Shown here: positions 1 to 64,000 of the stretch, one piece after another
Layout: each line of letters opens with the position of its first letter
How positions within the stretch are numbered: the stretch's first letter is position 1
Assembly: GCF_002257665.1 (NCBI RefSeq)
Contig: NZ_MQWB01000001.1
Span: forward strand, 680,502-744,501
Length of the DNA: 64,000 nucleotides
Source: Rubricoccus marinus
GTDB lineage: Bacteria; Bacteroidota; Rhodothermia; Rhodothermales; Rubricoccaceae
Reading direction: 5' to 3'
Translations under genes and position numbers: made by a program
Notes under the pieces: generated by a model
Databases searched by the model: none
What the model was told of the DNA's origin: nothing
What the model saw: the letters and a program-made list of their open reading frames with translations, nothing else

Positions 1-1333
1 GGTCGACCGGCATGAGGTCCGGCCGGGCCGTCACGAGGAACCAGATGATCTTGCCACGGAAGCGGGTGTCGCTCATCGCCTGCGCGATCTGGCCGAACAC
101 GCGGCTGGACACGCCGCTGTCGCCAGAGGCGCTGCGGTCGCCGAGCGCGGCGTCGGCCTCGTCGATCATGACCGCGACGGGGTTCATCGCGCGGAGCAGC
201 GTCAGGATCTTCTCCAGGTTGCCCTCGGTCACGCCCTGCCACTGCGAACGGAAGTTCTTGAGCTTGACCATCGGAATCCCGATCTCGCCCGCGAAGGTGG
301 TGATCAGGAACGTCTTGCCCGTGCCAACGGGGCCGCTCACGAGGTAGCCCATCGGCATCACGTCGGGGCGGCCCTTGCGGATGGCATCGGCGGCGGCGCG
401 GAGGTGCGCCTTGGCCTCGCTGTGACCGGCGACCATCTTGAGCGTGTAGTCCGTTTCCACGAACTCCAGCAAGCCATAGGCCTCGGCCTCGATGAGCTCC
501 TTTTTCTTCTCGCTCAGCGCCTCGAACGTCATGCGGCGCTCGTTCTCGATCACGTCCGCCAGGATCGTGCGGAGCTGCACGTAGCCCAGGCCGGCCGTGT
601 TCTGCGAGAGCGCCACGGGGGGCACGTCGGAGAGGGCTTCGTACCTCTGGCGCCGGCCGCCGGTGCCGAGGAACGAGTCCAAGAAGCTGCTGCGCTGATC
701 GGCGTCGGGCAGAGTGATCTCTAACTCGGCGTTGTAGGGGCTCTGGATAAACTGCCGGTTGAGGTCGGTCAGGTTCTCCGTGATGAGCACGAGCGAGAAG
801 TCGGCTTCCAGCAGGATGGGGTCGTGGGACCACTTCTGGAGGTAGACCAGCGCCGTCCGGTCCTCGGCGGAGTAGCTCGCCGCCTCGGTCATCGGGATGA
901 TGGTTTCGGCGTAGTCGACGACGACCGCGATGCGCTTGCCGTCGGCGAGCCGCAGGCGGATGTAGTTGTCCAGCAGGGCAAAGACGCGCGCCGGGTCCTT
1001 GGGCATCTTCTTGGCGTACTCCGTGCCGAAGATGGTGTCGTATCCGCTGAGCGCCCGGTTGAAGTCGGCGCGGGAGGCCGGGTCCGCGAAGTGGATGCCG
1101 TGGGAGCGGTCGTAGAACAAGACGACATCGCGGCCCGCGAACAGGTCTTCGGAGAGGAACTGCCGTAGCGGCACGTAAGCCGTCTGGTCCTTCTCGTCGA
1201 TCGTGCGCACCAAGTCCCGCACGTTGCCGTGGAGCACGAACTGGTTGATCGTCTTGGTGAAGTACCGGCGGGCGAGGTTGCGCGCCCACTCGGGGTAGTG
1301 CGCAAGAGGATCAGCAGTCTGGGTGTCGGCCAT
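1..1333 (-). CDS. AAA+ ATPase, C-terminus beyond window edge
   Basis: Incomplete gene: 444 codons are visible and the frame is still open at base 1. It starts with ATG at 1333-1331 (MADTQTADPL). A Walker A motif (SGPVGTGKTF) lies near residue 331, a Walker B (VMIDEAD) near 383, and a sensor-1-like strand (WFLVTARPD) close to the edge, so this is a classical AAA+ module. The first ~230 residues also look like an ATPase fold (VVVDYAET and LVLITENLTDL strands) but lack a P-loop, suggesting a degenerate first AAA domain used for assembly or substrate binding. No signal peptide or membrane segment is visible, so it is cytoplasmic. The substrate cannot be predicted. The nearest upstream gene is divergent, and a TATCTTCC box lies 23 bases upstream. 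Confidence 0.85.
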   Translation of the reverse strand, partial: MADTQTADPLAHYPEWARNLARRYFTKTINQFVLHGNVRDLVRTIDEKDQTAYVPLRQFLSEDLFAGRDVVLFYDRSHGIHFADPASRADFNRALSGYDTIFGTEYAKKMPKDPARVFALLDNYIRLRLADGKRIAVVVDYAETIIPMTEAASYSAEDRTALVYLQKWSHDPILLEADFSLVLITENLTDLNRQFIQSPYNAELEITLPDADQRSSFLDSFLGTGGRRQRYEALSDVPPVALSQNTAGLGYVQLRTILADVIENERRMTFEALSEKKKELIEAEAYGLLEFVETDYTLKMVAGHSEAKAHLRAAADAIRKGRPDVMPMGYLVSGPVGTGKTFLITTFAGEIGIPMVKLKNFRSQWQGVTEGNLEKILTLLRAMNPVAVMIDEADAALGDRSASGDSGVSSRVFGQIAQAMSDTRFRGKIIWFLVTARPDLMPVD

Positions 1334-1663
1334 GTCGGGGGCGTGCGGTGCGGGCGGGAAGATACCGGGCGCAAGAGGCAGAGCGGCGCCTCTGGCGGAG
1401 CGCGTGTGTAGACGACGTTTCGCCGGCAGAGATGCCCTAACGGTGTGTGAATCTGGAATTCTTGGACCATAGGCAATACTGACCGGTTGGTAGAGAGCGG
1501 CTACCACCCAACTTGCCCTGATATCTATTCACCGCAAGGGTGGCTGCAGCACTTCTCAACCCACTGCCGCGCAACTGAGCGCGGACGTTTTCCGGGCGCC
1601 TCTGGCGCTGGACCCGGGCCGCACCTCGCGGTCTCCTTTCTCACACAACCCTCTCTTAGTCTC
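1334..1663. other. Divergent intergenic region
   Basis: A 330-base region between the AAA+ ATPase (leftward) and a membrane-anchored protein (rightward). It holds the candidate leftward -7 box at 1357-1364 and two separate copies of the iterated decamer (near 1388 and 1594). The reading frame of the rightward gene stays open for 59 codons upstream of its chosen start, but that part is arginine- and proline-rich and followed by a clean membrane-anchor start, so I treat it as non-coding. Confidence 0.6.
1357..1364 (-). promoter_or_regulatory. Candidate -7 promoter box (TATCTTCC)
   Basis: Read on the minus strand this is TATCTTCC, ending 23 bases before the ATPase start. It matches the TAnnTTTG-type -7 element of Bacteroidota-like promoters only partly, but near-identical boxes precede many starts in this window. 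No convincing -33 TTG partner is visible. Confidence 0.4.
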
Positions 1664-2251
1664 ATGGCCAACATTCCAGTAGAAAAGACCGAATCCGGCG
1701 CCGCTTGGCTCCCGTGGTTGCTCGGCCTTCTCGCCCTCGCCGCCGTCGCGTTCTTCATTTTCCAGGCGATAGACGATCCGGACACCGTCGAGACCGCTGA
1801 GGTGGAAGCCGTGACTCCCCTGGAGCCGGCCGAGCCCATCGACGCGCCTGACGCGACGGGACCGCTGACCGCCGCGATGTTTCTCGCTGCGGACGACGTC
1901 TCGCAGTACGTCGGTGAGAACGTCACCTTTACCGGCCTGCGCGTGATGGAAGTCACGGGCGACAAGACGTTCACCGTCTCCCCCGATGGAAGCGATCAGA
2001 CCATGCTCGTCTACCTCGAAGAGGAGATGACGCCGGGCGTCCAGGGCGTCGAAGGGCGCTATGACGTGAACCCCGGCCAGATGGTCGAACTCGTTGGGAC
2101 CGTTCAGATGCTGACCGCCGATGAGGCGTCCGCGTGGGACGTCGGCTCCTCTGGCGCGACGGGCGGCAGCCCTTACGTCCGAGCCACCGCCCTCGACATC
2201 GACGGCGCCGAACTGGACCAGGTCGAGGTCGACGACACGACCATCGAATAG
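1664..2251 (+). CDS. Membrane-anchored periplasmic protein, OB-fold-like
   Basis: A 195-residue protein with one N-terminal transmembrane helix (about residues 14-33, WLPWLLGLLALAAVAFFIF), an acidic, proline-rich linker (40-65) and a beta-rich domain (about 68-190) with alternating strands such as VTFTGLRVMEV and GQMVELVGTVQML. That strand pattern resembles small OB-fold binding domains, but no family is certain. The topology puts the domain outside the cytoplasm. I chose ATG 1664 over an upstream open frame because it sits directly before the hydrophobic anchor. The gene is followed by an inverted decamer pair that could terminate transcription, so it is probably monocistronic. Confidence 0.7.
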   Translation: MANIPVEKTESGAAWLPWLLGLLALAAVAFFIFQAIDDPDTVETAEVEAVTPLEPAEPIDAPDATGPLTAAMFLAADDVSQYVGENVTFTGLRVMEVTGDKTFTVSPDGSDQTMLVYLEEEMTPGVQGVEGRYDVNPGQMVELVGTVQMLTADEASAWDVGSSGATGGSPYVRATALDIDGAELDQVEVDDTTIE

Positions 2252-2272
2252 CGCTTACGCGCTCCCCTCTAC

Positions 2273-2305
2273 CGCCAGAGGCTTGCCTCCGCTTGGCCTC
2301 TGGCG
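2273..2305 (+). terminator. Inverted decamer pair, candidate terminator
   Basis: CGCCAGAGGC (2273-2282) and GCCTCTGGCG (2296-2305) form a perfect 10-bp stem with a 13-base loop, followed by a pyrimidine-rich tract. It lies 21 bases after a stop codon. Confidence 0.5.
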
Positions 2306-2335
2306 TTCCCTTCTGACTTTACCTCCCCCTCTACT

Positions 2336-2656
2336 ATGGCACTCGTTGCCCTCTCCAACACATCCGACTGGGAACTCCAGTTCGAAGACACTCAAGACGT
2401 ACGCGGCTTCCGCGTGCTTGACCAAGACGGCTCCGACACCGGCGCCACTGTTACCGACATGATCGTCGACACCGACGCTGAGCGCGTCACGATGATCGAA
2501 GTCAGCGACGGCAAGCAGTACCCCGCCGCGGACATCTCCATCGGCGACGGCGCGATCTACGTCACCGGCGATTACCACGTCAACGAGGACGGCCCCACGT
2601 TTACGCGCTACAGCGAGATGGAGGGCTACGGCACCGTCCGCCGCCGCACCACGTGA
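2336..2656 (+). CDS. PRC-barrel-like domain protein
   Basis: A 106-residue protein without signal peptide or membrane segment. The central part (about residues 19-70: GFRVLDQDGSDTGATVTDM, VDTDAERVTMIEV, YPAADISIGDGAIYV) has the order expected of a PRC-barrel: a strand setting, a linker describing a residue or ligand, then a second strand pair with an 'isIgdgaiyV' ending. PRC-barrels occur in ribosome maturation factors and in stress or photosynthetic proteins; stand-alone copies like this mostly have no assigned role. It lies between two terminator-like hairpins, so it is probably its own transcription unit. Assignment rests on motif shape only. Confidence 0.65.
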   Translation: MALVALSNTSDWELQFEDTQDVRGFRVLDQDGSDTGATVTDMIVDTDAERVTMIEVSDGKQYPAADISIGDGAIYVTGDYHVNEDGPTFTRYSEMEGYGTVRRRTT

Positions 2657-2677
2657 TCGCACTCCGCGTTCGATCTT

Positions 2678-2711
2678 CCGGCCGCAGCCTTCGGGGTGCG
2701 GCCGGTCTTTG
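2678..2711 (+). terminator. Intrinsic terminator
   Basis: CCGGCCGCA (2678-2686) pairs with TGCGGCCGG (2697-2705) around a 10-base loop and is followed by TCTTTGT. It sits 21 bases after the PRC-barrel gene. Confidence 0.7.
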
Positions 2712-2725
2712 TGTAGCCTCTGGCG

Positions 2726-3631
2726 ATGAAGTACGCACTCTACTCCCTTCTCGCCCTGCTGGCGGGGCTCGTCCTCTGGGGCACCGTGATCGAGCCGCGG
2801 TTCCTGCTCGACGAGGCCGAGGTGGAGGCCGAGGTCCCCTTTCTCCCGCCGTCGTGGGACGGGCAAACGGTGGCGCTGCTCTCGGACTTCCAGGTCGGGA
2901 TGTGGGGCGGCAACGTGGCGATGGCGCAAGAGGCCGTGGAGACCGCCATCGCCAGAGGCGTCTCGGCGGCGCTCTTCGCCGGGGACTTCGTGTACAGCCC
3001 GGACTCGTCCGAGGTGGACCGCGCCGTCGGCATCGTGCGGGCCTTCCAGGAGGCAGGCATCCCGTTTGTCGCCGTGCTCGGCAACCACGACTACTCGCTC
3101 ATGGACCAAAGCAGCGAGGTGGACGAAGCCACGCTGTCCTACCTCACCGCCGAGCTCCGGGCCGCTGGCGCGACGCTTCTCGAAAACGAGGCGGTGCCTC
3201 TGGCGCGAGGCGGCGACACGCTCTGGGTGGCGGGCATCGGGTCCGTGTGGGCGGAGAAAAGCGAGCCCGCGTCGGCGATGGCGGGCGTGCCGCCAGAGGC
3301 CGCGCGGCTGGTGCTGATGCATAATCCGGAGTCCTACCGCGAGCTGCGCGCGGGCGAGGCGCCGCTGGCGCTCGCGGGGCACACCCACGGAGGTCAGATT
3401 CGCCTCATCCCGGGGCGGTCAGATTCGTGGCTGGACATCGTGCGCGAGGGCGAGGTCATCGCGGACGGCTGGGCGCTGGACAGCCTGGGCGCGGCGGGGA
3501 ACCGGCTCTACGTCACGCGCGGCATCGGCTTCTCGGGCGCGCCGGTGCGGATCAACTGCCGGCCCGAGCTCACGCTCGTCACGCTCCGTGCCGCCAGAGG
3601 CGACCTCCCCTTGCGCGGACCGGACGCCTGA
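2726..3631 (+). CDS. Metallophosphoesterase, YkuE-like
   Basis: A 301-residue calcineurin-type phosphoesterase. An N-terminal hydrophobic helix (residues 2-20) anchors it, so the catalytic domain is probably periplasmic. The metal-binding motifs appear in order: LLSDFQVG (near 52), FAGDFVY (near 90), LGNHDY (near 115), MHNPE (near 198) and GHTHGGQ (near 218). The first aspartate block reads SDFQ rather than the usual SDxH, so one metal ligand position is glutamine; this departs from the canonical dimetal site and could change metal use. YkuE-type enzymes act on phosphodiesters of lipids or undefined substrates. Several decamer copies fall in the gene (for example at 2953, 3291 and 3592), read as ARG or PEA. 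Confidence 0.85.
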   Translation: MKYALYSLLALLAGLVLWGTVIEPRFLLDEAEVEAEVPFLPPSWDGQTVALLSDFQVGMWGGNVAMAQEAVETAIARGVSAALFAGDFVYSPDSSEVDRAVGIVRAFQEAGIPFVAVLGNHDYSLMDQSSEVDEATLSYLTAELRAAGATLLENEAVPLARGGDTLWVAGIGSVWAEKSEPASAMAGVPPEAARLVLMHNPESYRELRAGEAPLALAGHTHGGQIRLIPGRSDSWLDIVREGEVIADGWALDSLGAAGNRLYVTRGIGFSGAPVRINCRPELTLVTLRAARGDLPLRGPDA

Positions 3632-3635
3632 GACG

Positions 3636-3653
3636 CGCCAGAGGCCTCTGGCG
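3636..3653. repeat. Tail-to-tail decamer palindrome
   Basis: CGCCAGAGGCCTCTGGCG, a perfect 18-bp palindrome made of two decamers joined at AGGCCT. It begins five bases after the phosphoesterase stop codon and could fold as a short hairpin. Confidence 0.8.
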
Positions 3654-3685
3654 GAACCGCGCGCGGCGCGGGGGTTAGTCCGGGC

Positions 3686-4177
3686 ATGGAGTTCGACCAC
3701 GCCTTTCTCGCGCCCGTGTTGCTCACGCGCGGCGGCATGACGCCGCACAAGCTTCCGCTCCCCGACAGCGTGGCCGAGGCGCTGAGCGACGCGCCGACGC
3801 GGCGCATGATTGGGACGATCAACGGCGAGCCGTTCCGGCAGGCGCTCCACACGAGCAAAACCGACGGCTTCCAGTTTCTCGCGCTCAGCAAGGCACGCAT
3901 GAAGGCGCTGGACTTGGAGCAGGGCGCCCTTGTCGAGGTCGAGCTCAGCGCCGATCCCGAGCCCGACCGGATTGACCTCGGGGACGAACTGGAAGCGGCG
4001 CTCGCCACGGACGCGGAGGCCAGAGCCGTCTGGGACGGCCTCACGCCGGGCCTCCAGCGCGGCATCGCTTACACCGTCACCAGCGCCAAGCGCGCTGAGA
4101 CGCGGGCCTCTCGCGCGGCCGACACGGTCCGCCGCCTGCGCGAGGGCACGCACGAGCGCCTAAAGCGCCGCTGGTAG
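3686..4177 (+). CDS. YdeI/DUF1905-type protein
   Basis: A 163-residue cytoplasmic protein in two parts. Residues 1-90 match the small beta-barrel DUF1905 (LPDSVAEALSDAPTRRMIGT, FRQALHTSKTDGFQFLALSK, ALVEVELSAD). Residues 100-163 match the YdeI/OmpD-associated helical tail (DLGDELEAAL, WDGLTPGLQRGIAYTVTSAK, RASRAADTVRRLREG). The family has been linked to bacteriocin protection and envelope stress, but the biochemical role is unknown. Two palindromic decamer pairs flank it and the next gene converges from the right, so it is likely transcribed alone. Confidence 0.8.
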   Translation: MEFDHAFLAPVLLTRGGMTPHKLPLPDSVAEALSDAPTRRMIGTINGEPFRQALHTSKTDGFQFLALSKARMKALDLEQGALVEVELSADPEPDRIDLGDELEAALATDAEARAVWDGLTPGLQRGIAYTVTSAKRAETRASRAADTVRRLREGTHERLKRRW

Positions 4178-4189
4178 CGGGTACGCCGG

Positions 4190-4207
4190 GCCTCTGGCGC
4201 CAGAGGC
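4190..4207. repeat. Head-to-head decamer palindrome between convergent genes
   Basis: GCCTCTGGCGCCAGAGGC, a perfect 18-bp palindrome between two converging genes. Its last base is the final base of the leftward gene's stop codon. Its position fits a bidirectional transcription stop. Confidence 0.85.
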
Positions 4208-4554
4208 TACTTCTTCTTCGCGCCGAAGAGGCTCTGGAGAACACTTGCCGCGATGCCGTAGAGCAGCGCGCCGAGGAACACGTCGACCGCGCCAGAGGCG
4301 TCGAAGCCGGGCACGAATTCGGCGGCGAGCCAGAACAGCACGGCGTTGATGACGAGCGTGAACAGGCCCAGCGTGAGCCAGCGGATCGGCGTGGTGAGCA
4401 GCTTGACGATCGGGCCGATGATGGCGTTGACCAGGCCGATCACGAGCGCGCCGACAAACGCGGCGCCCCAACTGGCGACCGTGATGCCGGGCAGCAGGTA
4501 GGCGACGAGGAGGAGCGCGAGGGCGCTGGCGAGCCAGCGGAGGAGAAGCTTCAT
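4207..4554 (-). CDS. Phage-holin-4_2/YvlD-type membrane protein
   Basis: A 115-residue integral membrane protein with four hydrophobic segments (about 5-24, 30-52, 60-82, 88-108) and the family hallmarks GALVIGLVNAIIGPIVKLLTTPI and LGLFTLVINAVLFWLA. The family is named after a phage holin superfamily, but stand-alone chromosomal copies are widespread; those in Bacillus (YvlD) belong to envelope-stress regulons. There is no phage gene nearby, so I do not read it as prophage. It ends in a basic tail (GAKKK), probably cytoplasmic. Confidence 0.85.
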   Translation of the reverse strand: MKLLLRWLASALALLLVAYLLPGITVASWGAAFVGALVIGLVNAIIGPIVKLLTTPIRWLTLGLFTLVINAVLFWLAAEFVPGFDASGAVDVFLGALLYGIAASVLQSLFGAKKK

Positions 4555-4624
4555 GCCGGGAGGGGGAGGACCGCCGCCCTACGGACCAACGGGGCGCGGG
4601 GTTCAGCCTCTCGCGCCAGAGGCC

Positions 4625-5152
4625 TCACGGCGCCACACTCCGGCCGAGGATCCACTGCCCGACCCGCTCGCTCCCGAACTGCGCCACGTCCGGCAGCGCG
4701 CCCCAGCGCGCGAAGCCTTCGCAGGTGAAAAGCGCGAGGCTGGCCGCGTTCGTCTCCAGCCCGATGGCGAGCAGCGTGCGGATCCCGACCTCTGGCGCGT
4801 GCCGAATCGCGTGGCGCAGGAGGGCGGTCCCGACGCCCTGCCTCTGGCGCCCCGGCGCGATGTACACGCTGATCTCGGCTGTCGCCGCGAGCGCGCCCCG
4901 GCCCGAGCGCCACGGCGAGAGCGAGCACCAGCCCGCGACCTCGCGCGTCTCGCCCTCGGCCAGCTCGCCAGAGGGCATCGCGCCAGAGGCGACCCAAAGC
5001 GGGTAGGCCTCTGGCGGGTGCGCGTCCAGCCACCCCGCGCGGTCGCCGGCGGAGACCGGCGCCAGGAGCGCGTTCTGCCGTTGCGCGATGGCCGCGTTGA
5101 GGATCTCGACAAGCGCGGGGAGGTCCGAGGGGCGGGCGTGGCGGATCGTCAT
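4625..5152 (-). CDS. GNAT N-acetyltransferase, PAT-like
   Basis: A 175-residue GNAT enzyme. The N-terminus (MTIRHARPSDLPALVEILNA) and the acetyl-CoA loop (VYIAPGRQRQGVGTALLRHA, near residues 95-114) are clear, followed by GLETNAASLALFTCEGF. It resembles the phosphinothricin/methionine sulfone acetyltransferase group, which acetylates amino groups of small amino-acid-like molecules; the substrate here is unknown. Its ATG overlaps the stop codon of the upstream lipoprotein gene as ATGA, implying translational coupling. The frame stays open far upstream through the next two genes but codes for low-complexity arginine-rich sequence there, so I use ATG 5152. Confidence 0.85.
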   Translation of the reverse strand: MTIRHARPSDLPALVEILNAAIAQRQNALLAPVSAGDRAGWLDAHPPEAYPLWVASGAMPSGELAEGETREVAGWCSLSPWRSGRGALAATAEISVYIAPGRQRQGVGTALLRHAIRHAPEVGIRTLLAIGLETNAASLALFTCEGFARWGALPDVAQFGSERVGQWILGRSVAP

Positions 5153-5487
5153 TCTGTGTAGCGCATCCCGAGGTTGGTGTCGCCCGTCACGGTCACGTCC
5201 AGCGAGGCCGGACGCGGGCCCGCGTTGGCGAGCAGCGCCGCCGAGCCTCTGGCGAAGCGGGCGCTCGCGCTTTCGCCCGGGGCGACGCTCGCGACGCGCA
5301 GCGTGTCGCCAGAGGCGCGGACCTCGGAGACCGAGACGGCGGCCTCGCCGGTGTTCAGGATCTCGACGGTGAACGCGCCGCGCTGCTCGCCGCCGAGGAC
5401 GAACGTCGCTCCGGGCTCGATCTCCAGGCCGGAGCGGAGCGTGCTGCAGCCTGTGGTGAGGAGGAGGATCAACAGGAGGTAACGCAT
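5149..5487 (-). CDS. Small lipoprotein
   Basis: A 112-residue protein beginning MRYLLLILLLTTGCSTL: a short signal peptide ending in a lipobox (LTTGC), so the mature protein starts with a lipidated cysteine. The rest is beta-rich (FTVEILNTGEAAVSVSEV, LDVTVTGDTNLGMRY), much like a single immunoglobulin-like or LEA-14-like fold. It is translationally coupled to the acetyltransferase downstream by an ATGA overlap. TAGAATTG, similar to the window's -7 boxes, lies upstream. Function unknown. Confidence 0.75.
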   Translation of the reverse strand: MRYLLLILLLTTGCSTLRSGLEIEPGATFVLGGEQRGAFTVEILNTGEAAVSVSEVRASGDTLRVASVAPGESASARFARGSAALLANAGPRPASLDVTVTGDTNLGMRYTE

Positions 5488-5589
5488 CGGATCGGGCGCC
5501 AGAGGCGGAGGGGCGTGAGGCAATTCTACCGCGAGGCGGCCGCACGAGTCCCTCGGCCCAGCCGTGTCGCTCTGCCGTCCGGCTGTCCG

Positions 5590-6744
5590 TTACCTCCGCT
5601 CGGCGCGCAGGCCTCTGGCGCGGAGCACGCCGATAGCCGCGTCCGCCGTCGCGCCGTCGGCAAAGGCGAGGCGGAAGGCGCCGCCCGCGCCCTCGCGCAC
5701 GCGCAGCAGCTCCATGTCCTTGATGTTGAGCCCGGCGTCGGAGAGCGCGCCCGTCACGCCCGCGAGGAAGCCGACGCGGTCCTCGGCCCACAGCGTCACC
5801 TCCGCCAGAGGCGCGAGAAAACCCTTGGAGTGGCTCGGGATGGCATCGCGCACGCCAGCGGCCTGCCCGAACGCCTCGCGCAGGTCTGGTGTCGCGCCCG
5901 CACTGACCGCCGCGCGCAGGTCGCCAAGGCCTCTGGCGAAGGCGTCGAGCGCGCCCAGCACGGCGTCGCGGTTGGCGCCGAGGATGTCGCCCCACATCCC
6001 GAAGGGGGAGGACGCGATGCGCGTCATGTCGCGGAAGCCGCCCGCCGCCAGGGCGAGCGCGTCGTCGCCGGTCTGCGCCGCGTGCTGCACGAGCGCGACC
6101 GCCAAGAGCTGCGGCAGGTGGCTGACGGACGCGACGACCGCGTCGTGCCGGTCGGCGTCCATCCGCACCGCGCGAGCGCCGGCGGCCTCCACGAGCCACA
6201 GAGCCTCTGGCGGAATGGGGCAACGGTCAAACGGCGAGGGTGGGATTGGGAGCGTGTACCCGACGCCCTGCGTTTGTGCAGCGCCCTCCGCCTCGCCAGG
6301 GGCCTCTGGCGTGAGAACGTACACGGCGTTCTCGAACAGCAGCGCGTCGGCGTGCGCCATGCCGCCCTTTTCCGCGCCCGCCATCGGGTGCCCGCCGACA
6401 AACGTGACCTGGGGCGGCAAGACCTCGCGCGCGGCGCGCACGACTGGTCCCTTGACCGAGGCGACATCGGTCACGACGGTGCCCGGTGCGAGCACGGGCG
6501 CGATCTCTCGCAGCACCTCTGCCACGGCGCCCGTCGGGACGGCGAGGACCACCAGCTCAGCGCCAGAGGCGGCCTCTCGCGCGCTCGGCGCGATATGGGT
6601 CGCGGCGCCTCTGGCGAGGGCGAGCGCGGCCTCGTCGCCAGAGGCGTCAAAGCAGGCGACCTCGGTCTCGGGATGGCGCGCGCGGATGGCGAGCCCAAGA
6701 GAGCCGCCGATCAGGCCAGTGCCGATAAGGGCGATTCGGTTCAT
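5590..6744 (-). CDS. tyrA: Prephenate dehydrogenase with ACT domain
   Basis: A 384-residue enzyme of tyrosine biosynthesis, converting prephenate to 4-hydroxyphenylpyruvate with NAD(P). The Rossmann motif is at the N-terminus (ALIGTGLIGGSLGLA, residues 5-19). The helical prephenate-binding part contains DRHDAVVASVSHLPQLLA and the GGFRDMTRIASS signature. A C-terminal ACT domain (VTLWAEDRVGFLAGVTGAL, near 310-328, then LNIKDMELLRV) suggests feedback control by tyrosine. Between the two halves there is an unusual insert (around residues 165-185, containing LPIPPSPFDRCPIPPEA) not expected in the family. Aromatic-pathway genes do not flank it. Confidence 0.92.
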   Translation of the reverse strand: MNRIALIGTGLIGGSLGLAIRARHPETEVACFDASGDEAALALARGAATHIAPSAREAASGAELVVLAVPTGAVAEVLREIAPVLAPGTVVTDVASVKGPVVRAAREVLPPQVTFVGGHPMAGAEKGGMAHADALLFENAVYVLTPEAPGEAEGAAQTQGVGYTLPIPPSPFDRCPIPPEALWLVEAAGARAVRMDADRHDAVVASVSHLPQLLAVALVQHAAQTGDDALALAAGGFRDMTRIASSPFGMWGDILGANRDAVLGALDAFARGLGDLRAAVSAGATPDLREAFGQAAGVRDAIPSHSKGFLAPLAEVTLWAEDRVGFLAGVTGALSDAGLNIKDMELLRVREGAGGAFRLAFADGATADAAIGVLRARGLRAERR

Positions 6745-6830
6745 AGCTGAGGCGCGAGCGTCGCCCGTTTCAGTCCGTTATTGCCGCGAACGCGGGAATC
6801 CAGAGGGGAGAGCAGTGGTGGCGCCAGAGG

Positions 6831-9293
6831 CTAGGCGCGGACGCGGCGGCCGTCGGCGTCGCGGCGGTAGGGGGCCCACGCGAGCGCCATCTCGGCGACG
6901 TGCATGGAGGTTTGTGTGGCCGTGACCTCGGTCGTGTCCAGCGCTTCCGTCGTGGGATCGAGCGAGAGGTCGATGCCGTCCATCTCGCGCTGGAGCTGCG
7001 TCTCCAACTCCGCGTAGTCGTTCTGGAGGTCGGCGTGCTTTTGCTCGGCGCGGGCCACGTCGGCCTTCTCCTTCGACATCCGCCCGGCGGAGCGCGCCGT
7101 GACGCCGACCGCGCTCATCGTGGAGCGTGCGGAGCGGTTGCCGAGAAAGGCGCCCAGCAGGGTGGTGCCGATGCGGACGAACGTGTCCGTCTTGCGCTGC
7201 GACGCCTGCGACTGCTCCCGGTCGATCGCGTCTTGCGCGGAACGCATCCGCTTCTCCAGCGCGTCGAGCTTGGACTGGTACTTCTTACGCAGCGCGGCCT
7301 TTTGCTCGTCGCGAGCTTCGTGCGCGATCGTCTGAAGCCGGATGCGGAAGGCACGCTCATCCTCGCCTGGGCGGGAGGACGCCTTTAAGCTTTTGCTCGT
7401 GTATACCGTCAGCGGGCGCTCCTGCTGGAGCCACTTCTTCAGGCTTTTCTCCCACCGCGCGAAGCCACTCGCGTCCACGCCCTCGGGCAGCGCGGCGAAG
7501 GCCGCCCCCGCCTCTGGCGCGGACTGTGTGGCGGGCCGCTCCGTCAGCATCTCGGCGGCGTTCCACTGCGGCTCGCCGCCGGCAATCTCCGTCAGCAGCG
7601 TGACGCGCTCGGTGTGCTCGATGTCGAGGCTCTTGCGCTCAAAGGGGATCTCGGCGCGCGCGAGGAGCATGGGCACGTACTCATCCGGCGCGGAGCCCGC
7701 GAGGTAGACCTGCGGCACGTCGACGGAGGGCGGACCGCTGGCGCCAGAGGCCTCTGGCGCGGAGGGGGCCTGGGGGTGGGGAGACGCGACCGGCGCCGCC
7801 TCTGGTGCCGCTGCCGCCATCCCGCCAGAGGCCCCTTCCTCTTTCCTTCCTTCCTTTTGCTCCGCCATGAGTGTGCCGATCTGCGTCCGCGTGAGGGGAC
7901 CCGCGAGGTAGTTGAGCACCCACCGCGTCTCCATCACGACCGGTGCGGACTCGTGCACGTTGTGGAGGAGAAACCGGCGCTTGCCGATGCCCGAAAGCAG
8001 CGCGTCGACTTCGGCGCGGTTGAACCCGCCAGAGGCGGCGCCTTCCAGGCCGTCCAGGAGGCGGTCCTTGTCGCGCTCGGTCTGGAGGCGCCCCACGAAC
8101 CACGTCCCGCAGTTGGAGAGCGCCTTGTAGTCCATGTCCACCGGGTTCTGCGTCGCGAGGACGATCCCGAGGCCGAAAGCGCGGGCCTGCTTGAGCAGCG
8201 TGAGCAAGAGTTGCTTGCTGGCGGGGTTGGCAGTGGGGGGGAGGTAGCCGAAGATCTCGTCCATGTAGAGGATGGCCCGCAGCGAGCCCGTCCCCGGCTG
8301 GCGGCGCATCCACGCGAGGACCTCGCCCAGCAACCGCGTCACGAAGAACATCCGCTCCTCGTCGCCCAGGTGCGCGATGCTCATGACCGACACCTGCGGC
8401 TTGCCGCTGGCGCCGTAGAACAGCCGGTCAGCATCCAGCGGCTCGCCCTGCGCCCACGCCGCAAAACCCGGCGACGCCAGGAGCCCGTTGAGCTTCATCG
8501 CGAGCGCGGTTCTGGAGCGGGCGGGGAAGAAGTCGTCCACCGCCATCACGCCGATGGCCTCGAAGGGGGGGCTCTGGAGCGCGCCGATCAGGTCGGCAAG
8601 CGTGAGCGCCGTACCCGCTGCCCATGCGTCACCAATCACTTTCGCGAGGAAGACGTGCTCGGGGCTGCTCATCGCGTCCGCCTCCACGCCCAGGAGAGTG
8701 AGGAGCCCCCCGACGGTCGCATCCACGCGCTCCACCGAGGCCTCGCCGCTTCGGGCCTCTGGCGGAGGCGGGTCCAACGAGCCGAGCACGCTCACCTGCA
8801 CGCCCGCGTCCGAGCCCGGCGTGTAGATCGTCACGTCGGCGGCGTCTTGGAGCCGCGCGACGCGGCCGGCGTTCTGCCCCCACGCTTCCAGTCCGCTGCG
8901 CCAGAGGCCTGCTTTCTGCTCCGCGAGAGCCTCTGGCGTGACGCCCTCGCGCGTGGCCTCGCCCTCATCGATCCACGGCCGGAACGACTCCGGCGAGAGG
9001 TCCGGGAACGTCAGCGTGAGGTTGCCCAGGTCTCCCTTCGGGTCGATGGCGATCACTGGGATGCCGTCCAGCGCGGCCTCCTCGATCAGCCCAACGCCCA
9101 GTCCGGTCTTGCCGCTGCCCGTCATCCCCACGATAAAGGCGTGCGTCGTCAGGTCGGTGGAGTCGTAGAGGACGGGGGCGCCCAGGGACTTCCCGGGGCT
9201 GGGTTCGGGGGCGCCAGAGGCGGGGACGACTTCTTTGCCGAGGTAGAAGACGCCGAGACCTTCAAACGGGGCGGGTGCGTCGGGCATAACCAT
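6831..9293 (-). CDS. HerA-like ATP-binding protein with C-terminal coiled coil
   Basis: An 820-residue protein of the HerA/FtsK-like hexameric ATPase group. Walker A (GMTGSGKTG) is at residues 56-64; a strand ending in two acidic residues (ILYMDEIFGYLPP) near 342 is the Walker B, followed by LATQNPVDMDYKALSN, the usual sensor region. Residues ~470-560 are a low-complexity linker rich in decamer-encoded PEA and ASG, including the palindrome at 7742-7759. The C-terminal ~180 residues are strongly charged and coiled-coil-like, interrupted by a small glycine-rich segment (TLLGAFLGNRSARST). No NurA nuclease, the usual HerA partner, is nearby. The role could be DNA translocation or processing; specifics are unknown. 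ATG 9293 (MVMPDAP) is used; the second ATG at 9287 is equally possible. Confidence 0.82.
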   Translation of the reverse strand: MVMPDAPAPFEGLGVFYLGKEVVPASGAPEPSPGKSLGAPVLYDSTDLTTHAFIVGMTGSGKTGLGVGLIEEAALDGIPVIAIDPKGDLGNLTLTFPDLSPESFRPWIDEGEATREGVTPEALAEQKAGLWRSGLEAWGQNAGRVARLQDAADVTIYTPGSDAGVQVSVLGSLDPPPPEARSGEASVERVDATVGGLLTLLGVEADAMSSPEHVFLAKVIGDAWAAGTALTLADLIGALQSPPFEAIGVMAVDDFFPARSRTALAMKLNGLLASPGFAAWAQGEPLDADRLFYGASGKPQVSVMSIAHLGDEERMFFVTRLLGEVLAWMRRQPGTGSLRAILYMDEIFGYLPPTANPASKQLLLTLLKQARAFGLGIVLATQNPVDMDYKALSNCGTWFVGRLQTERDKDRLLDGLEGAASGGFNRAEVDALLSGIGKRRFLLHNVHESAPVVMETRWVLNYLAGPLTRTQIGTLMAEQKEGRKEEGASGGMAAAAPEAAPVASPHPQAPSAPEASGASGPPSVDVPQVYLAGSAPDEYVPMLLARAEIPFERKSLDIEHTERVTLLTEIAGGEPQWNAAEMLTERPATQSAPEAGAAFAALPEGVDASGFARWEKSLKKWLQQERPLTVYTSKSLKASSRPGEDERAFRIRLQTIAHEARDEQKAALRKKYQSKLDALEKRMRSAQDAIDREQSQASQRKTDTFVRIGTTLLGAFLGNRSARSTMSAVGVTARSAGRMSKEKADVARAEQKHADLQNDYAELETQLQREMDGIDLSLDPTTEALDTTEVTATQTSMHVAEMALAWAPYRRDADGRRVRA

Positions 9294-9312
9294 GTGGTGG
9301 GTGAGTCCGCTG

Positions 9313-9320
9313 GGAGTCTA
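9313..9320 (-). promoter_or_regulatory. Candidate -7 promoter box (TAGACTCC)
   Basis: TAGACTCC on the minus strand, 19 bases upstream of the HerA-like start; one of the weaker members of the TAnnTTnn set. Confidence 0.28.
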
Positions 9321-9370
9321 CCACGGGCCAGCCGTGGCGGGCGCGTCTCCGCGTGGGAGGAGGTCCGGGA

Positions 9371-9388
9371 GCCTCTGGCGCCAGAGGC
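9371..9388. repeat. Head-to-head decamer palindrome
   Basis: GCCTCTGGCGCCAGAGGC within the divergent region upstream of the pilus-like cluster. This is one of few palindromes lying between divergent genes, where a terminator role would be odd. Confidence 0.85.
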
Positions 9389-9713
9389 TTTGGAGACACA
9401 CACGCTTAGGCTCTGGAAGGCCCCCGTCTGCAGGAGAACCAGGATGAGACCTGTCGGGCGTCGCGTCGCGCTGTGGCGACGGGATCGGCGTCTAAAGATG
9501 GCGGCACGCCAGAGGCACAGGAATGGACCCATTTTCGGCATGCCAGTTCGGGAGCCGCCGCGTAGGACCGCCGCGGGCGCCCGCTTAAGCCGAGGGGGCT
9601 GCAGGTCCGTCTGGTGGGCACGGTAGGGTTGCAAAACCCGCCGACCATTCGGGTTAGGGGGGAGGCCGTGCCGATAGCCGGGTAAGCTCACGCACCGCCT
9701 TCCCCACTCGGTT

Positions 9714-10367
9714 ATGCCCCAATCCATGCTCGGCCTCCTTGCGCTGACGCTCGCGACGTTGATCTCGTTCAACCAGCAGCGGCTTCGCCAGCAGTCCTAC
9801 AAGGCCACGATCCACGACGAGGTCGAACTCGCGGCGGCCGGCACGGCGCAGCACGTGATGGAGATGATCTCCGGGCGCTCATTCGACGAGTCCTCCACAC
9901 CTGTGAAGGTGTTCCAGGCGGGTGTGATCCCGCAGGGGTCCTCGACGTTCACCGGTGGTGAGTCCGACGAGTTTGGGCGCTACTCGGACGAAGGGGAGTG
10001 CGACCTGATGGAGCCGTACAAAACGCCGAAGTGCGACGACGTAGACGACCTGGACGGGATCCGAGACGCCCCGATCTACGCCCGGCTGTCCGACGGTCGC
10101 CGGCTGACGTTTACGGCGGACGTCAACGTGGAGTACGTCACCGACCCGGGAACGGAGACGCCCTCCGATGCCCCTACGCTCCACAAGCGCGTCGAACTCA
10201 CGGTCCGAAGCCCGCACTCAGCTCGGGCGTCCAGCGACATGCTCACGCTGCACCGCGTGGTCTCTTATGACCCCGTCCGCGCGGACGCCAACATGGAGGC
10301 CGAGTGCGGCGCCATTGGTTTGGAAGGAAGCCCGTGTTCGACGGGCTCTGGCACCATCGAGGACTGA
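9714..10367 (+). CDS. Pilin-like protein (PilV-like position), no leader
   Basis: A 217-residue protein with a hydrophobic N-terminal helix beginning almost at the start (MLGLLALTLATLISFNQQR, residues 5-23) and a soluble remainder. The helix followed by a polar helix (YKATIHDEVELAAAGTAQHVMEM) matches the lollipop layout of type IV pilins and minor pilins. However, the short basic leader, the glycine before the cleavage site and the glutamate at +5 are missing. It is the first of three similar genes directly ahead of a PilT-like ATPase, the position occupied by pilV-pilW-pilX in classical systems. Two cysteines near residues 98 and 106 and two near the C-terminus could form disulfides. The second ATG (9726) is an alternative start. 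Confidence 0.68.
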   Translation: MPQSMLGLLALTLATLISFNQQRLRQQSYKATIHDEVELAAAGTAQHVMEMISGRSFDESSTPVKVFQAGVIPQGSSTFTGGESDEFGRYSDEGECDLMEPYKTPKCDDVDDLDGIRDAPIYARLSDGRRLTFTADVNVEYVTDPGTETPSDAPTLHKRVELTVRSPHSARASSDMLTLHRVVSYDPVRADANMEAECGAIGLEGSPCSTGSGTIED

Positions 10368-10408
10368 ACCGGGCGCGAACCATCTGAGCGCCTCTGGCGC
10401 CGACCCCT

Positions 10409-11140
10409 ATGATCTCCATCTTCGACCACCTCAGCTCGATCATCATCGGCAGCGCGGTCATCCTCATCCTGATGGTGGCGCAGCACCGGTCCTCCCACGC
10501 GAGCGTGGAGCAGGTGGCCACGCACAGCGTGAAGGCCAAAACGCTCGTTTTCGGGCACTGGATTGAGCGGGACATCTTGGACCTGGGCAAGAACCTCGGG
10601 CGCAACCGCTTCCGCTTTAAGCCGCCGACGACAGATTCGCTGGGCAACACCAGCACGTTCCACTTCTACAGCGATTCCACCTGCGTATCCGGCTGCTCCT
10701 TCCCAAGCGGCGTCAACGTCGCCGTGGGGGATACGGCCCGATTGCACACGCGATACCGGCTCGTGCCCACAGAGCGCGCAAACCTGCGCGACGCCAGCGG
10801 CCAGCGCGTGAGCCGGCAGCTGATGAAGCTGGAGCGGGACGTGTCAGAGACCTACGTAAACAATGGCGTCGCACCGGACCCGATAGAGACCAAGTGGCGC
10901 GCAGACCGGTGGACGATTGGCACGCTGTCCAGCTTCAACATCGAGATGCTGGAGCGCGACGGGCGGCCTGCTCGGCACAGCGATGGGACGGTCAACGTCG
11001 AGAGCGGGGACTACATCTTCGTCAAGTTCTCTGTCGTGCCGGAGTGGATTCTAGACCCGGAGAACTACATCCGCGAGATCTACTGGTCCACTACGCTCAA
11101 GGTGCGCCCCTACTGGGAGCCGCCCAAAGTCTCGACCTGA
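10409..11140 (+). CDS. Pilin-like protein (PilW-like), no leader
   Basis: A 243-residue protein with an N-terminal membrane helix (residues 8-25, LSSIIIGSAVILILMVAQ) followed by an amphipathic helix containing FGHWIERDILDLGKNLG. The 'RD(I/L)xxxG' pattern in that position is reminiscent of PilW-type minor pilins, in which a long N-terminal helix precedes a beta-rich domain. A prepilin leader is not present. The beta domain contains one close cysteine pair (TCVSGC). It lies 41 bases after the preceding pilin-like gene, likely in the same operon, with one decamer between them. Identity as a minor pilin is inference from topology and order. Confidence 0.66.
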   Translation: MISIFDHLSSIIIGSAVILILMVAQHRSSHASVEQVATHSVKAKTLVFGHWIERDILDLGKNLGRNRFRFKPPTTDSLGNTSTFHFYSDSTCVSGCSFPSGVNVAVGDTARLHTRYRLVPTERANLRDASGQRVSRQLMKLERDVSETYVNNGVAPDPIETKWRADRWTIGTLSSFNIEMLERDGRPARHSDGTVNVESGDYIFVKFSVVPEWILDPENYIREIYWSTTLKVRPYWEPPKVST

Positions 11141-11182
11141 TCCTCAGTTCCCCTGGCGTGTGGTTGCACACGCACGCATTCG

Positions 11183-11197
11183 CAAGGTGACCGCTCC
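11183..11197 (+). repeat. 15-bp sequence shared with the secretin upstream region
   Basis: CAAGGTGACCGCTCC occurs here, 38 bases before the third pilin-like gene, and again at 18015-18029, 63 bases before the secretin start. The match is exact. It could be a shared regulatory site or chance in GC-rich DNA. Confidence 0.4.
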
Positions 11198-11235
11198 AGA
11201 CACCTGCTCCTCGATTACTACAGACCCCCCCACCC

Positions 11236-12888
11236 ATGGGAAAGGCACTTCTCATCATTGTCCTCGGCGCAGGGTTCCTCCTGGCGCGCGCGGGCTTCAA
11301 CAATCAAGTCACCGAGCGAGAGTCCCGCAAGGACCAGGTGGAGTACGAAGAAGAGGTCCTCGCGCGCGAGATCTCTCGTTCGGCCTTTAACGTGGCGATG
11401 GGCATCGCGCGGGAGTACCCGAACTCGCTAGACGCAGGGGCCAACGCAGTGGACATGGCCGATGAGAAGGCCGACGGCCTCTATAACGGTACCGCCAGAG
11501 GCGGCATGTTCGCCGTTCGAGCGGAGACCCTTACGGGACATACCCTGAAGGTGACCTCGACGGGGTACTACGGAGGCGTGTGGGAGACGGACTCGAAAGG
11601 GGAGAAGCGCTACACAGGGGAGAGCTACACCATGTGGGACACGTTCCAGATCCGAGTCCTGGAGGTCCGTGAGGACGGCGTGCTGGACACGAGCTTCCTG
11701 GAATCTCAGGCCGGGTACTGCTCCGCCATCTATATGGACGAGTACCGAGGCGACGAGTTTGTCGGCACCCGGATGATCTTCGCCGCAGGCCACAACCGCG
11801 ACGGCGTGCGCCCCCCGGTCTCGATCTACGTGCAGGCTGGCACGCAGCTCAACTTCTTTATCGGGGTGGACACGAACTGCTCTGGCAAGTTCTCGACGTC
11901 GGCCTCGACGTGTCAGGCTCTGTCGTACGTGCTCAACGACAAGTTCAACCCGAGTGATGTCGGGCGGAACAAGCGCTACGATCACCTCCACTACGCTTTG
12001 GACATCCCGGCCCGCGACATCACCAAGATGGAAGAGGGAATCTGGGGCATGGTGGAGCAGAACCCGCGTGATCGCCAGAGGTGGCGGATCGGCTGGGAGG
12101 ATCTGGAGCGGAGCGATTGGGACCGCCCCAACTCGTCCGATCCGCAGCGTAGCCTTCAGGCCCTCAAGCGCCTGGGATACGACGGCAAGGGCTGGCCGGA
12201 CCGCAACAGCATGGGATACCGCGCTCTGCGGGACTACGGCAACCGCCCCGACTACTCCGATCAGGTGATCGAGTTGGGCATCTCTGCCCTGCGCTCGCAG
12301 GCCGCTCGGGATTCGCTCTGGTACGCGATGTACGAGGAGCGGAGCGACTGCGGCATCACGAACCCGGACGGCATGCCTCCAGAGCCGCAGATCCAGATCT
12401 GTGATGGCGGCGAGCAGCGGATGGTTGGGGCCAGCGTGCTCCAGTCCTACCTCAACGCTGGGGCAACCGAAGGCGCGTGCCCGGAGCGCGAGTACGAAGT
12501 CTGCCACTACGGAAGCGAGATGACGGTCCTCGCCTCGGCGCTCTCCGGGCACCTCCAGCACGGCGATACGCAAGGGGTCTGCCCGATCGAAGAGGAAGTG
12601 CTCCTGTGCCACGATGGCCAGCAACGGACGGTCGTGGAGTCTCAGGTTCAGTCTCACCTCAACCACGGCGATACGCGGGGCACATGCCCGGACGAAGTCG
12701 AGGAAGAGGAAGACGACGTCTACGACTGCCCGTGCAGCAGCAAAAAGCTCCAGCAGGGCAAGGTGGGCATCCTTCACCGCCCGCCGGGCAACCCCGCCAA
12801 CGAGCAACTGCTCTGCATCAGCCGGAACGGCTGGCGCAACGGCCACAAGCCCCGCCACGATGACGTCCTCGTCTGCGGCAACGGCTGA
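11236..12888 (+). CDS. Large pilin-like protein (PilX-like) with cysteine-rich C-terminal repeats
   Basis: A 550-residue protein. A short N-terminal hydrophobic helix (residues 4-19) followed by a polar helix (ESRKDQVEYEEEVLAREISRS) has the layout of PilX-type minor pilins, again without a leader peptide. The middle ~350 residues are unrecognised and contain cysteines. Residues ~384-500 hold three tandem ~36-residue repeats of the form C(D/H)xGxxxxV...Lx(H/A)G(D/A)TxGxCP, followed by a related CPC...HRPPGNPANEQLLC segment. These CHxG/HGD repeats occur in many secreted proteins of Bacteroidota-like bacteria. The arrangement suggests a tip or adhesion subunit. A strong terminator follows, separating it from the ATPase gene. 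Confidence 0.7.
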   Translation: MGKALLIIVLGAGFLLARAGFNNQVTERESRKDQVEYEEEVLAREISRSAFNVAMGIAREYPNSLDAGANAVDMADEKADGLYNGTARGGMFAVRAETLTGHTLKVTSTGYYGGVWETDSKGEKRYTGESYTMWDTFQIRVLEVREDGVLDTSFLESQAGYCSAIYMDEYRGDEFVGTRMIFAAGHNRDGVRPPVSIYVQAGTQLNFFIGVDTNCSGKFSTSASTCQALSYVLNDKFNPSDVGRNKRYDHLHYALDIPARDITKMEEGIWGMVEQNPRDRQRWRIGWEDLERSDWDRPNSSDPQRSLQALKRLGYDGKGWPDRNSMGYRALRDYGNRPDYSDQVIELGISALRSQAARDSLWYAMYEERSDCGITNPDGMPPEPQIQICDGGEQRMVGASVLQSYLNAGATEGACPEREYEVCHYGSEMTVLASALSGHLQHGDTQGVCPIEEEVLLCHDGQQRTVVESQVQSHLNHGDTRGTCPDEVEEEEDDVYDCPCSSKKLQQGKVGILHRPPGNPANEQLLCISRNGWRNGHKPRHDDVLVCGNG

Positions 12889-12909
12889 GCCCTGAGGCCC
12901 AGGCCTCTG

Positions 12910-12943
12910 GCGCCCCCTCCCGGAACGGTTCGGGAGGGGGCGC
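12910..12943 (+). terminator. Strong GC-rich intrinsic terminator
   Basis: GCGCCCCCTCCCG (12910-12922) pairs perfectly with its complement at 12931-12943 around an 8-base loop and is followed by TGTGGTTTC. It lies 21 bases after the large pilin-like gene and divides the pilus cluster into two transcription units. Confidence 0.75.
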
Positions 12944-12960
12944 TGTGGTTTCTGGCCTCC

Positions 12961-12978
12961 CGCCAGAGGCCTCTGGCG
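12961..12978. repeat. Tail-to-tail decamer palindrome
   Basis: CGCCAGAGGCCTCTGGCG in the 293-base gap between the pilin-like genes and the ATPase. Two further single copies follow before 13060. The promoter of the ATPase operon should lie between here and 13182, but no clear box is visible. Confidence 0.8.
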
Positions 12979-13181
12979 AAGGGGCGGTTTCTGCTGGCGT
13001 GGCGGTGCGTAAACGCGCCGCGCCAGAGGCTTTAATGCGAGGAGGCGGCCTCTGGCGGCGGCTTGAATGAGGGGGCATATGGGAACCGTGCGTTACCAAT
13101 CGTAGCGCCAGCGGCGCGCCCGCATGCCCGCAAAACGGACCGGACGATACCGCGGACCGCCTCGCGCACCAGAGTGGTGCC

Positions 13182-14588
13182 TTGGCGCAGTCCTTGGAAG
13201 CCCGCTTCCCACCTTCCTCCGTTCCAGTGTCCGCAACCCCGACGTTTGCTCCCCTTTCTGGCGCCCTTGGCGGTACCAGCGCCCCGGCATGGATGACGCC
13301 CGCGGCGCCAGTGGCCACGCCCGCCCCGCAACGGGCGCCGGAGCCGATGGAGCGCGACGCGGAAGGCTTTTTCCGGATCCCGTCCTACATCCGCGAGATC
13401 TCCAAGGGAGCGCCGCGTCTGTTTATCGGCGAAGACCGGCTCCGCTACTTCGTCGAGCAGATCGACCGGCTCTCTGTGGAGCACCGCGAGCAGATGCGGG
13501 ACTTCATGGACCAGTACGTGGAGCGGATGCACGAGATGGGCGCCAGCGACATGGACACCGGTGGCCCGGCCTGCGTCGGCCGCGTGTGGTACCGCTGCGA
13601 TGGCGAGAAGACGCCTCACTTCGAGCTGGGTATCCGCTCGCACGACGAGGTCGACATTCTGGTCCTGAACCTGCTCTCCAAGCGGCAGCAGGAGGACCTG
13701 TTTAAGGTGCAGTCGGCGGACTTCTCGTACCAGCTGGATATGCCGGACGGCACGCGCCGCCGTTTCCGCGCGACCTGCTACTACGACAACCAGCACATCG
13801 GGCTCTGCCTCCGCGCGATCGCGGAGGACGTGCGCCCGCTCAAAGGGCTCGGCTTCCACCCGCTCGTGGAGCGCGGCCTGATGTTCCAGCACGTCCGCGA
13901 CGGGCTGACGCTTATCACCGGCGTGACCGGCTCGGGCAAAAGCACCACGCTGGACGCCATCATCGACGCGAACAACCACGACTTCGACGGGCACATCGTC
14001 ATCGTGGCCAAGCCGATCGAATACGTCCACGCGCCGGACCGCTGCATTATCCGCCACCGCGAGGTGGGGCCGGACTGCCCCTCGTTCAAGATGGGCGTCT
14101 CGCAGGCGCTCCGGCAGGACCCGGACATCATCATGATCGGCGAGATGCGGGACCCGGAGACGATCGACTCCGCGATTGAGGCCTCCGATACGGGTCACAA
14201 AGTCTTCTCCACGCTCCACACCGCGAGCGCGGTCGAAAGCCTGGACCGCATGGTCGCGGAGTACCCGCAGGCCGAGCAGGAGCGCGTCCGCATCCGCCTC
14301 GGCGACGTGCTCCGCTGCGTCGTCTCGCAAAAGCTGCCCCCGAAGATCGGTGGCGGCCGCGTGCTCACAAAAGAGGTGCTCTGGGTGACCGCGTCGGTCA
14401 AGGCCGCCATCCAGAACGGCAACACCAACGAGATCTACCAGATGATGTGGGAGGGGACCAAGCAGGGGATGATCACCCTGGAGCAGGACCTCTTCCGCCT
14501 CGTCCGGGAGCGCAAGATCACGCCCGACACCGGGCTCCAGTACTCGAACAACAAGCGCCGCTTCCAGCAGCTCGTCCGCGGCGGCTGA
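13182..14588 (+). CDS. PilT-type type IV pilus ATPase
   Basis: A 468-residue hexameric pilus motor ATPase. Walker A (GVTGSGKST) is at about 247-255, the acidic Walker B/Asp-box strand (DIIMIGEMRDPET) near 316, and the His-box (STLHTASAV) near 345. The C-terminus (VKAAIQNGNTNEI, then MITLEQDLFRLVRERKIT) aligns with the AIRNLIRE-and-after region of PilT, and there is no zinc-binding tetracysteine insert typical of PilB/GspE; this points to a retraction-type ATPase. The open frame begins with TTG at 13182; ATG at 13293 or 13347 would remove a poorly conserved proline/alanine-rich stretch and are equally plausible. No decamer occurs inside the gene. Confidence 0.88.
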   Translation: MAQSLEARFPPSSVPVSATPTFAPLSGALGGTSAPAWMTPAAPVATPAPQRAPEPMERDAEGFFRIPSYIREISKGAPRLFIGEDRLRYFVEQIDRLSVEHREQMRDFMDQYVERMHEMGASDMDTGGPACVGRVWYRCDGEKTPHFELGIRSHDEVDILVLNLLSKRQQEDLFKVQSADFSYQLDMPDGTRRRFRATCYYDNQHIGLCLRAIAEDVRPLKGLGFHPLVERGLMFQHVRDGLTLITGVTGSGKSTTLDAIIDANNHDFDGHIVIVAKPIEYVHAPDRCIIRHREVGPDCPSFKMGVSQALRQDPDIIMIGEMRDPETIDSAIEASDTGHKVFSTLHTASAVESLDRMVAEYPQAEQERVRIRLGDVLRCVVSQKLPPKIGGGRVLTKEVLWVTASVKAAIQNGNTNEIYQMMWEGTKQGMITLEQDLFRLVRERKITPDTGLQYSNNKRRFQQLVRGG

Positions 14589-14606
14589 GCCACCCTCTGA
14601 CTCTGC

Positions 14607-14624
14607 GCCTCTGGCGCCAGAGGC
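14607..14624. repeat. Head-to-head decamer palindrome
   Basis: GCCTCTGGCGCCAGAGGC, 18 bases after the ATPase stop and 54 bases before the PilM-PilN gene, inside what looks like a co-directional operon. As a hairpin it could attenuate transcription or protect a transcript end. Confidence 0.8.
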
Positions 14625-14678
14625 AACCCTCCGCTGCCCGATCCGACCGGGGCTGAACGCCCCGCACCCCCCCGACCC

Positions 14679-16904
14679 ATGAGCGACACGCCCCTTCCAC
14701 CCAACCCCTTCGAGGGCGATCCCGACGACACCAACCCGTTCACGGGGGGTATCGGAGACGGCTCCTCGCACGAGAGCACGGCCCCTGGCGCGAGCGACTT
14801 CTTCGGCGGCGCGTTTTCCGACGAGGACTTCGAGCCCGCGCTTGAAGCCGCCAGCTTCGCCGGAGGCGCGGACTCGTACTTCGAGGACGCGGCTTCCGTA
14901 GAGGCCGTTTCGCCAGAGGCCGTAGCCGAGATGCCGGTAGAGGAGGGCGACGCCCTCGTCGCGGCCCCCGTCGCGCGCCCGCGGCGCCGACGCGCCCGCA
15001 AAGCGGCAGGTAAGTCTTCTCGCTCGCGCGGGACGCAGCAGATCGTGCTCGGCATCAACGTGACGCCGACGCACGTCTACGGCGTGTTGCTCAAGAGCGA
15101 GGGGAGCGGGAACTACTCGGCGCTTCAGACGCTTTCGCGCGTCCGGAACCAGAACGCGGAGGACACCTCTGGCGCGATGACGCCTTCGGACGTGGGCATC
15201 GCCGACCTCGACGGCGCGGGGCTCGACGACGGCTCGGTCCGCTTCGGCAGCGGCCAGGAACTCGACTTCACGGGCGAGTTCGACGGGATCGCTACGCCGG
15301 GTGACGTAGGCATCGACATGGGCGCCATCGGGCAGCCGAGAGCGGCGGCCCAGCCCATCGTGTTCGAGCTGCGCGACATGCTGGAAGAGCTCGCGCAGAG
15401 CGGCTACGACAAGCCAGCGCTTGCCTTCGGCATCGCTCCGCCGGATGTCGAGTACTTCGAAGTGCTCGTCCCGGCAGACAAGAAGGCGAAGAAGGCCAAG
15501 AAGAGCAAGAAGGGCGAAGAGACAGCGCCCGTGACGGTAAAGCGGGACAAGCTCGTCTCGCTTCTCCCGCCGTCTCAGCCCGGCCGCGAGATCGACACCG
15601 ACCGCGTGGCGTTCGTGCCGATGACGAAGCGGGAGGGCCGGCCTCGCTACCTCGCGATCATCCCGCAGCCGACGGACCCCGTCGTGCCGGCGATCTCGAT
15701 GCTCCGCGAGCAGTCCAAGCACCGTCGGACGGCGTTCAAGACCATCGAGGCCGAGGTGCCGCTCCTGATGGGCTTGGCGGCCCTCGCGTGCCCCTCCGAG
15801 CCTCACGAGAACACCGCCGTTGTGCGCGTGGGCGCCGAGGACACGCTTGTGCTCCTGCTTTCCGGCGGCGAGCTCCACCACATGGAGCCCATGCAGAGCG
15901 TGACGGCCTACGACGGCCCGGACACGATCTGCTCGCGCGTGCTGCTCCAGCAGGACGTCCAGGGCGTCGGGACGGTCCACAACGTGGTCGTGCTCGCAGA
16001 CGAGCGGCAGGATGACCTGGTGCAGGGCTTCTCCGCGTTCTACCCGGACGCCCGCGTCGAGTCGCTCGGCGCGCTCCTCGGAGACCTCGGCGTGATCTCG
16101 CCAGAGGCCCCTGGCGCGGACGAGGACCCGAAGGTCCTAGGAGCGGAGTCCGTGGAGGCCGCTGGCGCCGCGCTGTCCATCCTCGGCGGGAAGAACAGCT
16201 ATTTCCCAGACGCCAACCTCCTGCCCAAGGCGCTTCGCAAGAAGAAGCGCCGGATGGACCTCACGTTTGGCTGGCACACCCTCGTTGTAGGCGTGCTGCT
16301 CTTCCTGAGCGTCGTCTTCTTTATCGGCCTCTACTTCACCCAGGCGAGCGACATCGCCGAGCGGGAGCAGACGCTGGCGGAGTACCCGCCAGAGGCCACC
16401 ATGGCCGTTCCGGAGCTCCAGATGCGGATCGACAGCCTGCGCCAGGCGCAGATGGAGATCACCAGCGCGCTTGCGGCGATGGACTCCCTGCTCTACGGGA
16501 CCGACCGCTGGACGCAGGAGCTAGTGCGCACCTCGCGCGCCGTCAGCGCCTCTGGCGGCGTCTGGTTCGAGGACTGGCAGCCCAACGGCGCCTCCGTGGC
16601 GCTTCACGGCTTCGCGACGTCCCGCGCCCGGGTCGTCAGCCTCGCGCAGCGCTTGGACGCGGTCATCGAACAGGTGACGTACCAGGACACCCGCGGCTAT
16701 CCGGTCTACGAGTTCCGCCTCGATATGCCCTCGCCGATCGAGTTGCCGCAGACGGCCAAGTACCTCCGGGCACAACTCGGCGAGCCCGTGCCGCCAGCTC
16801 TGGACGCCCTCGCGGGTCTGGACGCCGCGGCGCCCGTGGCCGCGCAAGCCGCCCCGCCAGAGGCCTCTGGCGAGCCCGCGCCCACCACCCCCGACAACAA
16901 CTAA
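14679..16904 (+). CDS. PilM-PilN fusion (GspL-like)
   Basis: A 741-residue protein combining two pilus platform components. Residues 1-120 are acidic, disordered and rich in asparagine-proline-phenylalanine-like patches. Residues ~125-500 look like the actin-like PilM fold (QIVLGINVTPTHVYGVLLKS, VVRVGAEDTLVLLLSGGEL). One membrane helix (about 529-553, LVVGVLLFLSVVFFIGLYF) leads to a periplasmic coiled region and a ferredoxin-like PilN domain (VWFEDWQPNGASVALHGFA, ARVVSLAQRLDAVIEQVTY). In classical pili PilM and PilN are separate and PilN's N-terminal peptide docks on PilM; here they are one chain, as in GspL of type II secretion. It is followed 18 bases later by the PilO-PilP gene. Confidence 0.82.
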   Translation: MSDTPLPPNPFEGDPDDTNPFTGGIGDGSSHESTAPGASDFFGGAFSDEDFEPALEAASFAGGADSYFEDAASVEAVSPEAVAEMPVEEGDALVAAPVARPRRRRARKAAGKSSRSRGTQQIVLGINVTPTHVYGVLLKSEGSGNYSALQTLSRVRNQNAEDTSGAMTPSDVGIADLDGAGLDDGSVRFGSGQELDFTGEFDGIATPGDVGIDMGAIGQPRAAAQPIVFELRDMLEELAQSGYDKPALAFGIAPPDVEYFEVLVPADKKAKKAKKSKKGEETAPVTVKRDKLVSLLPPSQPGREIDTDRVAFVPMTKREGRPRYLAIIPQPTDPVVPAISMLREQSKHRRTAFKTIEAEVPLLMGLAALACPSEPHENTAVVRVGAEDTLVLLLSGGELHHMEPMQSVTAYDGPDTICSRVLLQQDVQGVGTVHNVVVLADERQDDLVQGFSAFYPDARVESLGALLGDLGVISPEAPGADEDPKVLGAESVEAAGAALSILGGKNSYFPDANLLPKALRKKKRRMDLTFGWHTLVVGVLLFLSVVFFIGLYFTQASDIAEREQTLAEYPPEATMAVPELQMRIDSLRQAQMEITSALAAMDSLLYGTDRWTQELVRTSRAVSASGGVWFEDWQPNGASVALHGFATSRARVVSLAQRLDAVIEQVTYQDTRGYPVYEFRLDMPSPIELPQTAKYLRAQLGEPVPPALDALAGLDAAAPVAAQAAPPEASGEPAPTTPDNN
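16855..16872. repeat. Tail-to-tail decamer palindrome inside the PilM-PilN gene
   Basis: CGCCAGAGGCCTCTGGCG in the last codons, encoding part of a proline- and alanine-rich tail (PPEASGEPAP). It shows how the repeat is tolerated in disordered protein ends. Confidence 0.8.
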
Positions 16905-16922
16905 CCCTGGACCCCAACGGTC

Positions 16923-17972
16923 ATGAGTAACGAAGTCCTCAACACGCTCATCCTAGCGGCCTTCCTCGCGGTCGCCGCAGGGTCCGGGTACTATATCACG
17001 CAGAAACAGCAGCCCGCCGAGATCGAGGCGCTCGACGAAGAGATCGAGGCCATCGAGAACCGGAAGGCGGAGGTAGAAACCCTGATCGCCGAGCAAGCGA
17101 TGGCGGACGAAGACGCCGCGCTCGCGCTGCAGCGCTGGAACACCCGCTACAAGGTGCTCCCGTCGTCGCTGTCGTCTGCCGACGTGGTGGCGTACCTCAA
17201 CGCGCTGTCCTCCCGCGGCTTCCGCACGTTCGACCTCTCGCTTTCAGGCCAGACCCAGGGCGGCACGTCGAGCTACTACACGTACTCGGTCAACGGGCAG
17301 GCCTACTTCGAGAGCCTCTTCTCGTTTATCTGGCACGTGGAGAACAACCGCGGGATGTACCGCATCCGCGACCTCAACGTCAAGAAGCTGGTCACGACCG
17401 TGACCGACGGCGACGTAGAGCGCCAGGTGGTCCTCGCCGAGTTCTCGATGGAAGTCGACGCCTTCTACGGCGCCCACAGCCAGATCTCCGCGCCCGACAG
17501 CGTAACCGCTCTCCCGGCCGCAGCCTACCCGCCGCGCCGCGCTGCGACGAACCCGTTCTATCCCTACATCCTCGAGACGCTTCCGCCCAACTCGGACGAC
17601 CTCGTGGACGTGGAGTCGGACAGCCTCTCAGCCGTGATCGGCGGAACGGCCGTCTTTATGCGGGAGGGCGAGATGCGGCAGCTCCGCACGGGCGACCGCG
17701 TCTACCTCGGACGCATCAGCTCGATCGACGCGCGCACCGCGCGGGTCGTGATCAGCCTCAACAAGGGGGGCATCCGCGAACGCGTGGAAGTCGACCTCAA
17801 CACGGGCGCCCGGTACCGCCAGGCCCTCGGCGACGCCTCGCTGCGCCGCGGCCCCGCCGCCGGCCCGGTCCTCGAAGCCGCTCCGCCCGCCCCGGGCACG
17901 CCAGAGGCCGAGGGGCACTCGCTGTACCAGAGCGCGGAGATCCCGCGCACGCCGCAGCCTTCCGACGACTAA
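16923..17972 (+). CDS. PilO-PilP fusion
   Basis: A 349-residue inner-membrane protein. One N-terminal helix (residues 8-26) is followed by a coiled coil (about 32-66, PAEIEALDEEIEAIENRKAE) and a PilO-like periplasmic domain (VVAYLNALSSRGFRTFDLSL ... YRIRDLNVKKL). After a proline-rich linker, residues ~232-290 (AVFMREGEMRQLRTGDRVY, ARVVISLNKGGIRERVEVDL) match the small beta domain of PilP/GspC that contacts the secretin. PilO and PilP are normally two proteins. Placed between PilM-PilN and the secretin, it completes the alignment complex in canonical M-N-O-P-Q order. Confidence 0.78.
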   Translation: MSNEVLNTLILAAFLAVAAGSGYYITQKQQPAEIEALDEEIEAIENRKAEVETLIAEQAMADEDAALALQRWNTRYKVLPSSLSSADVVAYLNALSSRGFRTFDLSLSGQTQGGTSSYYTYSVNGQAYFESLFSFIWHVENNRGMYRIRDLNVKKLVTTVTDGDVERQVVLAEFSMEVDAFYGAHSQISAPDSVTALPAAAYPPRRAATNPFYPYILETLPPNSDDLVDVESDSLSAVIGGTAVFMREGEMRQLRTGDRVYLGRISSIDARTARVVISLNKGGIRERVEVDLNTGARYRQALGDASLRRGPAAGPVLEAAPPAPGTPEAEGHSLYQSAEIPRTPQPSDD

Positions 17973-18014
17973 GCGCCTCCGGCGCCAGAGGCCACGCGCT
18001 TGGCCTCTGGCGCA

Positions 18015-18029
18015 CAAGGTGACCGCTCC
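18015..18029 (+). repeat. Second copy of the 15-bp shared sequence
   Basis: Exact match to 11183-11197 (CAAGGTGACCGCTCC), upstream of the secretin. TACTTGTA, loosely like the window's -7 boxes, lies at 18057-18064, 28 bases before the start. Confidence 0.4.
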
Positions 18030-18092
18030 GGTTTAGGGCGCTGCCCCACCCGCCGATACTTGTACACCCCCGACCGCCTCCTGGGCGAACCC

Positions 18093-19505
18093 ATGACCCC
18101 GACCCGCCTCTCGCGCTCCGTATCTCGATACGCGATGGTGGCCCTCGTGGCCGCCGCTGGCCTCGCCGCCACCTACGGTGCCGCGCCCGCCGCCAACGCC
18201 CAAACCCGCACCGTCCGCGCCTACATCCCGCCAGACGAGCTCGTCTCGTTCCCTGCTGGGATGCCGATGGACGAGTTCATCAGCCTCGTCAACCCCGTCT
18301 TCCGCCGTGTAACGGGGAAGAGCGTGGTGGACCCCGAGGACCGCGAGGATCCGATCGGCGTCTCGCTCAACGGCGTCCACTTCGTTGACGCGTTCGAGCT
18401 CGTCCTGGACCGCCAGAACCTCGACTTCCGCGAGACGGAGGGCTACTTCATCATCGAGGAGCCTGCGGTCATCATCGACCAGACGATCGTCGCGACGACG
18501 TCGGACCAGCAGACGATCACGCAGATCGACGCCGGGCCTCGCGCCGTTGGCGGAGGTTCGAACGCAGCATCTGTCTCGGCACAAGAGCGTGAGATCCACA
18601 TCTCGGCCATCGTGTTCGAACTCAACCGCAACAAGTCCCGCGAGGTGGGCACCAACTGGGCCTCCATCTTTGGAGAGGCGTCTGCTGAGAGCGGCGCCTC
18701 GACAGGCGGTAACACGGGTGGTGGCACCCAGGGTGAAAGCTCTGGCGTGACCTTCTTCCTCGACGCTGGTTCGTTCTTCGACGCGCTGGACGGCTTTATC
18801 CAGGCCAGCTCCGACCGCGTGCCACTGAGCCAGCTTGCGAGCCTGTTCCGCTACTTCGAGGAGAACGGCTACGGCCAGACTCTCGCGTCGCCAAGCGTGA
18901 CCGTGCGCAGCGGCATCCAGGGCAAGATGCAGTCCGGTGAGGACATCCCGATCAACACGCGGGACTTCCAGGGCAACACGCTCACGCAGTTCATTTCCAC
19001 CGGTACCATCATCGACGTGACGCCTACGCTGATCGTGGAGGAGGTCGACGGTCAGGAGATCGAGTTCATCCACCTCGACGTCAAGGTGGAGAAGAGCAAC
19101 TCTCGCATCATCAACGGCAGCGTCGGCGTGTTCAAGAACGACGTGCAGACCGAGGTGATGCTGCTCGACGGTGAGATGACGGCCATCGGTGGCCTGACCT
19201 CGACCGACGAGACGTATTCCCGTAAGGGTGTGCCGATCCTCAAGGACATCCCGATCCTGAGCTTCATCTTCGGCTACACGTCTCGTCAGGAGACGCAGAA
19301 GGAACTCGTTGTCGTGCTCCAGGCTGAGGTCATGGACGACCTCCGCACCCGGATGCGTGCCCCGAGCCGCGACGGGGAGATCCTCGAGGATGCCCGCGAC
19401 CGCGTCCGCCAGCGCCTCAACCGTCTCAACGACGGCGCCGGTGACCGCATGGAGGACCTCGACACGATGGGCCCCATCGAAGTCGACGCCCGCGACCGCC
19501 GCTAA
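18093..19505 (+). CDS. Secretin, PilQ/GspD-like, short form
   Basis: A 470-residue outer-membrane secretin. A signal peptide (about residues 1-36, ending AAPAANAQ) precedes one N-terminal STN/N0-like domain (IGVSLNGVHFVDAFELVLDR, LDFRETEGYFIIEE). The N1-N3 ring domains of GspD and the AMIN domains of PilQ are missing; instead a short linker leads to the beta-barrel domain with GYGQTLASPSVTVRSG, VTPTLI, and the signature VMLLDGEMTAIGGL and GVPILKDIPILSFIFG. About 60 residues follow the barrel, perhaps a pilotin-binding tail. The shortened periplasmic part suits a system in which the fused PilO-PilP spans the gap. No full decamer is found in the gene, although it is dense in its neighbours. ATG 18093 is chosen because it begins the signal peptide. 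Confidence 0.88.
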   Translation: MTPTRLSRSVSRYAMVALVAAAGLAATYGAAPAANAQTRTVRAYIPPDELVSFPAGMPMDEFISLVNPVFRRVTGKSVVDPEDREDPIGVSLNGVHFVDAFELVLDRQNLDFRETEGYFIIEEPAVIIDQTIVATTSDQQTITQIDAGPRAVGGGSNAASVSAQEREIHISAIVFELNRNKSREVGTNWASIFGEASAESGASTGGNTGGGTQGESSGVTFFLDAGSFFDALDGFIQASSDRVPLSQLASLFRYFEENGYGQTLASPSVTVRSGIQGKMQSGEDIPINTRDFQGNTLTQFISTGTIIDVTPTLIVEEVDGQEIEFIHLDVKVEKSNSRIINGSVGVFKNDVQTEVMLLDGEMTAIGGLTSTDETYSRKGVPILKDIPILSFIFGYTSRQETQKELVVVLQAEVMDDLRTRMRAPSRDGEILEDARDRVRQRLNRLNDGAGDRMEDLDTMGPIEVDARDRR

Positions 19506-19528
19506 GCCCCGCCTCTGGCGACGGGTCC

Positions 19529-19565
19529 GCGCCCCGGCTCTCTCACGAGGGCCGGGGCGCTTTCT
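19529..19565 (+). terminator. Intrinsic terminator after the secretin
   Basis: GCGCCCCGGC (19529-19538) pairs with GCCGGGGCGC (19551-19560) and is followed by TTTCTGTT. It closes the pilus-like operon. Confidence 0.75.
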
Positions 19566-19575
19566 GTTGGCGTAG

Positions 19576-19593
19576 GCCTCTGGCGCCAGAGGC
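19576..19593. repeat. Head-to-head decamer palindrome between convergent genes
   Basis: GCCTCTGGCGCCAGAGGC between the secretin and the dynamin-like gene, which converge. A further decamer (near 19619) touches the latter's stop. Confidence 0.85.
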
Positions 19594-19627
19594 GGAATCC
19601 GGACTTGATCCGGAGAACCGCCAGAGG

Positions 19628-21400
19628 CTACACGCCTTCGGCGGCGCCGTAGCGGCGCGCCACCTCGGCGCCGATGGCATCGGCCTCGGCTTCCAGGCGG
19701 TCGGCCTCGGCGCGGTCGGTACGGGCAGCCTCGCGTTGCTCGGCCACGAGGGTGTCCAATGGCTCGACGAGGGCGCGGACGCGGCCTACTGCTTTGTCGG
19801 CCTCCTGCCCGAGTTCGGTCCTGAGCACGCGGCCGATCTCTTCCCGTAAGGCGGAAACGCGGTCTGTGAAGTCCTTGACGGCGCGGCGGCGCTGCATGGG
19901 CAGGACCACGAAGCCCAGCGTCGCGATGGCGCCCGTGGCGAGAATGCCCCCGGTCACGTCCAGGACCGTCGCGAAGATGAGCGCCACGCCGATCGCGCCG
20001 ATCCCCGCCGCGGTCATGCCCCCAACGGTCAGCGCCGAGCGGGCGTTTTCGAGGATGCGCCGCGCTTCCTCGTCGAGGTCGATGGTGTCGAGCGCGCGCC
20101 GGGTCTCGCGGACGGCGTCGCGCAGGATGGCGTCTCTGTCGTGGATGAAGGAGTCGCCGGCCGTCGTTTCGTTTCTCTGGCGGAGCGCCGAGAGCCGGTT
20201 GTAGACGTCGCGCCAGAGGTCGTGCGCGTGGCGCAAGAGGCCGTCGGCACTTTCGCCGATGCGTGCCTCGATGCCCTTTTCGGCATCGCGGACTACCTGC
20301 CGGTTGAACTCGTCCTGGAACGCGGCGCGATCGCGCAAGAGGCCGATCTTGCTCACGCGGATGGTGTCGTCTAAAAAGCGGGCGCCGCGCTTCTCCATCT
20401 CCAGAAGCTGCCGGTCCACCTCGCTAACGGAGCCGCCGACGACCTCGGCCATCGTGCTCTCGGCCTGGGCGAACCGCTCCTGCAACGCGCCGAGCGCTGC
20501 CGCGTCCTCTTCCAAGTGAGCGTGCCGCTCGTCCAGCCTCTGGCGGGCGCGGCTCAGGAGCGCGCGCGTGGCGTCCAGCGGGGCAGAAAGCTTGAGCGAG
20601 AGGCGGGCGTCAGCGGTCAGCGTCTCGCGGATAAACCGCTCGAACGCGCCAAAGCGGCTCTCGTCCCATGAGGGGTGCGTTTGCGGGGCCTCTGGCGATT
20701 CCAGCTTGGCCTCCAACGCCTTCCGCGCGGCGACGGGAAAGGTGATCGGCGCCTGGCCCATCATGGCCGTGAGCCCGTCGCGCACGTGCGCGAGGACTTG
20801 CTGAAGCGCCTCCTCGCCAGAGGCCAGGTCGGATTTGTTGACGGCGACGACGAGGCGTCGCCCCCAGGTCTCGCGGACATACTCCAGGAACTGGCGCTCG
20901 CTTTCGCTCAGCGGACGCTCCACGCTCGTCACGAACAGCACCAGGTCGGCGCGGGGCACGAAGTCCTCGGTCAGGGCTTGGTGCTCCTTGATGATGGAGT
21001 TCGTGCCCGGCGTGTCCACGAGCGCGAGGTGCTGCAGAAACGGAGCGGGTAGGCGGCGCTCGGTGACGAACTCGCTCCGGCGATGCGTCTCCTCCGTGTC
21101 CCCGTGCCGCAGGACCGTGATCTTGTCTGTCGTGGGGACGGGGCCCTCTTCCATCACGCGCTTCCCAAACAGGGCGTTAACGAGCGTGGATTTCCCTGCG
21201 TTGAACTCCCCCGCGACGACGAACAGGAACAACTCGCCGAGGCCGCTCGCAAGGTCTGCCAAGCGGCGTTGTTCGTCGCCAGAGGCCCCCGCGCGATCGA
21301 GGAGCGCGCCGAGGTCCGTAAGAAGCGCGCGTTCCCGCTGGAGCAACGCGTCAGCCTCTGGCGGGAGGCTGGCGGGGAGGGGAGCAGGAGCGGATGGCAT
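19628..21400 (-). CDS. Bacterial dynamin-like GTPase
   Basis: A 590-residue large GTPase. G1 (GEFNAGKST) is at residues 64-72, the threonine of G2 in PVPTTDKIT, G3 in LVDTPGTNS near 130 and G4 in VNKSDL near 188. A long helical stalk follows, and a hydrophobic hairpin at about 460-500 (AAGIGAIGVALIFATVLDVTGG, ATGAIATLGFVVLP) acts as the membrane-binding paddle. The domain order and length match bacterial dynamin-like proteins, which remodel or protect membranes and have been tied to envelope stress and phage defence. It is a single gene, whereas many bacterial dynamins occur in pairs. ATG 21400 sits before the predicted helical start, with a TAGATTGC box upstream. Confidence 0.88.
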   Translation of the reverse strand: MPSAPAPLPASLPPEADALLQRERALLTDLGALLDRAGASGDEQRRLADLASGLGELFLFVVAGEFNAGKSTLVNALFGKRVMEEGPVPTTDKITVLRHGDTEETHRRSEFVTERRLPAPFLQHLALVDTPGTNSIIKEHQALTEDFVPRADLVLFVTSVERPLSESERQFLEYVRETWGRRLVVAVNKSDLASGEEALQQVLAHVRDGLTAMMGQAPITFPVAARKALEAKLESPEAPQTHPSWDESRFGAFERFIRETLTADARLSLKLSAPLDATRALLSRARQRLDERHAHLEEDAAALGALQERFAQAESTMAEVVGGSVSEVDRQLLEMEKRGARFLDDTIRVSKIGLLRDRAAFQDEFNRQVVRDAEKGIEARIGESADGLLRHAHDLWRDVYNRLSALRQRNETTAGDSFIHDRDAILRDAVRETRRALDTIDLDEEARRILENARSALTVGGMTAAGIGAIGVALIFATVLDVTGGILATGAIATLGFVVLPMQRRRAVKDFTDRVSALREEIGRVLRTELGQEADKAVGRVRALVEPLDTLVAEQREAARTDRAEADRLEAEADAIGAEVARRYGAAEGV

Positions 21401-21422
21401 GGGGCGAGTCGGGGACGGGAGG

Positions 21423-21430
21423 GCAATCTA
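21423..21430 (-). promoter_or_regulatory. Candidate -7 promoter box (TAGATTGC)
   Basis: On the minus strand, 22 bases upstream of the dynamin-like start; belongs to the TAnnTTnn set. Confidence 0.35.
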
Positions 21431-21574
21431 GGCCCGCGCCAGAGGCTCTCTGAGGTCCCAATTCGGCATCCCTTCTCGGAACTCCGGTCCGGGCCGTGGG
21501 TTGGGATCGGAAGCGTGCCACGGAATTAGCACGGCGCACATATCGCGCTGTTGCCCCCGCTCTAGCGCGTTTCC

Positions 21575-21582
21575 TACCTTTC
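21575..21582 (+). promoter_or_regulatory. Candidate promoter of the outer-membrane protein
   Basis: TACCTTTC resembles the TAnnTTTG -7 element of Bacteroidota, and a TTG (21551-21553) lies 21 bases upstream, the expected -33 spacing. It is 45 bases before the start of a gene that looks highly expressed. The best promoter candidate in the window. Confidence 0.45.
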
Positions 21583-21627
21583 CTACTGCACTTCCTCACC
21601 CGCACCCTCCTTAAGAGGCCCCCTTCC

Positions 21628-22731
21628 ATGCTGAATGTTGCACTCGTCGGCCTTCTGGCCGGATCCCTCCTGTCTGCTAACCCCACAGGTGGGGACGGTG
21701 ACAAGGACGGGACCAAGAGCAAAAAGGCCGACGCTCAGGAGTCCGTCTTGATCGTCGGTGATAACGCTGAGTTGTCCCCCACCGTTGACACGTACGCTCT
21801 CGGTCGCCCCTCGGCTGCCTCCCCCATCAAGTTCTGGATCGAGTACGGCTTCGGCGGTGCTGACGAGATCTACGACACCGCAGGCGAGGCTCAGGAGCCG
21901 AGCGTTGGCGGTGGCGCCATCATCGGTGGAGACGCCGAGATCAACTCGCAGCGCGCTGCGGTTGGCCTCCAGATCAACCCGATCAGCTTCTCGAAGTTCA
22001 GCGTCGGCGTCGGCGGTGTCCTGACGGGCGCGAAGAACACGATCTCCGGCACGGCTGGCCCGTTCTCTCAGACCGGTGACGAGCTCTCGAGCGATTTCAG
22101 CGTTCAGAACGTCAAGATCTTCGCATCTGCTCGCGGCAAGGTTCTCGGCATCCACGGCGGCTACATGCTCGACCTCGGTGACGACCAGGAGTTCAACGAG
22201 AACGGTCTCCCGATCGACATCTCGCGCTCCGACAACCGTGACGCGATCCAGCTCGGCGTCGACTTCGATTACCCGGCTCGCGGCTTCCGCGTCTTCGGTG
22301 GCATCGACCGGTACATCATCCTCGAGAACTGCGACGTGTACCCCGCTCCGTGCAACAACTCGACGGGCCCTGACGGCAACAACGAAGACCTCTTCGGCGA
22401 GGAGGGCGACGGCGTCTGGAACTTCGTCCTCGGAACGGGCCTGCGGGTCTCCTTCGCAGAGGTCGGCGTTGCAGCCCAGATCGTCGCTCGCGACCGTCAG
22501 CCGGTTGACCGCAACGGTGCAGGCACCGCAGGCACGACCGAGAACATCGGTGGTTACGTCAGCACGCTCTCCCCGTACCTCCGCGTCAAGCCGCCGAGCC
22601 TTCCCGCCTCCCTCTACGTGAAGGGCGGTCTGCAGGACGAGTACAACGTGTACGGCCTGCCGATCGACGGCGCGAACGGTCCTAAGCCGACCTTCGGCCT
22701 GACCTTCGGTCTCTCTGTCGGCTTCGAATGA
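21628..22731 (+). CDS. Outer-membrane beta-barrel protein
   Basis: A 367-residue exported protein. A short hydrophobic start (MLNVALVGLLAGSLLSA) is followed by an acidic/lysine linker and then alternating, aromatic-ended strands (KFWIEYGFGG, FSVGVGGVLTGAKN, KIFASARGKVLGIHGGYML, NFVLGTGLRVSF) ending in phenylalanine-glutamate (LTFGLSVGFE), the typical barrel C-terminus. No specific family is recognised. The signal peptide lacks a clear basic start, which is unusual. Codon use differs from its neighbours, with frequent GTT, GGT and TCT codons, and I see no decamer copy within 1.1 kb. Together with the promoter and terminator around it, this suggests an abundant, selected gene. Confidence 0.78.
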   Translation: MLNVALVGLLAGSLLSANPTGGDGDKDGTKSKKADAQESVLIVGDNAELSPTVDTYALGRPSAASPIKFWIEYGFGGADEIYDTAGEAQEPSVGGGAIIGGDAEINSQRAAVGLQINPISFSKFSVGVGGVLTGAKNTISGTAGPFSQTGDELSSDFSVQNVKIFASARGKVLGIHGGYMLDLGDDQEFNENGLPIDISRSDNRDAIQLGVDFDYPARGFRVFGGIDRYIILENCDVYPAPCNNSTGPDGNNEDLFGEEGDGVWNFVLGTGLRVSFAEVGVAAQIVARDRQPVDRNGAGTAGTTENIGGYVSTLSPYLRVKPPSLPASLYVKGGLQDEYNVYGLPIDGANGPKPTFGLTFGLSVGFE

Positions 22732-22738
22732 TCCCGCA

Positions 22739-23449
22739 GTGATTCAACTGGACCCCACCGTCCGGCAAGGGGGCCGTCTGGCAGTAGTCAGGCGGCCCCC
22801 CTTGGTTTGGGCGCTCCTCGTCGCATGCCTTCTGCCTCTGGCGGGATGTTTCGGAGGCGGTCTGCCGCTGCCGAGCGCACGTCCGGGGGAGCTGCTGACG
22901 CCCGACTTGCGTCGCCTCGACGACCTCTCGGAGGCGCTTGCGGAGGCTGGAAGTGACGCGGCCCGAACCCAGATCGCAGCAGACGCCCTGGCCGCCTCTG
23001 GCGTGGCGCCTCTGGCGGACGCACGCGTGCCCGGCAAGAGCGGGCGGTTCGTCGTAGGCGTGGACGGACGAACCCTGGCGGGGTGGATTCCTGGGCGCGG
23101 GCCGCTCCACAAGGATTCGCTCATCGTGGTGGCGGCCTCTCGCGATGGCGTCTCGGACCTCGCGCTGATCGAGGCGTCACGGATGCTCGTGGCCTCTGGC
23201 GCGTACACGCAGATCCCGGCCCGCTCCGTCTTGGTCGTGCTCGGAGACGACGTACGGGCCCCGCTTCGGCTCTGGAATCGCGAGGCCGTCTTGTCTGTCC
23301 TCCGCGTCGGCACCGCCGGTCCGGATTCCCTCGCGGGACGCCCGGTTCAGGCCCTCGCGCCAGAGGCCAACGCGGCCACTCTCGCGGCACGCCTCTACGA
23401 GGTGCTCTCGCTCGCCGCGACCCCTTCTCCCTCGGTGTACACACGGTAA
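22739..23449 (+). CDS. Lipoprotein resembling a degenerate M28 peptidase domain
   Basis: A 236-residue protein with a lipoprotein signal peptide (PLVWALLVACLLPLAGC). The mature part has the layout of an M28 aminopeptidase core: RFVVGVDGRTLAGWIPGRGP, then KDSLIVVAASRDGVSDLAL, EASRMLVASGAYTQIPARSV and LVVLGDD. In active enzymes the second block carries the zinc-binding HxD; here it reads ASRDGVSD, so the metal site is lost and it is probably not a peptidase. The frame opens at GTG 22739, inside the terminator hairpin of the preceding gene; TTG at 22802 is an alternative that would start just before the signal peptide. Function unknown. Confidence 0.6.
   Translation: MIQLDPTVRQGGRLAVVRRPPLVWALLVACLLPLAGCFGGGLPLPSARPGELLTPDLRRLDDLSEALAEAGSDAARTQIAADALAASGVAPLADARVPGKSGRFVVGVDGRTLAGWIPGRGPLHKDSLIVVAASRDGVSDLALIEASRMLVASGAYTQIPARSVLVVLGDDVRAPLRLWNREAVLSVLRVGTAGPDSLAGRPVQALAPEANAATLAARLYEVLSLAATPSPSVYTR
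22767..22808 (+). terminator. Intrinsic terminator overlapping the next gene's start
   Basis: AAGGGGGCCG (22767-22776) pairs with CGGCCCCCCTT (22793-22803) with one bulged C, followed by GGTTTGG. It terminates the outer-membrane-protein transcript and overlaps the first codons of the lipoprotein frame if that starts at GTG 22739. Confidence 0.65.
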
Positions 23450-23456
23450 CCGACTC

Positions 23457-23474
23457 GCCTCTGGCGCCAGAGGC
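23457..23474. repeat. Head-to-head decamer palindrome between co-directional genes
   Basis: GCCTCTGGCGCCAGAGGC, seven bases after the lipoprotein stop and seven bases before the next start. Confidence 0.85.
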
Positions 23475-23481
23475 TCGCTCC

Positions 23482-24222
23482 ATGCTCCCCACTCTCCTCA
23501 CCGATACGGTTTCCGCCGATCCCCGCCGAGCGCTCGACTCGGCGCTGCTCTGGGGCTTCGAAGCCGTCGTGCTCCGCACCGTCGGCAGGCAGCGGGTGCC
23601 TCACGTCAACGAGGCGCAACTCCGCCGCCTGCTGGAAGACGCCGAGATGCCGCTGGAGGCGGTAGACCCCGGGCTGTTTGAGGGCGACGCGACCGCGCCG
23701 GCGGCAGGATTGGATGATCTGGAAGCGCTCGCCGCACTCGCGCCGTTTTGCACTCGGATGCGCACCCGGACCGTCATCGTCGGACCGATGGGAGCCGCGC
23801 CGCGAGAGGTGTCTCAGGCGTCTGGCGTGCTGAAGCGAGCGGGAGACGTGGCGGCAGGGTACGGCCTGACGCTCGCGGTCCGCAACGAAGGCGAGGCGGC
23901 GAGCGCGGAGGCGCTCGCGGATCTCGTCGGTTCCATCGGTCACCCGTCGGTGGTCGGCTGGTGGTCGGTCGCGGCCTCGCGAGAGGCCGGCGAGGAGCCT
24001 CTGGCGAGCGCGAAGGCACTCGTGGGCACCCCTCTGGCGGGCATCGAAGCCGACGAGGCGTTTGCGGAAGCCGCGCCAGAGGCGTCGGGATTGATCCCGC
24101 TCTGTCAGGCCGGTTTCGAAGGGCCCGTGGTCCTCGCGTTCGGTGGCGTGCCCCAGAAGGGGTTGGCAACGGCAACGGCGTTGATCCGTCACGTGCGTAT
24201 GGCCCGAAAGGCGGCGGCTTAG
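23482..24222 (+). CDS. Sugar phosphate isomerase/epimerase-like TIM-barrel protein
   Basis: A 246-residue cytoplasmic protein with the alternating strand-helix pattern of the xylose-isomerase-like/AP-endonuclease-2 barrel (ALLWGFEAVVLRTVG, VIVGPMGAAPREVSQASGVLKRAGDVAAGYGLTLAVRNEG, VVGWWSVAASREAGEEPL, GLIPLCQAGFEGPVVLAFGG). The conserved 'L.vrNEG' and 'GPVVLAFGG' strand ends fit, but metal-ligand residues such as the HxxxD and ExH pairs are not all evident, so catalytic activity is uncertain. ATG 23482 directly follows a decamer palindrome. The frame is open much further upstream only as an alternate-frame overlap with the lipoprotein gene. Confidence 0.6.
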   Translation: MLPTLLTDTVSADPRRALDSALLWGFEAVVLRTVGRQRVPHVNEAQLRRLLEDAEMPLEAVDPGLFEGDATAPAAGLDDLEALAALAPFCTRMRTRTVIVGPMGAAPREVSQASGVLKRAGDVAAGYGLTLAVRNEGEAASAEALADLVGSIGHPSVVGWWSVAASREAGEEPLASAKALVGTPLAGIEADEAFAEAAPEASGLIPLCQAGFEGPVVLAFGGVPQKGLATATALIRHVRMARKAAA

Positions 24223-24273
24223 AGGCCTGCTGAGGTTCCTCGCGCGCGACGCGGCAAAGTGAGAACCCGCCGG

Positions 24274-24281
24274 TATCTTGG
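24274..24281 (+). promoter_or_regulatory. Candidate -7 promoter box (TATCTTGG), possibly leaderless
   Basis: Ends four bases before the acyltransferase ATG. If functional, transcription would start at or just past the start codon, giving a leaderless mRNA. Confidence 0.35.
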
Positions 24282-24285
24282 CGGC

Positions 24286-25095
24286 ATGTCCAGCACCGTC
24301 GTGCCCACGCCGCCGTCCCGCCAGAGGCCGAGCCTCGTGCGGACGGACCTCACGCCTTCGTTCGCCCACCGGGCACACTTCGGATGGCTTCTGGCGGTCA
24401 TGGGGTTTTTTACGGCCACCATGAGCCCGTGCGTCGTGATCCATTCGGCGTTCAAGCCGGGTGCGAAGACGTTCCGGACGTGGATGGATCCATGGGCGCG
24501 CTTCATCCTCGGGATGTGTGGGATCCGCTTGCGTGTGGACGTCCGCGTAGCCGTGCCGGAGCCGGTGGTGTTTGTGAGCAACCACCAGAACTCGATGGAC
24601 GTGCCGGTCCTCTCGGCGGGGATTCCTGTCCCGTTCGTGTTCGGCGCCAAGAAGAGCCTCCGGTCGTGGCCGTTCGTCGGATGGGTGCTGGAGCGGACCG
24701 CGTGCCTGTTCATCGACCGCAGCGGGCCTAAAAAGGCGCTCGCGAGTTTGCAGGAGTGCGCGGAAAGGATTCGTGGGGGCGCCTCCGTTTTGCTCTTCCC
24801 CGAGGGTGGGCGGTCCTGGCGGCACGGCCTGCTGCCGTTCATGCGCGGCCCGTTCGTGCTCGCCATCGAGTCTGGCGTGCCGGTCGTGCCGGTCGCTATC
24901 ATCGGCAACGCGGGCGTGCTGGACGAGAAGGGCCTGTATTCCAGCTCAGGAGAAGTCCGTCTCGTGTTGGGAGAGCCTATTTCGACCGAGGGAATGACGC
25001 GCCGAGATGCCGTCGCGCTCTCAGAGCGTGTTGAGGCGTGGATCCGCGCGGAGATGGAGGCCGTCGCGCCTCTCGTGCCGGCCTCTGGCGAATAG
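24286..25095 (+). CDS. plsC: 1-acylglycerol-3-phosphate acyltransferase
   Basis: A 269-residue membrane-associated acyltransferase making phosphatidic acid. The catalytic NHxxxxD motif is NHQNSMD (about residues 98-104) and the glycerol-phosphate-binding block is FPEGGRS (near 170), with a threonine-to-glycine change from the usual FPEGTRS. A hydrophobic segment (about 38-55, WLLAVMGFFTATMSPCVVI) precedes it. PVVPVAIIGN is the fourth motif. ATG 24286 is chosen over a start nine codons earlier because it lies just after a candidate promoter box. Confidence 0.88.
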   Translation: MSSTVVPTPPSRQRPSLVRTDLTPSFAHRAHFGWLLAVMGFFTATMSPCVVIHSAFKPGAKTFRTWMDPWARFILGMCGIRLRVDVRVAVPEPVVFVSNHQNSMDVPVLSAGIPVPFVFGAKKSLRSWPFVGWVLERTACLFIDRSGPKKALASLQECAERIRGGASVLLFPEGGRSWRHGLLPFMRGPFVLAIESGVPVVPVAIIGNAGVLDEKGLYSSSGEVRLVLGEPISTEGMTRRDAVALSERVEAWIRAEMEAVAPLVPASGE

Positions 25096-25186
25096 CAGGA
25101 ATGGAAGGCCGAGGTCTCTTTCGCGCCAGAGGCGTGCAGCACCTGCCCGGCAACGTCCGTACCCCGCATACACGCACCCTCTGCTC

Positions 25187-25756
25187 ATGAACCGCTTCGC
25201 CATCCCGACCGCCCTTCTCGCCCTTGCAATGCCTCTGGCGGCATGCGGTGGCTTCGATTGCAATTTCCCCGACTATGAGTTCGTGGAGGACACGCTGATC
25301 CTGCGCGCGGATCCCGAGCCATCGGACACGTTGACGGTCGTGTTTGAACTAGAAGAGGGCGGCGTCGCGCAGAACGTGTGGGTTGGCCTCGGCGCGCAGA
25401 CGCCGGGCGTGTCCTCTACGTCCCAGTCAGAGGTGGTCTTGCGCGCGGAGTTCAGCGACTACGAGGCTGAGCGCGTCCCGCCCCTCTCGGCGCAAGCGGC
25501 CGGCGACACGCTTTTCGTGGTGCCGAGCGCGTTCGTGGAAACGCTTGCTGCGGCACCGCCTTGCGCCCAGGGCGACGGCATCGTAGAGCCGGTGTGCTCC
25601 CTGGCGCCGCCCAACCTCCAGCTTTTCGTGATCGGGACGAACGCGCCAGAGGGCGTCCGCGCCGTGCGGTACCTCACGCGCGACGTCTCCGGCCGCCTCG
25701 CGCCGTTGTGGTCCGCGTCGCAGACGGACGCGCCGGCTCGGACCGCGCGCGGGTAG
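25187..25756 (+). CDS. Lipoprotein, unknown
   Basis: A 189-residue protein starting MNRFAIPTALLALAMPLAAC, a lipoprotein signal with cysteine at residue 20. The mature part is beta-rich and acidic and carries scattered cysteines (CDCNFPDYEF-like start, then APPCAQG and PVCSLAPP) that could pair. No family is recognised. The gene lies alone between plsC and the YfhO gene and is followed by a tail-to-tail decamer palindrome at 25757-25774, immediately after the stop codon. Confidence 0.65.
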   Translation: MNRFAIPTALLALAMPLAACGGFDCNFPDYEFVEDTLILRADPEPSDTLTVVFELEEGGVAQNVWVGLGAQTPGVSSTSQSEVVLRAEFSDYEAERVPPLSAQAAGDTLFVVPSAFVETLAAAPPCAQGDGIVEPVCSLAPPNLQLFVIGTNAPEGVRAVRYLTRDVSGRLAPLWSASQTDAPARTARG

Positions 25757-25774
25757 CGCCAGAGGCCTCTGGCG
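25757..25774. repeat. Tail-to-tail decamer palindrome after a stop codon
   Basis: CGCCAGAGGCCTCTGGCG directly adjoining the lipoprotein stop codon (25754-25756). Confidence 0.85.
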
Positions 25775-25796
25775 TGGGAGGAGGGGAGAGGACGGG

Positions 25797-25804
25797 TATC
25801 TTCG
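25797..25804 (+). promoter_or_regulatory. Candidate -7 promoter box (TATCTTCG)
   Basis: The same octamer type as at 1357 and 37205; 76 bases before the YfhO start, with the palindrome at 25757-25774 just upstream. Confidence 0.35.
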
Positions 25805-25880
25805 CACCGGTGCGCGGAGACCCCGAGCTTCTGGCGCCGACACCCCCTCTTGAATCGCGCCGCCAGAGGCGCGCCCCGTC

Positions 25881-28553
25881 ATGGCGAAGTCCACCCGTAG
25901 CACGCCCACCAGCAAAACGAACAAACCCGCTCCGTTGGAGGGGAACAAGGAGTGGCGCAAGCGGGGCCGCGTGCGCCATGTGGGACCTACGCTGGGCGAG
26001 AAGACGTGGTGGGAGAACCTGCCCGCGTGGGGGCGCCACGCCATCAGCCTCGGCTTTTTGCTCATCGTAGCGCTGGGCTTTACGGCGCCGGCGACGTTCG
26101 GCGGCAAGAAGCTCGCGGGCGATGACACCGTTCGGTGGCGAGCGACTGCCGAAGCACTCTTGGACTGGGAGGAAACCGGCGGCAAACGGGCGCTCTGGAC
26201 CCCGAACGTGTTTGCGGGGATGCCGGCCTACCTCATCCACGACACCGCCGGCCCGCCCAGCGTGGACTCCATTCCGAGCGCGCTTCGGAAGGTGGGGCTG
26301 TGGCCTCTGGCGCACCTCGTCGTGCTGCTCTTCGGCGCGTACGCCCTCGTAGTGTTCCTCACGCGAACGCCTCTGGCGGGCGTGATCGGGGCCGTGGGGT
26401 ACGGGCTCTCGACGTACCTGCCCATCATCCTCGTGGCGGGGCACAACTCGAAGTTTATCGCGCTGGCGTGGGCGCCGTGGCTCCTGCTCGCGTTCGGGGC
26501 GCTGATCCGAAGGCCTGCGGGGTCCGGCTGGCAGCTGGCGGCGCTCCTGACAGGCTTGTTCGCGATTGCGGCGGCCGTGAACCTGCGCGCGGGGCACGTG
26601 CAGATCACCTACTACGTCGTCATCATCGCGGCTATATGGTGGGTGGCGGAGGGCATCGCCGACGTCAAAACCGGGCAGCTCAAAGCGTACGGCCTGTCAA
26701 CGCTGTTCCTGCTCGCAGGCTCGGTTCTGGCGCTTCTCATGGTGGCACACCCATACCTCGTGCAGTGGGAGTACAAAGCTTTCACGACGCGCTCCGCGGG
26801 TCCGGGCGGCGGCCTCGCGTGGCAGTACGCGATGAACTGGAGCCAGGGCGTGGGGGAGACGTTGACGCTGCTGGTCTCGGGCGCCTACGGCGGTGCGAGC
26901 CCGACGTACTGGGGACCCAAAGTGTTCACGTCCGGGCCGCACTACGTCGGGCCGGTGGTTCTCTTCCTCGCCGTGTTGGGCATCGCCGGGGTCGCGCGGC
27001 GCTCGGTTTTCGCCTTCACGGGGGCGGGCGTGCTGACGATCCTCTTCGCGCTGGGGGAGAACTTCTCGCTGCTCAACCGCCCGGCCTTTGAGCTCCTCCC
27101 TCTCTTCAGCTCGTTCCGCGTGCCGGAAACGTGGCTTGCAGCCACGGCGCTGCTCCTCGCGCTTTTGTCGGGCTGGGGCGCCTACTACGTGCAGCGGCGC
27201 GAGGCGACGCCAGAGGCCGAGACGCGCAAGCGGAGAACCGCCCTGGCGACGGCCGGCGCCTTCGCGGTGATCCTTGGGCTTCTGGCGGTGGCGGGGCCGA
27301 GCCTGCTTTCCCTAGAGAAAGAGGGCGAGGGAGTGCAGATCGAGCAGATGGCGGCTCAGCAGGGGCTGGACACGCAGGACCCGGCGGTGCGACAGCAGAT
27401 CGGGCAGATCCTTTCGCAGACGCGCTCCGAACGCGCCGAGATGCTCACGGGCGACGCGTGGCGGGCGCTCTTGCTTCTGGCGTTCGCCCTCACGCTCGTC
27501 GCGGCGCGTCTCTGGGGCAAGATCCCATCGTGGGCGGCCCTCACCGGGCTCGCGCTTCTCGTGACGATTGACCTGTGGGGCGTCGGGCGGCGGTACTTCA
27601 ACGAGGACGTGGACGCGCTCCGGCGGCGGTCCGACCTCGCCGTGGCGGTCCCGGAGGGAGACGCGGACCGGTTTATCGAGGAGCGCGTGATCGAAGCCGG
27701 CGGTCCCGGCACGTTCCGCGTACTGCCCCCGAACCCGTCTCAGAACGCGTACTCCTCGGCTTTCTACGAGTCCGTCGGCGGCTACCACGGCGCCAAGCTC
27801 GCGCTGATCCAAGACTACTTCGACCGCCTGTTGCCCGACGACTCGACGGGGCTGAACGAGACGGCGATCGACCTGCTAGCGGCGCGCTACGTAGTCCTGC
27901 CCGGCGGGGCGCTACCCAGCACGACGCCGCTGTTCCAAGACCCGGCCACAGGCCTCGTCGTGGCGGAGAACCCGGACGCGTTGCCGCGTGCCTTCCTGGT
28001 GCAGGACGCCGAGGTGATCGAGGACGATCCGGCGATGATCGCGCGGATCCGCTCCGGCGAAGTCGACCTCCGCCAGACGGCGCTGCTCCACGAGCCGCTG
28101 CCCGACGGGTTCGCCCTCGCGGGCGGACGGATGCCTCTGGCGCCAGCGGCCGACTCGCTCTTGGCGGACTCCTTGGCCGTCGACACCGCGATGGACTCGC
28201 TCGGGGCGCGGCCTCTGGCGCCGGGCGTCTCGCTCGTGCGCTTCTCACCCGACGAGATCGTGTGGACCGTCGCGGCCGACGCGCCGAGCCTGCTCGTCGT
28301 CAACGAGATCTATTACCCGGCGGGCTGGACGGCGACGGTGGACTCTCGGGAGGCCCCCATCGTGCGTGCGAACTACCTCCTCCGCGGCGTCCCGCTGCCT
28401 GAAGGCCGCCACGTCGTGACGATGCGGTTCCGCCCCGAATCGCACAAGCAGGGCGTCACGATCGCCTGGATCGCGACGCTGCTGACGTACCTCGGCGTGA
28501 TCGCGCTCAGCGGGCTCCTGTGGTACCGCCGAGGCCACGGCACCGAGGACTAG
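25881..28553 (+). CDS. YfhO-family polytopic membrane protein
   Basis: An 890-residue integral membrane protein with about a dozen hydrophobic helices and large extracytoplasmic loops. Family traits are the early GDDTVRWRATAEAL and WTPNVFAGMPAYLIH, the AGHNSKFIALAWAPWLLLAF helix, and a long C-terminal domain with IYYPAGWTATVDSREAPIVRANYLLRG-type sequence before the last helix. YfhO proteins are predicted glycosyltransferase-like enzymes of the GT-C fold, in some bacteria needed for glycosylating lipoteichoic acid. Two glycosyltransferase genes follow in the same direction, 43 bases downstream across a decamer palindrome, so they probably cooperate in surface polysaccharide synthesis. Confidence 0.85.
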   Translation: MAKSTRSTPTSKTNKPAPLEGNKEWRKRGRVRHVGPTLGEKTWWENLPAWGRHAISLGFLLIVALGFTAPATFGGKKLAGDDTVRWRATAEALLDWEETGGKRALWTPNVFAGMPAYLIHDTAGPPSVDSIPSALRKVGLWPLAHLVVLLFGAYALVVFLTRTPLAGVIGAVGYGLSTYLPIILVAGHNSKFIALAWAPWLLLAFGALIRRPAGSGWQLAALLTGLFAIAAAVNLRAGHVQITYYVVIIAAIWWVAEGIADVKTGQLKAYGLSTLFLLAGSVLALLMVAHPYLVQWEYKAFTTRSAGPGGGLAWQYAMNWSQGVGETLTLLVSGAYGGASPTYWGPKVFTSGPHYVGPVVLFLAVLGIAGVARRSVFAFTGAGVLTILFALGENFSLLNRPAFELLPLFSSFRVPETWLAATALLLALLSGWGAYYVQRREATPEAETRKRRTALATAGAFAVILGLLAVAGPSLLSLEKEGEGVQIEQMAAQQGLDTQDPAVRQQIGQILSQTRSERAEMLTGDAWRALLLLAFALTLVAARLWGKIPSWAALTGLALLVTIDLWGVGRRYFNEDVDALRRRSDLAVAVPEGDADRFIEERVIEAGGPGTFRVLPPNPSQNAYSSAFYESVGGYHGAKLALIQDYFDRLLPDDSTGLNETAIDLLAARYVVLPGGALPSTTPLFQDPATGLVVAENPDALPRAFLVQDAEVIEDDPAMIARIRSGEVDLRQTALLHEPLPDGFALAGGRMPLAPAADSLLADSLAVDTAMDSLGARPLAPGVSLVRFSPDEIVWTVAADAPSLLVVNEIYYPAGWTATVDSREAPIVRANYLLRGVPLPEGRHVVTMRFRPESHKQGVTIAWIATLLTYLGVIALSGLLWYRRGHGTED

Positions 28554-28570
28554 CCTCTGGCGCCAGAGGC
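28553..28570. repeat. Head-to-head decamer palindrome overlapping a stop codon
   Basis: GCCTCTGGCGCCAGAGGC whose first G is the last base of the YfhO TAG stop codon. Confidence 0.85.
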
Positions 28571-28596
28571 CTGCCTCCGACCGCTCCCCACCCGCT

Positions 28597-29907
28597 CTGA
28601 AACTCCTCCTCGTCACTTACTACTTCCCGCCCTCGGGCGGCGCGGGCGTCCAGCGGACGCTGAAGTACACGAAGTACCTCCGCGAGTACGGCGTGGAGCC
28701 CATCGTGCTCACCGTCGAGGCCGGGGCGTACCCCAGCCTCGACCCCACGCTGGAGACCGACGTGCCCCCGGGCGTGGAGGTGATCCGGACGAAGGCGCTG
28801 GACCCGTTCGGGCTGTACGGCGCCATTACGGGCACGAGCCGGAAAGAGGCCGTCGCCGTCGGCAGCGTGGCGGATACGGACTCGTGGGGGAAAAAGCTGG
28901 GGCTGTGGGCGCGCGCGAACGTGTTCCTGCCAGACGCCCGCGTCGGCTGGGTGCCTTTCGCCGTCCGCGCCGCTCGTGAGCGCCTCGCCAGAGGCGACGT
29001 CGGCGCCATGCTGACCTCCGGTCCGCCGCACTCGGCGCACCTCGTCGGGCTCCGCCTTCGCCGCCAGAGGCAGGCGCTCGGCATCCAGTGGATTGCGGAC
29101 TTTCGCGATCCGTGGACGGGCATCACGTTCTACGACGAGCTCCCCATGACGCCTCTGGCGCGGCGGCTGGATCATGCGCTGGAGCGCCGCGTGCTGCGCG
29201 AGGCCGACCGCGTGATCACCGTCAGCCCGACGTGGGGGCGCGATCTGGAAGAACAGGGCGGGCTGGGATCGGACTCCGTCGAGATCATCCAGAACGGCTT
29301 CGATCCCGCCGACTTTGCGGACGTGGACGAGCCGGTGCGCACCGACGCGTTCGAGATCGCGCACGTGGGCAGCCTCTACGGCCCGCGCAACCCGGAAGGC
29401 CTCTGGCGCGCGATCGCCGACCTCCGCGCCAGAGGCGAGGTCCCGAAGCTGCGCGTTCGCCTCGTCGGTCGCGTAGATGGTGTGGTGGAGGCGTCGCTGG
29501 CGGCGCACGGCCTGACGGAGATCGTGGACCGCACGCCGGTGGTTCCGCACGACGAGGCGGTCCGCGCGATGGCCCGCGCGGGGCTGCTCGTGCTCTCCAT
29601 CGAGCCGGTGCGCAAGGACGAAGGCATCCTGACGGGCAAGCTCTACGAGTACCTCGCGAGCACGCGACCCGTCCTCGCGCTCGGCCCGGTGGGCGCCGAC
29701 GCAGACCGCCTCTTGCGTGAGACCGGCGGCGGCACGCTCGTCGCGCGCGACGACGCCAGAGGCGCTGCCGAGGTCGTGCGGGAGCACTACCGCGCGTGGG
29801 AAGCCGGATCGCCCCTGGCGGGCGCGGCGCCAGAGGCGCTGGGGACTCTCTCGCGGCGGGCGCAGGCGGGGGAGGTGGCGGCCTTGGTCCGCGACGGCGC
29901 TCGCTAG
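28597..29907 (+). CDS. Glycosyltransferase (GT4-like), apparent CTG start
   Basis: A 436-residue cytoplasmic glycosyltransferase with two Rossmann domains. The N-terminus (KLLLVTYYFPPSGGAGVQR, then YGVEPIVLT) is the classical GT4 start and requires beginning at CTG 28597; no ATG, GTG or TTG lies in frame close upstream, while the first in-frame ATG (28693) would delete the glycine-rich donor-side motif. The middle contains WIADFRDPWTG and DRVITVSPTWGRDL, and the C-terminal part has VEIIQNGFDPADF, HVGSLYGPRNPEGLW and KLYEYLASTRPVLALG, the nucleotide-sugar-binding motif. The next glycosyltransferase starts nine bases after its stop. Sugar and acceptor are unknown. Confidence 0.82.
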   Translation: MKLLLVTYYFPPSGGAGVQRTLKYTKYLREYGVEPIVLTVEAGAYPSLDPTLETDVPPGVEVIRTKALDPFGLYGAITGTSRKEAVAVGSVADTDSWGKKLGLWARANVFLPDARVGWVPFAVRAARERLARGDVGAMLTSGPPHSAHLVGLRLRRQRQALGIQWIADFRDPWTGITFYDELPMTPLARRLDHALERRVLREADRVITVSPTWGRDLEEQGGLGSDSVEIIQNGFDPADFADVDEPVRTDAFEIAHVGSLYGPRNPEGLWRAIADLRARGEVPKLRVRLVGRVDGVVEASLAAHGLTEIVDRTPVVPHDEAVRAMARAGLLVLSIEPVRKDEGILTGKLYEYLASTRPVLALGPVGADADRLLRETGGGTLVARDDARGAAEVVREHYRAWEAGSPLAGAAPEALGTLSRRAQAGEVAALVRDGAR

Positions 29908-29916
29908 CTTCCCATC

Positions 29917-31038
29917 ATGCGACGCCCCCGGATCCTTTTTTCGTACCTCCAGCCGACCTCGTTCGTCCGCGACGACCTCTCGCTCCTCGCCGAGCGCTAC
30001 GATGTGCGCAGCCACGAGTTCGGCGTCGATGTCGCCAGAGGCTCACTCGGCAAGGCCGCCGCGCTCGTCCGCGGCATGGCGCGCCTCAGCGCCTGGACCG
30101 CCGCCGAGGCCGCGACCGCCGACCTCCTCTACGGCTGGTTCGCGGACTACCACATCTGGCCTCTGGTGCGCCAGAGGCGCCCGATCCCGCTCGCGCTCGC
30201 CATGGGCGGCTACGACGCGATGGACCTTCCGGACCTTGGCTACGGCGTTTTCGCCTCGTCCTGGCGCGGACCTCTGGCGAAGCGCGTGCTGGGTGCTGCA
30301 GACGCGCTCTTCCCGGTCTCGGGCTCTCTGGTCCGGTCCCAGAACACCTTTCTCCGCGCCTCTGGCGCCGAGGCGCAGGGTGTCGCGGTCCACGTGCCGC
30401 GCTTGCAGACGAAATGCACTGTTGTCCCGACGGGCTACGACCCGGACGCGTGGCCGCTCGGCGCAATAGACCGGAAGCCGTCCGTGCTCTCCGTCGCGAC
30501 CGTGGACTCGCACACGACGTTTCTGCGCAAGGGTCTGGACGTGTTGATCGAGGTTGCCCGCGCGATGCCCGACGTGCCGTTTCAGGTCGTCGGGATGCGG
30601 ATGGACGAGGCGGCGGTGCGCGAGCGGTACCACCCGCCGGCCAACGTTGAGTTTATCCGCGCGCTCCCTCGCGAGATGCTGGCCGCGGTGTACGGGCAGG
30701 CCTCGGTCTACCTCCAACTCTCCCGCGCCGAAGGGATGCCGAACGTGCTCTGCGAGGCCATGCTCTGCGGGTGTGCGCCTGTCGGCAGCAACGTTTTCGG
30801 CATCCCGGACGCCATCGGCGATGCGGGCTGGATCGTGGATGACCCGGATCCGCTCGCCATCGCTGCGGCGGTCCGCGAGGCCCTCGCCGCGCCAGAGGCT
30901 CTGCGGCGGCGCGCCCGCGCCCACATCGCGGACACGTTCCCGCGCGAGCGCCGCCGCCGCGAACTCTTCGGACTGCTGGATGCGCTCTTGGACGGCGAGC
31001 GCCCCGGCGTCCCCGCCTGCGACTGGCCCCTGGCGTAG
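29917..31038 (+). CDS. Glycosyltransferase, GT4 family
   Basis: A 373-residue glycosyltransferase. The N-terminal acceptor-side domain is shortened; the C-terminal domain is typical: TVVPTGYDPDAWPL, LRKGLDVLIEVARAMPDVPFQVVG, and the E-x7-E block in LSRAEGMPNVLCEAMLCGCAPVGSNVFGIPD. It directly follows another glycosyltransferase and a YfhO gene, so it likely adds a sugar to the same surface glycan. TAGCTTCC overlaps the upstream gene's stop and could be a leaderless-type promoter box, but operon transcription is the simpler reading. Confidence 0.87.
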   Translation: MRRPRILFSYLQPTSFVRDDLSLLAERYDVRSHEFGVDVARGSLGKAAALVRGMARLSAWTAAEAATADLLYGWFADYHIWPLVRQRRPIPLALAMGGYDAMDLPDLGYGVFASSWRGPLAKRVLGAADALFPVSGSLVRSQNTFLRASGAEAQGVAVHVPRLQTKCTVVPTGYDPDAWPLGAIDRKPSVLSVATVDSHTTFLRKGLDVLIEVARAMPDVPFQVVGMRMDEAAVRERYHPPANVEFIRALPREMLAAVYGQASVYLQLSRAEGMPNVLCEAMLCGCAPVGSNVFGIPDAIGDAGWIVDDPDPLAIAAAVREALAAPEALRRRARAHIADTFPRERRRRELFGLLDALLDGERPGVPACDWPLA

Positions 31039-31041
31039 CAC

Positions 31042-31059
31042 GCCTCTGGCGCCAGAGGC
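31042..31059. repeat. Head-to-head decamer palindrome between convergent genes
   Basis: GCCTCTGGCGCCAGAGGC, three bases after the glycosyltransferase stop and 76 bases before the end of the leftward folK-kinase gene. Confidence 0.85.
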
Positions 31060-31119
31060 CCATGCGAGTGCTGCTCGCGAGGATGGTGCGCCGGGCGCAA
31101 GAGGCCGCGAACGCGCAGC

Positions 31120-31139
31120 TCCCAGTCCCCAGTCCCTAG
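31120..31139. repeat. Short CCCCAGT heptad repeat
   Basis: TCCCAGT and CCCCAGT in tandem followed by CCCTAG. It matches the right end of the repeat inserted in metH (44108-44135) and overlaps the stop codon of the leftward folK-kinase gene. Confidence 0.55.
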
Positions 31140-32500
31140 AACGAGAGCTGCATCTCGCCCGGCGGGTTGAAATACGTCGTGCCGCCGCGCATTTGGCGGA
31201 TCGCGCGGATCAGTTCCTCGAAGTGGCTGGGCTCCTTCACGAAGTCGATCTGCGTCGCGTTAACGATCAGCAGCGGGCTCCGGGTGTAGTGGAAGAAGTA
31301 GCGGTCGTACGCGTCGGTCAGCTCCGCGAGGTAGGCGGGGTCCATCTGCGCCTCGTAGGAGCGGCCGCGGAGCGCCACGTTGTGCATCAGGCGGTCCACG
31401 GACGAGCGGAGGTATACCACGAGGTCCGGCGCGGGGATCGTAGGCTCCATGAGCGAGAACAGGCTCTCGTAGAGCTGGTGCTCGTCGCCGTCTAGCGTGA
31501 CGCGCGCAAAAATGCGGTCCTTGTCGAACGTGTAGTCCGAGACGACGCTCGTCTGGAACAGGTCGCGCGTGGCGAGCGCCTTCTGCTGCCGGAAGCGGCT
31601 CGCGAGGAACGTGAGCTGCGTCTGAAACGCCCACCGCTCCGGGTCGCTGTAGAACCGCTCCAGGAACGGGTTGTCCTCGAACGATTCGAGCACCATCCGG
31701 GCGTCCGTTTTCTCGGCCAGCATCCGCGCCAGCGTGCTCTTCCCGGCGCCAATCACGCCTTCGACCGCGATGTAGCGGAGGTGGTCGGGGAGGGCCAGGG
31801 ACATAGAACCAGCAGGGGGCGGGAGGGGAGAATGGCGCAGCGCCGGTGACGCCGGCGTGTCAGGCGCGCCAGAGGCGGGGGCAGAAAGCGCCTCTGGCGA
31901 GCGCTCGGCGCGGGCGTCGTCGGGCGTCTCGGCGAGGAGCTGCTGAACGGTCCGGCCCGTTCCGGGGACGGCAAGATCGCACGCGAGGTCGGCCAGCGGC
32001 GCGAGTACGAAGCGCCGCTGGCGAAGACGAGGGTGTGGGACCGTGAGGCGGTCGGTCGCGAGGGTGCGGTCACCCCACAGGAGCACGTCGAGATCGAGCG
32101 GCCGCGGGCTCCAGGGCTCGGCCTGGTGGTCGCGCCCGGCCTCGCGCTCGATGCGGTGCAGCACGTCCAGAAGCGGCTCTGGCGCTAATGGCGTGCTCAC
32201 GCGCGCGACGGCGTTGAGGTGGTCGGGCTGCGGCGGGGCGCCCGGACGGACATGCGCCTCGGTTTCGTAGGCGGGCGAGATGGCCTCTACGCGCACGCCA
32301 GAGGCTTCCAGCGCGCTCAGCGCAGTTTGGAGCGCCGCGAGCCGGTCGCCGACGTTGGAGCCGAGACCGATGTAGACGCGAGAGGGAGCGAGGGACGAGG
32401 GGGGGGCAAAAGCTGCGCGCTCCGCCTGCCCCTCTCCGTTCGCGCCAGAGGCGGGGGGGCTGCCCTTCCCCTCGTTTCCCATACAGGACTCGTCAGTCAT
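31136..32500 (-). CDS. folK: HPPK (FolK) fused to deoxynucleoside kinase
   Basis: A 454-residue two-domain protein. After ~40 disordered residues, residues ~41-200 are 6-hydroxymethyl-7,8-dihydropterin pyrophosphokinase: RVYIGLGSNVGDR, PAYETEAH, and PRPLDLDVLLWGD with VPHPRLRQRRFVLAPLADL. A decamer-rich linker (~200-232) joins it to a deoxynucleoside kinase with P-loop EGVIGAGKST (near 247-256), DRIF and the lid/LID arginine region (LRSSVDRLMHNVALRGR). An internal ATG at 31804 (MSLALPDHL) could also give the kinase alone. The start overlaps the folB stop (ATGA), linking it to dihydrofolate synthesis. It joins folate and nucleotide-salvage activities in one chain. Confidence 0.87.
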   Translation of the reverse strand: MTDESCMGNEGKGSPPASGANGEGQAERAAFAPPSSLAPSRVYIGLGSNVGDRLAALQTALSALEASGVRVEAISPAYETEAHVRPGAPPQPDHLNAVARVSTPLAPEPLLDVLHRIEREAGRDHQAEPWSPRPLDLDVLLWGDRTLATDRLTVPHPRLRQRRFVLAPLADLACDLAVPGTGRTVQQLLAETPDDARAERSPEALSAPASGAPDTPASPALRHSPLPPPAGSMSLALPDHLRYIAVEGVIGAGKSTLARMLAEKTDARMVLESFEDNPFLERFYSDPERWAFQTQLTFLASRFRQQKALATRDLFQTSVVSDYTFDKDRIFARVTLDGDEHQLYESLFSLMEPTIPAPDLVVYLRSSVDRLMHNVALRGRSYEAQMDPAYLAELTDAYDRYFFHYTRSPLLIVNATQIDFVKEPSHFEELIRAIRQMRGGTTYFNPPGEMQLSF

Positions 32501-32919
32501 CGCGCGAGGCGGACGCAGACCTCGGCGCGCTCGGCCGGTCCGCCCACGGGCGGGTTGGGCTTGCGGACCGTGACCTCTACGTGCTCCACGCGTGGCGAGG
32601 CCTCCAAAACCGCCGCCCCAATGCGGTGTGCGAGCCGCTCGATGAGGTACGAGGAGTTGCCCATCACCACCTCTTGCGCGATGCGGTACACGCGCTCGTA
32701 GTCGACGGTCTTGGTCAGGTCGTCCGTCTCGGCCGCTTCGGTGATGTCGAGGTCCATCGCGACGTCCACTTCGAACCGGCCGCCGATCTTGTGCTCCTCT
32801 TCCAGCACGCCGTGGTGAGCGTAAAAGACGGCGTTGACGAGGCGGACGGTGGCGAGCACGGGCGCGAGAGGCGGGGTGCGCCCAAGGTCCGAGGCGCGGG
32901 CGCCGGCGGCAAGCCGCAC
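32497..32919 (-). CDS. folB: Dihydroneopterin aldolase
   Basis: A 140-residue enzyme cleaving dihydroneopterin to hydroxymethyldihydropterin and glycolaldehyde, the step before FolK. Motifs FYAHHGVLEEEHKIGGRFEVDV, TVDYERVYRIAQEVV and YLIERLAHRIG carry the active-site residues, ending in EVTVRKPNPPVGGPAERAEV. The stop overlaps the next start as ATGA, so the two consecutive steps are translationally coupled. ATG 32919 gives a 20-residue N-terminal extension relative to the family; GTG at 32859 would give the usual length and may be the true start. Confidence 0.9.
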   Translation of the reverse strand: MRLAAGARASDLGRTPPLAPVLATVRLVNAVFYAHHGVLEEEHKIGGRFEVDVAMDLDITEAAETDDLTKTVDYERVYRIAQEVVMGNSSYLIERLAHRIGAAVLEASPRVEHVEVTVRKPNPPVGGPAERAEVCVRLAR

Positions 32920-32935
32920 GCGGGGATTTCGCCGG

Positions 32936-32953
32936 GCCTCTGGCGCCAGAGGC
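32936..32953. repeat. Head-to-head decamer palindrome upstream of folB
   Basis: GCCTCTGGCGCCAGAGGC between the end of the secreted-protein region and folB, both leftward; it sits 17 bases upstream of the folB ATG. Confidence 0.85.
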
Positions 32954-32988
32954 GAGGTGCGAGGCGCGCGAACGCACGGCGGCCTGCC

Positions 32989-33011
32989 CGGTCATGTGCC
33001 GAGCAGGCCGC
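32989..33011 (-). terminator. Intrinsic hairpin after the secreted protein gene
   Basis: GCGGCCTGC (32989-32997) pairs with GCAGGCCGC (33003-33011), 21 bases beyond the leftward stop at 33032. A poly-U tract is weak. Confidence 0.5.
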
Positions 33012-33031
33012 GATGGGTCCGGTCCGGGTGC

Positions 33032-33889
33032 TCAGTCCTCGATCAGCAGCCGCGAACAGATGGGGGCGAGGCCCTCGATGCTCATGCGGGGCCGGGCAGA
33101 CACGTAGTTGCCGTTGCGCTCGCCCCGGATCAGGACGCCGACCATGACCTCTCCGTTCGGGCAGACCTCCATGTCGTCCCAGTCGTTGCAGTTGGGGCGT
33201 TCAAAGGAAGGCTCCACCCACCGGCCGTTCTCCTGAATCGGGCGCGTATCGAACCGACCGTTGGCCCTGTTTTTCTGCAGCGTCACGCCACGTACCGCGA
33301 TCCCTTTCATCCGGTCGTTCCGGTTCCGCTGGCACACCTTGAGGCCTTTCAGCGCGACGGGCGGGTTGTTGGGCTCGCTGAGGTACGGGAGCGGGTAGCG
33401 CGGGGTGCTGTTGTCGAACGCGCTCGCAATGGCGTTGCCGATCAGGTTGAGGCCGAGAGGGCCGCCGCCGAGGGTCAGGGTTTCTGTCCACGTGCCGGAC
33501 CACTCTTCGTAGGTGTTCCGGTAGTTGAAGCCGACGGCCGTCATGCTGCGGCTTGTCGGATTGCCGTGGCACGAGGACGCGATGGTGGACGCTACGGTGA
33601 TGTTATCGTCGTCAATGGTGGCCCAGCGGAGGCGGAGGTGGCATGGCACGTCGGACTTCTCTCCGATCTCGATGCCGTACACCCAGCCTCCATCTGGAAC
33701 CACGGCTTCGGCAGAAATCTCGCCGGCGTCGGTGCCGGAGACGCGGACCGTGGTTTTCGGTCCGTGGCCCATGTCCGGGACGGCCACCAGTGATGCTCTC
33801 GAAATCGGCGTCGCAGCGCGGCTCCGCGTGAACTGCGCCGATGCGGTGAGCGGGAGGGTGAGAAGGAGCGCGAGTAGGAGACGGTACAT
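33032..33889 (-). CDS. Secreted protein of unknown function
   Basis: A 285-residue protein with a clear signal peptide (MYRLLLALLLTLPLTASAQ, cleavage after residue 18 or so). The mature part is beta-rich with several cysteines (VPCHLRLRW, ASSCHGNP, LKVCQRN, ERPNCNDWDDMEVCPNG, PICSRLL), suggesting a disulfide-stabilised extracellular domain. YGIEIGEKSDVPCHLRLRW and CPNGEVMVGVLIRGE suggest repeated binding modules, but I do not recognise a family. ATG 33889 is chosen because it starts the signal peptide; the frame is open 19 codons further. It contains no decamer, unlike most neighbours. Confidence 0.65.
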   Translation of the reverse strand: MYRLLLALLLTLPLTASAQFTRSRAATPISRASLVAVPDMGHGPKTTVRVSGTDAGEISAEAVVPDGGWVYGIEIGEKSDVPCHLRLRWATIDDDNITVASTIASSCHGNPTSRSMTAVGFNYRNTYEEWSGTWTETLTLGGGPLGLNLIGNAIASAFDNSTPRYPLPYLSEPNNPPVALKGLKVCQRNRNDRMKGIAVRGVTLQKNRANGRFDTRPIQENGRWVEPSFERPNCNDWDDMEVCPNGEVMVGVLIRGERNGNYVSARPRMSIEGLAPICSRLLIED

Positions 33890-34034
33890 ATCCAGGATGG
33901 AGGGGTGTACTCCATCCATACGTCGGCCTCTGAGGTTCAGGACCAATCACGTCCGTGTCCTTTTCCTCTCGCGCGGAAAAATGCCGCCTTCCGGCACATC
34001 GCCAGAGGCTTCGGCCGACAGCAATCCGGTCCCG

Positions 34035-35093
34035 CTACAGCCCGAGGCGGTCCAGAAATGCCGCGTCCTCTGGCGAGATCGCGCCAGAGGCTCGGTCGGT
34101 GAGGAGTTGGGAGGCGTAGAGCGTGCCGTACAGCCCGAGCACGCCGTCGTCGCGGCGGGCGTGCTCGTTGAACAGCGCCGCCGCCTCTGGCGAGCGCCAC
34201 GCATCGGGGACGTGGTAGGCGCGGGGGCCGAAGGGGCCATCCGAGGCGGCGCCGGGCCAGGACTTTTCGGGCTCGAAAAGCTTTTGTCCGAGGTGGCAGC
34301 CCGTGCACTGCGTCGGCGTGCGGAGCGCGCGCGGCTCGGTGGAGGTCGCGGGCGCGAGGGCACCAGAGCCGTCGTACACCGCGAAGTCCCAATAGCCGTC
34401 CTCGCGCCGGTGCTTCACCGTCGTCTCCACCACCTCGCCGTCAATGAGGTGCTCGCCGATGATCCACGTTCCGGCGGGGTACATCAGCCCGTCGCCTCTG
34501 GCGTGGGCTTCTAGCGCCGCGCGCACGGCCGTGACGGGGAGGAAGAGGCGCCGCCGCGCCGCCGTCATCACGCCGTCCACCTCCACCTCGAACCACGCCG
34601 CGTCGCCAGAGGCGTACGGGACCGCTTCGCGCAGGGCCGCGACGGTCGCGGGCAGGCCTCTGGCGCTGTAGTAGGTAGCCTCTACCCAGTCGGTCCACTC
34701 GTCGGGTCCGATGGCGCCGTCGCCGTCGGCGTCGGAGAGCTGCTGGCGGATGGCGGGGGCGAGCTTCTGTGGGTGGAGCGTGAGGCCGTCGCCCTCGCCG
34801 CTTACCAGCCCGGCCTCGAACGGGTCGGCGCCCGCTTCGGCCGTGTAGCCGCCGAGAACGGAGCGGACCAGGCGTTCCGGGTCTTTCTTATCCAGACGTA
34901 GCGGGACGCTTTCGGCGGTTTGCACATCAACGGCGCCGCCCCCGCCACATCCGGCGAGGACCCCTAGGCAGAGGAGCCCAAGCAGCCAGCCTCTGGCGCG
35001 AGAGGCGCACACGGTCTTGGGTCGGGACACACCGCCGGCATATCCGTTGTTGGCGCCAGAGGCGCGGGGCGTCCGTGGGTCCATCGAAAACAT
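34035..35093 (-). CDS. Monohaem c-type cytochrome lipoprotein with EF-hand
   Basis: A 352-residue protein. A lipoprotein signal (WLLGLLCLGVLAGC) follows a long basic start; GTG at 35030 would give a normal-length signal peptide. Residues ~120-135 hold an EF-hand-type loop (DADGDGAIGPDEW), and one haem-binding site (CTGCH) lies near 272, followed by LGQKLFEP. The central domain (WFEVEVDGVMTAARRR ... WIIGEHLIDGEVVETTVKH ... GYWDFAVYDGSG) resembles cytochrome P460-like binding domains. The ATG overlaps the upstream multihaem cytochrome stop as TGATG, so the two are co-translated and probably form an electron-transfer pair at the outer face of the envelope. Confidence 0.75.
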   Translation of the reverse strand: MFSMDPRTPRASGANNGYAGGVSRPKTVCASRARGWLLGLLCLGVLAGCGGGGAVDVQTAESVPLRLDKKDPERLVRSVLGGYTAEAGADPFEAGLVSGEGDGLTLHPQKLAPAIRQQLSDADGDGAIGPDEWTDWVEATYYSARGLPATVAALREAVPYASGDAAWFEVEVDGVMTAARRRLFLPVTAVRAALEAHARGDGLMYPAGTWIIGEHLIDGEVVETTVKHRREDGYWDFAVYDGSGALAPATSTEPRALRTPTQCTGCHLGQKLFEPEKSWPGAASDGPFGPRAYHVPDAWRSPEAAALFNEHARRDDGVLGLYGTLYASQLLTDRASGAISPEDAAFLDRLGL

Positions 35094-37165
35094 CAGGAGC
35101 CGAGTTCGGCGAGAAGGGCGCGGGCGCGCTGGTCGGACGGGTCGGCCGCCAGAAGCTGCCGGAGCAACGTGCGGGCGTCGCCGATGCGGCCCTGCTGGGC
35201 GCGGATCACGGCCAGGTTTCCGAGCGCGCCCGTGCTGGCCGGGTCGGCGCGGAGGGCGCGGAGAAAGGCGCGCTCGGCCTCTGGCGCGTCGCCGGTTTGG
35301 AGCGCGGCGGCGCCGAGTGTGACCCAGGCCGGCGCGAGCATCGGGTCGAGGGCCACGGCGCGGCGGAGTGCCTGGCGCGCGGGCTCTACCTGCCCGAGTT
35401 GGAGGCGGTACAGCCCGAGGTCGTTCCAGGCGCCAACGTGGTGGACGGGGTCCTGCCGCACGACCCGCTCCAGCTCGCGCACGGCACCCGCAACGTCGCC
35501 AGAGGCTCCGAGCGCCTCGGCAAGCTCGGTCCGCGCCTCGGTAAAGCGCGGCGCGAGGCGGACGGCGTCGCGGAGCGGAGCGACGGCGCCTCTGGCGTCG
35601 CCGCGCGTGGTGCGGGTTACGCCGAGCCAGTAGGCGGCGTAGGCGTTCTGCGGATCGCGCCGGACAGCTTCGGAGAGGGCCGTCTCGGCACCACCGAAGT
35701 CGTTCTGAGCGAGCAGCGCGCGACCTAGCGCGATGTAGGCGTCCGCACGGTCCGCGCCCGCGTCGAGGCCTCGGCGGATGCGCGTCGTGGCCTCCGTGAG
35801 GTAGTGCGGAAGGCGGTGCTCTGTATCGTACAGCGTGAGGTACGCGATGCCGGCCTGCACGTCCGCCTCGGCGCCAGAGGCGCGCGCGCCGGCGAGGTCC
35901 ACGAGTGTAAACGGCGTCTGGCGCTCAAAGGCCTCTTCCGCCAGACGCGTGCCGGTCTGGCTGGGCGCGGGGTCGCGCTGAATCCAGTGGTCGGTAAACG
36001 AGACGTGGGGGATGTCGCTCGTGCCTGCGCTGCGCATGTGGCAACTCACGCAGTCGCCCGTCATCGCGTCCTCCAAGCCGGAGGTGTCCGGGCGGGAGCA
36101 GACGGTTTCGTGCGCCGCGCCGCCGTGGCAGCTCTGGCACGTCACGTTGTAGCTGCCCTCCTCGGCGGGCTTGTGCGGGTCGTGGCACGTCGTGCACGTC
36201 ATCGCGTTCTCCAGGCCGGCGGTCTCCTGGAAGCACGCGCTTTTGCGCATCCGCTCGGCGTGGCTCGCGATGCCGAACGACTCCGGGTCGTCCAACTCCT
36301 CCTGCCGCACGAACACGGCGCGGTGCGCCGCCAGAGGCCGTCCGGGGCGATAGGTGGAAGCGTCCTCGCCGGGCGCGAACACGCTCAGGCCGGTGAGGTG
36401 GCACTGCTGGCACACGTCGAGCTCCAGTTCGGCGCTGAGCTTGGACGGGTTGACGATGCGGGTGTCCTCTGGCGCGCCGCCGGCGTCGAAGGCCTCCACG
36501 TGGGCCGAGCCCGGCCCGTGGCAGCGCTCGCACGAGATGCCGAGCGGGATCTCACCGTAGGCGTTCTGGCTGGTGGCGTGCGTGGGGGCCGTGTTGTGGC
36601 ACGCCATGCACTCCAGGTTGATGGGCCGCTCAAAGCGCCGGTTGGTCTGGCTGTAGCCGGGCGAGAGGTCCCAGAGCTCGCGCTCCACGTACCACGTCAG
36701 CGGCATCTCGGTCACGTACGCCGCCGTGGAATCGGCCTCGCCGACGGTCATGAAGTAGGACCGCGTAGCGTTGCCCGAGCCCACGACGTGGCTGACCGCG
36801 TGGGTCCGCTCCCAGCCTGGCGTGTCCGGCCGCGTCTCGCGCTGGAACAGCGAGTCGCCGCGCACGAAGGCGACGTAGCAGTACCCGTCGTCGGCGCAGA
36901 CCTGGGGCGACTCGCCATCGGGGCCGAACTGCTCAGGGGCCTCTTGCGGATCGAAGACGGAGACCGAGCGGCCCATGCCGGTCCGGTGGTAGTCCGTGTA
37001 CACGTCGGCGTGGCAGGACGCGCAGGCCTCGTCGCCGACGTAGGTCCAGCCGTCGCCGCCAGAGGCAAGGGCCGCGCCCGCATCGCCGCCGCCGCACGCG
37101 GCGAGCGCGTAGGCCGCGGCAATCGCGAGGGGGAGAACGAGGGCGAGGGGGCGGGCGGCGCGCAC
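35093..37165 (-). CDS. Seven-haem cytochrome c with TPR domain
   Basis: A 690-residue lipoprotein (signal ending AYALAAC). I count seven CxxCH haem sites: CASCH, CMACH, CERCH, CQQCH, CTTCH, CQSCH and CVSCH, in the first ~390 residues, with the spacing of cytochrome c554-like proteins. The C-terminal ~270 residues are tetratricopeptide repeats (AYIALGRALLAQNDFGGAETALSEAVRRDP and several more). The combination points to a periplasmic or surface electron carrier that assembles with partner proteins through the TPRs. It heads a two-gene unit with a monohaem EF-hand cytochrome. A TATCTTCC box lies upstream. Electron donor and acceptor are not evident. Confidence 0.88.
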   Translation of the reverse strand: MRAARPLALVLPLAIAAAYALAACGGGDAGAALASGGDGWTYVGDEACASCHADVYTDYHRTGMGRSVSVFDPQEAPEQFGPDGESPQVCADDGYCYVAFVRGDSLFQRETRPDTPGWERTHAVSHVVGSGNATRSYFMTVGEADSTAAYVTEMPLTWYVERELWDLSPGYSQTNRRFERPINLECMACHNTAPTHATSQNAYGEIPLGISCERCHGPGSAHVEAFDAGGAPEDTRIVNPSKLSAELELDVCQQCHLTGLSVFAPGEDASTYRPGRPLAAHRAVFVRQEELDDPESFGIASHAERMRKSACFQETAGLENAMTCTTCHDPHKPAEEGSYNVTCQSCHGGAAHETVCSRPDTSGLEDAMTGDCVSCHMRSAGTSDIPHVSFTDHWIQRDPAPSQTGTRLAEEAFERQTPFTLVDLAGARASGAEADVQAGIAYLTLYDTEHRLPHYLTEATTRIRRGLDAGADRADAYIALGRALLAQNDFGGAETALSEAVRRDPQNAYAAYWLGVTRTTRGDARGAVAPLRDAVRLAPRFTEARTELAEALGASGDVAGAVRELERVVRQDPVHHVGAWNDLGLYRLQLGQVEPARQALRRAVALDPMLAPAWVTLGAAALQTGDAPEAERAFLRALRADPASTGALGNLAVIRAQQGRIGDARTLLRQLLAADPSDQRARALLAELGS

Positions 37166-37204
37166 GTCGGGGGACCGGGGCAGCGGTCAAAAGGGACCGC
37201 TCGG

Positions 37205-37212
37205 GGAAGATA
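37205..37212 (-). promoter_or_regulatory. Candidate -7 promoter box (TATCTTCC)
   Basis: Read on the minus strand, 39 bases upstream of the multihaem cytochrome; identical to the box at 1357-1364. Confidence 0.4.
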
Positions 37213-37305
37213 GCCCGGCCTCTGGCGGCTCCGCGAGGCGTCGGCACGTGCCTTGCCCATGTCATAACCGTGTTCCAAAGTCCCTCGCGTGCGGTCCGCA
37301 CATCC

Positions 37306-37959
37306 ATGGACGTTACCAAACTACTCGACCCCGTTACGACGGGGCCCTCTCTGCCGAGCAAGGGGGTCCTCGCGATCGCGGGTTTGATCCTGCTCTGCCT
37401 CGCGCTTTTGGCCGCGTTGGTGATGACCTCCGGGGAGCCCTCCGTGGCGTACCCGGCGGCATCGTCCGAGCCGAGCATGGGCGAGCCGTCTACGGCGGCC
37501 CTCGCACCCGCCCTCCCGGACACGGCGCGGCGCGCGCCAGAGGCCGCGACGATGGGCGCGGAGACGGTCGGGCTGGACTCGCTGCTCTCCATGTTTCCCT
37601 CGGAGGCGAAGCCCATCCCGACGGCGATGATCACGCGCCTCGAAGACGCCAGCGAGGAGCCGCTGGAAGTCGAACTCGGGCTGCTCCTGGAGGCGGTCCA
37701 GATCGGGTTCTCGGAGCGCAGCGCGCAGATCGAGCCCACGCTGCGCCCCTACCTCTTCCGCATCGCCGGCCGCCTCTCCGTCCGCACGGACTCGTTCCGC
37801 ATCGCGGCGACCGCGCCCGACGCAACTCTCGCCCGTGCTCGCGCCGCGACGCTGCGCCGCCTCTTCGACCGAGCGGGCGTGCTGGAGCCCCGCGTCATCC
37901 TCGGCGCGGGCTCCGGTCCGCACGCCCTCACTCTCGTTTCCGACTCTTCCTCGTCATGA
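37306..37959 (+). CDS. Membrane-anchored protein with OmpA-like tail
   Basis: A 217-residue protein with one N-terminal membrane helix (about residues 20-40, VLAIAGLILLCLALLAALVM) and a proline/alanine-rich linker. The C-terminal ~90 residues (VQIGFSERSAQIEPTLRPYL, RIAATAPDATLARARAATLRRLFDRAGV, RVILGAG) follow the strand-helix order of OmpA/MotB peptidoglycan-binding domains, but the diagnostic aspartate and arginine of the peptidoglycan site are not evident, so binding may be lost. ATG 37306 is preferred over GTG 37270. The gene's stop overlaps the next start (ATGA). Confidence 0.65.
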   Translation: MDVTKLLDPVTTGPSLPSKGVLAIAGLILLCLALLAALVMTSGEPSVAYPAASSEPSMGEPSTAALAPALPDTARRAPEAATMGAETVGLDSLLSMFPSEAKPIPTAMITRLEDASEEPLEVELGLLLEAVQIGFSERSAQIEPTLRPYLFRIAGRLSVRTDSFRIAATAPDATLARARAATLRRLFDRAGVLEPRVILGAGSGPHALTLVSDSSSS

Positions 37960-40286
37960 CGATTCTCACATTTGTGCTGGCCGGTGCCATGCAAAACATC
38001 ATCGTGGCGCTGATTTGCGTCGCCGCCGCGGTTGTGGCCGGCATCGCTGCGTTCTTTTTCTATCGAGCGAAAAACCGCGAGGCCGTCGATTCCGCTCTCT
38101 CCGCTGGCGCGCCCGCCGGCGGCAGCAACGGGCTCGGGGAAATGCGCGAGCTGACCTCGCGCATCGAGGACATCGTGCTCCAGCAGCAGGACAACGGCGA
38201 GACGCAGAGGCAGCACCTCTCGCGCAAGATCGACGCGGTCAAGGAGAGCGTGGAGAGCCAGCACCACGCCGTGACGGGCCTCCGCCAGGAGCTCCGCCAC
38301 GAGGTGCAAAAGCGCGACGCCGAGCTCCACGACATCCGCACGCAGATCGAGGCCGTCCGCGAAGGCGTCGGGCTGCCGCCCGCGCAGCAGAACGCGCTCC
38401 CCGCCGCCGACCTCGGTGCGCCAGAGGCCGAGGGCCCCTTCTTGCCCCTCACGTTCGAGTCCGACGAGGCCTCTGGCGACGACCTCGCGTTCACGCCGTT
38501 CGAAGACGTGACCTTCGACGACGCCGAGAACAGCTTCACGCCGGACGCCTCTGGCGACTCGCTGTTCGCCGCGACGGGTTTCGAGGAGGCCTCCTTTGAG
38601 GACGACGACGACTCGGCTACGCCGGGCCCGTTTCTGTTCACGATCGACCCGGCGCCGTCCTTCGATGACGCGGACCCCGCCGGCGATGGGTTCACCTCTG
38701 TAGATCCGCTCTCGTTTGAGGCCACGCCCGATCCGCTCTCGTTCTCCGAAGCCACCACGCCGTTCGCGCAAGAGGCCTCGGCGGGAGACGCTGAGACCGG
38801 GGAGGAGGCATCTTCGTTCGAGCCGATGAGCTTCTCGTTCAACGAGGACGCCGACCCGGCCTCGCCTGTCGTGCCCGACGCGACGGGTTTGCCCACGCTC
38901 AACGACCCTGATCCGCTCGGCTTTGAGGAGGTCTCGCCGCTGTCCTTCGACGCTTCTGAGCCCGACGAGCCCTCGCCTCTGGCGACGGCACCCGAGGAGG
39001 CGCCCGCAGACGATGCCCCGTTCGTCTTTCAGGCGATGCCGATCGATGACTTCTCGGCGACCGCCGATGACGCTGCCGCACCCGAAGCGCCCACGACGCC
39101 AGAGGCCCACACGCCCGAGCCTGCTGCGCCCGAGCCAACTGCGCCCGAGGTCTTCGCGCCAGAGGCCCACATTGAGGACGCCCCCCCGGCGCCTGCTGCC
39201 TTTGAGGAGGCTCCAGTCTTCGACGATACGCCGATCTTCGACGAGGCTCCAGTATTCGAGGAGGCCACGGCTTTCGAAGAGGCCACGGCCTTCGAAGAGG
39301 CGCCCGTGTTCGAGGAGGCGCCTACGTTCGAGGAAGCATCTCTCGCTTCGCAGGGCGCAGCCGCTGCTGAGGAGGACGCCGTGCCGGAGGCCGCGCCCGC
39401 TGGCGCGTTCGAGATCGTCTCGTTTCTGACCCCGGAAACGGAGGCCCCCGCGCCAGAGGCCGAGACTCCCGCGTTCACCTTCGGGAGCACGCAGGAAGCC
39501 GCCGCACCGCGCCGCCAGGCCGACCGCGAGGCCCACGCCACGACCGCCCGCGCCTCTGGCGCGTCGCCCGCAACGCCCTCGTACGAGCCTTCGGTCGAGG
39601 TGGAGGAGCCCGAGGCGGCGCCCACGACGTGGATCTCGCGCCCCGACCGTCCCGATCACGACGAGCCGCTCCAGACCATCGGCGGAATCGGAATCGACCA
39701 GGTCGGCGACGTGCCGCCAGCGTCTGCCTCGCCTCTGGCGGAGGCGCCCGCCCCAGATTCCGACGATGACTTCCCGGCGCCCGTCGTCGCGAGCGAACTC
39801 GCCGCCGAGCCGTCGTTCGACTTCGGCATCGACATCGAAGCCGAGATGGCGCTCGCGGAAGAGCACGGGATGCCGCGCCTGGAAGAGCCGGCGCCGAGTG
39901 ACGACCCCGCGTCGCCCGAGGCGATGAGGATGTCGGCCGACTCGTTCGTATCCGCACCGCCCAGCACGCCCGAGCCGGCGCCCGCGCCAGAGGCTCCGCC
40001 CGCTGCGCCCCCAGCCGGAGCGCCTCCCGCCGAGGCGGCGCAGGCAGACGTTCCCGCATTCGAGGTGCCAGAAGGCGCCGAAGACCTCACGGTCATCTCC
40101 AGTGTGGACGAGGACACGCAGCGCGCGCTCTACATGGCCGGCGTGGTCTCGCTCGACGAGATCGCGCGTTGGGGCCGCTCCGACGCCCGCCGCATCAGCG
40201 GCGAGGTCGGCGTCTCTGAGGAGACCATCATGCACCAGTGGGTCTTCGAGGCCCAGGCGGCGCTGTTCGACCGGTTCAGCCGCTAA
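37956..40286 (+). CDS. Membrane-anchored acidic protein with C-terminal helix-hairpin-helix
   Basis: A 776-residue protein. One N-terminal helix (residues 14-34, IIVALICVAAAVVAGIAAFFF), a coiled coil (about 55-125), then ~560 residues of strongly acidic, proline-rich low-complexity sequence with FEEA-type repeats (around residues 405-470). Near 565 lies LQTIGGIGIDQVGDV and the last 70 residues (DEDTQRALYMAGVVSLDEIARWG, RRISGEVGVSEETIMHQW) look like a helix-hairpin-helix pair of the kind that binds DNA or ribosomal proteins, which implies a cytoplasmic C-terminus. Translation is coupled to the upstream gene. It could tether DNA or the translation machinery to the membrane; this is inference. 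Confidence 0.68.
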   Translation: MTILTFVLAGAMQNIIVALICVAAAVVAGIAAFFFYRAKNREAVDSALSAGAPAGGSNGLGEMRELTSRIEDIVLQQQDNGETQRQHLSRKIDAVKESVESQHHAVTGLRQELRHEVQKRDAELHDIRTQIEAVREGVGLPPAQQNALPAADLGAPEAEGPFLPLTFESDEASGDDLAFTPFEDVTFDDAENSFTPDASGDSLFAATGFEEASFEDDDDSATPGPFLFTIDPAPSFDDADPAGDGFTSVDPLSFEATPDPLSFSEATTPFAQEASAGDAETGEEASSFEPMSFSFNEDADPASPVVPDATGLPTLNDPDPLGFEEVSPLSFDASEPDEPSPLATAPEEAPADDAPFVFQAMPIDDFSATADDAAAPEAPTTPEAHTPEPAAPEPTAPEVFAPEAHIEDAPPAPAAFEEAPVFDDTPIFDEAPVFEEATAFEEATAFEEAPVFEEAPTFEEASLASQGAAAAEEDAVPEAAPAGAFEIVSFLTPETEAPAPEAETPAFTFGSTQEAAAPRRQADREAHATTARASGASPATPSYEPSVEVEEPEAAPTTWISRPDRPDHDEPLQTIGGIGIDQVGDVPPASASPLAEAPAPDSDDDFPAPVVASELAAEPSFDFGIDIEAEMALAEEHGMPRLEEPAPSDDPASPEAMRMSADSFVSAPPSTPEPAPAPEAPPAAPPAGAPPAEAAQADVPAFEVPEGAEDLTVISSVDEDTQRALYMAGVVSLDEIARWGRSDARRISGEVGVSEETIMHQWVFEAQAALFDRFSR

Positions 40287-40295
40287 GGCTGCTCT

Positions 40296-40326
40296 CGCCA
40301 GAGGCGCGCGCGAGCGGGGCCTCTGG
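40296..40326. terminator. Inverted decamer pair between convergent genes
   Basis: CGCCAGAGGC (40296-40305) and GCCTCTGGCG (40317-40326) with an 11-base loop, followed by AAAAAG. An A-run on this strand is a T-run for the leftward transcript only if it precedes the hairpin, so direction is ambiguous. Confidence 0.5.
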
Positions 40327-40337
40327 CGAAAAAGAAC

Positions 40338-40367
40338 GCGCCCCGCGGGCTTCGGCTCGCGGGGCGC
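40338..40367. terminator. Bidirectional GC hairpin
   Basis: GCGCCCCGCG (40338-40347) pairs with CGCGGGGCGC (40358-40367) around a 10-base loop. It sits midway between converging genes (stops at 40286 and 40395) with A-rich sequence on its left, which reads as a T-run for the leftward transcript. Confidence 0.65.
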
Positions 40368-40394
40368 TCGTACGTCGGGGTGTGCCGTCGGAGG

Positions 40395-40775
40395 CTACGC
40401 CCGGTCGCCGTCGGTGAGGTGGGACTCGCGGTTGCGCCGGAGGCCCTTGCCAAAGCGCTCGGCGTACAGGTCCTCGCCAGACCGGAGACGCTGGTACGCG
40501 CGCCAGAGGACCCAGCCGACGAGCAGCGAGCCGATCACGACCGTGAACAAGAGCGGGCTCCAGAACGAGTGGTCAAAGGTGCGGCCCTCGGCCACCCACT
40601 GCGGCTTGAGCCGCACGTCCGGGTTCTGAATGGCGCGCACGAGCGTCCAGCCGCTGGCGGTGACGAGGAAAACGGCGAGGCCGCCGAGCGCCCACCGGAG
40701 CATCCCGAGCCCCTGGTTGCGGGAGTCGTGTGAGGCCTCTGGCGTGGCGCCAGAGGCGAGGGGCGAGTTATCCAT
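40395..40775 (-). CDS. Small two-helix membrane protein
   Basis: A 126-residue protein with two hydrophobic helices (about residues 27-47, LRWALGGLAVFLVTASGWTL, and 73-95, LLFTVVIGSLLVGWVLWRAY) and a charged C-terminus (RLRSGEDLYAERFGKGLRR). Family not recognised. Start ATG 40775 lies inside the end of hisA (8-base overlap), so the two are translationally coupled. The N-terminal 20 residues contain decamer-encoded sequence (ASGATPEAS). Confidence 0.65.
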   Translation of the reverse strand: MDNSPLASGATPEASHDSRNQGLGMLRWALGGLAVFLVTASGWTLVRAIQNPDVRLKPQWVAEGRTFDHSFWSPLLFTVVIGSLLVGWVLWRAYQRLRSGEDLYAERFGKGLRRNRESHLTDGDRA

Positions 40776-41553
40776 CGGAGCGGAGGGCGAGGCGGGCGGT
40801 GGAAAAGCGGGAGAGGTCAACGTCCTGGGGCTTCTGCCAGCACCAGAAGCGCTGGCACGGGAAGGTGTTCTCGTAGAGGGCGCGGCCCACGACGACGGAG
40901 TCGACGCCGGAGCGTTCGATGGTCTGGAGCGCGAGAAGGTCCGGGTAGCCCGTCACGCCGCCCGCGGCGGTCACCTTGGCCAAGGTTAGCCGGTCGGCGA
41001 GCGCGCGGATGGCCTCGATGTTCGGGCGCGTCCGCTCTCCCGAGCGGTCCACGTCGGTGTACACGATGCGGCGCACGCCACGCGCCTCCAGGTCCGCCGC
41101 GAGGGCGGGCGGGTCCGTCACCCCGGTGTGCTGCGCGTCGATGGCGACGATCACGCGCCGGGCGCCGAACCGGGCCACGGCGTCGCCAGCGGCCTCGGCC
41201 GTGGCCTCCGTTACGGGCCCGAACACGACGCGGTACACGCCGAGCGCGAGCGTCGCTTCGATGGCCTCTGGCGTCTGGATGCCGCCGCCGACCTGTACCG
41301 GGATGTCCAGCGCCTGCGCGATAGAGGCGACCGGGCCGTGGTTGTCGTGCGGCGTGTCGTTGTCCGGCTGCTGCGGTTCCACCCAGCCCGCCGCGTCCAG
41401 GTCGATAAGGTGGAGCACCTTCGCGTTCATCACGCGCCACAGCTTCGCCATCGCGACGGGGTCGGCGAAGTAGTCCGTCTCCACGGCGTAGCGCGACTGC
41501 CGGATGCGGACGCATTGTCCGCCGTGGAGGTCGATGGCTGGGATGACGAGCAT
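40768..41553 (-). CDS. hisA: Phosphoribosylformimino-AICAR-phosphate isomerase
   Basis: A 261-residue TIM-barrel enzyme of histidine synthesis, isomerising ProFAR to PRFAR. It begins MLVIPAIDLHGGQCVRIRQ with the catalytic aspartate (AIDL) and has the phosphate-binding QVGGGIQT, VYTDVDRSG and AAGGVTG motifs, the second catalytic aspartate in TDVDRSG. The C-terminus (ALYENTFPCQRFWCWQ ... DLSRFSTARL) is extended beyond the usual end; I associate such an ending with Bacteroidota HisA. It stands apart from other his genes and is coupled to a small membrane protein. Confidence 0.92.
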   Translation of the reverse strand: MLVIPAIDLHGGQCVRIRQSRYAVETDYFADPVAMAKLWRVMNAKVLHLIDLDAAGWVEPQQPDNDTPHDNHGPVASIAQALDIPVQVGGGIQTPEAIEATLALGVYRVVFGPVTEATAEAAGDAVARFGARRVIVAIDAQHTGVTDPPALAADLEARGVRRIVYTDVDRSGERTRPNIEAIRALADRLTLAKVTAAGGVTGYPDLLALQTIERSGVDSVVVGRALYENTFPCQRFWCWQKPQDVDLSRFSTARLALRSDG

Positions 41554-41727
41554 GGGACAAGATCGCGCGGCGCGGCGCCTCTGGCGAGAAACCTCCGGCG
41601 AGCAGCGTCTGACGAAAAGAGCGAGGCGACGGTGGAAAGAAAACCGCCACCAGAGGATAAAACGCCGGGCCGCACGCAGAAGTGCCCCGGTCTCCCACCG
41701 CGGCGAGGCCTGCCGCCGCCAGAGGCG

Positions 41728-42318
41728 CTACGGCGCGAGGCCTTCCAGCAGTGCTCGCGCGGCCAGCGCGGTAAGCGCCATCGCGTCGTCGGGCGGCTCC
41801 ATCTGGCCTTCCACCATCAGCATCGCCAGCCCGTGGACCTGAGCCCAGGCGATAGACGCCAGAGGCTCGGCGTCGCCCTGGCGCATCACGCCGGCCTCTT
41901 GCGCGGCGGTAAGCGCGCCCACCAACTCGTCGTAGAGCGCGTCCGCCGCCACCTGGAGCGCGGGCCTCTGGCGGCGCGAGATCGCCTCGCGGCCGTACAT
42001 CAGGCGGTAGTGCGCCGGGTGGCTCAACGCGAAGCCGACGTACGCCTGCGCGAGCTTCACGAAGGCCTCTGGCGTATCGGCGCCCGCCTCCCGCGCTTCG
42101 CGGACGACGGTCTGCAACCGCTCGAACCCCTCTGCGGCGACGGCTTCCAGAAGGGCGCTCTTGTCCGCGAAGTGCCGGTACGGCGCCGTACGGCTCACGC
42201 CGACGCGAGAGGCCAGCCCGCGGAGCGTCAGCGCGGCGACGCCGTCGGCGGTGAGCACGCCAGAGGCGGCGTCGAGGAGGGCGCGGCGGAGGTCGCCGTG
42301 GTGGTACGCGGAGGGCAT
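41728..42318 (-). CDS. TetR-family transcriptional regulator
   Basis: A 196-residue repressor. The N-terminal helix-turn-helix (ALLDAASGVLTADGVAALTL, GLASRVGVSRTAPYRHFADKSALLEAV) is typical, and the C-terminal ligand domain (FERLQTVVREAREAG ... GFALSHPAHYRLMYG ... IAWAQVHGLAMLMVEGQM) matches the WHG group. It faces a YiaA/B-like gene across an 88-base region with a clear inverted repeat, so it likely represses itself and that gene. The inducer is unknown. Confidence 0.9.
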   Translation of the reverse strand: MPSAYHHGDLRRALLDAASGVLTADGVAALTLRGLASRVGVSRTAPYRHFADKSALLEAVAAEGFERLQTVVREAREAGADTPEAFVKLAQAYVGFALSHPAHYRLMYGREAISRRQRPALQVAADALYDELVGALTAAQEAGVMRQGDAEPLASIAWAQVHGLAMLMVEGQMEPPDDAMALTALAARALLEGLAP

Positions 42319-42346
42319 CGCGGAAGGTCGGGAACCGAGTAGACGC

Positions 42347-42382
42347 TGTCAACATTGGATTTCATGTTGACACTGTCAACAC
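42347..42382. promoter_or_regulatory. TetR operator: inverted repeat plus a third half-site
   Basis: TGTCAACAT (42347-42355) and ATGTTGACA (42364-42372) are exact complements separated by eight bases; TGTCAACAC follows at 42374-42382. The pair lies between the divergent TetR gene and the YiaA/B gene. The AT-rich half-sites stand out from the GC-rich surroundings. TCTAGACTC downstream (around 42391) could be the promoter box of the right-hand gene. Confidence 0.75.
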
Positions 42383-42406
42383 TTTCTCCTCTAGACTCTC
42401 ACTGCC

Positions 42407-42682
42407 ATGTTCAAAGAACCCGACCTCCGCCGCGACTCCGCTTCCTGGCGCGGCTTTGTCGTCGCCTCGTTCGCCCTTGCCGCCCTCGCAATGGGCCTCG
42501 GCATCTACCACATCCCCGTCGATCCGTGGATCCGCGGCTACATCGCCATGGGCGCGCTCTTCCTCGTCGGCTCCTCGTTCACGCTCGCCAAAACGCTCCG
42601 CGACGACCACGAGGCCAAAAAATGGCTCAACAAGGTCAGCGACGCGCGCACGGAGCAGATGCTGGGCAACCTGGACGTGTAG
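42407..42682 (+). CDS. YiaA/YiaB two-helix membrane protein
   Basis: A 91-residue protein with two hydrophobic helices (about residues 17-36, FVVASFALAALAMGLGIYHI, and 44-62, YIAMGALFLVGSSFTLAKTL) and a conserved charged end (RDDHEAKKWLNKVSDARTEQML), fitting the YiaA/YiaB domain. Function of the family is unknown. Its position opposite a TetR regulator with a shared operator suggests inducible expression. Confidence 0.82.
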   Translation: MFKEPDLRRDSASWRGFVVASFALAALAMGLGIYHIPVDPWIRGYIAMGALFLVGSSFTLAKTLRDDHEAKKWLNKVSDARTEQMLGNLDV

Positions 42683-42766
42683 CCTCTGACCGCGGCCAGA
42701 GTGGGCGCCGCTTGGCCTCTGGCGTGCCGCGCCAGAGGCTGGGCCAGAGGTGTCACCGCGCTCGCG

Positions 42767-42774
42767 TACGTTCC
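42767..42774 (+). promoter_or_regulatory. Candidate -7 promoter box (TACGTTCC)
   Basis: Twenty-one bases upstream of the DUF1963 gene start; a member of the TAnnTTnn set. Confidence 0.33.
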
Positions 42775-42795
42775 GGCACACCCGCCAGAATCGTG

Positions 42796-43506
42796 ATGAT
42801 CCCCGACGTTCTCCGTCCGTTTCTCCGCACCGCCTGGGCGCCCCTAACATCCGCCGAGATGGGACCGGCTGACGCGTCCTCGTTCTCCGGCCTCGCGTGG
42901 ATCCCCGAGGGCGAGACGTGGCCCGAGTGCCCCAACTGCGGGCGCCCGCTTCAGCTTCTGGCGCAGCTCAACACCGCCGATCTCCCGGAGCCGACCCGCG
43001 CGCAGGCGGGCACCGGCCTGATCCAGGCCTTCTATTGCACCAACGCGGACCCAAAGTGCGACGTGGACCTGGAAGGGTGGGCGCCGTTCTCCGACGCCCA
43101 CGTCGTGCGCCGCGTCGTCCCAAGCGGCGTGCCCGCGCTCTCGTCGCCGCCAGAGGCCATCCCGGACCGCTTCCCGCCGCGGCGCATCACAGGCTGGACC
43201 GCGTTTGAGGAGCCGCCGCTCTACGAGGAGGCCGCCGTGCGATCGGTGGAGCTGGACGACGCGACGTGGGACGCGCTGGCGGACGACGGCTGGCCCCGCG
43301 CCGGCGACAAGCTGGGCGGCTGGCCGCACTGGGTGCAGAGCCCGGAGCGCCCCGCCTGCCGGCGTTGCGGGCGCGAGATGGAGGTGCTGCTTCAACTCGA
43401 CTCCCACGACCACCTGCCGATCTACTTCGGCGACATGGGCGCCGGGCACCTAAGTGTTTGCCCCGAGCACGCCGATGTGCTCGCGTTCGGCTGGGCCTGC
43501 GGATGA
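42796..43506 (+). CDS. DUF1963 (YwqG-like) protein
   Basis: A 236-residue cytoplasmic protein of the YwqG/DUF1963 type (SSFSGLAWIPEGETWPECPNCGRPLQLLAQL ... KLGGWPHWVQSPERPACRRCGREMEVLLQLDSHDHLPIYFGDMGAGHL). Two CxxC pairs (CPNCG, CRRCG) suggest zinc binding, which is not universal in the family. No biochemical role is known. ATG 42796 is used; GTG one codon earlier is equally possible. Confidence 0.82.
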   Translation: MIPDVLRPFLRTAWAPLTSAEMGPADASSFSGLAWIPEGETWPECPNCGRPLQLLAQLNTADLPEPTRAQAGTGLIQAFYCTNADPKCDVDLEGWAPFSDAHVVRRVVPSGVPALSSPPEAIPDRFPPRRITGWTAFEEPPLYEEAAVRSVELDDATWDALADDGWPRAGDKLGGWPHWVQSPERPACRRCGREMEVLLQLDSHDHLPIYFGDMGAGHLSVCPEHADVLAFGWACG

Positions 43507-43627
43507 CGCCTCTGGCGGGCGCGGCGCGTTCGCCTCTGGCGTGTGGCGATCCGGCGAAGACACCGAGGGCGGGGCGGCGAAGCGCTTCCGCCAGAGGCAC
43601 GCGCCGCCTCTGGCGCGTAGGACGGCC

Positions 43628-43635
43628 TAGCTTGC
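43628..43635 (+). promoter_or_regulatory. Candidate -7 promoter box (TAGCTTGC)
   Basis: Nineteen bases upstream of metH; identical to the leftward box at 49172-49179. I see no riboswitch-like structure between it and the start, and the distance leaves no room for a cobalamin riboswitch. Confidence 0.4.
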
Positions 43636-43654
43636 TCAAAACCGACCGATCCGC

Positions 43655-47587
<3,933 letters not shown>

Positions 47588-47638
47588 CCTTAAACCGGGG
47601 GCGGGGGCGGGCGATACTCAGAGCCTCCCCCCGGTCCT

Positions 47639-48319
47639 ATGCGCCTCCTCGTCTCCGCTGCACTCGCTGGCGCTCTCCTGCTGGGAGCGAGTCTATGGCT
47701 CGCGCGAGCGGACACGAGCGACGAGGTCGTCGGGACGGTCACGCCCGAAGCCTCCGCCGGGGGGGACTCCAGCGCCGGCTCGCCGGTGTTCACCATCATC
47801 GACGTGAACACCTACTCCGTGCGCGGGCGGACGGAGCAGGAGATCCTGACCTCGATGCGTGCCAGAGGCCCGAAGTCCGGCGGCGCCGACTTTTTCGGCC
47901 TCACGGAGACGCAGTTCGCGTATCGCTATTGGAAGAACGAGACCGAGCGGGGATGCACGCTGGACCAGATCCGCATCGACCTCAACGTCACCATCACGTT
48001 GCCCGAGTGGATCGAGCCGCGCGACGCGCCCTACGAGCTGCGCCGCGACTGGACGCGCTTCGAGTCCGCGTTGCGTCGCCACGAGGACGGCCACCGCGAG
48101 ATCGCGGAGTGGGGCGCCCGCGAGATCTACCACGTTCTCGCCAACCTCCGCACCACCACCTGCGCGGACATGGACGTCGCCGCGCGCCGCGCTGCGCAGC
48201 GCCTCCGCGAGGTCAGCGAGCAGCGCCAGCGGCAGTTCGACGACCAGAACGGGCACGGCCGCACGCAGGGCGCCTACTGGCCGCAGAGCGCGCGGTCGAT
48301 GGCGCGTCGCTCCCAGTAG
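47639..48319 (+). CDS. Secreted DUF922-type putative zinc protease
   Basis: A 226-residue exported protein (hydrophobic residues 3-22, VSAALAGALLLGASLWLA). It matches the DUF922 pattern: YSVRGRTEQEILTSMRARGP, AYRYWKN ... CTLDQIRIDLNVTITLPEW, and RRHEDGHREIAEWGAREIY, whose HExxH (HEDGH, near residue 142) is the predicted zinc site. It probably acts in the periplasm or outside. No peptidase activity is established for the family to my knowledge. The gene stands alone between metH and a convergent enoyl-CoA hydratase gene. Confidence 0.8.
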   Translation: MRLLVSAALAGALLLGASLWLARADTSDEVVGTVTPEASAGGDSSAGSPVFTIIDVNTYSVRGRTEQEILTSMRARGPKSGGADFFGLTETQFAYRYWKNETERGCTLDQIRIDLNVTITLPEWIEPRDAPYELRRDWTRFESALRRHEDGHREIAEWGAREIYHVLANLRTTTCADMDVAARRAAQRLREVSEQRQRQFDDQNGHGRTQGAYWPQSARSMARRSQ

Positions 48320-48357
48320 CCTCTGGCGACGGGTCTTACGGCCTACCCAGTGCGGCG

Positions 48358-48375
48358 GCCTCTGGCGCCAGAGGC
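48358..48375. repeat. Head-to-head decamer palindrome between convergent genes
   Basis: GCCTCTGGCGCCAGAGGC, ten bases before the end of the leftward enoyl-CoA hydratase gene. A further decamer touches the rightward stop (48318-48327) and is followed by ACGGGTCT, as in metH element 2. Confidence 0.85.
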
Positions 48376-48384
48376 CGTGCCTCG

Positions 48385-49149
48385 CTACTCGAACCGCGAG
48401 AAGTCCGGCGCGCGCTTCTCCATAAACGCGGTGAAGGCCTCTTGCGCCTCCTCGCTCTGGAGCCGCGCGATAAACAACTCGGCCTCCTCGCGCATGACCG
48501 CGTCCACGCGCTCGCGCAGCGGCGCCCGCAGCAGCGCCTTGGACTGCCGGACGGCTTCGGGCGGCTTCGCGGCCAGCGCGTGCGCCTTCTCCATCGCCAC
48601 CGCCAGAGGCTCCGCCTCCACACCGTTGATAAGGCCGACCTCGCGCGCGGTCTCCGCGCCGAACGTCTCGCCGAGCAGCAGCAACTCCGCCGCCTTCGCG
48701 CCGCCGGCCATGCGCGGGATGAGGAGGGAAGACGCCGCCTCGGGCACCAGTCCGAGATCGGTAAAGGGCATTTTAAAGCGGGCCTCTGGCGTGGCGTAGG
48801 CGAGATCGCAGTGCAGCAGGATCGTCGTCCCGATGCCGATGGCGACGCCGTCGACGGCCGCGATCAGCGGCTTGGGGAACGCCACCGCGGCATGGAGAAA
48901 CTGGAAGACCGGGCTCGTCTCATCCGTGGGCGGCTCCATCATGAAGTCGAACAGGTCGTTGCCGGCCGTGAAGCTGCCGCCCTCGCCGCTGAGCACGACG
49001 GCACGCACCTGCGCGTCGCCAGAGGCCTCGGTCAGCGTGTCGGCGAGCGCGGCGTACATGGCCCGCGTGAGGGCGTTCTTCTTCTCGGGGCGGGCCAGCG
49101 TGAGGTGCAGCACGCGGCCGTCGCGGGTGGATCGGACGTGGTCGGTCAT
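48385..49149 (-). CDS. Enoyl-CoA hydratase/isomerase family protein
   Basis: A 254-residue crotonase-fold enzyme (LHLTLARPEKKNALTRAMY, VVLSGEGGSFTAGNDL for the first oxyanion-hole strand, and IAAVDGVAIGIGTTILLHCDLAYATPEARFKMPFTDLGLVPE for the second). The hydratase glutamate pair is only partly kept (the second position reads PFTDLGLVPEAASS), so isomerase or thioesterase-like chemistry is possible. It acts on CoA thioesters, likely in fatty-acid breakdown. A TAGCTTGC box lies 22 bases upstream. It forms a single-gene unit. Confidence 0.88.
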   Translation of the reverse strand: MTDHVRSTRDGRVLHLTLARPEKKNALTRAMYAALADTLTEASGDAQVRAVVLSGEGGSFTAGNDLFDFMMEPPTDETSPVFQFLHAAVAFPKPLIAAVDGVAIGIGTTILLHCDLAYATPEARFKMPFTDLGLVPEAASSLLIPRMAGGAKAAELLLLGETFGAETAREVGLINGVEAEPLAVAMEKAHALAAKPPEAVRQSKALLRAPLRERVDAVMREEAELFIARLQSEEAQEAFTAFMEKRAPDFSRFE

Positions 49150-49171
49150 GTCGGGTCGTTCGGAGGGGGCT

Positions 49172-49179
49172 GCAAGCTA
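49172..49179 (-). promoter_or_regulatory. Candidate -7 promoter box (TAGCTTGC)
   Basis: On the minus strand, 22 bases upstream of the enoyl-CoA hydratase gene; same octamer as before metH. Confidence 0.4.
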
Positions 49180-49266
49180 GCGGGAAAGAAAGGGCGGCTC
49201 TCGTGGTCCCGTTTGGATCGGGGTGACGCATGAGAGAGGGAAAGGCTTTCTCACCGCATCCTGGCT

Positions 49267-52200
49267 ATGCTCCGCACCCTCGCTTTTTTCGCCCTCGCCG
49301 CGCTTGTCGCGCCAGAGGCCCTCGCTCAGACCTGCACCACGTCGTGGACTAACGCCGGGAGCGGAGACTGGAACGTCCCGGGCAACTGGGACAACGGCGT
49401 TCCTGGTCCGGCCGATGACGCCTGCGTCACGCTAGCCGGGACGTACACCGTCACCAACAACGCGCCGCCGCAGATCAACGTGAACTCGCTCACGCTCGGC
49501 GGCGCCAGCGGCACGCAGACGCTAGACACCGACGAAGGGATCGCAATCGCGGCGCCGAGCACGATTGGCGCGAACGGCCGGTGGGAGTGGAGGGTCGGAG
49601 TGCTCTCCGGCGGGGCCACGCTCACCAACAACGGCTTCGTTCAGTTCGACGGCTTCTTTACGGGCGCCCTGCGCGCGATCACGGGCCTGGGGACCGAACT
49701 CGTCAACGAGGGCACTATCGACTGGCTGGACGATCAGCTCTTCCTCGTCGATGGAGGCGCGCTGACCAACAACGGCACTCTCGTCAAGACCGCCAGAGGC
49801 GTCGCGACGGCAGAGCTCGAGACCTCTGGCGCGACGCCGGGGCTCTTCACCAACACGGGCGCCATCGACGTCCAGACGGGCCGGATCAACGTCGACGCGC
49901 CCTCGCGGACTGTCGGCGCCGCGCTCGGCGTGGCCGCTGGCGCCACGCTCGCCTTCGGTGGCGGCGACGCCGTCACGCACGCCTTTGCCGGGACCACCTC
50001 GGGCACCGCTTCACTCGCTAGCGGGGACGACCCTGCGGGCGTGTTGCTCATGAGCGGAGACGCGCAGTTTGCCGCCGACGCCGGGGCCATCTGGGACATC
50101 GCGGGCGCAGGCATTCAGTGGGACCAGGCCGACCTCATCGGTGGGCAGACGCTGACGAACCAGGGGCTCGTGGTCATTACAGGGTTCTTCAGCAACATCC
50201 AACGCTCCATCGCGGGTGCCTCGACGGCTTTCGACAACCTCGGCGTCCTGGACTTCCAGGATGACCAACTCTATCTCATCGACGGCGGCGCGCTGAGCAA
50301 CAACGGGACGATCATCAAAACGGTCGCCGGCGTTGCGACCGCGGAGATCAAGACCTCTGGCGCGGTACCGGGCTCGTTTACCAACACAGGGACCATCGAC
50401 GTCCAGATCGGCCGGATCAACATCGACGCACCATCGCGGACCGCCGGCGCCGCGCTCGGCGTGGCCGCTGGCGCCACGCTCGCCTTCGGCGGCGGCGACG
50501 CCGTCACGCACACCTTCGCCGGGACCACCTCGGGCACGCCCGCCGGCGTGCTCCGGATGAGCGGAGACGCGCAGTTCGAGGCCGAGGCGGGCGCCGTCTG
50601 GGACTTCGGCGGCACCGGGATTGAGTGGGTGGAAGCGGACCTCGTGGGCGGAGAGGCGCTGACCAACACCGGCCTCGTCGTCATCACCGGCTTCTTCAGC
50701 CTCAACCAGCGCTCCATCAACGGCCTCGGCACCGAGTTCGTCAACGCGGGCACCGTCGACTGGCAAGACGATCAGCTGTTCCTCGTCGACGACGGCGCGT
50801 TGACGAACACCGGGACGATCACCAAAACCCTTCCCGGCGTGTCGACGGCAGAGCTCGTGTTTGAAGGCGCGAACACCGGCTCTCGCCTCTTCGCCAACAC
50901 CGGCACCATCGACGTCCAGGTAGGCCGCATCGACATCGGCGTCGACTCACGGACCACCAGCGCGACGTTTATGGTGGCCTCTGGCGCGCAGCTGAACTTC
51001 GAAGGTGGGACCGATGTCACGCACGCGTTCGCCGGGACCACGACGGGGACGGCCGCGCCCGCACTGGGCGACGACCCTGCAGGCGTGATCCGCATGACCG
51101 GCGACGCGCAGATCGCCTCGCTCGGGGACGCGGCTTGGAACATCGGCGGGTCCGGCATCGAGTGGTTCACCGCAGACCTCATCGGCGGGGAAACGCTCAC
51201 GAACGGAGGCCTCCTCCGCATCACCGGGTTTTTCAACGGGGCGCGCCGCACCATCAGCGGGACCGAAACGGTCCTCGCGAACGCGGGCACCATCGAGTGG
51301 AACGACGACGAGATCGCGCTCGTCGCCGGTGGCGCCATGACGAACGCGGGCCTCTTCGTACGCACGCCCGGCGGCGTCTCGGCTACACGTTTGTACAGCC
51401 CCGACGCCAGCGGCTCGTTCGCAAACGCGGGCACCGTCGAGACACGCGGCAACACGCTCGACGTCGACGTGCCGATGGACCACCAGGCCGGTGGCCGCAT
51501 CGCGGGCTTTGCGCGGTTCGACATCGCCGGCTCCGCGTTTACCCAGTCCGGGGACACCTCGCCAGGCTCGCCCGACAGCACGGGCGTACTCGAATGGCGT
51601 GGCCAGCCCTGGGCCCCGGCCTCTGGCGCCACGCTGTTCGCCAGCATCGGCGGCACCACCGCGGGTGACGATTACGACCAACTCGCCGTCAACGACGCAG
51701 CCGCACTCGCCGGCACCCTCTCGCTTTCCATCGCCGACGGCGCCGCGCCAGAGGTCGGCGACAGCTACACCGTGCTGACGGCCACGAGCGTAACCGGCAC
51801 GTTCGACGCCGTCGACGCGCCGCCGGGCTACGTCGTTTCGGTTGCCTACAACGCGACCGATGTGGTTGTGACCGTGGACGCCGTCGGCTTCGTCATCACG
51901 CTCAACGGCAGCGAGGGCTGGCGCGCGATGTCGCTCCCGTACGCCGACCTCGGCCTGGGAGGCGATCCGCCCGGAGAGCCCATCACGCCGGGCCTGTTCA
52001 CGAGCATCTACACCGCCGGTTACCAGGGCGCCGACTTCGACCCCGACAACTCCGGCGACCCGACCAACCCGGGCGGTTACGCCAACGTCTTCCTCTACAA
52101 CGAGGCGAACAACACCTACCCCGTTCCCGCCACCTCCTCGTCCGTGCCCGAGGGCCGCGGCTTCTGGTTTTACGCCTTCCAGGACGAGGACGCCTACACC

Positions 52201-53454
52201 AACGGCGTGCAGGGTGTCTTCCCGAAAGAGCTTCTGGCGGCCGGAACGGCGCGCACCACGGACTTCTCCTTCCCGATCACGTTTACGCCAGCGGCTGAGT
52301 TCACCGGTGCCAACTTGCTCGGCAACCCGTACGACGAGGGGCTGGACTGGAGCGCCAGCGGCTGGACGCGCACCAACGTCTCCTCGACCATCTACGTCTA
52401 CGACCCGGCCTTCAACGTGGACCCCGTGACCGGCTACGGCGACTACCGTCAGTGGACCAACGGCGTCGGCGGCTCGCTCACCGGCGGCGTGATCCCCGTC
52501 GCGCAGGGCTTTTTTGCCTACGCGATGGACGCGAACCCCGTCCTTACCGCGTCCGCTTCCGCCCGCACCGGCACACGTCCCGACGTGTACGGCCTCACGG
52601 GCTCGGGCGAGAGCGCCTCTGGCGCCAGCGGCAAAACGGAGACCGTGCTTCCGCACGTCGCGCTGACGCTCTCTGGCGAGGTGTCCGGCCACGCGCGGGA
52701 GCACACCCTCCGGCTGGTTTTGGACGAGCAGTCCGCGCTCGGCCTGGACGCCCGTGACGGGTACGCCCTCGAAGCCTCTGGCGACGCCGTGCGCTTGGTG
52801 GCGCGCGTGCTGGGCGCCGACGAGGCGCTGGCCGTCGCGTCGGTCCCCGGCGAGGCGGAGATCGCCGTCCACGCCGAGGCGCTGGCCTCTGGCGAGGCGA
52901 CGAGCGCCGACGCCGAGATCGCCTGGGAGCCCGTCGCCATGCCCGACGGCTGGCTCGCGACGCTCCACGACCGCACGACGGGGCGCACCTACGACCTCAC
53001 GACCGAGGGCTCGTTCCGCCTCAACCTTCTCTCGGGCGATGCGCTCGTGCTCCCGGCCGAGGCGCCAGCGGCCAAGACGGCACAGGGCGCACTTCCGAGC
53101 GCGTACCCGCTCCGCATCCAGGGCGAAGTCGCGACGCGCTTTACCGTCGCCTTCGCCAGAGGCGCAACGGATACGGAAGCGGGCGTGACCGCGTCCGCGC
53201 TCGGCGTGCCGCAGCCCAACCCCGTCCGAGGCATCGTGCGCGTGCCGTACTCGGTCGGCGAAGCCGGCGAGGTGCGCGTGGCGCTATACGACGCGCTCGG
53301 CCGCGAGGTCGCCGTCCTCGCCAGCGGCGAGCGGGCCTCTGGCGCGCACGAGGCTACGCTCGACACGGAGTCGCTCGCGGCGGGCGTCTACGTGGTCCGC
53401 ATGACGGGCGCCAGCGGCTTCGCGGAGACGCGCCGGCTGACGGTCGTGCGCTAG
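49267..53454 (+). CDS. Large repetitive cell-surface protein with T9SS sorting domain
   Basis: A 1395-residue secreted protein. A signal peptide (MLRTLAFFALAALVAPEALAQ) precedes a G8-like or beta-helix start (SGDWNVPGNWDNGVPGPADDACVTLAGTYTV). Four repeats of ~175 residues follow (starting near residues 108, 283, 452 and 631), each with TLTNxGLVxITGFF, a GTxDWxDDQLxLVDGGALTNxGT block and a THAFAGTTSGTA block. A second segment (GWRAMSLPYADLGL ... FTGANLLGNPYDEGLDWS) is often found in T9SS cargo. The last ~85 residues (PNPVRGIVRVPYSV, VRVALYDALGREVAVLASGE, GVYVVRMTG) form a type-A T9SS sorting domain. It is likely exported through T9SS and attached to the surface, perhaps as an adhesin. Confidence 0.9.
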   Translation: MLRTLAFFALAALVAPEALAQTCTTSWTNAGSGDWNVPGNWDNGVPGPADDACVTLAGTYTVTNNAPPQINVNSLTLGGASGTQTLDTDEGIAIAAPSTIGANGRWEWRVGVLSGGATLTNNGFVQFDGFFTGALRAITGLGTELVNEGTIDWLDDQLFLVDGGALTNNGTLVKTARGVATAELETSGATPGLFTNTGAIDVQTGRINVDAPSRTVGAALGVAAGATLAFGGGDAVTHAFAGTTSGTASLASGDDPAGVLLMSGDAQFAADAGAIWDIAGAGIQWDQADLIGGQTLTNQGLVVITGFFSNIQRSIAGASTAFDNLGVLDFQDDQLYLIDGGALSNNGTIIKTVAGVATAEIKTSGAVPGSFTNTGTIDVQIGRINIDAPSRTAGAALGVAAGATLAFGGGDAVTHTFAGTTSGTPAGVLRMSGDAQFEAEAGAVWDFGGTGIEWVEADLVGGEALTNTGLVVITGFFSLNQRSINGLGTEFVNAGTVDWQDDQLFLVDDGALTNTGTITKTLPGVSTAELVFEGANTGSRLFANTGTIDVQVGRIDIGVDSRTTSATFMVASGAQLNFEGGTDVTHAFAGTTTGTAAPALGDDPAGVIRMTGDAQIASLGDAAWNIGGSGIEWFTADLIGGETLTNGGLLRITGFFNGARRTISGTETVLANAGTIEWNDDEIALVAGGAMTNAGLFVRTPGGVSATRLYSPDASGSFANAGTVETRGNTLDVDVPMDHQAGGRIAGFARFDIAGSAFTQSGDTSPGSPDSTGVLEWRGQPWAPASGATLFASIGGTTAGDDYDQLAVNDAAALAGTLSLSIADGAAPEVGDSYTVLTATSVTGTFDAVDAPPGYVVSVAYNATDVVVTVDAVGFVITLNGSEGWRAMSLPYADLGLGGDPPGEPITPGLFTSIYTAGYQGADFDPDNSGDPTNPGGYANVFLYNEANNTYPVPATSSSVPEGRGFWFYAFQDEDAYTNGVQGVFPKELLAAGTARTTDFSFPITFTPAAEFTGANLLGNPYDEGLDWSASGWTRTNVSSTIYVYDPAFNVDPVTGYGDYRQWTNGVGGSLTGGVIPVAQGFFAYAMDANPVLTASASARTGTRPDVYGLTGSGESASGASGKTETVLPHVALTLSGEVSGHAREHTLRLVLDEQSALGLDARDGYALEASGDAVRLVARVLGADEALAVASVPGEAEIAVHAEALASGEATSADAEIAWEPVAMPDGWLATLHDRTTGRTYDLTTEGSFRLNLLSGDALVLPAEAPAAKTAQGALPSAYPLRIQGEVATRFTVAFARGATDTEAGVTASALGVPQPNPVRGIVRVPYSVGEAGEVRVALYDALGREVAVLASGERASGAHEATLDTESLAAGVYVVRMTGASGFAETRRLTVVR

Positions 53455-53757
53455 GCAAGCACGTGAGACGGAGACGCGGAGGGCTCGCACAGGCGGGCCC
53501 TCCGCGCTGCGTTCGCCCCTGGCGCCAGAGGCGCAGGACTGGCGTGGGCTGCAGGTGCCCGGCGCCGTGATCGCCCGGCACGCGCGCTGTCCACGATGCC
53601 GGACGCAGAACCGCCGCGTATGCGAAGGTTTCGCCGCTAGAGGCCTCTGGCGTAGCGGTTGCAGACGAACGGGCAGGGCCTGCCGTTACCCCGCCCGCCA
53701 GCGGTGCGGCTCGCCTGTAGTCCCCACTCGCGGCCCCCCGCACAACTCCTTCCCCTC
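53455..53757. other. Intergenic region with terminator
   Basis: A 303-base region between the T9SS protein and a lipoprotein gene. It holds the terminator at 53476-53505, an imperfect decamer palindrome near 53517-53532 and another decamer near 53640. I see no further gene; the upstream extension of the lipoprotein frame lacks coding character. Confidence 0.6.
53476..53505 (+). terminator. Intrinsic terminator
   Basis: GCGGAGGGC (53476-53484) pairs with GCCCTCCGC (53497-53505), 21 bases after the T9SS protein gene; the T-run is weak. Confidence 0.6.
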
Positions 53758-54390
53758 ATGCGTACTGCCACCCTCTTCCTCCTGGCGGCTCTGCTTCCGC
53801 TTGCCTCCGCCTGCGACACCTACTACGAAGACGACCGAGATGACCGCGACGCGCTCGTCCGCGTGGTCGACTTCGAACTCGATACCGATGGCTTCGAACT
53901 GAGCAGCGACACCCGCACGGCCTCGTTCGACACCGATGACATTCAGGGCACCAGCGACCGCGACGAGGTCGAGGACGCGCTGCGCTTTGCCGGAGATGGA
54001 GCCCTCGTCCTCCTTTACGCGGACAACGAACTCATCCTCGACGTGTCCACGACGGGCCAGACCTACACGCCGCTTCCCGTAACCGTCGGCTACGAGGTTG
54101 AGCTGGACAGCGGCCTTCCGGTCGTGGAGTACACCATCACGTACACGTACGCCTTCGACAACGAGGACCTTTACGTGGACGTTCTCTCCTCCGCTCGCTC
54201 GGACAGCTTCCCCGGCGCGGACCAGGACCCCGGCGTGCTCTTCGCGGACCTACTGCCCAACGAGATCGAGATGCGCCTTGTCACGCTCGAAGCGGACGTT
54301 TACGCGCGGAAATCTGCCGAACTCGGCAAAACGGGAATCGACCTCCGTAACTATGAGCAGGTGAAGGCCGTCTTCAACCTACCGGACTGA
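53758..54390 (+). CDS. Lipoprotein of unknown function
   Basis: A 210-residue protein beginning MRTATLFLLAALLPLASAC, a lipoprotein signal with cysteine at 19. The mature part is very acidic at first (DTYYEDDRDDRDALVRVVDFEL) and then beta-rich (LVLLYADNELILDVSTTGQTYTPLPVTVGYEVEL, VEYTITYTYAFDNEDLYVDVLSS). No family is recognised. A strong terminator follows. The coding sequence has no decamer, in contrast to its flanks. Confidence 0.68.
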   Translation: MRTATLFLLAALLPLASACDTYYEDDRDDRDALVRVVDFELDTDGFELSSDTRTASFDTDDIQGTSDRDEVEDALRFAGDGALVLLYADNELILDVSTTGQTYTPLPVTVGYEVELDSGLPVVEYTITYTYAFDNEDLYVDVLSSARSDSFPGADQDPGVLFADLLPNEIEMRLVTLEADVYARKSAELGKTGIDLRNYEQVKAVFNLPD

Positions 54391-54419
54391 TCCTCGCGTA
54401 CCGATGCGAATCGTCCTGA

Positions 54420-54458
54420 GCGGGCCGCTTCCTGTAGGGGGAAGCGGCCCGCGTTTGT
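54420..54458 (+). terminator. Strong intrinsic terminator
   Basis: GCGGGCCGCTTCC (54420-54432) pairs perfectly with its complement at 54440-54452, followed by GTTTGTAT. It ends the lipoprotein transcript in a convergent gene pair. Confidence 0.8.
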
Positions 54459-54602
54459 ATTCGCCAGAGGCCTCCCACGCCAACATCGCGCCGTGCTTAC
54501 CACCCGCTTGCACTCGCATTACAGTTTGGTCAGGTGCGCCTCTGGCGCCGGGATGACTCCCCTCCGCGCGGTAGCGGCCCTGCTGTTCAGAGCTTGGTCC
54601 GC

Positions 54603-55367
54603 CTAGCCGTCGGCCTGCCCCTCCGCATCCAGCACGTGCCCCGCTTCGAGGACGCCTCGCCGCCAGAGGTCCTGCGCCAGAAGCCACGCCGCCGCGGCCC
54701 AGAACGCCCCGACCGTCCACCCTGCGAGCACGTCGGTAGGCCAGTGGACGCCGAGGTACACCCGGCTCATTCCCACCGCGAGCGTGAGCGTGACCGCCGA
54801 GGCCACGACGTAGATCTGGAGCCGCCTGGATGGCAAGGCCCGCGCCAGAAGCGCCCCGAGCGTGAGGTAGACCACGGCGGAAGTCGCCGAGTGCCCGCTG
54901 GGAAAGCTGGCCGACAGCGCCTCCATCCCGTGCGCGACGAGGTCCGGCCGTGGACGCGCAAACCCGGCTTTAAGCGCGAACGTCAGCGCCACCCCGCTGA
55001 GGACGGCGCCCGCGAGAAACGCCGCCATCCGCGGGCGCCCATCCAAGAGGAAAAACCCGACGCCGAACAGCGTGGCGAGCGACGTGAGCAGCACGCCCCC
55101 GAGCGCCGTCATGTCGCGGACCGCCTCCTCCACTGCGGAGGGCCCGATGGGGTCGGCGGTGTCTCCAGGGGTACGAAACAGGAGCAGTACCTGCTCATCG
55201 ATGGCGCGGGCCTCGCCGTCCGTCACCACGTCTGCGAGCCCCACGAACGCCCATGTGCCCGCCGCAAGGACCACGAGCGCGGCGAGAAGGGCCAGATCGT
55301 GCCTCTGGCGCAGGCTGGTGAGAGCGGTGCGGGCGGCAGCGCGGGCGCTGCGGAGGTGAGGAGACAT
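54603..55367 (-). CDS. PAP2-family phosphatase
   Basis: A 254-residue membrane phosphatase with about six hydrophobic helices. The three catalytic motifs are complete: KAGFARPRPD (KxxxxxxRP), SFPSGHS (PSGH) and SRVYLGVHWPTDV (SRxxxxxHxxxD). Such enzymes dephosphorylate phosphatidic acid, phosphatidylglycerol phosphate or undecaprenyl pyrophosphate on the outer face of the inner membrane; which one cannot be told. ATG 55367 is used because the upstream 40 codons have no coding character. Confidence 0.9.
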   Translation of the reverse strand: MSPHLRSARAAARTALTSLRQRHDLALLAALVVLAAGTWAFVGLADVVTDGEARAIDEQVLLLFRTPGDTADPIGPSAVEEAVRDMTALGGVLLTSLATLFGVGFFLLDGRPRMAAFLAGAVLSGVALTFALKAGFARPRPDLVAHGMEALSASFPSGHSATSAVVYLTLGALLARALPSRRLQIYVVASAVTLTLAVGMSRVYLGVHWPTDVLAGWTVGAFWAAAAWLLAQDLWRRGVLEAGHVLDAEGQADG

Positions 55368-55450
55368 CGGGCGTGTACGGGCAAGAGGGGGGAGGGTCCC
55401 CGAGATCCCTGACGCGGCGGCGGCGCACACGAACGCCAGAGGCTCCACCG

Positions 55451-55458
55451 TACTTTGA
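55451..55458 (+). promoter_or_regulatory. Candidate -7 promoter box (TACTTTGA)
   Basis: Lies 27 bases before ATG 55486 of the S9 peptidase gene and only three before ATG 55462, which favours the downstream start. Confidence 0.35.
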
Positions 55459-55485
55459 GGGATGCCTACCACGAACGCCCACACC

Positions 55486-57876
55486 ATGCGCCGACTGCTT
55501 CACCCGTACGTCTTCCTCCTCGCCTTTGGCCTGCCTCTGGCGGGCTGCGCGACGGCCCAGACCCCGGCCCCCACGACCGAGTCTGCGGCGATGCCGCCCG
55601 CCATCCCGATGCGGGCGCCAGAGGCCGCCCCCGCCGCCGAGCTCACGCTCCAGAAGCTGTTCAACAGCGGCGAGTTCTACGGCGACGGCTTCCAGGGCGG
55701 GCGCTGGGCCGCCGAGGGCCCCGAACTGCTCTACGTCGAGACCGACCGGGCCTCTGGCGCCAGTAGCCTCGTCCGGCTGGACCTCACCGACGACGGCCGC
55801 GAGGTGCTCATCGACGGCGCGCGCCTGACCAAGACCGACGGCGAGGGCCTCATCGCCATCGAGGACTACGAGTACTCCGCCGACGGCTCCAAAGCGCTGC
55901 TCTACACCGACTCCGAGCGCGTCTGGCGCCTCAACACCAAGGGCTACTACTACGTCTACGACTTCGCCTCTGGCGAGGTGAAGCCCGTCGCCGACCGCGC
56001 CAGAGGCCTGCAGATGTTCGCCAAGTTCAACGCCGACGCCAGCCACGTCGCCTTCGTGCGCGACCGCAACCTGTACGTCGTTGACCTCGCCTCGGGCGAG
56101 GAGGCCGCGCTGACCACCAATGGCGGCCCGGGCGCCGTCATCAACGGCACCTTCGACTGGGTGTACGAGGAGGAGTTCGGCCTCCGCGACGGCTTCCGTT
56201 GGCACCCTGAGGGCGACCTGATCGCCTTCTACCAACTCGACGAATCCGGCACGCGGGACTTCACGATGTACGACTCGCGCACGCTCTACCCCGAGCTGAC
56301 CAGCTTCCGCTACCCCAAGGTCGGCGAAGCCAACTCCGAGATCCGCGTCGGCGTGGTGGATGCCTCCTCCGGCGAGACCACCTTATTCGACACCGACACG
56401 TGGTTCGAGGGCGGCGACGAGACCGAGTACATCGCAGCCATGGGCTGGACGCCGCCGCTAGCGGACGGCGGGCGCGACGTATGGATGCTCCGCCTCAACC
56501 GTGACCAGAACCACGTCGACCTGCTCTACGCCGACCCGGCCTCTGGCGCGGTCCGTACGGTCCTCCAGGAGGACGTGAGCGCGTACGTCGAGGTGGAGAA
56601 CGGCTTCTCCGATACCGAAACCGGCACGATCACCTTTTTGCAGGACGGTGAGCACTTCGCCTGGCGCTCCCCGCGCGACGGCTACGGCCACCTCTACCTG
56701 TACAAGAACGACGGCACCTTTGTCCGCCAGCTCACCCGCGGCGAGTGGGACGTGACCGACTTCCACGGCATCGACGAGGCCGAGGGCCAGATCTACGTCA
56801 CCACGACCGCCAGAGGCCCGCTGGAGCGGCACCTCTACCGCGTGCCTCTGGCGGGCGGCGCGCCGGTCCAGATCACCGAGCAAGCCGGCACGCACTCGGT
56901 CGACCTCTCGCGGGACTTCGACTACTTCATCGACACGTACTCCAACGCGACCACGCCCGCGACGACGGCACTCTACCGCACGTCGGGCGATCAGGTCAGC
57001 GTCCTCGTGGACAATGACGCGCTCATCCAGCGCTTGGCGGCCTATGATCTCCCCGCGCCGGAGTTCATGACCGTTCCGGGCGCGGACGGCACGCCGCTCA
57101 ACGCGTACGTCGTCAAGCCGCGCGATTTCGACCCGAGCAAGGAGTACGGCCTCCTGATCCACACCTACGGCGGGCCGGGCTCGCAAGAGGTGCGCGACGC
57201 GTGGGCCGGAAACGAGCGCCTCTGGCACCACTACCTCGCCGATACCTACGGCGTGATCGTGGCCGGCGTGGACAATCGGGGCACGGGTGGCCGCGGTTAC
57301 GCCTTTAAGACCGCCACGCAGAACCGCCTCGGCATCCTCGAAGCCGAGGACCAGATCGCCGCCGGGCAGCACTTCGCCGCGATGGACTTCGTCGACGCCG
57401 ACCGCGTCGGCATCTGGGGCTGGAGCTACGGCGGCTACCTCACGCTTCTGGCGATGACCTACGGCGACGGTCCGGAGACCTTCGCGGCCGGCATGGCCGT
57501 CGCGCCCGTCACGTCTTGGCGCCAGTACGACACCATCTACACCGAGCGCTACCTCTCCACGCCGCAGAAGAACGCCGAGGGCTACGACCTGGGCAGCCCG
57601 GTTACTTACGCGGCGAACCTCCGCGACGACCAGGCGCTGCTCATGGTCCACGGCGACGCCGATGACAACGTGCACCCCCAGAACACGTTCGCCATGGCGG
57701 ACGCGCTCCAGGCCGAGGGCAAGCAGTTCGAGATGATGATCTACCCCGGCCGCACGCACGGCATCTACGAGGGCCGGGGCACCCGGCTCCACCTCTACAC
57801 GCTGATGACGAACTTCGTGCGGGATAACCTTGGGGAGGGCGCGATGTCGATGGCCTCCGCTGCCGGCACGCAGTAG
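55486..57876 (+). CDS. Dipeptidyl-peptidase IV-type S9 peptidase, lipoprotein
   Basis: A 796-residue protease. A lipoprotein signal (LHPYVFLLAFGLPLAGC) and a proline-rich stretch lead to the DPP-IV beta-propeller (LLYTDSERVWRLNTKGYYYVYD, FDWVYEEEFGLRDGFRWHPEGD, with the glutamate pair VYEEEF binding the substrate amino terminus). The alpha/beta hydrolase domain carries the catalytic serine in GWSYGGY (near residue 645), the aspartate in DADDNVHP (near 725) and the histidine in GRTHGI (near 756). It removes dipeptides from peptide N-termini in the periplasm, probably for nutrition. ATG 55462 is an alternative start. The gene ends in a decamer-built terminator. Confidence 0.92.
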   Translation: MRRLLHPYVFLLAFGLPLAGCATAQTPAPTTESAAMPPAIPMRAPEAAPAAELTLQKLFNSGEFYGDGFQGGRWAAEGPELLYVETDRASGASSLVRLDLTDDGREVLIDGARLTKTDGEGLIAIEDYEYSADGSKALLYTDSERVWRLNTKGYYYVYDFASGEVKPVADRARGLQMFAKFNADASHVAFVRDRNLYVVDLASGEEAALTTNGGPGAVINGTFDWVYEEEFGLRDGFRWHPEGDLIAFYQLDESGTRDFTMYDSRTLYPELTSFRYPKVGEANSEIRVGVVDASSGETTLFDTDTWFEGGDETEYIAAMGWTPPLADGGRDVWMLRLNRDQNHVDLLYADPASGAVRTVLQEDVSAYVEVENGFSDTETGTITFLQDGEHFAWRSPRDGYGHLYLYKNDGTFVRQLTRGEWDVTDFHGIDEAEGQIYVTTTARGPLERHLYRVPLAGGAPVQITEQAGTHSVDLSRDFDYFIDTYSNATTPATTALYRTSGDQVSVLVDNDALIQRLAAYDLPAPEFMTVPGADGTPLNAYVVKPRDFDPSKEYGLLIHTYGGPGSQEVRDAWAGNERLWHHYLADTYGVIVAGVDNRGTGGRGYAFKTATQNRLGILEAEDQIAAGQHFAAMDFVDADRVGIWGWSYGGYLTLLAMTYGDGPETFAAGMAVAPVTSWRQYDTIYTERYLSTPQKNAEGYDLGSPVTYAANLRDDQALLMVHGDADDNVHPQNTFAMADALQAEGKQFEMMIYPGRTHGIYEGRGTRLHLYTLMTNFVRDNLGEGAMSMASAAGTQ

Positions 57877-57897
57877 CACTTCATTTCCGTCCCATTC

Positions 57898-57934
57898 CGC
57901 CTCTGGCGTCCGCCGTGACGCCAGAGGCGTTTTT
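57898..57934 (+). terminator. Intrinsic terminator built from two decamers
   Basis: CGCCTCTGGCGT (57898-57909) pairs with ACGCCAGAGGCG (57918-57929) around an 8-base loop and is followed directly by TTTTT. It shows that the iterated decamer can serve as a transcription terminator. Confidence 0.85.
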
Positions 57935-58016
57935 GTGTCGGGGCGCGGCCTCTGGCGCGAGAGGCGGCAGCGGAGTTCGTGTCCAGAACCCAGACCTCCC
58001 TCGCCAGAGGCGCCCG

Positions 58017-58024
58017 TACCTTCC
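58017..58024 (+). promoter_or_regulatory. Candidate -7 promoter box (TACCTTCC)
   Basis: Twenty-three bases upstream of the aldehyde dehydrogenase gene; the same octamer precedes the gene at 62408 on the other strand. Confidence 0.4.
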
Positions 58025-58047
58025 GGGTCCCCAGCCGACCGCCCCCG

Positions 58048-59700
58048 ATGGACGCCGATCTCACCTCGATTCAGGAAGCCCGCGACGCGCTCACGCGTGT
58101 CCGCAACGCCCAGCGCCGCTTTAAAGCCACGCCGCAAGAGGACGTGGACCGCATCGTGGACGCGATGGTGGAGGCTGGCGCGCGAGAGGCCGAACGGCTC
58201 GGCGTGATGGCGCACGAGGAAACAGGCTTCGGACGAGCCGAGAGCAAGCGGCAGAAAAACCTCTTCGCGACGCGCACGCTCCAGGAGCGGATGCAGGGCA
58301 TGAAGACCGCCGGCATCGTGCGCAAGCTGGAGGGCGGAAAGGTGTGGGAAGTCGCGACCCCGATGGGCGTGGTGGCCGCGCTCATCCCGAGTACCAACCC
58401 GACGGCGACGGCGATGTACAAGGCCATTATCTCGGCGAAGGCGCGCTGCGGCATCGTGATGAGCCCGCACCCGCGCGCGGCGAACTGCACGGCGGAGGCG
58501 CTACGCGTCGTGGCCGAGGCCGCCTACGCCGCTGGCGCGCCCGAGGGCCTGTTCGCGTGCCTCACGCGTGTGACCATGGAGGGGACAAACGAGATCATGG
58601 AGAACGACATCACCGACGTGATCCTCGCGACCGGCGGCGGCGCGATGGTCCGTGCGGCGTACTCCAAGGGCAAGCCCGCCTACGGCGTGGGCAGCGGCAA
58701 CGTGCCGGTCTACGTGGACCGCTCCGCGAACGTCGCCAAGGCAGCCGCAGACGTGCTCACCGGCACGAGCTTCGACTGGGGCACGCTGTGCTCGACCGAG
58801 CGCTCGGTCGTGGCGGACGCGCCGATCCGGACCGAATTGCTGGAGGCGTTCCGCGCCAGAGGCGGGTACGTCTGCTCGGACGCGGAGCGGGCCAAGCTCC
58901 GCGCCATCATCAAGCCCGGCGGGCGGTTCAACACGGAGATCGTGGGCCAGAGCCCCATGCGCATCGCTGAGATGGCGGGCTTCACGGTCCCCAACGACAC
59001 GCGCGCCCTCATCGCGGAAGTGGACGCGGTGGGCAAGGACGAGCCGCTGTCGATGGAGACACTTTCGCCCATCCTCAGCTTCTACGTCGCCGACGGGTGG
59101 GAGCGCGGCTGCGAGCGCTGCATCGAGATCCTGGAATTCGGCGGCATCGGCCACACGCTCGCGATCCACGCGCAGAGCGAGCGGGCCATCGAGCAGTTCG
59201 CGCTCAAGAAGCCGTCCATGCGCATCGTCGTCAACACGGTCGCCGCGCTGGGCTCGGTCGGCATGACGACCAAGCTCTTCCCGGCGATGACGCTCGGGCC
59301 GGGGACCGTCGGCGGGAGCATCACGAGCGACAACGTCTCGCCGTTGCACCTCATCAACGTCAAGCGCGTCGCGTTCGAGACAGCCCCGCTCAACGACGAC
59401 GCGGGGCAGCCTCTGGCGGCGAACGCCCAGCGCGGCAAGACGCCCGTGCCGGCGTCTCGGTCGGCCTCTCGCTCCGAATCGCGTCCTGCCCCGGCCTCTG
59501 GCGCCAGAGGCTCCGGCACCTCCACGTCGGGCGGCTGGATGGACGAGATCGAGCGTCGCCTGCTCGACCGCGCGGGCAACGCGCCCGTGTCGCGGCCCAC
59601 GGCATCGCCAGAGGCCTCTGGCGACGGCGCTCCGGCGTCGTCCACGCTCGCGATCCCGGACCCGCAGGTGGAGGCGCTGATCCGGAAGTTCAGGAAATAA
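58048..59700 (+). CDS. CoA-acylating aldehyde dehydrogenase with C-terminal tail
   Basis: A 550-residue dehydrogenase of the EutE/AdhE N-domain type, converting an aldehyde, NAD and CoA to acyl-CoA and NADH. Typical blocks: GVVAALIPSTNPTATAMYKA, MSPHPRAANCT, AGAPEGLFACLT, catalytic cysteine in WGTLCSTERSVV (near residue 250), GGIGHTLAIHAQSE and LGPGTVGGSITSDNVSPLHL. After residue ~455 the chain leaves the catalytic fold: a low-complexity linker with two decamer palindromes (59494-59511, 59606-59623), an amphipathic helix (WMDEIERRLLDRA) and a final helix (PQVEALIRKFRK). The linker-plus-helix tail resembles microcompartment encapsulation peptides, but no shell gene is in the window. A related substrate such as sulfoacetaldehyde is possible. 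Confidence 0.85.
   Translation: MDADLTSIQEARDALTRVRNAQRRFKATPQEDVDRIVDAMVEAGAREAERLGVMAHEETGFGRAESKRQKNLFATRTLQERMQGMKTAGIVRKLEGGKVWEVATPMGVVAALIPSTNPTATAMYKAIISAKARCGIVMSPHPRAANCTAEALRVVAEAAYAAGAPEGLFACLTRVTMEGTNEIMENDITDVILATGGGAMVRAAYSKGKPAYGVGSGNVPVYVDRSANVAKAAADVLTGTSFDWGTLCSTERSVVADAPIRTELLEAFRARGGYVCSDAERAKLRAIIKPGGRFNTEIVGQSPMRIAEMAGFTVPNDTRALIAEVDAVGKDEPLSMETLSPILSFYVADGWERGCERCIEILEFGGIGHTLAIHAQSERAIEQFALKKPSMRIVVNTVAALGSVGMTTKLFPAMTLGPGTVGGSITSDNVSPLHLINVKRVAFETAPLNDDAGQPLAANAQRGKTPVPASRSASRSESRPAPASGARGSGTSTSGGWMDEIERRLLDRAGNAPVSRPTASPEASGDGAPASSTLAIPDPQVEALIRKFRK
59494..59511. repeat. Head-to-head decamer palindrome in the dehydrogenase linker
   Basis: GCCTCTGGCGCCAGAGGC, read as ASGARG between the catalytic domain and the tail helices. 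Confidence 0.85.
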
Positions 59701-59812
59701 CGCTGTACCCGGGATGGGCGCCCCGTGGCGCTCCCACCGCTTCCGCACAAGCACTGCGACCCTCGGCGCCAGAGGCGGGCACCCCTGCAGCTTCTAGCGC
59801 GTAGACTCGGCC

Positions 59813-61750
59813 ATGGCCGAGGTCTCTCCCGCTTCCGTCTCCACGATGACGCCTCCGTCGGTTCAGACCGGCGATGATGCGTTGGACGCGATCCTGCTCC
59901 GAGCGTGGGAGGGAATGCCCGACCGGCCGGACCACCTAGTCGAGCACGCGCAGCGAGCACTAGACCGCGCGGACAGCACGGACAACGCCCGAGGGCGGGC
60001 CTACGCGCTGGGCGTCCTTGGCACGGGGTTGTACATGCGCTCCGACCACGAGGAGGCCTTGGAGGCGCTAACGGAGGGGTTGGCCTTGATCGAGCCGTTC
60101 GGGGACCTGTACGGGCGGGGGCTGCTCCTCGGCGGGCTCGCTGGCGTGCACGTCAGCCTGGGGCATTTCGACGAGGCGATGGAAACCGCGCTCGACGCGC
60201 TCCGCGTGGCACGGGTGCTGGGAGACCGGGAGCGGGAGGCGTGGACGCTTGTCGGCCTGGGCAATAGCTACCTGGACCTCGGGGACCTGGAACGCGCGAT
60301 GGAGGCGGGCGAGACCGGGCTGCGCCTGTTCGGCGAGTTGGGCCAGCCGGCGGGGCAGGCCCGCGCGCACGGCGTTATGGGCGGCGCGCTGATGCGGATG
60401 GGCCGCAGCGCCGAGGCCCGCGCGCACCACGAAGCCGCGCTCCGCCTCGCTCGCGAAGACGGGGTCCGCCTCAACGAAGCCCGCGCGCTCCACGACCTCG
60501 GCGAGTGCGCGTACCTCGCCAAGGAGTACGCTCAGGCACTCCAACTCCACCGCGAGGCGCTCGGCATCCGTCGCGAGGTGGGCAACCGGCAGGCGCAGAG
60601 CACGAGCCTGCTCCACATCGGGCTCGCGCTCACGGCGCTCGGCCGCGCGCCAGAGGCCATCGAGACCCTGGTGAACGCCCGCGACCTCGCGATGGAGGTC
60701 GGCGCCGAGCCGCGCATCGCGCAAGCCGACGAGGCGCTGGCCGACGCCTACGAGGCCTCTGGCGACGCCGCGCGCGCGCTGGAGCACTTCCGGCTGTTCC
60801 ACGCCCGCCGCGAGCGGATGCTGGACGCGCAATCGCGCAGCCGCATCCAGTCCATCCAGATCCGCGCCGACGCCGAGCAGGCGCAGCGCGAGGCCGAGAT
60901 CGCGCACCTCCGCTCGGTCGAGCTCGCCGACGCCAACGCGGGCCTCGAAGAGGCTCTCACGGACCTCCAGCAAACGCAGCGGCGGCTGCTCCAGCAAGAG
61001 AAGCTGGCCTCGCTCGGGCGCCTGGCCTCTGGCGTGGCGCACGAGATCCAGAACCCGATCAACTTCATCGCCAACTTCGCCGAGATCAACGCGGACTACG
61101 CCGACGAGATGCGCGAGACGGTGGAGCGCCGCCGCGCCGAACTGCCGCCCGACCTCGCGGACGAACTCACCGACCTCCTCGGCGACGTGAGCGCGAACAC
61201 CGGGCGTGTGCGGGAGCACGCCCAGCGCGCCAGCGGCATCGTCAAGAGCCTCATCGGGCACGGCAACACGTCCTCGGGCCAGCGCGAGACCGTGGACCTC
61301 CGCGACCTCGTCGGCCGCGTCGTCGACGTCACGTTTGCGGGCTCGGGTATCCGGCCGGTCTGGGTCCCCGGAGCGGAGCCGGTTCACGCCGAGGTGGACG
61401 CGCAGGCCTTCGACCGCGCGCTCGTCAACCTGGTGGACAACGCGCGCCGCGCCGTCCTAGACCGCGCCCACGAGGACGACGGCTTCCGCGCCGTGGTTTG
61501 CGTCGCGCTGGACCGCGTGGACGACCGCGTGATCCTCCGCGTGATGGACAACGGCCCCGGCATTCCGGACGACCTGCGCGACCGCGTGTTCGAGCCGTTT
61601 TTCAGCACCCGCCCCACGGGCGAGGGCACAGGCCTCGGGCTCACGCTTGCGCGCCAGATCGTCGTGGACGGCCACGAGGGCTCGCTGGATTTGGAGCCCT
61701 CCGCGATGGGCAGCACGTTTACCATCTCGCTGCCTTCGGCCGACGCCTGA
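59813..61750 (+). CDS. TPR-containing cytoplasmic histidine kinase
   Basis: A 645-residue sensor kinase without membrane segments. Residues ~25-345 are tetratricopeptide repeats (ARGRAYALGVLGTGLYMRSDHEEALEALTEGL and about six more), followed by a coiled coil (about 345-400) and the kinase core: H-box LASGVAHEIQNPINFIANF (histidine near 411), N-box LVNLVDNARRAV, G1 DNGPGIPD, F-box FEPFFST and G2 GTGLGLTLAR. The TPR module probably senses a protein partner in the cytoplasm. No response regulator is adjacent. ATG 59813 is used; MTPPSV 11 codons later is an alternative. Confidence 0.9.
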   Translation: MAEVSPASVSTMTPPSVQTGDDALDAILLRAWEGMPDRPDHLVEHAQRALDRADSTDNARGRAYALGVLGTGLYMRSDHEEALEALTEGLALIEPFGDLYGRGLLLGGLAGVHVSLGHFDEAMETALDALRVARVLGDREREAWTLVGLGNSYLDLGDLERAMEAGETGLRLFGELGQPAGQARAHGVMGGALMRMGRSAEARAHHEAALRLAREDGVRLNEARALHDLGECAYLAKEYAQALQLHREALGIRREVGNRQAQSTSLLHIGLALTALGRAPEAIETLVNARDLAMEVGAEPRIAQADEALADAYEASGDAARALEHFRLFHARRERMLDAQSRSRIQSIQIRADAEQAQREAEIAHLRSVELADANAGLEEALTDLQQTQRRLLQQEKLASLGRLASGVAHEIQNPINFIANFAEINADYADEMRETVERRRAELPPDLADELTDLLGDVSANTGRVREHAQRASGIVKSLIGHGNTSSGQRETVDLRDLVGRVVDVTFAGSGIRPVWVPGAEPVHAEVDAQAFDRALVNLVDNARRAVLDRAHEDDGFRAVVCVALDRVDDRVILRVMDNGPGIPDDLRDRVFEPFFSTRPTGEGTGLGLTLARQIVVDGHEGSLDLEPSAMGSTFTISLPSADA

Positions 61751-61754
61751 GCGG

Positions 61755-61772
61755 GCCTCTGGCGCCAGAGGC
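61755..61772. repeat. Head-to-head decamer palindrome filling a convergent junction
   Basis: GCCTCTGGCGCCAGAGGC occupies nearly the whole 22-base gap between the histidine kinase stop (61750) and the leftward gene's stop (61773). Confidence 0.9.
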
Positions 61773-62408
61773 TCAGACCACCAGACCCACCGCCCACATC
61801 GCCGCGCCCGCCGCCAGAGGCACGCGGAGGTTGTCGTTGACCGGGATCGGCAGCGCCTCCACGGCCGCGGCCACGACGGCGCCGACGAGGATCTGCGCGA
61901 GCGATAGCTCTACGCCCGGCCACTGCGCGAACGCCCAGCCCATGAGCGCGGCGGTGACGATAAACGCCAGCGTGCCCTCCAGCGATTTCGGCGAGCCGAA
62001 CAGCCGGGTTCTGCCGATGCGCCGGCCCACGAGCGCCGCCGCCGCGTCGCCGATCATCTGCATCGCCATCGCCGAGGCCGCCACCACGGGCGAGAACAGC
62101 GCCACGCACAACGCCGCCGCCACGCACATCATCGTCGCGCCGTTGAACACGATGCGCTCGCCGAACGGCGGGATCTCCTCCGGCCGCATCAGCGACGCGA
62201 ACGCCTTGAGCAGGAAGTCCCGCGCCCAGCGGATCCTCTGGCGGCTCCAGTCCGCCGCGAGCGCGATCACCGCCAGAGGCACCAGCACCCACAGCGAGAC
62301 CTCGCGCCCGAACAGCAGGATCCCGACCGGGATGACGAGCGCGCCGAGGTGGAGGGCCTTGCGGCGGACCTCGGCGGCGTACGAGATGACGGGGACGTGG
62401 TCGCTCAT
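61773..62408 (-). CDS. Dolichol/phytol kinase-like CTP-dependent membrane protein
   Basis: A 211-residue integral membrane protein with about six hydrophobic helices. The signature MIGDAAAALVGRRIGRTRLFGSPKSLEGTLAFIV matches the CTP-binding loop of dolichol kinase, phytol kinase and SEC59-like proteins, distantly related to phosphatidate cytidylyltransferase. The first part (EVRRKALHLGALVIPVGIL) is the typical 'RKxxHxxx' start. It probably phosphorylates a polyprenol or another lipid alcohol; the substrate is unknown. ATG 62408 lies 18 bases downstream of a TACCTTCC box. Confidence 0.85.
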   Translation of the reverse strand: MSDHVPVISYAAEVRRKALHLGALVIPVGILLFGREVSLWVLVPLAVIALAADWSRQRIRWARDFLLKAFASLMRPEEIPPFGERIVFNGATMMCVAAALCVALFSPVVAASAMAMQMIGDAAAALVGRRIGRTRLFGSPKSLEGTLAFIVTAALMGWAFAQWPGVELSLAQILVGAVVAAAVEALPIPVNDNLRVPLAAGAAMWAVGLVV

Positions 62409-62426
62409 GGAACGCGGGGGGACGGC

Positions 62427-62434
62427 GGAAGGTA
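62427..62434 (-). promoter_or_regulatory. Candidate -7 promoter box (TACCTTCC)
   Basis: On the minus strand, 18 bases upstream of the lipid-kinase-like gene. Confidence 0.4.
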
Positions 62435-62460
62435 GCCGCCCCTCACTCGCCTCTGGCGCC

Positions 62461-63846
62461 ATGCGCACGCTCCTCGCCCTGCTCCTCACCGTCTTTCTCA
62501 CCGCCTGCGGCTCCGACACCGACTACGCCGGCGACATGCGCGAGCAGCACGACGGCGAGACGCCAGAGGCCTCTGGCGCGGGTGCGGACGCCGCGGCGCT
62601 CGACGTGACGCGCGAGGAGGTGGTCTACGCCACGGTCGATGGCGAGAGCGTAACCGGGACGCTCGTCCGGCCTGCCGGCGTGACGGGCCCGCTGCCCGCC
62701 GTCATCGTCATCCACGAGTGGTGGGGGCTCAACGACAACGTGCGCGACATGGCCGCCAAGCTCGCCGCCGAAGGCTACGCCGCGCTCGCCGTCGACCTCT
62801 ACCAGGGCGAGTCTGCCGACACACCCGACGCCGCGACGGGCCTCATGCGCGGCGCGATGGACCGCTCCGCCGCGCTCACCGATAACCTGGAGCAGGCCTA
62901 CGCGTACCTCAAGACGGTGCAACAGGCGCCCAGCGTCGCCTCTCTAGGCTGGTGCTTTGGCGGCGCGTGGTCCCTGCGGGCCGCCCTCGCAATGCCGACG
63001 GAACTGGACGCCGCGGTGATCTACTACGGCCAGCCCGTAACCGAGTCCGACGAGCTAGCGCCTCTGGCGATGCCCATCCTCGCCCACTTCGGCGAGGCCG
63101 ACGACTCCATCCCGATGAGCGCCGTGGAGCAGTTCGACAGCGCGCTGGAGGCCGCGGGCGTGGACTACGAGGTGTTTGTCTACACCGACGCTGCGCACGC
63201 CTTTGCCAACCCCTCTGGGCAGGCCTACGACCCTGAAGCCGCCGAGACCGCCTGGGCGCGCACGACGGCGTTCCTCGCGGCAAACCTGCAGGCAACGGAG
63301 ACGACTAAAGCGCCTCTGGCGCCAGAGGCCGTGCACCCGCTCCACCTCCGCCTCGCTGAGGGCTCCCACCGCGGCGCCATGCGCATCGCGGAAGAGGCCG
63401 CTGGCGATCCCGAACTCACGGCCGTTCTGGTCGATGGCCTCGCTAGTACAGACCCGGCTCTGCGCAACCACGCCGCCTCCGCGCTCGACCTCGCCACGCG
63501 GCGGCACCCCGGTCTGCTCGCTCTGCACGCGGACGCCCTCCTAAGCGCTGCCCGCGCTGACGCCAGAGGCTCCGCGCTCCGCCGAACGCTGCCGCTGCTC
63601 CTCGCGAGGATCGCTCTAACCTCTCAGCAGGCAGAGACGGTCCTCGCGCTCGCCCGGCGCCGGCTCCGCGATACGCCGGCCAACGGCACGCGCGCGAACG
63701 CGCTCACCGCGCTCGCATCCGTCGCCGAACAGCACCCGGCTCAGCGTGCAGGCCTCATCGCCGAACTCGACGCTTGGTTGGACGCGCCCGAGCCGTCTCT
63801 CCGCGCATGCGCGCGGCTCCTCCTCGCCCGTCTGGACCAGCTGTAG
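62461..63846 (+). CDS. Dienelactone hydrolase-like lipoprotein fused to a helical repeat domain
   Basis: A 461-residue protein. A lipoprotein signal (MRTLLALLLTVFLTAC) precedes a dienelactone-hydrolase fold: VIVIHEWWGLNDNVRDMAAKLAAEGY, nucleophile cysteine in LGWCFGGAW (near residue 163), aspartate in HFGEADDSIP (near 212) and histidine in DAAHAFAN (near 243). At about residue 285 comes a perfect decamer palindrome (63312-63329, read APLAPEA), after which ~170 residues of leucine/alanine-rich helices follow (ALRNHAASALDLATRRHPGL, LRACARLLLARLDQL), like HEAT repeats. The helical part resembles a separate cytoplasmic protein, so the two may be a recent in-frame fusion across a former intergenic palindrome. 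Confidence 0.8.
   Translation: MRTLLALLLTVFLTACGSDTDYAGDMREQHDGETPEASGAGADAAALDVTREEVVYATVDGESVTGTLVRPAGVTGPLPAVIVIHEWWGLNDNVRDMAAKLAAEGYAALAVDLYQGESADTPDAATGLMRGAMDRSAALTDNLEQAYAYLKTVQQAPSVASLGWCFGGAWSLRAALAMPTELDAAVIYYGQPVTESDELAPLAMPILAHFGEADDSIPMSAVEQFDSALEAAGVDYEVFVYTDAAHAFANPSGQAYDPEAAETAWARTTAFLAANLQATETTKAPLAPEAVHPLHLRLAEGSHRGAMRIAEEAAGDPELTAVLVDGLASTDPALRNHAASALDLATRRHPGLLALHADALLSAARADARGSALRRTLPLLLARIALTSQQAETVLALARRRLRDTPANGTRANALTALASVAEQHPAQRAGLIAELDAWLDAPEPSLRACARLLLARLDQL
63312..63329. repeat. Head-to-head decamer palindrome at a domain seam
   Basis: GCCTCTGGCGCCAGAGGC at the junction of the hydrolase and helical domains of the preceding entry. Confidence 0.85.
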
Positions 63847-63847
63847 C

Positions 63848-63865
63848 CGCCAGAGGCCTCTGGCG
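63848..63865. repeat. Tail-to-tail decamer palindrome filling a convergent junction
   Basis: CGCCAGAGGCCTCTGGCG occupies almost the whole 19-base gap between the hydrolase fusion gene and the leftward thiE. Confidence 0.88.
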
Positions 63866-64000
63866 TTAGCCCCAGCGCTCAATGGCCTCGCGGAAGGCCG
63901 CCGCCGCCGCTTGCGGGTCCGGCGCGCACGAGACCGCCGTCATCACCGCCACGCCCATCGCGCCCGCGTCCAGGCAGGGCGCCACGCGCTCGGGCGTGAT
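63866..64000 (-). CDS. thiE: Thiamine phosphate synthase, C-terminal end
   Basis: Partial gene: the last 44 codons before a TAA stop (63868-63866), with the N-terminus beyond the window. The visible peptide (ITPERVAPCLDAGAMGVAV, then MTAVSCAPDPQAAAAAFRE) matches the final strand and helix of ThiE/TenI-type TIM barrels, in which GVAVxxAI contacts phosphate. The enzyme joins the pyrimidine and thiazole moieties of thiamine. Because only the end is seen, a TenI-like homologue cannot be excluded. Confidence 0.7.
   Translation of the reverse strand: MTPERVAPCLDAGAMGVAVMTAVSCAPDPQAAAAAFREAIERWG

Follow-up and report, generated by a model that had tools for sequence, protein, structure and literature searches.

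In the type IV filament superfamily, removal of a leader by a prepilin peptidase is regarded as a shared and defining step, and pilins are commonly found through this leader. To our knowledge, a leader peptide is present in essentially all type IV pilins described so far. The systems to which the present locus is closest are the type IVa pilus and the type II secretion system (T2SS; GspC-O). A survey of the superfamily counts the prepilin peptidase among the core components (PMC6668835). Fusions between platform proteins have been described: PulL is a PilM-PilN fusion (PMC10191384), and pilM and pilN are mostly fused in Spirochaetes (PMC11870540). Two further cases are set beside the present system from their published descriptions. 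The ‘T2SS’ of Cytophaga hutchinsonii represents a related lineage with type IVa pilus-like branching (PMC6668835); in this organism, a Peptidase_A24 gene, CHU_3197, lies next to T2S-G (PMC5553014). The genome paper for Melioribacter roseus, through which alone this species is compared, lists pilT, pilQ, pilB and pilC as found and pilA and pilD as not found (PMC3534657); its authors inferred an incomplete pilus set, the leaderless pilin family described below being unrecognised.

The window, i.e. the whole 64,000-nucleotide stretch analysed here, corresponds to C1:680502-744501 of a 4.43-Mb genome that is 97.7% complete. Its pilus genes lie at 9714-19505, all on the + strand; open reading frames were confirmed at the coordinates given previously by a sequence-only reading, and together with the domains they bear out the canonical order that this reading had proposed (ATPase, PilM-PilN, PilO-PilP, secretin). 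It had also listed a major pilin as absent from the window; pilin-like genes are present there, three minor-pilin-like ones occupying 9714-12888. Protein 1 (MPQSMLGLLALTLATLISF..., 9714-10367) begins at its hydrophobic helix, with an in-frame stop 12 codons upstream and no start codon between; it is followed by protein 2 (MISIFDHLSSIIIGSAVILIL..., 10409-11140) and the large protein 3 (MGKALLIIVLGAGFLLARAGF..., with EEVLAREISRSAFNVAMG; 11236-12888). All three are without a leader, and their synteny is kept in relatives. The next gene (13182-14588, start codon uncertain) encodes a PilT-type retraction ATPase. It matches T2SSE in Pfam (E=9.5e-35), and its score against the NCBIfam PilT/PilU model TIGR01420 is 317.3 bits, with 341 of the 343 positions aligned, marginally below the cut-off of 319.1; the next-best family reaches 136 bits, and PilB/GspE models fall far below PilT/PilU. 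After the two platform genes, the operon ends with a short secretin (18093-19505; PF00263, E=1.2e-30) that has a Sec-type signal peptide (recognised by eye) and in which one short N-terminal region precedes the secretin domain. STN, Secretin_N and AMIN all gave no Pfam match at E<=1, in agreement with the earlier description of a secretin without N1-N3/AMIN domains. A gene for a dynamin-family GTPase (19628-21400, − strand) adjoins the secretin gene, and a similar-sized gene is found there in relatives. No Rfam families or tRNAs were found in the window.

The first platform gene (14679-16904) encodes 741 residues, with a transmembrane segment near residues 530-552 and a C-terminal PilN domain. 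As a single sequence, the protein gives a weak Pfam match to PilN (0.011) and none in a search against the PDB. PF05137 (PilN) is recognised in seven of 17 family members, and the profile of this 17-member family matches Myxococcus PilN (PDB 3jc8, E=1.1e-9) at positions 397-547. The N-terminal half gave no match in Pfam, in NCBIfam, among PDB sequences (including the profile search), or when compared by hhalign with individual HofM and GspL sequences from E. coli. As this half is unrecognised by any method, we infer its identity as PilM only from its position before PilN, its length and its topology; the proposed PilM-PilN fusion is therefore borne out on its PilN side, and its PilM side is putative. 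The second platform gene (16923-17972) encodes 349 residues. An AlphaFold model from 26 sequences (pLDDT 81) predicts, in this order, a long transmembrane/coiled-coil helix, an alpha-beta-beta-alpha-beta-beta domain and a six-strand domain. For the first domain, solved PilO ranks first (2rjz, Z 12.2, 91 residues, 2.2 A), and Foldseek concurs on PilO (3jc8, E=1.8e-5); the second resembles PilP (2lc4, Z 8.9; 2y4y, Z 8.7) and the GspC HR domain (3oss, Z 8.4, 1.6 A). With these structural matches, the predicted PilO-PilP fusion is well supported, as the sequence-only reading had anticipated. Fused PilMN occurs in 71 of 114 Rhodothermales genomes, usually with the whole system in one operon. The platform fusions are thus lineage-wide and of a known type; they do not make a new machine. 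Roseithermus sacchariphilus carries the pilus operon twice; in the second copy (G035:C1:2071000-2090500), the PilM and PilN halves are separated by an opposite-strand ORF of 300 amino acids, as though an insertion had split PilMN.

PilB, PilC and PilD are not encoded in the window, as previously stated; their matches are found elsewhere in the genome. One option of the sequence-only reading, a pilus whose remaining genes are distant, is supported by what the genome holds outside the window. Genes for PilC (a T2SSF match) and a PilB-like protein (T2SSE, 320 bits) are adjacent at C1:207-211 kb, 470 kb from the window operon, so that the claim of a PilT-like protein as the only ATPase holds for the window and not for the genome. 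Three copies of a pilin-like protein beginning with MGQQQ are found at two sites on the same contig (C1:629919 and 630456, and C1:2877058), and a single PilD lies in a T2SS cluster on contig C11. In relatives, pilC-pilB adjoin the pilT-pilQ genes, and the typical operon reads MGQQQ protein - pilC - pilB - minor pilins 1-3 - pilT - pilMN - pilOP - secretin; in the window genome, it is broken into separate chromosomal pieces. Named relatives (Rubrivirga, Roseithermus sacchariphilus, Rhodothermus, Salinivenus and Salinibacter altiplanensis) put the order at Rhodothermales.

A separate, complete pilMNOPQ set was not found in the genome; the sole other secretin is GspD of the T2SS cluster on C11. 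This cluster also contains the genome's only prepilin peptidase and its only N_methyl prepilins over the cut-off; no canonical prepilin over the cut-off was found on the chromosome, where an N_methyl match at C1:2298856 (10 bits) was rejected as below the cut-off. The cluster (positions 10000-29900 of the 168-kb contig) is a canonical one, with GspD, GspE, GspF, a PilN-like GspL, PilD, and pseudopilins that carry leaders. T2SSE matches on C14 and C15 were considered as pilus ATPases and judged to be of the VirB11 type (frames of 349-370 amino acids on small contigs with plasmid-type neighbours).

The chromosome also contains a frequent 10-mer, CGCCAGAGGC/GCCTCTGGCG, with 231 copies in the window (1-64000) and 14,176 in the 4.43-Mb genome, a mean spacing of about 312 bp (the backwards-read control gives 61). 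It is sparse in the stretches of C11, C14 and C15 that were examined, the T2SS cluster among them. A genome of the same genus has 99 copies, and the other 112 genomes of the order are at background level. The word resembles a DNA uptake sequence or a HIP1-like word that has arisen in one species. About 38 GCTGAAAGCTGACC-like units in one 20-kb stretch of Roseithermus are a local repeat; as they are limited to this single stretch, a Roseithermus ‘dialect’ of the 10-mer was ruled out.

The feature that sets this system apart is the start of its pilins. In relatives, one to three small proteins, often in tandem, are encoded 5' of pilC; they begin with MGQQQLLL, and a hydrophobic helix follows at once. 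A profile built from 26 members is positive in 74 of 114 genomes of the order, 66 of which also have PilMN. Among the 71 PilMN genomes, 66 thus have the pilin (Fisher p=2e-16, a value that ignores relatedness); the pilin occurs without detected PilMN in eight genomes and PilMN without the pilin in five, mostly incomplete genomes. In a phylum sample, 128 of 394 genomes are positive, and several of the pilin neighbourhoods contain the same PilC-PilB-PilT-PilMN-PilOP genes. All 81 distinct sequences that the profile found in the retrieved loci start with GQQQL after M or V. A set of 99 distinct genes was picked by the motif, unlike the 81 profile hits, and their identical start is therefore by construction. 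In 93 of these 99 genes, the codons from the preceding in-frame stop to MGQQQ include no ATG, GTG or TTG; this stop is at most 10 codons away in most of the set; a Shine-Dalgarno-like (AGGAGG-like) word directly precedes the start in 56. Because an upstream in-frame start is missing, a class III leader is not encodable in these 93 genes. The minor pilins, in the window and in relatives, start 0-7 residues before the hydrophobic segment, and nearly all of them lack a start codon further upstream. Neither major nor minor pilins begin with a class III signal peptide (G|FTxxE). The T2SS of the window genome serves as a control: its pseudopilins read EAG|FSLTELM, with PilD alongside, so the method sees canonical leaders where they are present.

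The MGQQQ protein falls outside all Pfam and NCBIfam families and shows weak similarity to MacB_PCD. A model of one member was predicted with moderate confidence (pLDDT 76, pTM 0.64) and consists of a helix (residues 3-55) followed by antiparallel strands. Foldseek returned no significant match for this model. In a second look with VIA-align, each of the 18 best-ranked rows is a type IV pilin or pseudopilin (Z 9.3 to 5.5), including full-length gonococcal pilin (1ay2, Z 8.1, 126 residues) and PAK pilin (1oqw, Z 8.1, 116 residues). A Z near 8 may by itself reflect a common arrangement; an unbroken run of pilins ranked above unrelated rows points to more than that. The profile also aligns with E. 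coli GspG in the helix region (P=0.0017). A pilin-like fold is therefore supported for the family, as far as a predicted model can tell. The register is uncertain: residue 4 of the model corresponds to mature pilin residue 1 in the alignments with 1ay2 and 1oqw, and residue 3 does so in the GspG alignment.

The second unusual feature concerns the processing enzyme. The PilD N-terminal domain (PF06750) exceeds the cut-off in four of 114 genomes of the order versus eight of 14 control genomes, and the catalytic domain (PF01478) does so in eight of 114 versus 12 of 14. No A24 peptidase over the cut-off was found in 60 of the 66 order genomes with PilMN and pilin, nor in 113 of the 128 pilin-bearing genomes of the phylum sample. 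Within the order, a peptidase is present in six of 66 genomes with the system and two of 48 others (p=0.46); in the phylum sample, the figures are 15 of 128 with pilin and 34 of 266 without (p=0.87). Peptidase presence is unrelated to the pilus system. In one single-contig genome (completeness 100), the operon is present and PF01478 has no match. Weak A24-like matches below the cut-off occur in some genomes, and a very divergent peptidase could escape detection. The sequence-only reading had noticed neither the leaderless pilins nor the missing peptidase.

Set against the type IVa pilus, the system shares the ATPases, platform protein, alignment proteins, secretin and pilM-Q gene order, and, judging from the model, the pilin fold; it differs in that its pilins have neither a class III leader nor Glu5, PilM-PilN (with PilM putative) and PilO-PilP are fused, the secretin is short and a peptidase is missing in most genomes. 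It has in common with the T2SS that GspL is a natural PilM-PilN fusion and that GspC has a PilP-like HR domain. Unlike in the T2SS, PilT is present, the locus has no GspO and the pilins have no leaders; the genome's T2SS is separate, on C11, with canonical leaders.

These data are most readily explained by a type IVa-like filament that retracts, consists of unprocessed pilins and is encoded by one ancestral operon that is now scattered over the chromosome; we regard this as quite probable. PilB would power assembly of the filament on the platform PilC, and PilT its retraction. PilMN and PilOP would form an inner-membrane and periplasmic frame that leads up to the short secretin, guiding the fibre through the envelope. 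The MGQQQ pilin would be translated in its mature form, bypassing a leader peptide, the prepilin peptidase step and N-methylation by such an enzyme. Its N-terminal helix would take it into the inner membrane, with the N-terminus inside as for canonical pilins after cleavage, and would then become the filament core. By known rules, a Met preceding Gly may be removed, perhaps leaving Gly-Gln-Gln-Gln here as the only processing. The three window pilins, likewise leaderless, would act as minor pilins at the tip or in priming. Where the MGQQQ pilins have their invariant GQQQL, at the inner helix end, canonical pilins bear a free amine and Glu5; the glutamines may take over this pairing. The pilus might serve adhesion, twitching or DNA uptake.

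Other readings of the same genes have to be weighed. A conventional type IVa pilus that has fused subunits, and whose pilins are trimmed after all by an unrecognised peptidase (a divergent A24 enzyme or an unrelated one) or by the PilD belonging to a T2SS in the same cell, could draw on the PilD of contig C11 and on the sub-threshold A24-like matches; MSH systems without a local PilD may likewise borrow one (PMC6668835). This is nevertheless improbable, since the missing upstream start in 93 of 99 genes leaves nothing to trim, peptidases are distributed independently of the system in both samples, and the conserved operon includes nothing peptidase-like. That the machine secretes by means of a short periplasmic pseudopilus, with no surface pilus, seems unlikely, if slightly less so. 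The short secretin and the GspL-resembling fusions would suit it, as would the clustering of the Cytophaga type II system, from Bacteroidetes, with type IVa pili (PMC6668835). PilT is, however, present in the complete operons examined, whereas T2SSs arose with loss of PilT (PMC10191384), and this genome encodes its T2SS at another locus, where the pseudopilins are canonical.

The MGQQQ protein might instead be an inner-membrane accessory or signalling protein, the true major pilin being something else. The non-significant Foldseek E-values and the weak MacB_PCD similarity are compatible with such a role, which we nevertheless consider very unlikely: type IV pilins or pseudopilins take every one of the 18 highest structural ranks, the genes adjoin pilC, often in tandem, and the chromosome has no canonical prepilin over the cut-off. 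For the unprocessed-pilin filament, no precedent was found; the open literature searched (subscription papers being mostly outside the search) holds no description of leaderless pilins or of peptidase-free type IV pili.

Most likely, then, the system works like a type IVa pilus yet fails two of its defining features. Leaderless pilins together with the missing peptidase constitute the finding, and they would contradict a textbook rule for the superfamily. It is likely that Bacteroidota (in the GTDB sense) possess a phylum-wide branch of pili without leader or peptidase, in which invariant MGQQQL pilins polymerise without Glu5 or N-methylation, and that leader cleavage is thus not universal in the type IV filament superfamily. 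Many Bacteroidota would thereby gain a pilus that current annotation misses.
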